DNA of 36,549 nucleotides. Source: a virus. The notes below the pieces were generated by a model. That model did no database searches, was not told the DNA's origin, and saw only the letters and a program-made list of their open reading frames with translations. Below, one piece after another: positions 1 through 36,549 of this stretch (positions are counted from its first letter, which is position 1; every line of letters starts with the position of its first letter). The position numbers and the translations under genes were made by a program. The stretch covers positions 1 through 36,549 of IMG/VR virus record IMGVR_UViG_3300022921_002274. The stretch is one strand, 5' to 3'.

Positions 1-818
1 ATACTATTGAAGAAATCAGACAAAATGCTTTGGCAAACTTCGGTTCTCAAAACAGAGCGGTAACTTCTAAAGATTACCAAGTAAGGGTTTTGGCAATGCC
101 ATCAAAGTATGGTTCAATTGCAAAAGCATATGCAACCGCCGATGGAACATTAGATAATAATTCACCATCATCTATTCTTGCTTCACCAAACGCATTAAAT
201 GAGTTTACCGATTTGGTACAATCATTTGTGGATAAACCTGAAAGCGAGGAACCAAATAGACAAACCATTCAGGATGAACTTAAAAAATTTCTAATAGGTA
301 AAACATCCAATGAGAATGAAAAAAATAACCCATTTGCAATTAATTTATATCTACTTGGATATGATAGTGATGGTAAGTTGAGTGGATTGAATAGGGCAGT
401 AAAAGAAAATCTTAAAACGTATCTAAATGAATTTAGAATGTTAACCGATGGAATTAATATTTCTGATGGTTTTATTATTAATATTGGATTTGATTTTGAA
501 ATTATTGTTCAAAGAGATTATAATAAAAGTGAAGTTCTTGTAAATTGTATTCAGGAGTTAAAGGATTATTTCCAAATTGATAATTGGACATTTAATCAAA
601 CAATTAACATAAGTGAATTAGAACTTTTAGTTGCGAATGTTGAAGGTGTGAGTTCAGTACCCGAATTCAGAGTAGTGAATAAATGTGGTGGAAGATATTC
701 AGCTAATTCATATGATATTAATGCAGCAACCAAGGGTAAAATTATTTATCCATCTTTAGACCCATCGGTCTTTGAGGTTAAGTATCCTGATGCTGATATA
801 AGAGGGAGAGCAAAATAA
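1..818 (+). CDS. Baseplate wedge protein, T4 gp6-like (5' end outside window)
   Basis: This is the C-terminal part of a baseplate wedge protein like T4 gp6, which links neighbouring wedges into the ring of a contractile tail. The frame is open from base 3, and the residues before the TTG at 30 (TIEEIRQNAL) run straight into the protein, so the TTG is not a start and the gene begins upstream of the window. A stretch beginning NRAVTSKDYQ, then an alpha/beta region, then the ending VEGVSSVPEFRVVNK fits the gp6 / baseplate J-like C-terminal half. The stop overlaps the next start as TAATG, so the genes are probably translationally coupled. The family call comes from remembered motif patterns and the structural neighbours. 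A generic J-like baseplate protein is the main alternative. Confidence 0.75.
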   Translation, partial: TIEEIRQNALANFGSQNRAVTSKDYQVRVLAMPSKYGSIAKAYATADGTLDNNSPSSILASPNALNEFTDLVQSFVDKPESEEPNRQTIQDELKKFLIGKTSNENEKNNPFAINLYLLGYDSDGKLSGLNRAVKENLKTYLNEFRMLTDGINISDGFIINIGFDFEIIVQRDYNKSEVLVNCIQELKDYFQIDNWTFNQTINISELELLVANVEGVSSVPEFRVVNKCGGRYSANSYDINAATKGKIIYPSLDPSVFEVKYPDADIRGRAK

Positions 819-1900
819 TGGCATACTATTTTCTTACAGCATCAAAAGATGCATCGGTTTACCTTCAACAACCCGACCAAAATTGCGGGTTAGATGAAGT
901 ATTAGAGGTTAGTAAGGTGTACTATGGTAACATCAAAGATGTATCTCGTGCTCTTCTTAATTTTGAAACAACTAATTTATCATCATCTATCGTATCGGGA
1001 GATGTTGAAGTTGAAGAGGCAACTCTTATATTGAGAGAAACTGAATCTGAAGAAATTTCTTTAGATTTTACACTTTATGCATATCCTATTTCTCAATCAT
1101 GGGAAATGGGCAAAGGTACTCGATTTGATAATATTGAAACCGCAGGTGTAACATGGAATTATCGTGAAGGTGATTCTAATTTAAGATGGGTAAATACAAT
1201 CGTTGATGGATTGCCTGTATTTGCTGGAACCTCAACTGGTTCATTTGCTGGTAGAGGTGGAGTGTGGTACTCGGATGTATCGGGTTCTCAAAACTTTTCT
1301 TATCAATCACGTGATGTAAATATGAACGTGCGTGATGTCATGTTAGATTGGATTAGTGGTTCTAAGGAAAACAATGGATTAATTGTTAAACTTGACAACT
1401 CTCTTGAAAATGATACAAATGATTATGGTATTCTTAAATTCTTTAGTAAAGAAACTAATACCATTCATCAACCAAAAATTAGAATTGGTTGGGATGATTC
1501 ATCATTCTCAACAGGTTCATTAACTGAGCTATCTGCAGATGATATTAAAGTAACATTCGGAAACTTTAAGAAAGAATATAAAGTAAATACAACTCCACGA
1601 ATCAGAGTTAATGGTAGGGAACTATATCCTGTAAAAACCTTTAGTTCAACATTTAGATATGCAGTTAGTAGTTTCTTACCAACCACTTCCTATTATCAAA
1701 TTAGAGATTATCATACTGATGATATTATTGTTCCATTTTCTAATTATACCAAAATAAGTTGTGATTCAAACGGTAATTATTTTGATTTAAACTTATCAAA
1801 TTGGGAAACGAATAGAACATATAAAGTAGAAATAAAAGTTACAAGAAGTGGTATTGATGAATACTTTGATGATGATTATACCTTTAACGTAATATCTTAA
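818..1900 (+). CDS. Virion structural protein with DNRLRE-like beta domain
   Basis: This 360-residue protein has an N-terminal region (about residues 5-230) that resembles DNRLRE / CBM96-type domains of extracellular proteins. It opens with TASKDASVYLQQ, then has the typical RALLNFETTNL strand and the VEEATLILRE strand, and later ISGSKENNGLIVKL. Such domains are beta-sandwiches often found on surface or carbohydrate-binding proteins. The C-terminal 120 residues look like a second beta-rich, Ig-like domain. There is no signal peptide or membrane segment. It starts at an ATG that shares one base with the gp6-like stop (TAATG) and ends the same way at the next gene. Its position between baseplate genes suggests a baseplate or short-fibre component. 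The precise role is not known. Confidence 0.65.
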   Translation: MAYYFLTASKDASVYLQQPDQNCGLDEVLEVSKVYYGNIKDVSRALLNFETTNLSSSIVSGDVEVEEATLILRETESEEISLDFTLYAYPISQSWEMGKGTRFDNIETAGVTWNYREGDSNLRWVNTIVDGLPVFAGTSTGSFAGRGGVWYSDVSGSQNFSYQSRDVNMNVRDVMLDWISGSKENNGLIVKLDNSLENDTNDYGILKFFSKETNTIHQPKIRIGWDDSSFSTGSLTELSADDIKVTFGNFKKEYKVNTTPRIRVNGRELYPVKTFSSTFRYAVSSFLPTTSYYQIRDYHTDDIIVPFSNYTKISCDSNGNYFDLNLSNWETNRTYKVEIKVTRSGIDEYFDDDYTFNVIS

Positions 1901-2937
1901 TGGAAAAGAAAGGTTTACAGAACGAAAAATTTATTCGGGAGATTAAAAAGACCGGGTCTAAAGCATTAAAACCAAAAAATGATGTTGGTGTAAATGTTGT
2001 AGAAAAATCCGATGTGTCTGCTGGATTAATATCGGGTAAACTAATTAGACCAAGATATAATGAAGAAGAGTTATTAAAATCAGTTGATACTACAATTGTA
2101 GAATTATTACCAAGAGAACGACCATTATTACCAGATACAGTTTTACGTTCTATATATGATGAGGCAATTCAATCAATTAATGATTTAACTCTTCAAGTTG
2201 AAAGTTTGGAATCACAAGTAGGTTCATTAACATCAGAAATAGAATCCTTAAATGCAACTAATGAAAGTTTAAGACGAGAATTAGATGGAGTAACCATATC
2301 AAAAGTATCTTCGGATGAACAACTTGTAGTTACTCAGGAAAGTTTTTCAACTGCTCAATCAGATTTACAAATTGCAATTCAAAACTCAACTCAAGAAGCA
2401 ATTCAACGAGTATCATTAACTGCTAGAAATGAATCGTTAGTACAGGAGATAGATTTACTAAGAGAACAATTATTTGGTAGAACTGCACAATTGGCAGCAG
2501 GAGCAGATTCTTTAAGTGAAACTGTAACCATCAATAACCTAAATAAAGGAGGTGGTGAATTTGATATTTATGCAGAATCATTAAAAGGTACCGATGGATT
2601 CCGAGGTTTTAAATCGGGTGAGAAATTTGAAATTGTAAATAGTGGAGCAGATGCAGTAACTGTTAAGTTTGAAAAAAGTGATGATGGTGATACTGGTTGG
2701 TTTAGTATCAGCATACCAGGTAGTACAGCAACATCACGAGGTAGACAAGTATCAGTTCCTGCAGGTGGACAAGTTGTAGTTACTATTAAAGAAAATATGA
2801 GTGTTATCAATACTAAAAGACCAACGGGTGCAGGTAGAACGAGAAACTATGATGGTAAGGTAGTGGTAACAACACCATCGGGTGAAGTTCAATACACTAC
2901 ACGATTACGAAAAGCAAGAAAAGCAAGTAAATTATAA
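1900..2937 (+). CDS. Coiled-coil structural protein of the baseplate block
   Basis: I do not recognise a named family for this 345-residue protein. Residues about 1-80 are basic and proline-rich. Residues about 85-200 form a long predicted coiled coil rich in Glu, Ser, Leu and Gln, with heptad-like leucines (for example ESLESQVGSLTSEIESLN). Residues about 205-330 are a compact beta-rich domain containing GFKSGEKFEIVNSG and VPAGGQVVVTI. The end is very basic (RLRKARKASKL). An N-terminal peptide, a coiled coil and a C-terminal beta domain would suit an elongated trimeric spike or fibre-like virion part. It is joined to both neighbours by TAATG overlaps, so it is probably made in step with the other baseplate proteins. 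Confidence 0.6.
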   Translation: MEKKGLQNEKFIREIKKTGSKALKPKNDVGVNVVEKSDVSAGLISGKLIRPRYNEEELLKSVDTTIVELLPRERPLLPDTVLRSIYDEAIQSINDLTLQVESLESQVGSLTSEIESLNATNESLRRELDGVTISKVSSDEQLVVTQESFSTAQSDLQIAIQNSTQEAIQRVSLTARNESLVQEIDLLREQLFGRTAQLAAGADSLSETVTINNLNKGGGEFDIYAESLKGTDGFRGFKSGEKFEIVNSGADAVTVKFEKSDDGDTGWFSISIPGSTATSRGRQVSVPAGGQVVVTIKENMSVINTKRPTGAGRTRNYDGKVVVTTPSGEVQYTTRLRKARKASKL

Positions 2938-4205
2938 TGGCAATTAAAACATTCAAGGAAATATTAAATAACAGGGGGTATCGAATCTCTAAAAAGGATA
3001 GAGAGATTTTCGAAGAGGGAACTTTGCAATCCTTCTTTGGGTTTTCTGATTCTGATGTTATTGAATTTATTGCATATGATATAAATGATAACCAACTTCC
3101 ACTTCAATTAAATCCTGCAGGTGATACTGCTTTAGTTAGGTATATTCCACTAACAACGGAAAATATTAAAGATTATTTTTTAATAGCAGAAGGTACTACT
3201 TTACAATTGGGAAATTTTCCAAAAGAATATTTTATCGATGTTAGTAAACTTCTAAAAGAATCGGGATATGATGCAGGAATCTTTAAGACACAGGTAACAT
3301 TATTAAATAGAAGAGTTGGTGATTATCGTCCAAATATAAATGCAAAACTTTGGATAAAAGAAATTTCTCCATCACGTACTGAAATTAAGGTTTTACCTCA
3401 ACGTAATGATGTTGCAGATTCAACCGATTTAGGAAAACGTTTTGGAATGATGTACAACAACTCACAGTTTAGAGATGATGTATTACCATTCGTATTTCAG
3501 TTTGTATATCAAATAACACCAGATACAATTGATACTTTCTTAAAGCAATTTTATACAACTAAGTGGTTTGATAAATTAAAAGATGAATTCAACATAAAAG
3601 AGTTTGATAGATTTGCAACTCGAATTCACAAAAAATATTTAGAAGCAGTAACAAACGAATATCAAAATAAAATATCAAATATAAATGATGCTAATTTCGG
3701 TAAAAGAAAAGCAGCACAACCTTCTTTAGAATTAACAGTAGAATCGGTTGAACAAACTTGTTTAAAAATATTAGTTGATGTTGTTGATAGGGAATTACCA
3801 AAAAGACAACTTCAAAAAACTCAAGTTGATACTGAGTTGGATAGAAGTATAGATAGAACACGGTCAATTATAGAACGAAGAGAATCTGATTTAGTAGTTA
3901 ATGCAATTGTTCCAAGTATTGAGGTAACGATAGATAAAGATGTTCCAATTAAAGATGTTCAATTGAACACTAAGATTGATGATGAAAAACAATTAACTAA
4001 TGTATCTGAACCAATTGAATTTGTTGACCCAAATCCAATAAAAACAGTTGAGATAGTACCAAACCCAACCCCATCACGCGGTGGAGGTGGTGGTGGAGGT
4101 AGACCAATTTCTGTATTTGATGGACAATATGAAGAAGAAATAAATCCATTCACAAACGCGGGAGATTTTGTTAATAGACCAGTAGATAGATTAAACCAAT
4201 TATAA
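2937..4205 (+). CDS. Baseplate-block structural protein with Gly-rich tail
   Basis: This 422-residue protein has no family I can name. The first 150 residues look globular and mixed alpha/beta (AIKTFKEILNNRGYRISKKD, then VRYIPLTTENIKDYFL). Residues about 150-290 are mostly helical and charged. The C-terminal third is low in hydrophobics, with repeated Val/Ile-Asp segments. A linker of seven glycines follows at about residue 380, then a short terminal peptide ending NRPVDRLNQL. A flexible Gly linker with a short terminal peptide often marks a docking segment, but that is inference. Start and stop are both in TAATG overlaps, placing it in the same coupled unit as the gp6-like gene. Confidence 0.6.
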   Translation: MAIKTFKEILNNRGYRISKKDREIFEEGTLQSFFGFSDSDVIEFIAYDINDNQLPLQLNPAGDTALVRYIPLTTENIKDYFLIAEGTTLQLGNFPKEYFIDVSKLLKESGYDAGIFKTQVTLLNRRVGDYRPNINAKLWIKEISPSRTEIKVLPQRNDVADSTDLGKRFGMMYNNSQFRDDVLPFVFQFVYQITPDTIDTFLKQFYTTKWFDKLKDEFNIKEFDRFATRIHKKYLEAVTNEYQNKISNINDANFGKRKAAQPSLELTVESVEQTCLKILVDVVDRELPKRQLQKTQVDTELDRSIDRTRSIIERRESDLVVNAIVPSIEVTIDKDVPIKDVQLNTKIDDEKQLTNVSEPIEFVDPNPIKTVEIVPNPTPSRGGGGGGGRPISVFDGQYEEEINPFTNAGDFVNRPVDRLNQL

Positions 4206-5623
4206 TGGCTTATATAGAAAGATATTATTTAGAAGACCTAAACCAAAACAATGGTATGGCTGAGTTTGACCAAATCGGACCAGGTGGTACCGGTGGTGGT
4301 GGTAATGGTGGTGGTTCTACTGGTGGTGGAGGTGATACTCCAAACAATGATTTAACACCTGATGGAGATAAAGATATATCTACTACATTAGGTGATAATT
4401 TAAATCTTGCAGATGAGTATGTGTTTAAAATTACTACCGAATTTTTAGAAGGTGAGTCTAAAGGTGCAACTGTACACGTAAATGGAATGCCACTACCTGG
4501 TCAAGCACCTAAAGAATATAAAGTTAAATTATCAACTTTATTTAATAGTGGACCACAAACGATAGAGGTTAAAAAATCAGATTATACTTCTAATCAAAAA
4601 TATATAATAAGTGTAGTTCCATTTGGTGATTCTACTATTGATGATATTACTTTATTAGAAGACCAGACTTCTAGAGAAATTTTAGGTATTAATAAATTAC
4701 AATTGAATGTAGCTTATTTTGAAGATAATCAGGAAAAGCCGTTTAATATTGGTAATAACAGTACACTTGTAAGTTTACCATTTATTCTTGCAAAGAAACC
4801 TACACCCAAAGAAAGTTCAGAAAAAAATACAGTAATAATAAAGTTAATAGGACCAAATTCATCCGTATCAATTATATCAAATAATGAAGAGGATTTATTA
4901 GATTCAGGGTTAGAAACTTTTACCGAAACACGTGGTACTAAGTATTTTATAAAATCACCAGATACTACATTATATAGAATATCAGAAATTATTATAACTG
5001 ATATGGATGGTAATACTGAAACTTTAACTGCAGGAAGTAGTGAATCCATTTCAATGGAACTTGTAATTAATAAAGATTTGGATGTTGATATTTTATCACA
5101 TAGAGTAGTTAAGAAAAAAGTATTAAAACCAATTATTAGACTAAAAAGTCCATCAACTAAAAAATATAATATAAATGATAAAACGGATATTCCATTAATT
5201 GTTGAAAAAAATGATGATGTGGTAGCAATATCTATGGTCATTGGTAAGGAAATTTTAGAATTTGACAATCTACAAAAAGGACCTTACGCGGGTATTAAGA
5301 TACCACATAGATTGATTGATAAAATTGGTAAGTATAATATAAAATTATTCCCATATTCTATTTCAGAATTACAACGGGGACAAAAGAATAAAAACATCGG
5401 TCGTAGTGGTAGTGGTGTTGGGCGTAGTGGAAGTGGTAGAAATACTTCAATTGGACGTAGTGGAAGTGGTAAAAGGGTTTCTGAGAAAAGTGTGTTAGTC
5501 AACACTCAGGTAGAAACCGATACATCTCTACCACCAATACGAAAAGCAAATACTTCAATTGGAAGAAGTGGGTCTGGTAATGTAGGAACTCGAAATACTT
5601 CAATTGGAAGAAGTGGGTCGTAA
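4205..5623 (+). CDS. Structural protein with Gly-rich N-linker and C-terminal GRSGSG repeats
   Basis: This 472-residue protein has three visible parts. The N-terminus is a short peptide (MAYIERYYLEDLNQNNGMAE) followed by a Gly-rich linker at about residues 25-45. The middle is beta-rich and resembles stacked Ig-like domains (about 60-390). The last 75 residues are a low-complexity tail with five copies of GRSGSG or a close form, three of them preceded by NTSI; the last copy ends at the stop codon. The tail is rich in Ser and Gly and poor in hydrophobics, so it should be exposed and flexible. I do not recognise the family. It starts in a TAATG overlap. The tail could be a docking or modification site, since protein glycosylation genes lie downstream in the window. 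Confidence 0.6.
   Translation: MAYIERYYLEDLNQNNGMAEFDQIGPGGTGGGGNGGGSTGGGGDTPNNDLTPDGDKDISTTLGDNLNLADEYVFKITTEFLEGESKGATVHVNGMPLPGQAPKEYKVKLSTLFNSGPQTIEVKKSDYTSNQKYIISVVPFGDSTIDDITLLEDQTSREILGINKLQLNVAYFEDNQEKPFNIGNNSTLVSLPFILAKKPTPKESSEKNTVIIKLIGPNSSVSIISNNEEDLLDSGLETFTETRGTKYFIKSPDTTLYRISEIIITDMDGNTETLTAGSSESISMELVINKDLDVDILSHRVVKKKVLKPIIRLKSPSTKKYNINDKTDIPLIVEKNDDVVAISMVIGKEILEFDNLQKGPYAGIKIPHRLIDKIGKYNIKLFPYSISELQRGQKNKNIGRSGSGVGRSGSGRNTSIGRSGSGKRVSEKSVLVNTQVETDTSLPPIRKANTSIGRSGSGNVGTRNTSIGRSGS
5399..5620 (+). repeat. GRSGSG-coding tandem repeats
   Basis: Five copies of a short unit coding for GRSGSG (or GRSGS) lie at 5399-5473 and 5549-5620. Three copies share the longer unit NTSIGRSGS, and their DNA is nearly identical (AATACTTCAATTGGA followed by an Arg codon and AGTGG). 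The two groups are separated by about 25 non-repeated codons. The frame is kept throughout, so this is a protein-level repeat, not a CRISPR array. Confidence 0.85.
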
Positions 5624-5648
5624 TGTGGAAGAATATAAATTTTAAGAA

Positions 5649-8600
5649 ATGCCAAGGATTGATTTAGATAACATATTAAAAAGATTAAACGAAGAGATTT
5701 TGGAAAATCCACTATCTCCGATTAATCAACGCCCCAAAATTTCTAAAATTATTAAAAAAGGGAGAAGAAAAGACGAACTTGGACTTCCGAGTATATTAAG
5801 ACCTATACAAGATTTACCACAAGTATCATTATCAGACAAACCATTACCTTCAGTAAAAGAAGAGTATGTATCTGAAGAGCTAAATACAAAACCTGCAGAA
5901 CAAGCCCAAGATTCTTTTGATATTCTTGATAGTGCAGTTGATTTTACCCTTGAAGTGGTAGATGAAGTTTCTATCGAAGTACCCGATATTCGAAGTATTC
6001 AATATCCTAAAGAAATTAGGGGTGGTGATTTCATTGGATATGATGTAGATTTTCAAATTTCATTTTTGGCAACACCAACAACATCTTATGTAGATATTGG
6101 AATTGGTAGAGTTAAAAACGCATTAAGAAGAACTGCAAATGAACGAAACCCGTTTGCAAAACAGCAAGGTAGGGATGTATATGAAGAACCCACACCAAAT
6201 GATAGCTATGTTTTAAAATTTAATGTAAAGGAACTATTAATCAACTATCTCGATTTAGAAGGTACTGAAGGTATTGATATTATTAAAATTCCATTTACAT
6301 TAACTCCGGTAAACGCAAATGGTAAAAAACCTGTTAATGGAAAGACGGAAACATTTACAGTAGTATTTGATAAAGGTGATTTAGAGATACCAAGGTCAGT
6401 TGCTGTTAATAGAATTGTTGAGGCATTTAAATCACAATTAAACAACAACATATTCTCAGATTCTAAGTACTTAACTCACTTAGCACATTTAGGTGATGGT
6501 GACAATAAATTAATTGCTAATTGGGCACCAAACACGCAGGATAATTCGTTAATTCTTAAATTATATGAACCACTTCCTGCAAGTGTTCAACCAAACCAAA
6601 AGGTATGGATATCTAAACTTCAATCAGAACCATTTATTGAAACAATAACATTAAATGGTGAAGATGTGGATTACTGTCCACCACTACAAGGACCTAATTT
6701 TTCTTTAGAAGTAGATAGTGGAATTGGATATCAGATTTATGACGATTTATTAGCGAGTGGTTCTCAATCATCTACTAACTTAGTAAATGAGTACACATCA
6801 ACCCTTGGTATTGATACTGAAAAATTGACTATTCAATACGTAAGTGGTTCCGATTATACTTTTGAAAATTATGTAAGATTTGGTTCTGCAGAAGAAAGGA
6901 TTAAAAACTTTTGGTACAAGGTAGAATTACTTGAGGGTTATGAAGAATCTCTATCGGGATTGACTGGAGTCGAAGTAGAGGTTGGTACAATAGAAACTGA
7001 AGATGGATTTGTTCTTCTTACGGAAGATGGTAAAACATTAAGTATTGATTCACTTTCAATTACACAACAAACACAGGTTGAAGCAACTAAAGTAACCAAT
7101 AATATTAATTCATTAATTCGTACTTTCGATGGATTTGAAAAATTCTTATACTCTTCATCTGATGATTTAGCATATCCAAAAAGTGGAAACACTCTTGTAG
7201 CATCTACATCAAATGATGCTCAAACTTGGTATAATTCAGCAATAAATTATGCTGCTAATTATGATAAGAATAATGTAAACTATTTAATTAATAACTTACC
7301 CGAATATCTAAGAGAAGATTACGATAACGAAGAATATATGTTGTTCTTAGATATGATAGGACAGCACTTTGATGTTATTTGGGCATATATCAACGGTATT
7401 TCAAATTCTAAAAAACTAGAACACAAAGTTACCACAGGTATTCCCGATACATTGGTCTCACATATGTTAGAATCGTTTGGTTGGGATGATAGAAGAGCAT
7501 ATGATTCACAATTCCTATGGGAATATGCGTTAGGATTAAACAAAGATGGTACTCAAAAGTATGATAGAAGTTTAAAAGATGCTAACGAAGAAATTTGGAG
7601 AAGAATCTTAAACAACTTACCATATTTACTAAAACACAAAGGTACTGCACGTTCTTTAAAAGCAATTCTTGCAACGTATGGTATTCCACAATCACTTCTT
7701 ACGATTATGGAATTCGGTGGACCTCAAGACCCAACACGAGGTGGTAGTACATCATTTACATTTGAAGATAGAACTGCTGCAATTAAATTAAGTGGTTCAC
7801 AATATATTAAAACCTATTGGAATCAAAGTGAAACGATACCGGGTAGTGTAGAATTAAATGTTAAATTCGATGAAGCTGGAAATCATGGATTACTATATAA
7901 CACGACTACTAATGGTGAAGATGTTGCATGGAAACTTGAGGCAATTCAAACTACTGGTTCCTTCGGTAAAATTAAATTAAGCATATCAGGTAGTTCAGAA
8001 TTAAAAGAACTCGAATCATCTGAAATTAGATTGTTTAATGATGTGTATAAACACATTACATTAACTCGTGAAGAATCATCTCCATCACATTCAATAAACC
8101 TTTACGTAAAAGAAGCAAAAGGAGATAGATTACGAATTGATGATTTACAAACTTTAGAAATTGAAACAACTAATGGTTGGGATACTCATGATTTACTTAA
8201 GATAGGTGGTAACGAAATTAATGGAAGTAGTGATATCGCAGGAGGATTGACAGGTTCAATTGATGAATTTAGAATTTGGAAAACTCCTCTTGAAAACACC
8301 GTAATTACAAATCATGCTAAAATACCTGATGCTATTAATGGTAACAACTATACCGCATCATCTGAAGATTTATTATTAAGACATGATTTCGAATATCCAA
8401 AAAATAGACACTCGAGTGGAGATGTTGAAATAATCAACGTATCTATAAGTAACGAGTATGTAGATGGAGCAACAGAGCCTGTAACAAGTTCTATTGCAGT
8501 TGGGTTTGCTAATTTATCATCGTATCCATATAATTATGAATCTTATGAAAGAAGTGTAACTGCACAAGTTCCTTCAATGGGATTCAATTTTGCTAACAAG

Positions 8601-9836
8601 ATTAGATTTGAAAATCAAACTTTAGTTGGTGATTTATCTCATAAAGCACGTGCAACTAAAAAATCATTTGACCAATCTCCTGTGGATTCCCCTAAATTAG
8701 GATTATTCTTCTCGCCAACAAAGGAGTTGAATATGGATATTCTAAAATCAATGGGTAATTTTAATATTGATAATTATATCGGTGACCCACGTGATGAGTA
8801 CAATGATGAATATTCAGAACTCAATACTCTTAGAGAATACTACTTTGAAAGAATTAATTTAAATGTTCAAGAATATATTCAACTTGTTAGAAACATTGAT
8901 AAATCATTATTCGATGTACTTACCGATTTAGTCCCTGCAAGAGCAAAAGTTGCTAAGGGTTTATTGATTGAACCTCACATTCTTGAAAGAAGTAAACAAA
9001 AATGGGAAAAACCAACTTCTGAAAAAAGAGATTATGAAACTGAAATAAACATCGATGATAATAATCAAATTGAATTAACTTATGATGTTCAATTAGCAGA
9101 AATAAATGTTGATGATGGTGTAACTTTTGAACCTTCATACGATACATATGATGGAACTTTAGAAGCAAACGATGAAATTAACTTAGTATCTAATTACGAT
9201 ACATATCAGGGACTTATTTCAGGTTCAGATGCTATTACCTTAACAGGTGATTATCCTACTTACGTAGGTGTAGCACAAACTACACTTGGAGAAGAATTGA
9301 CAGCTGTAGTTAACTTATCAGATTTTACATTTGTAGGTCAGGAAGATGGTGGATTTGGATTGTATGCTTCTGCATCACATGGTAAAGTAACTACATTAGA
9401 TGCGTTGGGTAATATAACTTCAAGTAGACAACAAATTTTTGGTATAGACGAAACTTTTGAGGTTGCAATAACTGTTTGGGGAGACCCACTTAACACGGGT
9501 GCATATGCACCATATACTGATTATATTACAAAACCAAAATTTGTGATAGCTAAACAACCATTTGGAAGTACTCCACCATCTGCACCAAAGAGTTTACCCG
9601 CGGGTAAGGAAATAGTTGAAGTAACTCCATTAAATGGTTATTTCCCATCACACTATAAGTTTGTGAAAAACCATTCTTTAGGATTTGAAAGAAGTTTCTT
9701 CAGAGGTTCACAACAAACAACAGCAACTACTCCTGATGGATTATCACCAGTAGAAACTATTACTACTAATCCAAATATCTTGAAAGTTGCTGATACGGGA
9801 AGAGGTTCGGGTGAACCAATCCTTGAGGTTGATTGA
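5649..9836 (+). CDS. Large tail protein: gpI-like domain plus LamG-like domain
   Basis: This 1,395-residue protein is a composite tail/baseplate protein. Residues about 540-690 resemble the phage P2 tail protein I family: NNLPEYLREDY, then FLDMIGQHFDVIWAYINGIS, then EEIWRRILNNLPYLLKHKGT and ILATYGIPQSLL. In that family the protein sits where the baseplate meets the fibres. Residues about 700-895 form a LamG / concanavalin-like jelly roll, with FTFEDRTAAIKLSGSQYI at its start and GLTGSIDEFRIWKTPLENT near its end, likely for glycan binding or trimer packing. The C-terminal 350 residues hold beta-rich repeats (SYDTYDGTLEANDEI, then NYDTYQGLISGSDAI). The ATG at 5649 was chosen because its frame is closed just upstream by TAA at 5643-5645. 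It lies 25 bases after the previous stop. Confidence 0.75.
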   Translation: MPRIDLDNILKRLNEEILENPLSPINQRPKISKIIKKGRRKDELGLPSILRPIQDLPQVSLSDKPLPSVKEEYVSEELNTKPAEQAQDSFDILDSAVDFTLEVVDEVSIEVPDIRSIQYPKEIRGGDFIGYDVDFQISFLATPTTSYVDIGIGRVKNALRRTANERNPFAKQQGRDVYEEPTPNDSYVLKFNVKELLINYLDLEGTEGIDIIKIPFTLTPVNANGKKPVNGKTETFTVVFDKGDLEIPRSVAVNRIVEAFKSQLNNNIFSDSKYLTHLAHLGDGDNKLIANWAPNTQDNSLILKLYEPLPASVQPNQKVWISKLQSEPFIETITLNGEDVDYCPPLQGPNFSLEVDSGIGYQIYDDLLASGSQSSTNLVNEYTSTLGIDTEKLTIQYVSGSDYTFENYVRFGSAEERIKNFWYKVELLEGYEESLSGLTGVEVEVGTIETEDGFVLLTEDGKTLSIDSLSITQQTQVEATKVTNNINSLIRTFDGFEKFLYSSSDDLAYPKSGNTLVASTSNDAQTWYNSAINYAANYDKNNVNYLINNLPEYLREDYDNEEYMLFLDMIGQHFDVIWAYINGISNSKKLEHKVTTGIPDTLVSHMLESFGWDDRRAYDSQFLWEYALGLNKDGTQKYDRSLKDANEEIWRRILNNLPYLLKHKGTARSLKAILATYGIPQSLLTIMEFGGPQDPTRGGSTSFTFEDRTAAIKLSGSQYIKTYWNQSETIPGSVELNVKFDEAGNHGLLYNTTTNGEDVAWKLEAIQTTGSFGKIKLSISGSSELKELESSEIRLFNDVYKHITLTREESSPSHSINLYVKEAKGDRLRIDDLQTLEIETTNGWDTHDLLKIGGNEINGSSDIAGGLTGSIDEFRIWKTPLENTVITNHAKIPDAINGNNYTASSEDLLLRHDFEYPKNRHSSGDVEIINVSISNEYVDGATEPVTSSIAVGFANLSSYPYNYESYERSVTAQVPSMGFNFANKIRFENQTLVGDLSHKARATKKSFDQSPVDSPKLGLFFSPTKELNMDILKSMGNFNIDNYIGDPRDEYNDEYSELNTLREYYFERINLNVQEYIQLVRNIDKSLFDVLTDLVPARAKVAKGLLIEPHILERSKQKWEKPTSEKRDYETEINIDDNNQIELTYDVQLAEINVDDGVTFEPSYDTYDGTLEANDEINLVSNYDTYQGLISGSDAITLTGDYPTYVGVAQTTLGEELTAVVNLSDFTFVGQEDGGFGLYASASHGKVTTLDALGNITSSRQQIFGIDETFEVAITVWGDPLNTGAYAPYTDYITKPKFVIAKQPFGSTPPSAPKSLPAGKEIVEVTPLNGYFPSHYKFVKNHSLGFERSFFRGSQQTTATTPDGLSPVETITTNPNILKVADTGRGSGEPILEVD

Positions 9837-9854
9837 TGAAATTAAAAAAATTAG

Positions 9855-9868
9855 ATATTTATATTTAT
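9855..9868 (+). promoter_or_regulatory. Putative phage late promoter box (two overlapping ATATTTAT)
   Basis: Two overlapping copies of ATATTTAT (9855-9862 and 9861-9868) lie 35 and 29 bases before the ATG at 9890. The following AAAAAGAA is shared with the copy at 12645. There is no TTTG 20 bases upstream. The same octamer precedes six other genes in this window. A late-promoter role is inferred. Confidence 0.5.
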
Positions 9869-9889
9869 TAAAAAGAAAAGGAAAAGACC

Positions 9890-10519
9890 ATGGCATATTT
9901 AGATAATACATCCATTACGGTTGATGCGATACTAACTAAAAAGGGTAGACAAAAGTTAGCATCGGGTCAATCTCTCAATATCACCAAGTTTGCATTAGGT
10001 GATGATGAGGTAGATTATTCGTTATACGAACCAGCACATCCGCTAGGTTCTGCTTATTATGATTCAGCAATTACTGCAATCCCTATTTTGGAGGCAACAC
10101 CAGATGAAACTCAAGCATTGAGATACAAATTGGTAACTCTAAATAAAGGAACAGTCCAAATTCCAATTGTTTCACTTGGAGTTAGTTCAATAGGTGTGTA
10201 TCAGGACGAAGGAGAAGTTGCTCTTTCACCAACTACATCACCTGCAGGAAATACAAATGCTGGATATACCGTAGTGTTGGCAGACCAACGAGCAGGAACA
10301 TTAACAGTTACACAAGGAGCAACGGCAGCAGCAACAATACCTGTTGGATTAGGAACTGAAGTGACAACTACTGCACAAGTAGTATCGGGATTAACATTCA
10401 ACTTCATTCCAAATTCAAGTTTGACATCGAACGTTTCAACAACCATCACTGTATTCGGAAATGAAACAGGTGGTTCAATTTCGATTCCTGTAACCGTAAC
10501 ATATAGAACAACAGTTTAA
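9890..10519 (+). CDS. Small virion structural protein, conserved in marine T4-like phages
   Basis: This 209-residue protein begins MAYLDNTSITVDAILTKKGR and continues NITKFALGDDEVDYSLYEP. I recognise this N-terminus as a recurrent opening of small structural proteins in marine phages, placed next to baseplate and tail genes. The C-terminal 120 residues are Thr/Val/Ala-rich beta strands, consistent with an Ig-like domain. There is no catalytic motif. It is preceded by two copies of the putative late box ATATTTAT, 35 and 29 bases upstream, and by AAAAGGAAAAGACC, the closest thing to a ribosome-binding site here. It is followed 12 bases later by the next structural gene. The specific place in the virion is not known. 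Confidence 0.65.
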   Translation: MAYLDNTSITVDAILTKKGRQKLASGQSLNITKFALGDDEVDYSLYEPAHPLGSAYYDSAITAIPILEATPDETQALRYKLVTLNKGTVQIPIVSLGVSSIGVYQDEGEVALSPTTSPAGNTNAGYTVVLADQRAGTLTVTQGATAAATIPVGLGTEVTTTAQVVSGLTFNFIPNSSLTSNVSTTITVFGNETGGSISIPVTVTYRTTV

Positions 10520-10531
10520 ATAGGATAGAAG

Positions 10532-11722
10532 ATGGCAATAATTAATGACTCAGCGATATCGAATCAGATAGCAAATTTAGTAAACGGAGGTGCGTTTGAT
10601 GTATCAGAATTAACATCAATCATTAACTCAGGTTTACCAACAGGGCAACAACTTCAAGTAAGTGCCGGATTATTGAGTGGTCCATTTAAAAGATTTGGTT
10701 CTTTTGATAAAGTTGATGCTAAAACCGAAGTAGTAACTACTGGTTTATGGACAGGTGATGTAGGTTCTTTAACTTCCTTTTTTACCTCATCTACCCAAAC
10801 AGCAGCAACATCAGGAGATTACTACTATAATGTTTATCAGGCAGACCCAAGTGGTGCTGATGCAGAAGTACAATTTGCAGTAGCATATGGACACGTTGAT
10901 GGAAGTGGTTCAGTATCATTAGCAAACGATGATACATCTACATTACCAACTAAGGCAACTTATAAGCAATATGGTTCTACCCTATTAAACGATGCAGATA
11001 ATAAATTCGCATTTGAAAATGGAAGTGGTGTAGCAACTGATTCTAATTCAATTTACGCAATTAACTTATCAAGAAATAGATTTAGAGAAAAGATGGACCC
11101 AGGCAACTGGTCATTACAACTATCAGGTTCTAATGGTTTGTTTACATTTATTGATAATAGTGGTAAGAAATTTGGAGATACGTTAGGAAATGCAGGTAGA
11201 GTATTTAAAGTAGTATCGGGTTCTCTTAACTTAGGAACTGAAAATGATGCAACCATTAATACAACTACATCATCGGGTGATGAAGGATTTGGTTTATTCT
11301 ATCCTGATAGAGGTGTTTTAATTCTTAACCCATCTGCAATTCAAGCAACAGTAGGTTCGGTACCTTACGGAAGTTTAGCAGGTGATGAAGGTGTTACTGC
11401 AGATAAACAAAATCATAAGAGAATATTCCAAGCAATTGAACTTGGTGGTGATTTTGAAGCAAGAAGAACTGAAAATGTATCTACACAACACTTCTTTGTA
11501 AGAGCAACCAATAGAGAGTTCAACTATTCAAATAACCCAACATATACAAATACTGATGGTACATTTGTTGAAACTTCATTTGAAACAGACCCAAAAACTT
11601 ACATTACAACCGTAGGTTTATATAATGATTCAAATGAGATGATTGCAGTAGCAAAAACTTCTCAACCCGTACCAAAATCATTTGATAAAGAAGTATTAAT
11701 CAAAGTTAAACTTTCATTCTAA
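10532..11722 (+). CDS. Virion structural protein, paralogue of the next gene
   Basis: This 396-residue protein is probably a virion component. Its middle holds NRFREKMDPGNWSLQLSG and DRGVLILNPSAIQ. Its end holds FFVRATNREFNYSNNPTYTN and then TTVGLYNDSNEMIAVAKTSQ. This C-terminal pattern is one I associate with structural proteins of T4-like marine phages. The same C-terminal block recurs in the gene at 11811 (EFNVSQNPS, then TTIGLYDDTNNMVAVAKLPR), so the two are paralogues. The gene starts 12 bases after the previous stop with no promoter of its own, and is followed by a clear intrinsic terminator. It therefore closes a 9890-11722 transcription unit. Confidence 0.65.
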   Translation: MAIINDSAISNQIANLVNGGAFDVSELTSIINSGLPTGQQLQVSAGLLSGPFKRFGSFDKVDAKTEVVTTGLWTGDVGSLTSFFTSSTQTAATSGDYYYNVYQADPSGADAEVQFAVAYGHVDGSGSVSLANDDTSTLPTKATYKQYGSTLLNDADNKFAFENGSGVATDSNSIYAINLSRNRFREKMDPGNWSLQLSGSNGLFTFIDNSGKKFGDTLGNAGRVFKVVSGSLNLGTENDATINTTTSSGDEGFGLFYPDRGVLILNPSAIQATVGSVPYGSLAGDEGVTADKQNHKRIFQAIELGGDFEARRTENVSTQHFFVRATNREFNYSNNPTYTNTDGTFVETSFETDPKTYITTVGLYNDSNEMIAVAKTSQPVPKSFDKEVLIKVKLSF

Positions 11723-11752
11723 TTAAATTTATTAAAATATAAATCATAGAAG

Positions 11753-11776
11753 AACCCCACCAAAAGTGGGGTTTTT
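11753..11776 (+). terminator. Rho-independent terminator
   Basis: A perfect 8-bp stem, AACCCCAC (11753-11760) with GTGGGGTT (11766-11773), encloses the loop CAAAA and runs into a T tract at 11772-11776. It lies about 30 bases after the stop of the structural gene ending at 11722. It is the strongest hairpin terminator I see in the window. Confidence 0.9.
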
Positions 11777-11785
11777 CGTTTCATG

Positions 11786-11793
11786 ATATTTAT
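11786..11793 (+). promoter_or_regulatory. Putative phage late promoter box (ATATTTAT)
   Basis: ATATTTAT lies 10 bases after the terminator T tract and 25 bases before the ATG at 11811. This is where a promoter is needed to restart transcription after the terminator. The box is followed by ACAAAAG. Its role is inferred from recurrence. Confidence 0.55.
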
Positions 11794-11810
11794 ACAAAAG
11801 AATTATTTAA

Positions 11811-12641
11811 ATGTTTAAGAACATACCAAAATCAGATATTAATGTTAATCCGTTTAAGGTTTATAAGGAATGGTCATTAGATGAAAATGATTTAACTCCT
11901 TATTTTGGTCAAGAAATAACAGGCTCCTTATTTGATGCTAATACTGATATAAAATCTAATGGTATCTATAAAAGATTACTTTATGACTCAATTAAAACTC
12001 AATTTTATTTAAACCCAGCAACAGGTTCAATTCTTACCGAGGTTGGATTGAGAGAATCATATGTATCTACTGATGAAAGAGAGATAGAAACTGAAATAGC
12101 AGTACTTGCAATTCCTCAAGAATATTATGGTGAAGGGTTAAAAGTAGGTTCGGTATCTCTCAATGATGGTGGTGTAATTCTAACCGATGATGGTTATTCT
12201 AATTTAAAAAATACATCAAACGAAATTAAGGGAAATATTTTTTATGATAGAGGATTGATAGTATTGACAAAAGATGTAAATCCCGCTTCAACGTTATCTA
12301 ATTTTCAAATAGATTTCCGTTCAACAATAACAATCTATGAGAATGAAATTTTTCTTCAAGTTGGAGAAAATGAGTTTAATGTATCACAAAATCCAAGTGC
12401 AACCAACAATGGGTTTATTAAGGATATTCAATCATCTATTGATTCAAATGTTATTGCTAAGTTTTCGGATTTTGAATATTCATCTTCAATAGACCCAACG
12501 GGTTCTTATTTAGCACCTTTTATTACAACTATTGGATTATATGATGATACAAATAATATGGTTGCAGTAGCAAAGTTACCAAGACCAATCAAATCATTAC
12601 CTGATTATCCTGTTAACTTTATAGTACGTTTTGATACTTAA
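11811..12641 (+). CDS. Virion structural protein, paralogue of the preceding gene
   Basis: This 276-residue protein shares its C-terminal layout with the 396-residue protein just upstream: DRGLIVLTKDVNPA against DRGVLILNPSAIQ, EFNVSQNPS against EFNYSNNPT, and TTIGLYDDTNNMVAVAKLPR against TTVGLYNDSNEMIAVAKTSQ. It lacks most of the upstream protein's N-terminal half. No enzyme motif, signal peptide or membrane segment is visible. It has its own putative late promoter box 25 bases upstream, just after a terminator, so it is probably expressed independently. A structural role is inferred from the paralogue and the context. Confidence 0.6.
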   Translation: MFKNIPKSDINVNPFKVYKEWSLDENDLTPYFGQEITGSLFDANTDIKSNGIYKRLLYDSIKTQFYLNPATGSILTEVGLRESYVSTDEREIETEIAVLAIPQEYYGEGLKVGSVSLNDGGVILTDDGYSNLKNTSNEIKGNIFYDRGLIVLTKDVNPASTLSNFQIDFRSTITIYENEIFLQVGENEFNVSQNPSATNNGFIKDIQSSIDSNVIAKFSDFEYSSSIDPTGSYLAPFITTIGLYDDTNNMVAVAKLPRPIKSLPDYPVNFIVRFDT

Positions 12642-12644
12642 TTA

Positions 12645-12652
12645 ATATTTAT
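12645..12652 (+). promoter_or_regulatory. Putative phage late promoter box (ATATTTAT)
   Basis: ATATTTAT followed by TAAAAAGAA, as at 9861, lies 22 bases before the ATG at 12667 and immediately after the preceding stop. It has no TTTG element at the host-promoter distance. Confidence 0.45.
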
Positions 12653-12666
12653 TAAAAAGAATAATT

Positions 12667-12861
12667 ATGACTTTAGAAGAAAGATTAGAAAAAAACCCAC
12701 CGGCTAATTCAAAAGCAAACACCAAAGGTGGAGACCCTGAAATTATTGGATATGAAAATGGATTCGGTCCATCAAAAGATTTATCGAAAGATGAAGCATC
12801 ACTAAAGAAAGCAAGAGGTGGTAAATTGAATACCAAGCCTTATTCTGATACTTTCAAATAA
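12667..12861 (+). CDS. Small hydrophilic protein of unknown function
   Basis: This 64-residue protein is rich in Lys, Gly, Pro and Asn and has almost no hydrophobic core (for example NPPANSKANTKGGDPEIIGY). It looks intrinsically disordered. I recognise no family. Support for it being real comes from the ATATTTAT box 22 bases before the ATG, tight spacing to the next gene (5 bases), and plus-strand orientation in an otherwise filled region. The box suggests late expression, so a minor virion or assembly role is possible, but nothing in the sequence shows it. Confidence 0.55.
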   Translation: MTLEERLEKNPPANSKANTKGGDPEIIGYENGFGPSKDLSKDEASLKKARGGKLNTKPYSDTFK

Positions 12862-12866
12862 ATTTA

Positions 12867-13280
12867 ATGCAAAATTGGTTACACGAAAATACAGAGGTTA
12901 CTGATGAAAGTATCCCTGAGGGAAGTGAAGGATTCGTATATAAGATTACTCACATCCCAACAGGAAAATACTATATTGGTAAAAAATCCCTTTGGGCACA
13001 TAGAACCTTACCACCTTTAAAAGGTAAGAAGAGAAAGCGTAAGGTTATTAAAGAATCGGATTGGAAGAAATATCACTCATCTAACGATTGGATTAAGGAA
13101 CAAGTAAAGGAAGGAAACGAGGATGATTTCAAGCGAGAAATCATTCAATTCTGTCCTTCTAAAAAATCACTAACTTATTACGAACTACGTTGGCAGATGT
13201 ACTACGATGTACTTGCCGATGATAACTGTCTGAATGAAAACCTTTTAGGTAAATTCTATCGAAAAGATTTGTTATTATAA
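12867..13280 (+). CDS. GIY-YIG endonuclease-like protein
   Basis: This 137-residue protein carries the landmarks of a GIY-YIG nuclease fold. FVYKITHIPTGKYYIGKKSL at residues 23-42 supplies the two strands (VYK and YIG), a basic stretch follows (LKGKKRKRKVIKESDWKKY), then Glu106 in YYELRWQM as the likely metal ligand and CLNENLLG near the end. Members include phage Seg-type homing enzymes and other small phage nucleases. It has no visible extra DNA-binding domain, so it could be a free-standing homing nuclease or a phage DNA-processing enzyme. It follows the previous gene by 5 bases. Its last codons contain the TTTG of the promoter for the next gene. Confidence 0.75.
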   Translation: MQNWLHENTEVTDESIPEGSEGFVYKITHIPTGKYYIGKKSLWAHRTLPPLKGKKRKRKVIKESDWKKYHSSNDWIKEQVKEGNEDDFKREIIQFCPSKKSLTYYELRWQMYYDVLADDNCLNENLLGKFYRKDLLL

Positions 13281-13299
13281 AATATTTTTCGTAACTTAG
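13268..13299 (+). promoter_or_regulatory. Bacteroidetes-type promoter (TTTG-N20-TAACTTAG)
   Basis: TTTG at 13268-13271 and TAACTTAG at 13292-13299 are separated by exactly 20 bases, with TTCG just before the -7 box. This matches three other promoters in the window in spacing. Here the -7 box is weaker (CTTAG in place of TTTG). It would drive the 66-residue gene at 13323 with a leader of about 17 bases. Confidence 0.6.
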
Positions 13300-13322
13300 T
13301 ACCTAACTATAAAAACAACAAT

Positions 13323-13523
13323 ATGAGATTACAAGATGTATGCGTTAAGTATAGAATTTCTGATTCTTTTCTTAATTCTAAAGAAGATGGATTAAAAGTA
13401 GCAGCAAAATCAATTGATGATATTATTGCTGAACTTAGAAGAAAAAATGAAAGCCCTGATACTGTCATTAAACTTAATAGATTAAAAGATTTTCTACTTG
13501 ATGTGAAAAATTCTTCATTTTAA
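13323..13523 (+). CDS. Small helical protein of unknown function
   Basis: This 66-residue protein is predicted to be mainly helical and charged (SIDDIIAELRRKNESPDTVI, then LNRLKDFLLDVKN). No family is recognised and there is no membrane segment. It has its own host-like promoter, so it is probably expressed early or in the middle of infection, and it precedes the SAM synthetase gene, which also has its own promoter. Small early phage proteins of this size are often host-takeover factors, but there is no direct evidence of that here. Confidence 0.6.
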   Translation: MRLQDVCVKYRISDSFLNSKEDGLKVAAKSIDDIIAELRRKNESPDTVIKLNRLKDFLLDVKNSSF

Positions 13524-13524
13524 A

Positions 13525-13556
13525 TTTGGTTTATTGAAAAAATATTCGTATATTTA
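13525..13556 (+). promoter_or_regulatory. Bacteroidetes-type promoter (TTTG-N20-TATATTTA)
   Basis: TTTG at 13525-13528, exactly 20 bases, then TATATTTA at 13549-13556, preceded by TTCG. It fits the Bacteroidetes primary sigma consensus (TTTG at -33, TAnnTTTG at -7). It lies in the 61-base gap before the SAM synthetase start and gives a leader of about 22 bases. Confidence 0.75.
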
Positions 13557-13584
13557 CAATATTTTAATAACCAAAAAAAGATAA

Positions 13585-14550
13585 ATGATTAGAACCGCAG
13601 AATGTGTATCCCCCATGCATCCCGATAAGATGTGTGATAGAATCTCGGATACGTTATTAGATTTACATTTAAAACAAGACCCAAACTCACGATGTGCAAT
13701 TGAAACGTGTGGAGGTTTGGGTGAGGTGTATATTACAGGAGAAATTACTTCAGAAGCAATAGTTCTTGCACCTCAAATAGAAGAGGTAGTTAAGGATATT
13801 ACTAAAGATGAGAATATCAAAGTAATCATCAACCTTAATCAACAATCTCCTGAAATTGCTAATGGAGTTGATACGGGTGGTGCAGGTGACCAAGGAATTA
13901 TGACTGGTTATGCTTGTAGAGAAAATGACCAATATCTTCCACAAGAATACTTCCTAGCACGAGAGCTTAATAAGTTCATCTTTGAGGTGTTCCCGTTTGA
14001 TGGTAAAACTCAAATTACTTTAGATAGAAATCGTGTAAGAGTGGTTGCATCTTTCCAAAATGCACCAACAACTGAATTGTATCAATTAGTAAATGATTTC
14101 TTTAAATCATATCCACAATACACTTTAGAACAAATTCATTGTAATCCCGCAGGTGATTGGAACATTGGTGGGTTTACTGCGGATGCAGGTTTGACAGGTA
14201 GAAAACTTGCAGTAGATAACTATGGTCCTCGTATTCCAATCGGCGGAGGTGCGTTTAGTGGTAAGGATTCAACAAAGGTTGATAGAAGTGGTGCATACAT
14301 GGCTCGTAGAGTTGCGGTAGATATATTAGAACAAAATCCTGAAGCACAAGAAGTATTTGTTCAACTTGCTTACGCAATCGGATATGACCAACCATTACAA
14401 GCAACTGCAGTAATTGATGGAGTGGAAACTAAGATTCAGGGTTATGATTTATCACCTCAGGGTATTATCAATTTCTTAAAATTAAGAGAACCAATTTTTG
14501 GAGATAGTGCATCATTCGGACATATGGGTGCTGGATTTTCTTGGAAATAA
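13585..14550 (+). CDS. metK: S-adenosylmethionine synthetase (methionine adenosyltransferase), compact form
   Basis: The enzyme makes S-adenosylmethionine from methionine and ATP in the cytoplasm. Family motifs are all visible: HPDK at residues 12-15 (ATP site), GGAGDQGIMTGYA (the conserved GAGDQG loop), NIGGFTADAGLTGRKLAVDN, and GGGAFSGKDSTKVDRSGAYM, the signature phosphate-binding segment. The C-terminus FGHMGAGFSWK aligns with the usual end of MetK, so the gene is complete. At 321 residues it is about 60 shorter than typical bacterial MetK; the loss is spread through loops and the central domain. It has its own host-like promoter and lies next to primase and nuclease genes. Extra SAM could feed DNA or glycan methylation; one methyltransferase domain is encoded at 30480-32663. 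Confidence 0.93.
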   Translation: MIRTAECVSPMHPDKMCDRISDTLLDLHLKQDPNSRCAIETCGGLGEVYITGEITSEAIVLAPQIEEVVKDITKDENIKVIINLNQQSPEIANGVDTGGAGDQGIMTGYACRENDQYLPQEYFLARELNKFIFEVFPFDGKTQITLDRNRVRVVASFQNAPTTELYQLVNDFFKSYPQYTLEQIHCNPAGDWNIGGFTADAGLTGRKLAVDNYGPRIPIGGGAFSGKDSTKVDRSGAYMARRVAVDILEQNPEAQEVFVQLAYAIGYDQPLQATAVIDGVETKIQGYDLSPQGIINFLKLREPIFGDSASFGHMGAGFSWK

Positions 14551-14582
14551 TTTGGAATTAAATAAATAAATTCGTATATTTG
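14551..14582 (+). promoter_or_regulatory. Bacteroidetes-type promoter (TTTG-N20-TATATTTG)
   Basis: TTTG at 14551-14554 directly follows the metK stop, with 20 bases to TATATTTG at 14575-14582, a perfect TAnnTTTG box preceded by TTCG. It is the best match of the four. Its -7 box ends only 6 bases before the primase ATG at 14589, so the transcript should be leaderless or nearly so. Confidence 0.8.
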
Positions 14583-14588
14583 GTCCAA

Positions 14589-15530
14589 ATGATTTCTACA
14601 AGGGACAAATTAAAAGTAATTAATGTACTTGATAGTACACTCGGTGTGGGTACCTCACTAAAGGGAAACGAACAGGCTCACCATTGTCCTTTTTGTCATC
14701 ATCACAAGAAAAAACTCCAAGTAAATTTAGAAACACAATACTGGCATTGTTGGGTGTGTAACTCTAAAGGTAGAAGTATTCAATCACTTCTTAAACGTTT
14801 ACACGTTGATTACTCTCAGATAAATGTAATCATTGGTATCTATGGTGACCATCCAACATCTACATCAAAAGATGTAGAAGAAAAGATACAACTTAGGTTA
14901 CCGTCGGAGTTCAAATCGTTATTACAAAAACCAAAATCAATCAATCCAATATACAACCAAGCACTTGCATACCTTAAACGAAGGGGTATCTCAATGGATG
15001 AAGTAAGTAAGTACAACATTGGATATTGTGAAGATGGTTTATATGGTGGTAGAATTATTATCCCATCATACGATGAAGATAACGAACTAAATTACTTTAT
15101 TGCAAGAACATTCTATGAGGATGTGGGAATGAAATATAAAAACCCACCTGTTAGTAGAGATGTTATTATATTTGATAATCAAATCAATTGGAATGAGCCA
15201 ATTACTTTAGTAGAGGGTGTGTTTGATTCATTCTCAGTAAAAAGAAACGCAATCCCAATGTTGAGTAAGTTTTTGCTATCAAAGTTAAAAACAAAGATAC
15301 TTGAAAGGGGTGTAACGGAAATCAACTTACTAATGGATTCAGATGCAGTAGAAGATTCTACCAAACATACTGAGTACTTTATTAAAAACGGAATCAAAGT
15401 AAGAAATATTATACCTCAAGGTGAATCCGATGCAGCAGATATGGGATTTGATAAGGTAAATGAATTATTAAAAGAAACCGAAGAAACGGGATGGGATAAT
15501 CTTATCCTTTCCAAATTAAATAATTTATGA
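14589..15530 (+). CDS. DNA primase, DnaG/T4 gp61-like
   Basis: This 314-residue primase synthesises RNA primers for lagging-strand replication. The N-terminal zinc site is C33-P-F-C36 and H53-C54-W-V-C57. The TOPRIM catalytic centre shows EGVFDSF (Glu near 209) and LLMDSDA (near 250), followed by an Ala-Asp motif in GESDAADMGFDKV. The domain order and size fit small T4 gp61-type primases; there is no fused helicase. The start at ATG 14589 is chosen over an in-frame TTG at 14580, because that TTG lies inside the promoter -7 box. The end overlaps the next gene by ATGA, so it is coupled to the Mre11-Rad50 gene. Production from its own promoter may be leaderless. Confidence 0.9.
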   Translation: MISTRDKLKVINVLDSTLGVGTSLKGNEQAHHCPFCHHHKKKLQVNLETQYWHCWVCNSKGRSIQSLLKRLHVDYSQINVIIGIYGDHPTSTSKDVEEKIQLRLPSEFKSLLQKPKSINPIYNQALAYLKRRGISMDEVSKYNIGYCEDGLYGGRIIIPSYDEDNELNYFIARTFYEDVGMKYKNPPVSRDVIIFDNQINWNEPITLVEGVFDSFSVKRNAIPMLSKFLLSKLKTKILERGVTEINLLMDSDAVEDSTKHTEYFIKNGIKVRNIIPQGESDAADMGFDKVNELLKETEETGWDNLILSKLNNL

Positions 15531-18500
15531 TAGTAGAAAAAATCTACCATTTAGCGGATTTACACATTCGTAACTTAAAAAGACACAAAGAATATCGTTC
15601 GGTATTTGAAAAGTTCTTAGAGAACGTAAAAAAAGATGATATTGAAAAATCAGTTATTTATCTTGCAGGTGATATTGCTCATGCTAAAACTGAGATGTCT
15701 CCTGAACTTGTTAGAGAAATCAGTTGGTTTTTAACTGAATGTGCAAAACTAAAACACACATTTTTAATCACGGGTAATCACGATTGTAATCTCAATAACG
15801 ATTATCGATTAGATGTATTAACACCAATCGTAGAAAATTTAAACAATGACAGAATACACTATTTACGAGATACTGGCACTTACAACTTTGGTAATCTCAC
15901 TTTTGTGGTTTATTCGATACTCGATAAAAAGGAGAATTGGCCAAAGGCAGAATTGGTAGAAGGTGAGAATAAAATTTGTTTATTCCACGGACCAGTAAAT
16001 AAAGCACAAACTGATGTAGGATACACCGTATCATCAAATTCATTTACAGTCGATATGTTCGATGGATTTGATATGGTGATGTTGGGTGATATCCACAAAC
16101 GTCAAACATTCGGTGAAGGTTATGAACACATTGCGTATGCAGGTTCAATGATTCAACAAAATCATGGAGAACTCCTCGAGAACCATGGTTACTTATTATG
16201 GGATGTAGAATCTCGTACCTTTGAAGAGTTCCATATTCATAACGATTATGGTTATTTAACCGTTGATGTAGTGGATGGGGAGATTCCTCAATGGGTTTAT
16301 GATGAAGTTGATACCAAACTACCAAAGTACCCACGTTTACGTCTTAGATTCACTCGTACTGAACCGAGTGATACAAAACGTTGTGTGACAAAACTTAAGA
16401 AACTCTTTAAGGTATCTGAAGTAACGGTAACTCGTACTGATACTATTGGACAACTTAAAACCAATCAAAATGTCAACAAGAATATTGTTGGTAACGTCAA
16501 AGATGAAACTTTCCAAAATCAACTGATTCGTGATTACTTGGAAAGACAGTTTTTGTTAGATGGTGATGAATTAGATAAGATTGCTGAAATTAATAAAGAG
16601 ATAAACTCTCAGGTTGATGATACTAAAGTTGCAGAGAATGTACTATGGGTACCAAAGACATTTGAGTTCTCTAATATGTTTTCCTATGGTGAAGGTAATA
16701 AAGTAAGATTCGATAATGCAAAAGGAATTATGGGAATCTTTGCTCCTAATGCTTCAGGTAAATCTTCACTTTTTGATGCACTCTCCTTTTGTATCTTTGA
16801 TAAATCATCACGTACCTTCCTTGCTAAGAATATTATGAACAATCGTAAGGATTGGTTCAAATGTAAGTTCCACTTCCAAATCAATGATATAGATTACTAC
16901 ATCGAACGAAGAGCAAAAACAGTCAGTAAAGGAAAGAGTGTTAAGGTTGATGTGGATTTCTGGTCTGAACAAGGTGGAGTGGTAACATCTCTTAACGGAG
17001 AACAACGTAGAGATACCAACCAGATGATTCAACAATACTTAGGTAGTTATGATGATTTCGTATTAACTGCACTATCTCTACAAGGAAACAATGCGTTGTT
17101 CATTGATAAATCCCAAACGGAAAGAAAAGAAATTCTTTCCCAATTTATTGGGGTGGATATCTTTGATAAATTGTATCAACGTGCGAATGAAGAGTTTAAA
17201 GATACTACTACACTCATCAAAAAATTCAAGAGGGATGATTTTACGACTAAACTTGCCGACATCGACACCCAATTAGTTGAGAAGAAAAACGAATATAAGT
17301 TACTGACAACTCAACACGAAGTACTCAAAGAAGAAGAGGAAACTTTAAATAAACAAATCATCTCATTGAACGAGAAGATTATTAAATTGAGTGCAGATAG
17401 TGGTAAATCAATTGATGAACTCGAAACTACTCACCAATCACTTATTGATAGAAAGAGTAAAATAATTGAACTTAGAGAATCTATTCAACAACGTATAAAT
17501 GAAAAGGAGGAGATTCAGATTAAGTTAGAGGAAAAAATTGATGGGTATGATGAAGATGATATCACAAAACGATATAAGGAATACACCGACCATGTTGAGG
17601 ATTTGAAACAACTTAATATTGAGTTGGATAAGATGAAGATTCGTGAGGATTCCTTAAAAGAAAGAATCGAACACGTTAAATCACATGAGTATAATCCTGA
17701 ATGTGAAATATGTTTAAAAAACTCTGAAGAGTATATCGATGCAAAAATGAGCTTACAATCTGAACTATCTATTCTTGTTGAGCAAATGGTTGAGATAAAC
17801 ACGAGTAAAGAATCGATAGAATCATCATTAGAAATTAATTCAGAAGTAAACCAACAATTTACTAATTTAAATAAACTCAAGGTAGAAGAAGATAAGATTG
17901 ATAGAGAAATATCAGGACTTATTAACAAGTTATCAACAACCGAAACTGAAGAATTACGTTTAGATGCACAAGTTACGGAGTATCAGAACTTAATCGATGA
18001 ATATTACAAGAACGAAAAAACTATTGAAAAGAATCGTGAGATTCGTGCTGAGATTAGTGAAGTTCGTAAAAAGTTAGATGGTATAAAGAAAGAAATTAAA
18101 ACTACTAACACCAATGTCCTTTCACTTAATGGTAAGGTATCATCACTTCAGAATCAGAAAGAAACTATCGAGGAAAGAATCAACGAGGTTAAAGATTTAG
18201 AAGAACAACATCGATTGTTTGAGTATTACCTGAACTCATTAGGTAAGGATGGTGTATCGTATGAATTGATTTCTAAGGCACTTCCAATGATTGAGGGAGA
18301 GGTAAACAACATCTTAACTCAAATCGTAGAGTTTGGAATGCAGTTGGAAATGGATGGAAAGAATATCAATGCATATATCGTATATGATGACCAAAAATGG
18401 TCTTTGGAGATGTGTAGTGGTATGGAAAGATTCATTAGTGGTCTTGCAATCAGAATTGCACTCATTAATGTATGTAACTTACCAAGACCAAACTTCTTGG

Positions 18501-18685
18501 TGGTAGATGAAGGATTTGGAACTTTGGATAATGAAAATTTGACATCATTATATATGTTGTTTTCATATCTAAAAACCCAATTCGATTTTGTAATGATTAT
18601 CTCACACATCGATTCTATGCGAGATGTGGTTGATTCATTACTCGAAGTTAAAAAAGTAAATGGATTCTCAAGTATTAAATTATGA
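15527..18685 (+). CDS. Fused Mre11-Rad50 (SbcD-SbcC / T4 gp47-gp46) DNA repair nuclease
   Basis: This single 1,052-residue chain contains both subunits of the recombination nuclease that resects DNA ends. Residues about 1-290 are the Mre11/SbcD phosphoesterase, with metal motifs DLHIR, GDIAHAK, GNHDCN, HGP and GDIHKRQ. A linker follows. The Rad50/SbcC ATPase then begins at about 375, with Walker A FAPNASGKSS near 405-414, long coiled-coil arms, a CxxC zinc hook at C726/C729, the ABC signature CSGMERFISGLAIRIAL near 963, and Walker B FLVVDEGFGTLD near 990. In T4 and most bacteria these are two genes. It is one uninterrupted frame with all key motifs present, so it should be active. ATGA overlaps join it to the primase and the dehydrogenase genes. 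Confidence 0.93.
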   Translation: MIVEKIYHLADLHIRNLKRHKEYRSVFEKFLENVKKDDIEKSVIYLAGDIAHAKTEMSPELVREISWFLTECAKLKHTFLITGNHDCNLNNDYRLDVLTPIVENLNNDRIHYLRDTGTYNFGNLTFVVYSILDKKENWPKAELVEGENKICLFHGPVNKAQTDVGYTVSSNSFTVDMFDGFDMVMLGDIHKRQTFGEGYEHIAYAGSMIQQNHGELLENHGYLLWDVESRTFEEFHIHNDYGYLTVDVVDGEIPQWVYDEVDTKLPKYPRLRLRFTRTEPSDTKRCVTKLKKLFKVSEVTVTRTDTIGQLKTNQNVNKNIVGNVKDETFQNQLIRDYLERQFLLDGDELDKIAEINKEINSQVDDTKVAENVLWVPKTFEFSNMFSYGEGNKVRFDNAKGIMGIFAPNASGKSSLFDALSFCIFDKSSRTFLAKNIMNNRKDWFKCKFHFQINDIDYYIERRAKTVSKGKSVKVDVDFWSEQGGVVTSLNGEQRRDTNQMIQQYLGSYDDFVLTALSLQGNNALFIDKSQTERKEILSQFIGVDIFDKLYQRANEEFKDTTTLIKKFKRDDFTTKLADIDTQLVEKKNEYKLLTTQHEVLKEEEETLNKQIISLNEKIIKLSADSGKSIDELETTHQSLIDRKSKIIELRESIQQRINEKEEIQIKLEEKIDGYDEDDITKRYKEYTDHVEDLKQLNIELDKMKIREDSLKERIEHVKSHEYNPECEICLKNSEEYIDAKMSLQSELSILVEQMVEINTSKESIESSLEINSEVNQQFTNLNKLKVEEDKIDREISGLINKLSTTETEELRLDAQVTEYQNLIDEYYKNEKTIEKNREIRAEISEVRKKLDGIKKEIKTTNTNVLSLNGKVSSLQNQKETIEERINEVKDLEEQHRLFEYYLNSLGKDGVSYELISKALPMIEGEVNNILTQIVEFGMQLEMDGKNINAYIVYDDQKWSLEMCSGMERFISGLAIRIALINVCNLPRPNFLVVDEGFGTLDNENLTSLYMLFSYLKTQFDFVMIISHIDSMRDVVDSLLEVKKVNGFSSIKL

Positions 18686-19500
18686 AAATAGGAATAGTAG
18701 GACAGGGTTTTGTGGGTAACGCAGTATATCATAAATTTAAAGAATACTACGAAGTACTTACTTATGATGTTAATGAGGTAAAATGTAATTCTACGTTTAA
18801 CGAAGTTGCAGAATGTGATTATGTATTTACTTGTTTACCAACACCAATGAATTCAGATGGTAGTTGTAATACTGATATAGTAGAAAATGTAATTAGTCAA
18901 ATTGCTAGAATTGGAAAAACTAAAGGTATTGTAGTTAAATCAACTATTGTACCAGGAACCACTCAAAGGTGGAATGATAAATATAAAACAAACATTGTAT
19001 TTAATCCCGAATTCCTTACTGAAAGAAATGCGGTTAAAGATTACGAAAATCAAAACCGAATTATTTTGGGAGGCCCGAGACCAACTACAACTCAACTGAA
19101 AGGTGTGTTCTCAAAGGTGTTTCCAAAAGCACATATCATTAAAACTGATTCAACTCATGCTGAAATGGTGAAGTATCTAACCAATGCATTCCTTTCGGTT
19201 AAGGTATCATTTGCAAATGAGATTTATCAGTTATGCGATTCCTTAAATATTGATTACGATAAGGTGGTTGAATATGCAACTTACGATGAGCGATTGGGTA
19301 AATCACATTGGGGTGTACCTGGTCATGATGGGGATTTTGGATTTGGTGGACATTGTTTTCCCAAAGATTTATCTGCTCTTATTAAATTAAGTTTTGAGTT
19401 GGGTACTACAAATAATGTATTGTGTTCTACTCAAACTACAAACGATGAGGTTCGACAAAATAGAGATTGGGAAACTATGAAAGGTAGGGCAGTTATTTAG
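18682..19500 (+). CDS. UDP-glucose/GDP-mannose dehydrogenase family, short form
   Basis: This 272-residue protein belongs to the family that oxidises UDP-glucose (or a similar NDP-sugar) to the uronic acid with NAD. The Rossmann motif GIVGQGFVGNAV is at residues 4-15, followed by TCLPTPMNSDG, KSTIVPGTT and NPEFLTERNA. The catalytic cysteine is C225 in FGFGGHCFPKDL. It stops soon after this, so it lacks the C-terminal domain that completes the UDP-sugar site in the usual enzymes of about 390-450 residues. It may be a minimal active form, need a partner, or use another substrate. Its start overlaps the Mre11-Rad50 stop as ATGA. Its tail overlaps the end of the minus-strand gene by 8 bases. Confidence 0.85.
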   Translation: MKIGIVGQGFVGNAVYHKFKEYYEVLTYDVNEVKCNSTFNEVAECDYVFTCLPTPMNSDGSCNTDIVENVISQIARIGKTKGIVVKSTIVPGTTQRWNDKYKTNIVFNPEFLTERNAVKDYENQNRIILGGPRPTTTQLKGVFSKVFPKAHIIKTDSTHAEMVKYLTNAFLSVKVSFANEIYQLCDSLNIDYDKVVEYATYDERLGKSHWGVPGHDGDFGFGGHCFPKDLSALIKLSFELGTTNNVLCSTQTTNDEVRQNRDWETMKGRAVI

Positions 19501-19663
19501 TTTTAAGAACATTAGTAGGGAGGGGTTTTACATTTGGTGAAACCTTTTCTTTTATAAGGGATTCCACTAACCCATTCATTTTGTATCCTCTATCCTTACA
19601 AAATTCCTTTAACATTTGATGAACCTCAGCATCAATTTGTAACATTGCATATTTTTTACTCAT
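19493..19663 (-). CDS. Ribbon-helix-helix DNA-binding protein (CopG/Arc-like)
   Basis: This 56-residue protein has the layout of a ribbon-helix-helix repressor: a short strand (KYAMLQID), helix A (AEVHQMLKEFCKDRG), a turn (YKMN) and helix B (GLVESLIKEKV), then a polar tail. Such proteins bind DNA as dimers through the strand and often regulate their own operon. I chose the ATG at 19661-19663 because it overlaps the upstream gene's TGA as ATGA; a longer start 12 bases upstream (MDKD) is possible. It is co-directional and coupled with the DUF2452 gene, and convergent with the dehydrogenase. Phased CTTTAG repeats before the operon are a candidate operator. Confidence 0.65.
   Translation of the reverse strand: MSKKYAMLQIDAEVHQMLKEFCKDRGYKMNGLVESLIKEKVSPNVKPLPTNVLKTK
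19524..19553 (+). terminator. Candidate intrinsic terminator after the dehydrogenase gene
   Basis: GGTTTTAC (19524-19531) pairs with GTGAAACC (19537-19544) with one G-T wobble and a 5-base loop, followed by TTTTCTTTT (19545-19553). It is 24 bases past the plus-strand stop at 19500. It would stop the long plus-strand transcript before it runs far through the minus-strand genes, although it lies inside the ribbon-helix-helix gene. Confidence 0.5.
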
Positions 19664-20055
19664 ATCTTTATCCATTTTCTTTCGCTGTTAAGTGTGAATG
19701 AACCTATGTGTTCTCTATTCCACATAGTGGGTTCGATTAATGAAAGGAACATTCCACCATCATCACCTACATATAGATGATAGTTTTCACCAATAACAGG
19801 TTCAAAGTTAAATTTAGATTTGTAAACTAAATCGTTCCATTGGTATTCTTCAACTAACTTTTTATACTCTTCTTTTAGTTCATTAAACTTAGCTGAGAAT
19901 TGTTTGTTAACCTTATTAACACTTATACCTTTCCAAACGGCAATATCTTCTATCTTAATTGCTGGTGCTCCAACACTGGTTCCATATGGTAAAATGTTAG
20001 CATTAAATCCCGTTTCTTCATCGTAAACGATATTATCTGGGTATTTTTTCTTCAT
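19660..20055 (-). CDS. DUF2452 family protein
   Basis: This 131-residue protein matches the pattern I know for DUF2452. It has an N-terminal ILPYGTSVGAPAI (residues 21-33), a helical middle with many Lys and Glu (about 50-75), and the C-terminal core FEPVIGENYHLY (84-95), FLSLIEPTMWN (103-113) and a final W128. The family occurs in Bacteroidetes and some other bacteria, and its function is unknown. It is the first gene of a two-gene minus-strand operon, diverging from the tail fibre gene. Three CTTTAG repeats with 10-base period lie directly before its start. No promoter with the TTTG-N20 spacing is visible on this strand. Confidence 0.75.
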   Translation of the reverse strand: MKKKYPDNIVYDEETGFNANILPYGTSVGAPAIKIEDIAVWKGISVNKVNKQFSAKFNELKEEYKKLVEEYQWNDLVYKSKFNFEPVIGENYHLYVGDDGGMFLSLIEPTMWNREHIGSFTLNSERKWIKI

Positions 20056-20056
20056 T

Positions 20057-20082
20057 CTTTAGAACTCTTTAGTTTTCTTTAG
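20057..20082. repeat. Three CTTTAG repeats with exact 10-bp period
   Basis: CTTTAG occurs at 20057-20062, 20067-20072 and 20077-20082, exactly one helical turn apart (CTAAAG on the minus strand). They sit in the 84-base divergent region, directly before the minus-strand DUF2452 start. Such phasing suits cooperative binding on one DNA face, for example by the ribbon-helix-helix protein encoded next door. This role is inferred. Confidence 0.6.
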
Positions 20083-20110
20083 AATAAGTATAACAAATTT
20101 AAAATCTAAT

Positions 20111-20118
20111 ATATTTAT
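20111..20118 (+). promoter_or_regulatory. Putative phage late promoter box (ATATTTAT)
   Basis: ATATTTAT lies 29 bases before the ATG of the giant tail fibre gene, in the divergent region. GAAGGAACAAAGG follows. No TTTG is present 20 bases before a -7-like reading of the box. Confidence 0.5.
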
Positions 20119-20139
20119 GAAGGAACAAAGGATTACTAC

Positions 20140-23100
20140 ATGGCAAGAATCAAGAAATATTCACCAAAGGAAAATTTAACTTCCTTTAATACTTTCGTCG
20201 TAGATACAGGAGATAATTCCGATTATTTCAGAATTACTGAATTTAAAAACACCTTTACTGGTGGTAAGAATGGATTCCTAATTGAAGGTTCTCCATATCT
20301 AAAAGAATCTACTGAGATTAAGATGGAAATTCTTGATGTCAATGGTGAACCTATTTATTACGAACCTGGTAATGGTATCCCTGAATACTACGAGGGAATA
20401 TCGAAATTGATTGCAGTTTATGTTTACAATGATACTCCAATTGGTACTGCAAAGATTACAATTCTTGGTGAGTTAAAAGAATATGTAGATGAAACGGGAA
20501 TTGTTAGACAAATTCCTGAAGAGTGGAGGGGTGTTTATAATGTTAAATGGGAGAAAGAATTTAAAGTAAATAAACTTCTTTCAAACGAAGATAGAGTAAG
20601 ATTCTATCGTAGACCACAGGTTAGTATCGATGAAATAGTTAAACCTATATTTAGTGGTAATCCACCAACAACCACTCAAACGGGGTCGGTTAATGGTCTT
20701 CCGTTAGTTCCAAACGAGAACGTAAATTTATCAAGTTTCACTTTACCTACATCGTATAGATTAAAAGTTGCAAGTGGTAGTGGTTGGACGGGTTCTATGG
20801 AGAATCAAGTTGTAACCTTTGACAACTTAAACTATTCTCCAAGAATTAATGAGGTAGTTAATGAAACTGAAATTATTGTATCACCTCCATATAGTGAAGG
20901 TAATCTTGTTAAATCATTTACGGATGAGGATTATTCTATTACATTCACTCATCTTGAAGGATTTAATGATTTAGCAACTGCTTTAACGGGTTCGTTTGCA
21001 AAGATTAAGATTACTGATATGAAAACCTTTGTGGGTGATGCTGCAAGGGTTAAAGTATTTAGACGTTCTCAATCAAACTTAACTGATTATGAGTTTGTAC
21101 AAGAAATACAATTGGAATCAAATGAGTTATTGAGAGATATTGAAACAGTTGCTAAGAGTGAGGAAACATATGGATTTTTCACCCAACCTGTATTGGATAC
21201 ATATTGGAATAAATCAGAACCTTTATTAACTGCATCGTTTAATCAAGATTTTTTATATAACTCCGTTAAGTTAGATGGTTCAACCGGTCAATACTTTTAT
21301 ACTACTCGAAGCTTCGATATTCAAGAAGGAGTAGAATATACTTTAGATTTAAATGTAAGAAAAGAAACTACAAACCCAAATCATTCCCTTAGAGTATTTT
21401 TAAGTGGGTCATATAATGGTAGTAGTAAAACTCAAGATATTACCACGATTAACTCATCAACTTTTATCTTACAAAAAACTAATTTTAATGAAAATATAGT
21501 TGCAGAGAATTTTGATTCCGCATCTCTTTATTTTGAACCAAGTGGTAGTGATTGGTATATCAATAACGTAAGTTTAAAAGCATCTCAGGAAACTTCATTT
21601 TCTCCTGATGAAATTACTTTTATTCAACAGGTACCTAAAACATTAGAAGCAGAAACGTTTGATTATCGTTTCGAGTTCTATGATATAAACAATAATTTTA
21701 TTCCTGTACGAGTTGAAGAATCTAAAACTTTTGTTGGTGGTAACTTAAACTTGTTTAGAAAAAGTATTGAGGTAACTCCTGATAACTTATATTTTGCATT
21801 TGATTCTGCATCAAATCCTGCTAACCCACTTCCACCAACTGTAATTAATTTTGATGTACAAACAAATGTAATTACAGGTTCAATAAATTATACATCAGGT
21901 GCATATGATTTCTTTGGAAATGAAATTTCATCGTCAGAATATGCAGGTGGACAATATCCTGGTTACTTAACCGATTGGAATGTGAGTAGTGGTAGATTTC
22001 CTTACTTAACAGTACAGGATTTCACAGGTTCACGTGATGATATTACCGTTCAATTTATTAGATATACCGCTGAAGTTGAGGGAGTATCTGATACATTTAT
22101 TATTACGAGAGTTGAGGATGGTAAGGGTGGTGTAAGTTTTGAGATTGTTCCATATCGTGGAACTATCATTAAAAACAAAGAAGATAAATCATTAGAAATA
22201 CAGGCAGTAAGAGTTGATGGTATAAATCGCATCGATTTACAGGATGGATTGACACGAAACTTTTCAGATGCAAAATTACATTTAGCATCGGCATCGTTTG
22301 ATGGAATAAATGAAGTAACTACCTACGTATCACTTTCACAAGCAATAACTAACCCCGATTTTGTTACGGGCATTTCTGCAGGTACAACAGGTAGTGGTCA
22401 GATAGACTATAATGCAGAATTTACAAGAGATGCAATCGATAATGAGTTGGTAGTTTATTTAATGGATGGACCAACTACCTCATCAATTTTAACATCTCTA
22501 ATTTTAACTGATTTAAAGGATGGTTTAAATAACGGTATAATTTCTTCATTGACAGACCAATTTAATATTAAATACATCCCAAGAGAACCCAGTAATTTTA
22601 ATCCAACATCAACTCCTGTAACTGCATCATTCCAAAGAAGGGGTACAACACTAAATCCTCTTTCTGCTAGTTTAGAAATAATTCCATCATCATCAATAGA
22701 ACCAAAAACAGAAATACCACATTTCTATATGTTCTATGTAACGGGTGCATTTGATGATACAATTACCGTTGCAGTAACTGATTACTTAGGAAACTCAATT
22801 GATAGCGGAGTACCTGGTGTTACTCCTGGTGTAGCATATTATGATGCAGTAGATACAAAACAATTAAATTTTGAATTTACTTATACCGAACCAATCACCT
22901 CGGCATCGGTAACTGCAAACAAATCATTCTTTATCACACCAGATGGATTACCTGGTAGAAATTCTATTAACATTGAAATAGAACCATCTCCTGTACAAAT
23001 TGGTGCAAATCACAAAGGAGATGTATATGATTATACAATAATAAATCCAACTATTGAAATTACTCAAGGTGATTTGTTCTTAATTCATACTGCAAGTGGA

Positions 23101-26100
23101 GACCCTGGTACATTCACAACATCTTCAGTAAATGGTATTGTACCAACGGGAATTACTTTTAGTGGGTCTGAAGGAGATACAAGTACATCCATGAGTTTAT
23201 ATGGATTTAGTAACATGACTGCATTAAGTGCAAGTGTAACTTATAACTTTGATATCTATCCGTACTTTACATCATCAATCGTAACTCAGAGTAAAGTTCA
23301 GCGATTTAATAAAGTAATTGAAGGTACTTCTGCAATTGAAGTAATTCTTGAACCGAGTACGATAAACTTTAATGCAGATGAATTAGGATATGTTTCACAA
23401 TATTCAGATGCTAATACTGAATTATCAGTTAGACAACAGGAAGAATATTTAGCATACGATGAAAGTAATTCAGGAACTCCCGGTACATATACTGCATCTT
23501 TAGTTGCAACTAATATTACCATCGGAGATTTATCATCATCTAATCAATATGGAGAAATTTCAGGAGATGATGTATTCCATGTTGATAACTTTAGTAATAT
23601 GTCTGCAACAACTGCATCAGTTGTTTACAATCTAACGGTTTATCCATACTCTTTGAAGAATGGGGTTGCAGGTGTACCAACTAATATTAAGAAGAAACAA
23701 ATATTTACAAGAACTTCTGATGGACCAGCAGCAAGAAAAGTAAACCTACTTGCATCATCCAACACGGTAGTTTACAATGGAGATGGAACTCAAGTATCAC
23801 CTGAAGGTAATATTACTTTAACTGCAAATGCAATTAATACAACGGGTTCTGCCTATTTTGAGTTCTTGTACTCCGATGATTCAACTTTACAAGCATCTTC
23901 TACATTTAATGAAGCAACACTTGGTTCATCGGATTTACCAAACACGGGTTCTCAAAGTACCTTTAAGGTAAACCTAAGAGATGGGTCATCTAACGGAGCT
24001 ATTGTAGATACTGATTCGGTAACAATTACAGGTATTCAGGAGGGTTCAAACGCTTTTACAGTTCAACTTTCCAATCCATCAACAACCGTAGGTGTAGAAG
24101 TTGATGGTACAACTTACTTTGAAAATAGTACTACTGAAATTCGTGCATATAAAGGTGGAAACGAATTACAATTTGTAGAAACGTATGATGAGGAAGCATT
24201 AGACCCAATTACGTTCTTACCAATTGGTACGGAAGGTCAGTTTTCAGCATCTATATTTGAAATCTCACCAGCTCTAACACACGTATCAGGTAATATTGTA
24301 TCTCAATCGAATGAATTATATGGTGTATCTGCAGGAGTTAGTAATTGGAATACTCCATCTGCTAATACAACGGGATATATTATATTTAAAATTGATTTCG
24401 AAAATGGTAGAGCAACTCAATATGTACAACAATCATTTTCAACAGTATTTGAAGGAGCCGTTGGACCGGGTATTGTAGTAAGAGGTGAATGGACAGGTTC
24501 TCTTGATTACTTATATACTCCTCAAAGAAGAGATGTTGTAATTTATCGATATGATAATATGGGTACTGAGGAAACTCATTTCTTTGCAACAACGGATACA
24601 TTAGTAACTGCATCAGGACAACCACCATACACATTTGAACCTATCTACACACCAGGAATGTCAGAAGGTACATATGATACAAACAATTGGGAGTACTTAG
24701 GTGAACAAGATTTCTTCGTTGCAGCTAAGATAGCAATCTTTGAAGAATCATTTGTTGAAAATACTATTAACGTAGGTATTCCACAAGCAGGTGATGGTCA
24801 AAACGCAAACATCGCAATTGTTGGTGGTACTGATGAACCATTTATCTCAATAGGACAAAATGGAACTCAAGGTTATGCACAACCTGGTGTATTCTTAGGA
24901 TTAACACGTGATGGTGGACCATTAGGCGGTTCAGGTACAAGTGGGTTGTTATCAGTAGCAAGTGGAACCGATGGACAAGGTAGGTATAACTCATTAGAAT
25001 GGAATGGTGAAACACTTACGATTAGAGGTGCAATTAGACAAACTTCGGCGGGTATTGTAGAAGCTTCTTTACGAGGATTGTGGGAAGAAAGTGTAATCTA
25101 CTATCCTGATGATATTGTATCAAACGAAGGTCAAAGTTGGTTAATGGATGGTGAACCTCATACATCATCCCTTTCACACGAACCTGGTGTTGGTGCAAGT
25201 TATGCAGAATCATGGTCATTAAACATACCATCAGGTTCTTCTGCACAAACAATGAGATTATCTACGGATTCTCAAACCTTTAGAGTTGCTAAAGATGGAA
25301 CGGTAACACCAACTACTATCACTCTTACGGCAAATAGAGAAAACATTCAAGATGCTACTACATTCTCTACAACTCCACCTGGCATAACTTTGGGTGGTAG
25401 TGGAGATACTGCAACTTTATCATATACCAATTTTAGTAATAGTGGAGCAAATAAATCAGTAAAAGTTACTGCAACTGCAGGAGCATTTTCTGATGAGATT
25501 ACAATTGTAGAATTAGAAGAAGGTGCTGATGCATTAACTATAATCCTTACAAACGAAACACACACACTCCCAGCAGATTCAGCGGGTGTGGTTTCATCTT
25601 ATGATGGTAGTGGTACTACTATACAACTTTTTGAAGGAACATCATCTTTAGATTATGATGGAGTTGGTACATCTGCAGGTACTTGGAAGGTAACTGCAAA
25701 TGGTACAAACATAGCACCTGGTTCTATTTCTGAATCAGGGTTTGATGTAATCTTTGCTGACCATAGTAATATGACGGCTGATTCCGCATCGATTGAATAT
25801 ACTATTACAGGTAAACGAAAAAATTCAAATGAAATAACTGCAAGTAAAATTCAATCATTTACTAAAGCAAAAACAGGTGCAGATGGTTTAGCTGGACAAG
25901 CAGCAGGTGTAACATACGCAGGTAGTTGGACACCCACCGCAGATATAACCACGTATGAAGATGGGGTAACTTACATGGGAGAAGATACTCTAAAATACGT
26001 GGTTAAGTATGGTAGTGATTATTATGTCTGTGCAACATCTCACACTTATCGAGGAGTTTATGATTCGGGTACTACCTATCAATCTGAAGATGCAGCTAGT

Positions 26101-29100
26101 ACATACGTTCCTGATGTAGTACGATATCTCGGAGTTTATTACAAAGTAAAAGCAGGACAAGGACCTGTAACAAGTGTAACTCCATCGGTATCATCACCAG
26201 GAAATGTATATTGGGACCAAATTGGTGGTAGCATAACGCCAGGAACTTGGACAGATGGTTGGGAAGCGTTTGGAGCTCAATTCACTTCGGTAGCAACTGA
26301 TATTCTTTTTGCAGAAGATGTTTACGCAAATCGAACTATTAACATTGGTACTGATGATACTAATAAACCGGTAATTGCAATCAATGCAGATTCTGCATCG
26401 GGATATCAAAACCCATTTATCTCAATTGGTCAAGGTAATTCGCCAGGATTTGAAAATGATGGTATTTTCTTAGGATATTCTGATACATCTGCATCATTAT
26501 CAGTTTTAAGTGATGTTGGTGCAAAAATAAACATTGGTGGATTAAAGGTTGATAAACAGGGAATGTATTATGAAGGCGATAGGGTCATTGGCCAAACTAC
26601 TACTTCTAATACTACAATCGGTATTGCTAATGATGGAACTTCAAACTTTACCTTTGAACAGGCAATGATTGGTGGAACGTTAGCAGCATCGGGATTGGTT
26701 ACCCAGCGAATTAATGATTATGTCGATACTACAACATTAACAGGTAACTCTGCTCAGTATAATCCAGGTATTTCACAATGGAGTTTAAGTTACATATCGG
26801 GTGCATATGAAATGCCAACAGGTGGTCCTGCTACTAAAACTAATGGTATTCCATATGAACTTCATGGATGGAGAGATGACCCCCTTGAAGCACCTGAAGC
26901 AGCTGCAAATGAAACTTGGTTTGTTGATTGGACAATTGATAAAAATTTAGTATTAACAGGGTATCAATTAACATATGCAGCACCCAGTGTTGCGTATTAT
27001 GCTCTTCAATTAAGAACGGGTACCATTTCTTCGGAGTTCGGTATTACGGATAACGATATTAATGCATTAAAAGAAGACCAAACTTATCTTCCATTCCCTG
27101 CAGCAGGTGGTAGTACGGATGTAGATGGTGATTCTTTTTATTCCCCAACGGGAAGTTTTCCGATTTTATATATAGAATCATCGGAAGATGCTGACCAAAA
27201 TTACTCATGGGCAAATAGTGCAAGAGTAGGATATCAAGTTCTTGATGTGGTAAATAGTACTACTGTTGGTTCTACAACGGGATATGATACTTTTATTTTA
27301 GGGAGTAGGATAGATGAAACGGGTACTTTTGCAGATGATTTCCAAACATTTGAAAGTACTTATGGAGTAACTGCTGCATCAAATGGTACTGCACCCTCTG
27401 GTGCAAACCCAAGTATTGCAGAATCTTTATTTAGAAATATTCAATTAGTTTGGGTAGACCCTGTGGTGATTACTAATACAAGTACGGGTGGTGGTGTTCT
27501 TTCGATGGGTTCTTTAGATGATGTTACCGAACTAAGTGAGTTTATGAGATTACACTCATCGGGTTCAAACGGTAGTTCTCTTCCTTACCTATCAATGGGA
27601 CAGTTAACCCAAAGTTTTGATGAAGAGGGTATCTTCTTAGGATTTATTTCAGGTTCCGATGATGGACTATTATCTCTAAAAAGTAATACTAACGCTCTTC
27701 TTTGGGATGGTGGTACGTTAACTATTAACGGAACAATAAACGGTGGTGGTTTACGAGAAGGTGCAACTCTTGAAGGTTCTGCTATCTTTGTACCATCACA
27801 AACTTCACCATCATTCTCAGTTGATACTGAAGGTAATGTAACCGCAGAATCTGCAACTATTCGAGGTACAATTCAAGCAACCGATGGTAATATCGGTGAT
27901 TGGGTAATTGATGCGAATGACCAAACACTTAGAGATGATAACTATGAAATTATCTTTGACCCAAATATTCCTGAGGTAGGATTATATACTGAAGCATCTA
28001 AAACGGTTCGATTAGCACCAACAGGTGGATTGACATCGGTTACATCAACTGGTGCATCGTTTACGGGATTACCATCAACACCACCAACCCCATCAACTGC
28101 AACTTCAAATGCTAGTAGTACAGCTACGGTATACACAAGTGCTACATCAGCTGAGAGTAATGCTACAAGTGTTGGGGATATACCAGATGGAACGTATCCA
28201 ATAGCGTTTACCCTACCTTCGGTGACCTTATTCAGTTCAGGAATGACAGATACCGATACTACAACCCTTCCTCCAAATTACTCAGGAACCGCAGAAGGTC
28301 AGATACATGGTGCACCATTTTCTGGCAGAGGTTACAGAACTTATATTTTATATGTAGGACTTGGATATGAAGATACGGGTGTGTATATATTTGATGATGC
28401 ATATAGACAGTTTTTATTTTCAATAACAGCATATTCAGGGTATGAATTAAATGATGTGTATGTGTGGAGTACCAATCCGTTATCGGTAACGGGTGATACG
28501 CCAATTCAATTAGCAGATGGTTCTACTAAATTAGCAGAAAATATTGATGGTGATGATTGGTTATTAGTTTGGGATGAAAAAAATGATAAATTAGTTCCAT
28601 CTCAAATTGGAGCTAAAATGGAAAGACAGGTTGATGGTTATTTCTTGGTTGAAACTGATACGGAAAGTATCAAGGTATCCGACTCTCACGCTTTCTATTT
28701 AGAGGGTAACATTGAAAAACCTGTACAAGAATTAATTGCAGGAACTGATAAAATCTTCGTATATAAAAATAATAAACTAACAAAAGAAACAGTAAGAAGG
28801 GTAGAAAAAATAAACTCAACCGAAAATGTATATACCTTTACAATTCCAAATTACGAAAACTATATTTCTGCAAATATCCTATCTCACAACCCTATTGCTG
28901 GGAATTGGGAGCCTTCACTAGAGTATCAGGATTTTCCTAAAGGTGATGGTACTAAATCAAGTAATACTATTGTTAGAAACTTTACCTTTGATAAAGGTTC
29001 TTCTGCAACGGGTTATAAGTTGAGATGGGAAGTAAGATTGGGAGCAAGGTCTGGATTAAGTTATGATACCGATGCAAGTGGAAATACATCAAATACTTAT

Positions 29101-29712
29101 TTCCAACAAACTACATCTACATCTAATGTATCATCTTATTCTTTACCCACATCTGCAACTGTTGATATACCATCAAACATTACCGAAATTACAGGTAAAG
29201 GTATTCAAGTACTTTCTGGTGCAAATGAATATGTAAGAATTGAAAGAAGTAACTTTAATAAAAAGTTAATACAAACGGCAGGTGGTGATTTTATCTTTGG
29301 TTCTGAAGATGCAGGTCAAACTACTGAGTATGGAATAGAACCTGGATTAGATAGTACTCATGTACTTGGTAGTACAACTAAAAGATGGAAAGACATTTGG
29401 ATAGATGCAATAAATGGTACAACTCTTTCATCATCCACGTCTACTTCTGGTTATATGAGAGTAATTGGTGATATACTAATACAATGGGTAAGAGCAACAG
29501 GAACTTCTCAGTTTACTAACACTTGGCCAACACCATTTGATACGGTTTATGGGGCAACTGTAAGTAAAGGTAATCCGAATACTACATATCAAACCGATAA
29601 TAATACGGTAAATGTTTCTTACACAAATTCAAATTACTATGTGGATACAAATGAGAGTAATTCAAGAACTGTATTCATTATAGCAATTGGAACTAAATCA
29701 GCAGCAATTTAA
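20140..29712 (+). CDS. Giant tail fibre protein with Hint domain and gp53-like tip
   Basis: This 3,190-residue protein is the likely receptor-binding tail fibre. The N-terminal 170 residues (from MARIKKYSPKENLTSFNTFV) form a domain probably docking to the baseplate. Next come many beta-rich, Ig-like modules, including repeated ones near residues 941, 1061 and 1794, each ending in a motif like FSNMTALSASVTYN. Three shaft modules carry PFISIGQ-type motifs near 1567, 2093 and 2483, each followed by G(V/I)FLG. Trp/Tyr-rich segments near 1448, 1646 and 1928-2010 resemble CBM5/12-type carbohydrate-binding modules. GNIGDWVID near 2583 is a common fibre motif. A Hint domain covers 2782-2917. The last 85 residues, from GDILIQWVRATG, resemble the gp53-like fibre C-terminal domain. 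The chaperone gene follows 6 bases later. Confidence 0.88.
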   Translation: MARIKKYSPKENLTSFNTFVVDTGDNSDYFRITEFKNTFTGGKNGFLIEGSPYLKESTEIKMEILDVNGEPIYYEPGNGIPEYYEGISKLIAVYVYNDTPIGTAKITILGELKEYVDETGIVRQIPEEWRGVYNVKWEKEFKVNKLLSNEDRVRFYRRPQVSIDEIVKPIFSGNPPTTTQTGSVNGLPLVPNENVNLSSFTLPTSYRLKVASGSGWTGSMENQVVTFDNLNYSPRINEVVNETEIIVSPPYSEGNLVKSFTDEDYSITFTHLEGFNDLATALTGSFAKIKITDMKTFVGDAARVKVFRRSQSNLTDYEFVQEIQLESNELLRDIETVAKSEETYGFFTQPVLDTYWNKSEPLLTASFNQDFLYNSVKLDGSTGQYFYTTRSFDIQEGVEYTLDLNVRKETTNPNHSLRVFLSGSYNGSSKTQDITTINSSTFILQKTNFNENIVAENFDSASLYFEPSGSDWYINNVSLKASQETSFSPDEITFIQQVPKTLEAETFDYRFEFYDINNNFIPVRVEESKTFVGGNLNLFRKSIEVTPDNLYFAFDSASNPANPLPPTVINFDVQTNVITGSINYTSGAYDFFGNEISSSEYAGGQYPGYLTDWNVSSGRFPYLTVQDFTGSRDDITVQFIRYTAEVEGVSDTFIITRVEDGKGGVSFEIVPYRGTIIKNKEDKSLEIQAVRVDGINRIDLQDGLTRNFSDAKLHLASASFDGINEVTTYVSLSQAITNPDFVTGISAGTTGSGQIDYNAEFTRDAIDNELVVYLMDGPTTSSILTSLILTDLKDGLNNGIISSLTDQFNIKYIPREPSNFNPTSTPVTASFQRRGTTLNPLSASLEIIPSSSIEPKTEIPHFYMFYVTGAFDDTITVAVTDYLGNSIDSGVPGVTPGVAYYDAVDTKQLNFEFTYTEPITSASVTANKSFFITPDGLPGRNSINIEIEPSPVQIGANHKGDVYDYTIINPTIEITQGDLFLIHTASGDPGTFTTSSVNGIVPTGITFSGSEGDTSTSMSLYGFSNMTALSASVTYNFDIYPYFTSSIVTQSKVQRFNKVIEGTSAIEVILEPSTINFNADELGYVSQYSDANTELSVRQQEEYLAYDESNSGTPGTYTASLVATNITIGDLSSSNQYGEISGDDVFHVDNFSNMSATTASVVYNLTVYPYSLKNGVAGVPTNIKKKQIFTRTSDGPAARKVNLLASSNTVVYNGDGTQVSPEGNITLTANAINTTGSAYFEFLYSDDSTLQASSTFNEATLGSSDLPNTGSQSTFKVNLRDGSSNGAIVDTDSVTITGIQEGSNAFTVQLSNPSTTVGVEVDGTTYFENSTTEIRAYKGGNELQFVETYDEEALDPITFLPIGTEGQFSASIFEISPALTHVSGNIVSQSNELYGVSAGVSNWNTPSANTTGYIIFKIDFENGRATQYVQQSFSTVFEGAVGPGIVVRGEWTGSLDYLYTPQRRDVVIYRYDNMGTEETHFFATTDTLVTASGQPPYTFEPIYTPGMSEGTYDTNNWEYLGEQDFFVAAKIAIFEESFVENTINVGIPQAGDGQNANIAIVGGTDEPFISIGQNGTQGYAQPGVFLGLTRDGGPLGGSGTSGLLSVASGTDGQGRYNSLEWNGETLTIRGAIRQTSAGIVEASLRGLWEESVIYYPDDIVSNEGQSWLMDGEPHTSSLSHEPGVGASYAESWSLNIPSGSSAQTMRLSTDSQTFRVAKDGTVTPTTITLTANRENIQDATTFSTTPPGITLGGSGDTATLSYTNFSNSGANKSVKVTATAGAFSDEITIVELEEGADALTIILTNETHTLPADSAGVVSSYDGSGTTIQLFEGTSSLDYDGVGTSAGTWKVTANGTNIAPGSISESGFDVIFADHSNMTADSASIEYTITGKRKNSNEITASKIQSFTKAKTGADGLAGQAAGVTYAGSWTPTADITTYEDGVTYMGEDTLKYVVKYGSDYYVCATSHTYRGVYDSGTTYQSEDAASTYVPDVVRYLGVYYKVKAGQGPVTSVTPSVSSPGNVYWDQIGGSITPGTWTDGWEAFGAQFTSVATDILFAEDVYANRTINIGTDDTNKPVIAINADSASGYQNPFISIGQGNSPGFENDGIFLGYSDTSASLSVLSDVGAKINIGGLKVDKQGMYYEGDRVIGQTTTSNTTIGIANDGTSNFTFEQAMIGGTLAASGLVTQRINDYVDTTTLTGNSAQYNPGISQWSLSYISGAYEMPTGGPATKTNGIPYELHGWRDDPLEAPEAAANETWFVDWTIDKNLVLTGYQLTYAAPSVAYYALQLRTGTISSEFGITDNDINALKEDQTYLPFPAAGGSTDVDGDSFYSPTGSFPILYIESSEDADQNYSWANSARVGYQVLDVVNSTTVGSTTGYDTFILGSRIDETGTFADDFQTFESTYGVTAASNGTAPSGANPSIAESLFRNIQLVWVDPVVITNTSTGGGVLSMGSLDDVTELSEFMRLHSSGSNGSSLPYLSMGQLTQSFDEEGIFLGFISGSDDGLLSLKSNTNALLWDGGTLTINGTINGGGLREGATLEGSAIFVPSQTSPSFSVDTEGNVTAESATIRGTIQATDGNIGDWVIDANDQTLRDDNYEIIFDPNIPEVGLYTEASKTVRLAPTGGLTSVTSTGASFTGLPSTPPTPSTATSNASSTATVYTSATSAESNATSVGDIPDGTYPIAFTLPSVTLFSSGMTDTDTTTLPPNYSGTAEGQIHGAPFSGRGYRTYILYVGLGYEDTGVYIFDDAYRQFLFSITAYSGYELNDVYVWSTNPLSVTGDTPIQLADGSTKLAENIDGDDWLLVWDEKNDKLVPSQIGAKMERQVDGYFLVETDTESIKVSDSHAFYLEGNIEKPVQELIAGTDKIFVYKNNKLTKETVRRVEKINSTENVYTFTIPNYENYISANILSHNPIAGNWEPSLEYQDFPKGDGTKSSNTIVRNFTFDKGSSATGYKLRWEVRLGARSGLSYDTDASGNTSNTYFQQTTSTSNVSSYSLPTSATVDIPSNITEITGKGIQVLSGANEYVRIERSNFNKKLIQTAGGDFIFGSEDAGQTTEYGIEPGLDSTHVLGSTTKRWKDIWIDAINGTTLSSSTSTSGYMRVIGDILIQWVRATGTSQFTNTWPTPFDTVYGATVSKGNPNTTYQTDNNTVNVSYTNSNYYVDTNESNSRTVFIIAIGTKSAAI
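28483..28890 (+). other. Hint (intein-like) domain inside the tail fibre
   Basis: Residues 2782-2917 (136 residues) form a mini-Hint domain with no endonuclease. Block A is SVTGDTPIQLADGSTKLAEN, with Ser2782 where inteins have Cys or Ser. Block B is VSDSHAFYL, keeping the S-x-x-H pattern. Blocks F/G are VYTFTIPNYENYISANILSHN with the terminal His2916-Asn2917 (shown here as two motifs: VYTFTIPNYENYI and SANILSHN). The residue after Asn is Pro2918, not Cys, Ser or Thr, so normal splicing looks blocked. Cleavage at either end, as in bacterial intein-like domains, is the likely activity. Confidence 0.85.
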
Positions 29713-29718
29713 TAAACT

Positions 29719-30099
29719 ATGAGTGATATACGATATTTTGCAAATTACGATAGTGGTAGTGGACACATTAATGGATTTTATCCAACGGATTTATATCCAA
29801 ATAGTGGTTCTATACCAACTCCAAATATAGAAATTACTTTCGATGAGTGGCAAACTGCAATTAGTAGTTTACATATCATTTCCGATGGTGTACTGACTCC
29901 GTATGTTAAAACAAATGAGGAAGAACTTAATTCTATTAGAAGACAAAGGGATAGGTTATTACAAGAATCCGATTGGGTAGTTTTACCCTATTCACCCATA
30001 ACAGGTTCTAAATTAGATGAGTGGGTTCAGTATAGACAAGATTTAAGAGATATAACCACACAAACACCTCCTTATGTGTTACCAACTCAACCAGAATAA
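29719..30099 (+). CDS. Tail fibre assembly chaperone (Phage_tail_APC-like)
   Basis: This 126-residue protein ends with a well-known fibre-assembly chaperone pattern: IRRQRDRLLQESDWVVLPYS, then LDEWVQYRQDLRDITTQ, then VLPTQPE. These proteins help phage fibre tips fold or trimerise and are not part of the finished fibre in most cases. The N-terminal 60 residues (IRYFANYDSGSGHINGFYPT) resemble the variable part that contacts the cognate fibre. It starts 6 bases after the giant fibre stop with no promoter between them, so the two are co-transcribed. This pairing strongly supports the fibre call for its neighbour. Confidence 0.85.
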   Translation: MSDIRYFANYDSGSGHINGFYPTDLYPNSGSIPTPNIEITFDEWQTAISSLHIISDGVLTPYVKTNEEELNSIRRQRDRLLQESDWVVLPYSPITGSKLDEWVQYRQDLRDITTQTPPYVLPTQPE

Positions 30100-30110
30100 T
30101 TCGTAAAAGA

Positions 30111-30118
30111 ATATTTAT
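30111..30118 (+). promoter_or_regulatory. Putative phage late promoter box (ATATTTAT)
   Basis: ATATTTAT followed by ATATACTTATATACAAAC lies 36 bases before the ATG at 30147. The downstream TATACAAAC is also found after the box at 34937, and both precede paralogous coiled-coil genes. Confidence 0.5.
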
Positions 30119-30146
30119 ATATACTTATATACAAACAAAGGTTATT

Positions 30147-30422
30147 ATGGCAAAGACAGAAAATTTAGATAAGGAAATTGTAGAAAGATTAAGATTTCTA
30201 CGAGATGAAACTGATAAGATTGTAATCTTCTTAGGACAACTTGCAGTTCAAGAACGTGCTCTAAATAAAAGATTAAAAGAAGTAGAAGATAATCAAGAAA
30301 AGTACGGAGCAATGAACGATAAGTACATCTTCGAATTAGAAGAGAAGTTAGCAGAACTCGATAAGACATATAAAAACGGTCAAATTGATTTAGATGCTGG
30401 TACAATAACAGTTCAAGAATAA
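30147..30422 (+). CDS. Small coiled-coil protein A (paralogue of 34978 gene)
   Basis: This 91-residue protein is a single long helix or coiled coil, rich in Glu, Lys and Leu (for example LNKRLKEVEDNQEKY), followed by a short C-terminal motif YKNGQIDLDAGTITV. A gap-free 65-residue stretch aligns with the 129-residue protein encoded at 34978, with about 22 identities by hand count. That gene ends YPRGQLDLDSGTITY at the matching point. The function is unknown. A late-type box precedes it, so it may be a virion, scaffold or assembly protein. It lies just before the glycosylation cassette, whose far end is marked by its paralogue. Confidence 0.65.
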   Translation: MAKTENLDKEIVERLRFLRDETDKIVIFLGQLAVQERALNKRLKEVEDNQEKYGAMNDKYIFELEEKLAELDKTYKNGQIDLDAGTITVQE

Positions 30423-30454
30423 TTTGGATAATTAAAAATATTTTCGTATCTTTA
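30423..30454 (+). promoter_or_regulatory. Bacteroidetes-type promoter (TTTG-N20-TATCTTTA)
   Basis: TTTG at 30423-30426 directly follows the coiled-coil gene stop, and TATCTTTA at 30447-30454 comes after exactly 20 bases, with TTCG just before it. It would drive the whole glycosylation cassette (30480-34931), with a leader of about 19 bases. The genes of the cassette have no other visible promoter. Confidence 0.75.
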
Positions 30455-30479
30455 CATCGTAAAGTGTATCCAATAGGTT

Positions 30480-32663
30480 ATGATAAAGAAAAAACTACTT
30501 TATGTAGCATCTCACCTTTCTACGGGTGGAATGCCACAATATCTCCTTAAACAAATTCAAACTTTCAAAGATGAGTTTGATATTAGTGTGGTTGAATATA
30601 ACGACCATTCAGGAGATGCGTTTGTGGTTCAAAAAAATCAAATCAAAGATTTAGTAGACTTATACACACTTTATGAAGATAAAGAGGATAATTTTTTAGA
30701 TGTCTTTAATCGTATATCTCCTGATATTGTTCACTTCACCGAAATCCCCGAACATTTTATATCACCTGTTGCTTTAGATGAAATTTTTGGTAACAAAAAA
30801 AGAAAATACGATATCGTATGTTCTACTCACGGTTCCTTCACAAATCCTGATGAGATTAGATATCAACCTGATAGATACATTTTAGTATCGGAATGGAGTA
30901 GACAAAAATTTGAACATTTAGGAGTTGATACTCAAGTGTGGGAATATCCAATCGAAGATATTAAGTATGATAACGATAAATCCAAAGAAGAACTTGGGTT
31001 TGAAAAAGATTGGAAACACGTGTTAATGGTAGGTTTGTTTTCAGAAGGCAAAAATCAGAGTGAAATATTTGATGTAGCTAGATTATTACAAAAGTATAAA
31101 ATTAAATTCCACTTTGTAGGAAATCAAGCTATGAACTTTGAAGATTATTGGAAACCTTTGATGGATTCAAAACCCGAAAATTGTATTATATGGGGAGAAA
31201 GAACCGATACTGATAAGTTCTACAAAGCATCTGATTTGTTCTACTTTAGTTCAAAGTTGGAACTGAATCCACTTTCAATCAAAGAAGCACTTTCATATGG
31301 ATTACCATCGATATTCAGAAGATTACACACTTATTTAGATACATACGATACTACTGAATTGGTAACTTATATTGATGATAATATTTACAATACTAAAAAT
31401 TTATTATTAGAAAAATTACAACCTGAATTTAACGAAATTCCTGGTTGGTTTTCATATGAAAAATTATATGATGATGTGGTAGATAAATTACCAAATCACT
31501 CTAATATTGTGGAAGTTGGTTCTTGGTTTGGTAAATCAACAAATTATCTGGCAACAAAAATCAAAGAAAGTGGTAAGAAAATAAACTTTACTACAATCGA
31601 TACTTTTAAAGGTTCATTAGATGAAGAATTTCATAGAAAAACCATGGAAGTTTTTGATAATGATATCTATACCGAATTTATGGATAGTACCATTATGTTA
31701 GATAATCAAAATACTATAAATGTAATCAAAGATTCATCAATAAATTCAGCTGGATATTTTTTAAATAACTCTTTAGATTTTGTAATGATAGATGCAGGAC
31801 ATTCTTATGAAGATGTAATGGATGATATAAATGCTTGGTTTTATAAAGTAAAGCCAGGTGGTATTATTGCTGGTGATGATATTGTTACTGATTTTCCTGG
31901 AGTTATAAAAGCTGTAAAAGAATACTTTTATGGTCAGATTGAAAGAACCAATAATAAGTTTAAAAGTAATTGGTTTAGAAAAAGACCTCGTATTCAAATC
32001 ATTCATATGATGACAAGACCCGATGATGCAAGGGAAGTTATTTCTCAAAAATCATTAAAACAATTACAACGATTAGGATTTGATTACAAACCTATGGTAA
32101 ATGAAGTATATGAGGGGTTACCACCAAAGGAGTTTTGTAGAAGACCCGATGATATTTCAGATAAACCAATTTTTAAAGGTGACCAAGGTATTGGAAATAT
32201 TACCGGTAGACATTATGGTTGTTACTTGGCACATATAAACGCATTAAAAGAGATTGATACTAAAAACTATGATTACACACTTATCTTTGAAGCAGATGCA
32301 TTTATCTACTCCAATTTAAGAGATTTCGCTGATGTTGTTTATAAAGCATGTTTTATATCAGAAAGAGATGATGTTCCTTATATTGGTTTTGCTGATAACC
32401 CATCTTGGACTCGATGGGAAGTTGATGAAACATTTAGAAAGACCGATTATAATCAAGATTGGGCCCATGCGTATTTAATACCAAATAGAGAGAAACAATG
32501 GTATATGGATAGAATCGAGGATTGTGAGTGGGATGTTGCTGATTTATGGTACAATCATGTATTTTATCATCATAGACGATTAAGATATACAACAAATTAC
32601 CCCTTCTCAAAACAAGCCGAAGGGTTATCACTGTTAGATAACACAAATAAAAGTTGGAAATGA
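30480..32663 (+). CDS. Three-domain protein: GT4 glycosyltransferase, methyltransferase, GT25-like glycosyltransferase
   Basis: This 727-residue protein joins three enzymes. Residues 1-310 are a GT-B fold, family GT4-like transferase: ASHLSTGGMPQYLL near the start, then VGLFSEGKNQSEIFDVARLL, and the acidic pair E261 and E269 in ELNPLSIKEALSYGLP. Residues about 315-490 are a class I SAM-dependent methyltransferase of the Methyltransf_24 type: VEVGSWFGKSTNYLA (from V344), FVMIDAGHSYEDV and KPGGIIAGDDI. Residues about 500-727 resemble a GT25-type (LPS/collagen-like) GT-A transferase: IIHMMTRPDDA, then YGCYLAHINALKEI and the acidic motif IFEADAFIY (E604-A-D). It is the first gene of the cassette and likely builds and methylates a glycan. 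Its substrates are not shown by sequence. The stop overlaps the next ATG. Confidence 0.82.
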   Translation: MIKKKLLYVASHLSTGGMPQYLLKQIQTFKDEFDISVVEYNDHSGDAFVVQKNQIKDLVDLYTLYEDKEDNFLDVFNRISPDIVHFTEIPEHFISPVALDEIFGNKKRKYDIVCSTHGSFTNPDEIRYQPDRYILVSEWSRQKFEHLGVDTQVWEYPIEDIKYDNDKSKEELGFEKDWKHVLMVGLFSEGKNQSEIFDVARLLQKYKIKFHFVGNQAMNFEDYWKPLMDSKPENCIIWGERTDTDKFYKASDLFYFSSKLELNPLSIKEALSYGLPSIFRRLHTYLDTYDTTELVTYIDDNIYNTKNLLLEKLQPEFNEIPGWFSYEKLYDDVVDKLPNHSNIVEVGSWFGKSTNYLATKIKESGKKINFTTIDTFKGSLDEEFHRKTMEVFDNDIYTEFMDSTIMLDNQNTINVIKDSSINSAGYFLNNSLDFVMIDAGHSYEDVMDDINAWFYKVKPGGIIAGDDIVTDFPGVIKAVKEYFYGQIERTNNKFKSNWFRKRPRIQIIHMMTRPDDAREVISQKSLKQLQRLGFDYKPMVNEVYEGLPPKEFCRRPDDISDKPIFKGDQGIGNITGRHYGCYLAHINALKEIDTKNYDYTLIFEADAFIYSNLRDFADVVYKACFISERDDVPYIGFADNPSWTRWEVDETFRKTDYNQDWAHAYLIPNREKQWYMDRIEDCEWDVADLWYNHVFYHHRRLRYTTNYPFSKQAEGLSLLDNTNKSWK

Positions 32664-33802
32664 TTTACGGAAATATAAAAAGAAATTCAAATAATATTGT
32701 AGATATAAAAAATAAAATTTTAATTTCATACGTCCGCGGACCACGAATTGAAATATTGGGTAGTATCGATACTACATATAAAGTTGAGTTCATTGATAAA
32801 AAAGATAATAGTATTAAATTTCAAACTGAAATAAAAAATAATCATTGGGCAAAATCCAATTATGAATATTTTATTGATTGGAAAGTTCGTGTTTGGGAAA
32901 ATAATGTTCTTCTTCATGAGGAAGAGTTTAATGCAAAAGGAAAAAGAGTGTACATCGCAATGGATTCAAAGGCAATCGGTGATACCCTCGCATGGGTTCC
33001 TTACTTCGAAGAATTTAAGAAAACACATGATTGTGAATTGATAGTATCTACATTTCACAATGATTTATTTAAAGACCAATATCCTGATTTTGAGTTTGTA
33101 AATCCCGGTGATATTGTTAATAATCTTTATGCAATGTATTCACTTGGGTTATTTTACAACGAAGATGGTTCAGTAAATTTATATAAAAATCCTTCAGACC
33201 CAAAAACAGTTTCAATGCAACAAATGGCAACTGATATTCTTGGATTAGAATACAAAGAAATAAGACCAAGATTACCTAAGAAGAATGTTAAAAAAGATGA
33301 TAAGTTAATTACTATTGCAATTCACGGTACTGCACAACCAAAATATTGGAATAACCCAACGGGATGGCAAGATGTAGTTGATTGGTTAAATGAAAAAGGA
33401 TATACCGTTAAATTACTTTCAAAAGAAGATACGGGTTATATGGGTAATGACCACCCAACAGGAATTATAAAACATCCCGAAGGGCCGTTAGAATCCGTAA
33501 TGGATGAGATGAGAAAATCAAAAGCATTTATTGGTATTGGTAGTGGATTAAGTTGGTTAAGTTGGGGATTAGGAACTAAGACTGTTCTTATAAGTGGATT
33601 CTCATACGATTGGGCAGAGATGCAAGATTGCATAAGAATATCAGCACCAAATGATATGTGTAGTGGTTGTTTTAATCGACTAAAGTTAGATGCTGGTGAT
33701 TGGAATTGGTGTCCTGACCACAAAGATACAAATAGACAATTTGAATGTACTAAATCAATTACTAGTGAAATGGTGATTAAAGAATTAAAAAAGTTTTTGT
33801 AA
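32660..33802 (+). CDS. Protein O-heptosyltransferase, Aah/TibC (BAHT) family
   Basis: This 380-residue enzyme matches the bacterial autotransporter heptosyltransferases, which transfer heptose from ADP-heptose to Ser residues of proteins. An N-terminal beta domain (about 1-90) is followed by a GT-B core with VYIAMDSKAIGDTLAWVPYF and IAIHGTAQPKYWN, then the family signature GIGSGLSWLSWGLGTKTVLI and SGFS. A C-terminal metal site has C334-x2-C337, C351 in DWNWCPDHK and C363 in RQFECTKSI. Known members bind iron with four Cys there. The start is ATG 32660, in an ATGA overlap with the previous stop; an in-frame TTG at 32654 is less likely. The two next genes make the donor sugar, supporting the call. 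The natural acceptor is unknown. Confidence 0.88.
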   Translation: MIYGNIKRNSNNIVDIKNKILISYVRGPRIEILGSIDTTYKVEFIDKKDNSIKFQTEIKNNHWAKSNYEYFIDWKVRVWENNVLLHEEEFNAKGKRVYIAMDSKAIGDTLAWVPYFEEFKKTHDCELIVSTFHNDLFKDQYPDFEFVNPGDIVNNLYAMYSLGLFYNEDGSVNLYKNPSDPKTVSMQQMATDILGLEYKEIRPRLPKKNVKKDDKLITIAIHGTAQPKYWNNPTGWQDVVDWLNEKGYTVKLLSKEDTGYMGNDHPTGIIKHPEGPLESVMDEMRKSKAFIGIGSGLSWLSWGLGTKTVLISGFSYDWAEMQDCIRISAPNDMCSGCFNRLKLDAGDWNWCPDHKDTNRQFECTKSITSEMVIKELKKFL

Positions 33803-34186
33803 ATGAAAGTTTGGATTAATGGATGTTTTGACGTTCTTCATCATGGGCACTTTAAATTGATTGATTATGCAAAATCATTCGGGGGACAGTTAAAAATCGG
33901 AATCGATTCGGATAGGAGGGTAAAAGAATCAAAGGGAGATAGTAGACCCTTCCATAATCAGAATCAGAGAATATTTAATTTACTTCAAATTGATGGAGTA
34001 ACTGATATTGTAGTTTTTGATTCAGATAAAGAACTCTCAGATGCAATAAAGAAATATCAACCTGATATTTTCGTAATCGGTGAAGAGTATAGAGACAAAG
34101 GAATCATTGGTAGAAGACATGCTAAACAAATAGAATACTTCCCAAAGGTAGAAGGATTTTCAACAACAGGATTATTAGATGAGTAA
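33803..34186 (+). CDS. hldC: Heptose-1-phosphate adenylyltransferase (HldE C-terminal-type domain)
   Basis: This 127-residue nucleotidyltransferase corresponds to the C-terminal half of HldE (RfaE domain II), which makes ADP-heptose from heptose-1-phosphate and ATP. It has the HxGH motif in GCFDVLHHGH (7-16), KGDSRP at 44-49 (specific to HldE-type members), QRIFNLLQIDGVTDIVVF, PDIFVIGEEY and the C-terminal FSTTGLL (STT at 120-122). TagD-like glycerol-3-phosphate cytidylyltransferases share the fold, but KGDSRP and the STT end favour HldE. It starts directly after the heptosyltransferase stop and overlaps the kinase gene by 8 bases. In E. coli the two activities are one protein in the opposite order. 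Confidence 0.87.
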   Translation: MKVWINGCFDVLHHGHFKLIDYAKSFGGQLKIGIDSDRRVKESKGDSRPFHNQNQRIFNLLQIDGVTDIVVFDSDKELSDAIKKYQPDIFVIGEEYRDKGIIGRRHAKQIEYFPKVEGFSTTGLLDE

Positions 34187-34931
34187 AGTATTGGTAATAG
34201 GAGAAGCATGTACTGATATCTTCATTTATGGAGATACACCTCGTCTTTCACCCGAAGGACCTGCTCCTGTTTTTATTCCAAGGAGAGAAGTTTATAATGG
34301 TGGAATGGGTATGAATGTAGTGGATAATTTGGTGGCACTAAACATTGATGTAGATTTTCATCACCAACTATCTCCAATCACAAAAACAAGACACATTCAC
34401 GAACCATCTAATACTCTATTGTTGAGAATTGATGAAGAGGAAAATATTGATAATGTAGGTGATAGATTACCTAAAATAGATTTTTGGGAATATCAAATGA
34501 TTGTAGTTTCTGATTACAACAAAGGATTCCTAACCGAAGAAGATATAGCATATATCGGATTCAAACATCCAAATGTAATTTGTGATACAAAGAAAAAATT
34601 GGGTGAGTGGTGTAAGGATTTACGATTTATAAAACTTAATCGTTCTGAATTCGAAAATAATAAAGAATTTATCGAAAAAAACGATTGGATTTTAGAAAAG
34701 TTAATAATTACATTAGACAAGGATGGGTGTATGTACAAAGGTACATCATATCCAACCGAAAGAGTAGAGATTATGGATATCTCAGGAGCTGGAGATACTT
34801 TTGTAGCAGGATTTGTAAAAGAGTTCTTAGATACTGAAGATGTTCCAAAATCAATACAATTCGGAAATCGTTGTTCAGCACAAGTAGTACAAAAAAGAGG
34901 TGTAACAACAATAGATTACGAAAATTTATAA
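34179..34931 (+). CDS. hldA: PfkB-family heptose-7-phosphate kinase (HldE N-terminal-type domain)
   Basis: This 250-residue kinase corresponds to the N-terminal half of HldE, which phosphorylates heptose-7-phosphate at C1. It has GEACTDIFIYGDTPRLSPEG near the start (HldE has GD...RISPEAPVP), YNGGMGMNVVDNLVAL (sugar site), LLLRIDEEE, VVSDYNKGFL (HldE: LSDYAKGAL), and the catalytic DISGAGDTFVAGFV anion-hole motif with its Asp. At about 250 residues it is shorter than the usual 315-residue domain; the loss is mostly in the middle. It overlaps the adenylyltransferase gene. Other PfkB sugar kinases are possible, but RLSPE plus the neighbour make HldA the best call. No gmhA, gmhB or hldD gene is in the window. 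Confidence 0.85.
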   Translation: MSKVLVIGEACTDIFIYGDTPRLSPEGPAPVFIPRREVYNGGMGMNVVDNLVALNIDVDFHHQLSPITKTRHIHEPSNTLLLRIDEEENIDNVGDRLPKIDFWEYQMIVVSDYNKGFLTEEDIAYIGFKHPNVICDTKKKLGEWCKDLRFIKLNRSEFENNKEFIEKNDWILEKLIITLDKDGCMYKGTSYPTERVEIMDISGAGDTFVAGFVKEFLDTEDVPKSIQFGNRCSAQVVQKRGVTTIDYENL

Positions 34932-34936
34932 TTTAT

Positions 34937-34944
34937 ATATTTAT
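34937..34944 (+). promoter_or_regulatory. Putative phage late promoter box (ATATTTAT)
   Basis: ATATTTAT followed by ATACAAAC lies 41 bases before the ATG at 34978, immediately after the last cassette gene. The surrounding bases match the box at 30111. Confidence 0.5.
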
Positions 34945-34977
34945 ATACAAACGTTTTAACAATTAATTTTAAGTCAT

Positions 34978-35367
34978 ATGGCAAACGAACAAAAAACATC
35001 GATTGATTTGGTTACAGTAGAACTTTCAGAAGAAAAGTTAACTGAAATTAAAGAGTACCAAGCTCAATTAAACAATATTGTAAACCAACTTGGTCAGATG
35101 CACATCAGAAAAAATGACCTTCATACTGAACTCGAGAGAATCGATGAGGGAGTATCAAAAGCAGAAGAAGATTTCAAGGTAACAAACTCAGAATTAAGAA
35201 AAGAGTTAAATAAACTTGAAAGAGATTATCCAAGAGGTCAATTAGACCTTGATAGTGGAACAATTACTTATAACCCTGCGTTTAAAGAGCAGCAACAACA
35301 ATCACAATTTGCACCTAACGGAGTAGAAGGTGGTGAAGTAGTTGATACACCATTTACTCAAGCATAA
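34978..35367 (+). CDS. Small coiled-coil protein B (paralogue of 30147 gene)
   Basis: This 129-residue protein has a helical, charged body (LSEEKLTEIKEYQAQLNNIV and onward to about residue 85), then YPRGQLDLDSGTITY, then a Gln-rich tail (QQQQSQFAPNG). The helical body and motif align without gaps to the 91-residue protein at 30147; this copy has a longer N-terminus and an extra 37-residue tail. No known family is recognised. It has its own late-type box 41 bases upstream. It may be a virion or scaffold component. Its place at the other edge of the glycosylation cassette suggests duplication around an insertion. Confidence 0.65.
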   Translation: MANEQKTSIDLVTVELSEEKLTEIKEYQAQLNNIVNQLGQMHIRKNDLHTELERIDEGVSKAEEDFKVTNSELRKELNKLERDYPRGQLDLDSGTITYNPAFKEQQQQSQFAPNGVEGGEVVDTPFTQA

Positions 35368-35388
35368 TTGGGTAAAACGAGAAATCGT

Positions 35389-35396
35389 ATATTTAT
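35389..35396 (+). promoter_or_regulatory. Putative phage late promoter box (ATATTTAT)
   Basis: ATATTTAT followed by ATAGTACAAACAC lies 36 bases before the ATG at 35425. TCGT precedes it, as in the host-like promoters, but no TTTG is found at the right distance. Confidence 0.5.
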
Positions 35397-35424
35397 ATAG
35401 TACAAACACAATAGTACTATTATA

Positions 35425-36549
35425 ATGAACGAATTATCTCAATTTTTAGTAGAGAGTATATTAGGTGAAGCGGACAGTGTAGAAAACAAAGTTGTAGTTT
35501 ACGCTGGCCGCTTTCAACCTTTTCATAAAGGACATTATGCAACCTACTCTCACTTAGTAAAAAAGTTCGGTAAAGATAATGTGTTTATCGGCACATCCAA
35601 CAAAACCGATAATCAAAAATCACCTTTCAACTTCAAAGAAAAGGTGATGATTATGACAACGATGTTCGGAATTCCAAAGAACAAAATCGTTGAAGTAAAA
35701 AATCCATATGTACCAACTGAGGTACTGAAAAAATTCGATAAAGATAATACGGCATTCATTACTGTTGTGGGTAAAAAAGATGCTAGTAGATTGGGTGGTA
35801 AGTTCTTTACCCCCTATAAAGATGGGATTGATTTTGAAGGATACGAAGATAGAGGGTATGTTTACATCGCACCATCAGGCGGTGGAGGTGTAAGTGGAAC
35901 CGAAGTTCGTAACGGATTAAAATCAGGTTCTGATGAAGATAAGAAAAACTTCTTCACTAAAAGAGCATATCCAAAATTTAACCAAAAGATTTTTGATTTT
36001 ATTGTAGATAAATTATCTAAACTACCTGAAATAAAGTATGAAGATATTTCTATTCCAAAAGAAGTAATTCTCGAATGGTTAGTAAATGGTGGTAGTGAAT
36101 TAATTGAAAACTCATTCATCCAAGGTTCTCAGGAAGTAGATGATGGACCAAACTATCTTTATCCAACATTCGCTGCATTTGATAAATCTGCCAGAAAAAG
36201 AGCAGAACAAATCGGTTGGGAAGTAGTAAGACAAATCATGTCAGATGATTTAGTTGATATAGACCCACACCCAATTTATCCAAATGGTCCTGTTAAAGCA
36301 GTAACACCATATCCTGCAGGGGTTATTGGTAAAACAACTGCAACCAACCAAAAGGACTTCAAAACTCCTGAAGCATATGACAAGTGGATGAGACATATTT
36401 CAAAGGCAGTAGCGGCATCAGGATTCTCACTTATTAACTTCTTCTTAGATTTTGAAGATGAAACTGAGGGTGATGAGAAATATAATAATACTGACTTATC
36501 AGATAAAGGAGCAAACTTTGTATCAGAGGATATAACACTACCTGTGAAC
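35425..36549 (+). CDS. HxGH nucleotidyltransferase with extra C-terminal domain (3' end outside window)
   Basis: An open frame runs from this ATG to the end of the window (375 codons, no stop). After a short amphipathic leader (NELSQFLVESILGE) comes an adenylyl/cytidylyltransferase fold of the NadM-like type. VVVYAGRFQPFHKGH at about residues 23-37 holds the HxGH motif, FIGTSNKTDNQKSPFNFKEK follows, and GGGVSGTEVRNGL matches the ISxTxxR-like loop near residue 157. The family usually ends near residue 180-200, but here at least another 180 residues follow with no family I recognise (for example YPTFAAFDKSARKRAEQIGW). Similar proteins occur near capsid or late genes of marine phages, as far as I recall. 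The substrate is uncertain. A late-type box precedes it. Confidence 0.75.
   Translation, partial: MNELSQFLVESILGEADSVENKVVVYAGRFQPFHKGHYATYSHLVKKFGKDNVFIGTSNKTDNQKSPFNFKEKVMIMTTMFGIPKNKIVEVKNPYVPTEVLKKFDKDNTAFITVVGKKDASRLGGKFFTPYKDGIDFEGYEDRGYVYIAPSGGGGVSGTEVRNGLKSGSDEDKKNFFTKRAYPKFNQKIFDFIVDKLSKLPEIKYEDISIPKEVILEWLVNGGSELIENSFIQGSQEVDDGPNYLYPTFAAFDKSARKRAEQIGWEVVRQIMSDDLVDIDPHPIYPNGPVKAVTPYPAGVIGKTTATNQKDFKTPEAYDKWMRHISKAVAASGFSLINFFLDFEDETEGDEKYNNTDLSDKGANFVSEDITLPVN

Follow-up and report, generated by a model that had tools for sequence, protein, structure and literature searches.

The tail fibre encoded in the window (the whole stretch of 36,549 nucleotides analysed here) contains a genuine and complete mini-Hint domain, recognised beyond chance, at residues 2782-2917 (136 aa; 28483-28890, plus strand). 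The domain is an insert in a loop of the beta-rich knob domain that precedes the fibre tip, and this knob domain is uninterrupted in Hint-less relatives. It is predicted, with a probability of about 55%, to be a self-processing Hint acting like the A-type BIL domains. The family of such fibres has fixed catalytic residues and a variable residue at +1, and this is the pattern seen in A-type BILs.

The window is one IMG/VR contig and covers a phage tail region. The fibre gene is a single ORF for a giant protein of 3190 aa (20140-29712, plus strand), and its N-terminal ~200 aa is conserved in 166 IMG/VR relatives found by a scan. Ser and Thr make up 22% of the fibre. There is one Cys among the 3190 residues, which fits Ser as the nucleophile. 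The next gene (29719-30099, plus strand) encodes a tail fibre assembly protein (PHROG 4912 / 188, E = 2e-13).

Blocks A (with Ser1), B (SDSH), F, and G (ending in His-Asn) are observed in the Hint sequence, SVTGDTPIQLADGSTKLAENI...VSDSHAFYLEG...VYTFTIPNYENYISANILSHN, which is followed by Pro. The candidate N-terminal nucleophile Ser1 is Ser2782 (TCG, 28483-28485), and Ser is found at this position in all eight distinct fibres with the domain. Block B corresponds to residues 2847-2850 (28678-28689) with the catalytic-type His2850, the terminal His-Asn to residues 2916-2917 (28885-28890), and the +1 residue to Pro2918 (28891-28893), all on the plus strand. The fibre continues for 273 residues after Asn2917. 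The original prediction had described a complete mini-Hint with these same residues; all of its coordinates match, and the profile and the predicted fold agree with it. Block F is VYTF. It has Thr where inteins often have Asp (VYD), and this position is variable across the family. No homing endonuclease is present. The domain has no Cys and starts with Ser1; thus it does not belong to the class 3 inteins, which have the WCT motif and no N-terminal nucleophile.

The Pfam model Intein_splicing (PF14890) matched the domain with E = 2.9e-7 and 30.9 bits, under the curated cut-off of 35.8. The profile built from the eight fibre Hints has 137 positions, of which 2-136 align with inteins and BIL domains of solved structure. 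The E values were 5.5e-10 for the Spl DnaX mini-intein, 4.5e-8 for Tetrahymena thermophila BIL2, 9e-8 for the NpuDnaB intein, and 1.1e-5 for the C. thermocellum BIL. With AlphaFold2, the single sequence of residues 2677-3038 gave a pLDDT of 30. The model from a 12-sequence alignment of the Hint and its flanks has a pLDDT of mostly 80-95 in the Hint part and about 55-75 in the knob halves. A predicted structure lacking a Hint fold would, by the original prediction, have refuted it; the Hint fold is there. The closest PDB structure is the Ssp DnaB intein (Z 21.8, 1.6 A over 137 residues), with BIL2 (Z 21.5), the C. thermocellum BIL (19.8), and Hedgehog autoprocessing domains (19.6) as further matches. 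Foldseek with the same model also returned the Hint fold, with BIL2 among the closest folds.

The Hint was originally placed between the shaft and the tip of the fibre. It instead interrupts a knob domain located ahead of the tip. The N-terminal half of the knob (28171-28482, plus strand, start approximate) consists of beta strands in the AlphaFold2 model, with moderate confidence. The C-terminal half (28891-29253, plus strand, end approximate) closes with the anchor EITGKGIQVLSGANEYVRIERS, which is common with Hint-less relatives; the conserved form of the anchor is ...EI..GGIQVVS.... The Hint was removed by a script, and the two flanks were joined and aligned to Hint-less fibres. The joined flanks of L082 align unbroken to L091 (32% identity over 355 columns, E = 1e-27). 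Those of L061 align to L062 (E = 5e-17) and L052 (E = 2e-13) with no break at the junction, and those of the window fibre align across the junction to L052 (E = 3e-10). Several Hint copies have a Gly-rich linker ahead of Ser1. Other domains vary as well among the fibre knobs.

The scan of IMG/VR with the N-terminus of the window fibre gathered 166 relatives, from which 80 loci were kept. The 72 complete fibres were grouped by their last 700 aa into 50 clusters. The Hint is carried by 15 fibres in eight clusters, always at the same place: the window fibre, L050 (with L049), L058, L059, L060, L061 (with L053-L056), L082, and L085 (with L077 and L078). The remaining 42 clusters have no Hint, which answers the suggestion in the original prediction to look for related fibres lacking the domain. 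The other seven Hints are 34-44% identical to the window copy. Twenty columns are invariant in the alignment of the eight, including S1, T6, G13, S66, H69, S134, H135, and N136. The +1 residues are P, S, V, A, F, P, P, and I. The nucleophile is thus missing in seven of eight, the exception being the Ser of L082, and the residue preceding position 1 is equally free. Because the fibres are rich in Ser and Thr, one Ser at +1 among eight copies is what is expected without selection for a nucleophile. Pro at +1 as the mark of a dead or unusual intein was ruled out, since +1 is free across the family.

In the same pairs of fibres, the Hints are 35-79% identical and the flanks 17-42%, that is, the Hints reside in variable regions of non-conserved proteins, as do A-type BILs. 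Block composition, Hint fold, an N-terminal Cys or Ser nucleophile, His-Asn, and free +1 are likewise all as in A-type BILs. B-type BILs, in which block G or His-Asn is missing, do not correspond to these domains, all eight of which have His-Asn. Ser1, the block B His, His-Asn, and the fold are also features of class 1 inteins, but Pro2918 takes the place of the Cys, Ser, or Thr at +1. The original prediction that Pro at +1 blocks ordinary splicing extends beyond the window: like A-type BILs, the window copy and six of its seven homologues have no splicing nucleophile at this position. They are expected to cleave, or to ligate by a route that does not use a +1 side chain, instead of undergoing class 1 splicing. 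L082, with Ser at +1, could splice normally.

Relatives of the Hint are difficult to find with single sequences. Searches of IMG/VR and 50,697 phage records with the window Hint returned no relative or weak intein matches. The flank preceding the Hint alone and the first, mixed Hint alignment likewise returned nothing beyond weak matches in these searches. The Hints are too divergent for single-sequence searches. A scan of genome contigs by short exact patterns, which can miss cellular relatives, returned one archaeal locus at 27% identity. The synonymous-divergence profile between L058 and L059 may reflect module exchange, but it is a patchy mosaic. dN/dS is near saturation in most fibre pairs.

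The gp53-like C-terminal tip (29473-29691, plus strand), named in the original prediction, is below the cut-off in the window fibre itself (PF21882, E = 1e-3), but is clear in three Hint-bearing relatives, L060, L061, and L085 (E about 1e-12). A scan for relatives based on the tip gave a short match alone. The window fibre does not have a Peptidase_S74 tip. With a strict threshold, S74-type chaperone tips were called in 34 of the 50 clusters, and none of these 34 has a Hint. The other clusters comprise eight with a Hint and another tip and eight with neither, one of which is possibly a truncated ORF. The exclusion gives a Fisher p of 2.4e-5, uncorrected for kinship. In the tree of fibre N-termini, six Hint fibres and the Hint-less L052 constitute one supported group, while L082 and L085 are placed among S74 fibres. 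At least four changes are needed on this tree, which offers only three independent contrasts. The mutual exclusion of Hint and S74 tip is therefore only suggestive. Replacement of the S74 chaperone by the Hint is not claimed, given these three contrasts and the seven or eight non-S74 clusters that have neither. L085 sits next to L061 on the Hint tree (bootstrap 96, SH-aLRT 73), yet the two are widely separated on the fibre tree. They share Pro at +1 and an unambiguous gp53-like tip, and their distal cassette looks as if it had been transferred.

Hints are also observed on other tail proteins. In related phages (L020-L038), a tail protein terminates in a Hint of a second lineage (Cys1...THN). 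In L025 and L026, at about 4001-4705, this C-terminal Cys1 Hint is directly followed by a Peptidase_S74-like chaperone stretch, so that two different types of self-processing module stand in series. The window has a Hint-less homologue of these proteins, a 422-aa tail protein (2937-4205, plus strand) that is 34% identical to L020 in its N-terminal part (E = 2e-48). No Hint of this C-terminal Cys1 type is present in the window, including in this copy. A third lineage is C-terminal in collagen-like or large tail proteins of Erwinia, Dickeya, Yersinia, Alcaligenes, Salmonella, and NCTB phages. The Erwinia Hint is matched by 55 phage records. In phage NCTB (L134:1198-3179 and L029:1569-5483), Hints are found in three genes of one tail cluster, one of which is nearly a Hint alone (153 aa). 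In these separate Cys1...HN lineages, at or near the C-termini of tail proteins, +1 is variable. In L127 (1201-2460, reverse strand) the Hint is internal (Cys1...HN|Lys), a fibronectin-like stretch comes after it, and the gene adjoins a tail-sheath-like gene. A tail-region protein of L044 (23496-24794) has a C-terminal Hint with Gln for the block B His (SASQPIF), while Cys1 and HN are kept. Some GenBank records note "contains intein domain" for tail proteins.

On the Hint tree, the fibre Hints, the tail-protein Hints, and the collagen/NCTB Hints form three separate supported clades. This points to a repeated origin or spread of Hints among phage tail proteins. The fibre Hints are placed, with weak support, beside true inteins of a portal-type ORF of 1386 aa from a related megaphage, a 484-kb uncultured phage (LR756508.1; L133:13264-17424). 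This ORF, whose gene identity is read from sequence, contains three intein/Hint regions; where the +1 residue could be read, it is Ser or Thr. The adjoining ORF (11401-13182) also has an intein-like region.

Other genes of the window deserve a short description. Its large baseplate-type protein is similar to proteins of Flavobacterium phage immuto, Microcystis phage Mel-JY01, and the uncultured 484-kb phage. The ORF at 15527-18685 combines a calcineurin-like phosphoesterase and an AAA_23/SMC-type ATPase, that is, SbcD and SbcC fused in one protein. Their counterparts in T4, gp47 and gp46, are separate proteins. A phage-encoded S-adenosylmethionine synthetase with all three Pfam domains is present at 13585-14550. 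A SegE-type GIY-YIG homing endonuclease gene (12867-13280) lies between tail genes on one side and metabolic genes on the other. Repeats coding for (IGRSGSG)n are observed at 5424-5616, close to the C-terminus of the ORF at 4205-5623. Past the fibre genes, 30480-34931 contains genes for a glycosyltransferase/methyltransferase, a heptosyltransferase-like protein, a cytidylyltransferase, and a PfkB kinase. This run resembles a sugar-nucleotide (HldE-like) pathway.

A-type BILs have His-Asn and lack the nucleophile at +1. They form an N-terminal (thio)ester and cyclise Asn, and they mostly cleave, but can splice via the freed amine (PMC4031507; PMC7664689). A similar reaction may be proposed for the fibre Hint. 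After folding, the peptide bond between Leu2781 and Ser2782 would move to the Ser side chain and become an ester through an N-O acyl shift, with His2850 assisting. Asn2917 would cyclise, assisted by His2916, and the amino end of Pro2918 would be freed. Pro at +1 may make Asn cyclisation slow. Since there is no nucleophile at +1, the steps would not be coupled into class 1 splicing, and single or double cleavage is predicted to be dominant, perhaps with some ligation in which the freed amine attacks the ester. Such uncoupled cleavage would nick the knob during or after fibre folding, as a maturation step. Because the Hint is inside a loop of the knob, cleavage at its two ends would leave nicks in a folded domain without necessarily freeing the tip; the two halves probably stay together. 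In the mature fibre, the tip would be held non-covalently or re-joined. The portal-type inteins, which keep Ser or Thr at +1 where the fibre Hints do not, support this cleaving reaction by contrast, and the unrelated Cys1...HN clades with variable +1 on other tail proteins support it by recurrence. As a counterpoint, the sequence affinity appears to be to inteins over the one bacterial BIL of known structure (DnaX mini-intein, E = 5.5e-10; C. thermocellum BIL, 1.1e-5), in a comparison that included few BIL sequences. The Thr in block F, the possible slowing of Asn cyclisation by Pro, and the +1 Ser of L082 also weigh against it.

The same ester could be used for acyl transfer, where a nucleophilic group (amine or hydroxyl) on a second fibre chain, a different virion protein, or the host surface attacks the Ser1 ester or freed fibre C-terminus and a covalent cross-link results. 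The ester-forming residues are invariant while the +1 acceptor is not kept, the Hint is in an exposed distal part of a fibre that is probably trimeric, and BIL2, among the closest folds, couples to lysines of other substrates through isopeptide bonds (PMC8616854). This outcome is nevertheless unlikely, as no conserved acceptor is known, no Lys is present within 100 residues upstream of the window Hint, and the terminal His-Asn would be superfluous for acyl transfer alone. In addition, amines attack esters less readily than they attack thioesters. That the fibre Hint is a chemical coupler, passing the knob Ser ester to an amine or hydroxyl of a neighbouring chain, virion part, or host surface, is decidedly doubtful; if it were the case, fibres would be covalently welded or covalently attached to the host.

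Two further explanations were considered. As a mini-intein, the Hint may splice well enough, through the freed amine or, in L082, the +1 Ser, to restore the knob and be tolerated as a guest that does nothing for the fibre. The nearest profile matches are inteins, the portal inteins are weakly supported neighbours on the tree, the Hint-less fibres look like a ligated knob, and the distribution is patchy, with the four or more changes mentioned above. But the +1 nucleophile is missing in seven of eight copies, the homing endonuclease is absent, and the site is a variable loop where typical inteins occupy a conserved motif, so that we consider a guest unlikely. The Hint fold may also be catalytically silent and be kept as a structural element alone, whether as a spacer, for folding, or for receptor binding. 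Its confinement to fibres that have no S74 folding chaperone, and the variation of other knob domains, are consistent with such a role. It would, however, be unexpected that exactly the catalytic S1, H69, H135, and N136 are invariant in highly diverged copies. The retention of all catalytic residues in eight such copies argues against loss of activity, and a silent domain is quite improbable. Self-processing like that of A-type BILs is the preferred reading.

Intein-type domains are mostly found in replication enzymes, and BILs in secreted bacterial proteins. A conserved Hint family in the receptor-side knob of a fibre, together with the other Hint lineages on tail proteins, points to recurring self-processing or covalent chemistry in tail maturation, and the modelling of such fibres would be affected. 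The family is also a possible source of mini-Hints of natural origin that begin with Ser1 and in which the +1 residue can be freely chosen. A search of the open-access PMC literature found no paper that describes Hint domains in tail fibres.

The fibre Hints are like A-type BIL domains in Hint fold, N-terminal nucleophile, terminal His-Asn, lack of a fixed +1, and variable host proteins (PMC4031507, PMC7765530, PMC5874633). They differ in having Ser1 in all eight copies, in their host protein, a phage tail fibre, and in a profile that matches mini-inteins better than the C. thermocellum BIL. Due to this sequence affinity and the Ser start, membership in the A-type BILs is not asserted. Class 1 mini-inteins such as Spl DnaX and Ssp DnaB are alike in full-length fold, motifs, size (about 136 aa), and lack of an endonuclease. 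Unlike them, seven of eight fibre Hints have no Cys, Ser, or Thr at +1, and the host site is a variable structural domain, not a conserved catalytic motif. BIL2 of Tetrahymena BUBL1 has a similar fold (Z 21.5) and makes isopeptide bonds with other substrates (PMC8616854), but it is encoded in a eukaryotic polyubiquitin locus, starts with Cys1, and is zinc-dependent. Virion proteins of Erwinia and Yersinia jumbo phages and phage NCTB also have a Hint (Cys1, HN), and no functional study of them was found in the literature search. These Hints form a separate clade and are not internal but at the very C-terminus, with roughly 2-12 residues after HN in the copies read. Peptidase_S74 tips are likewise self-processing and distal in the same fibre family. 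They are C-terminal chaperones of unrelated fold and chemistry, and among the 50 clusters they never occur together with the Hint.
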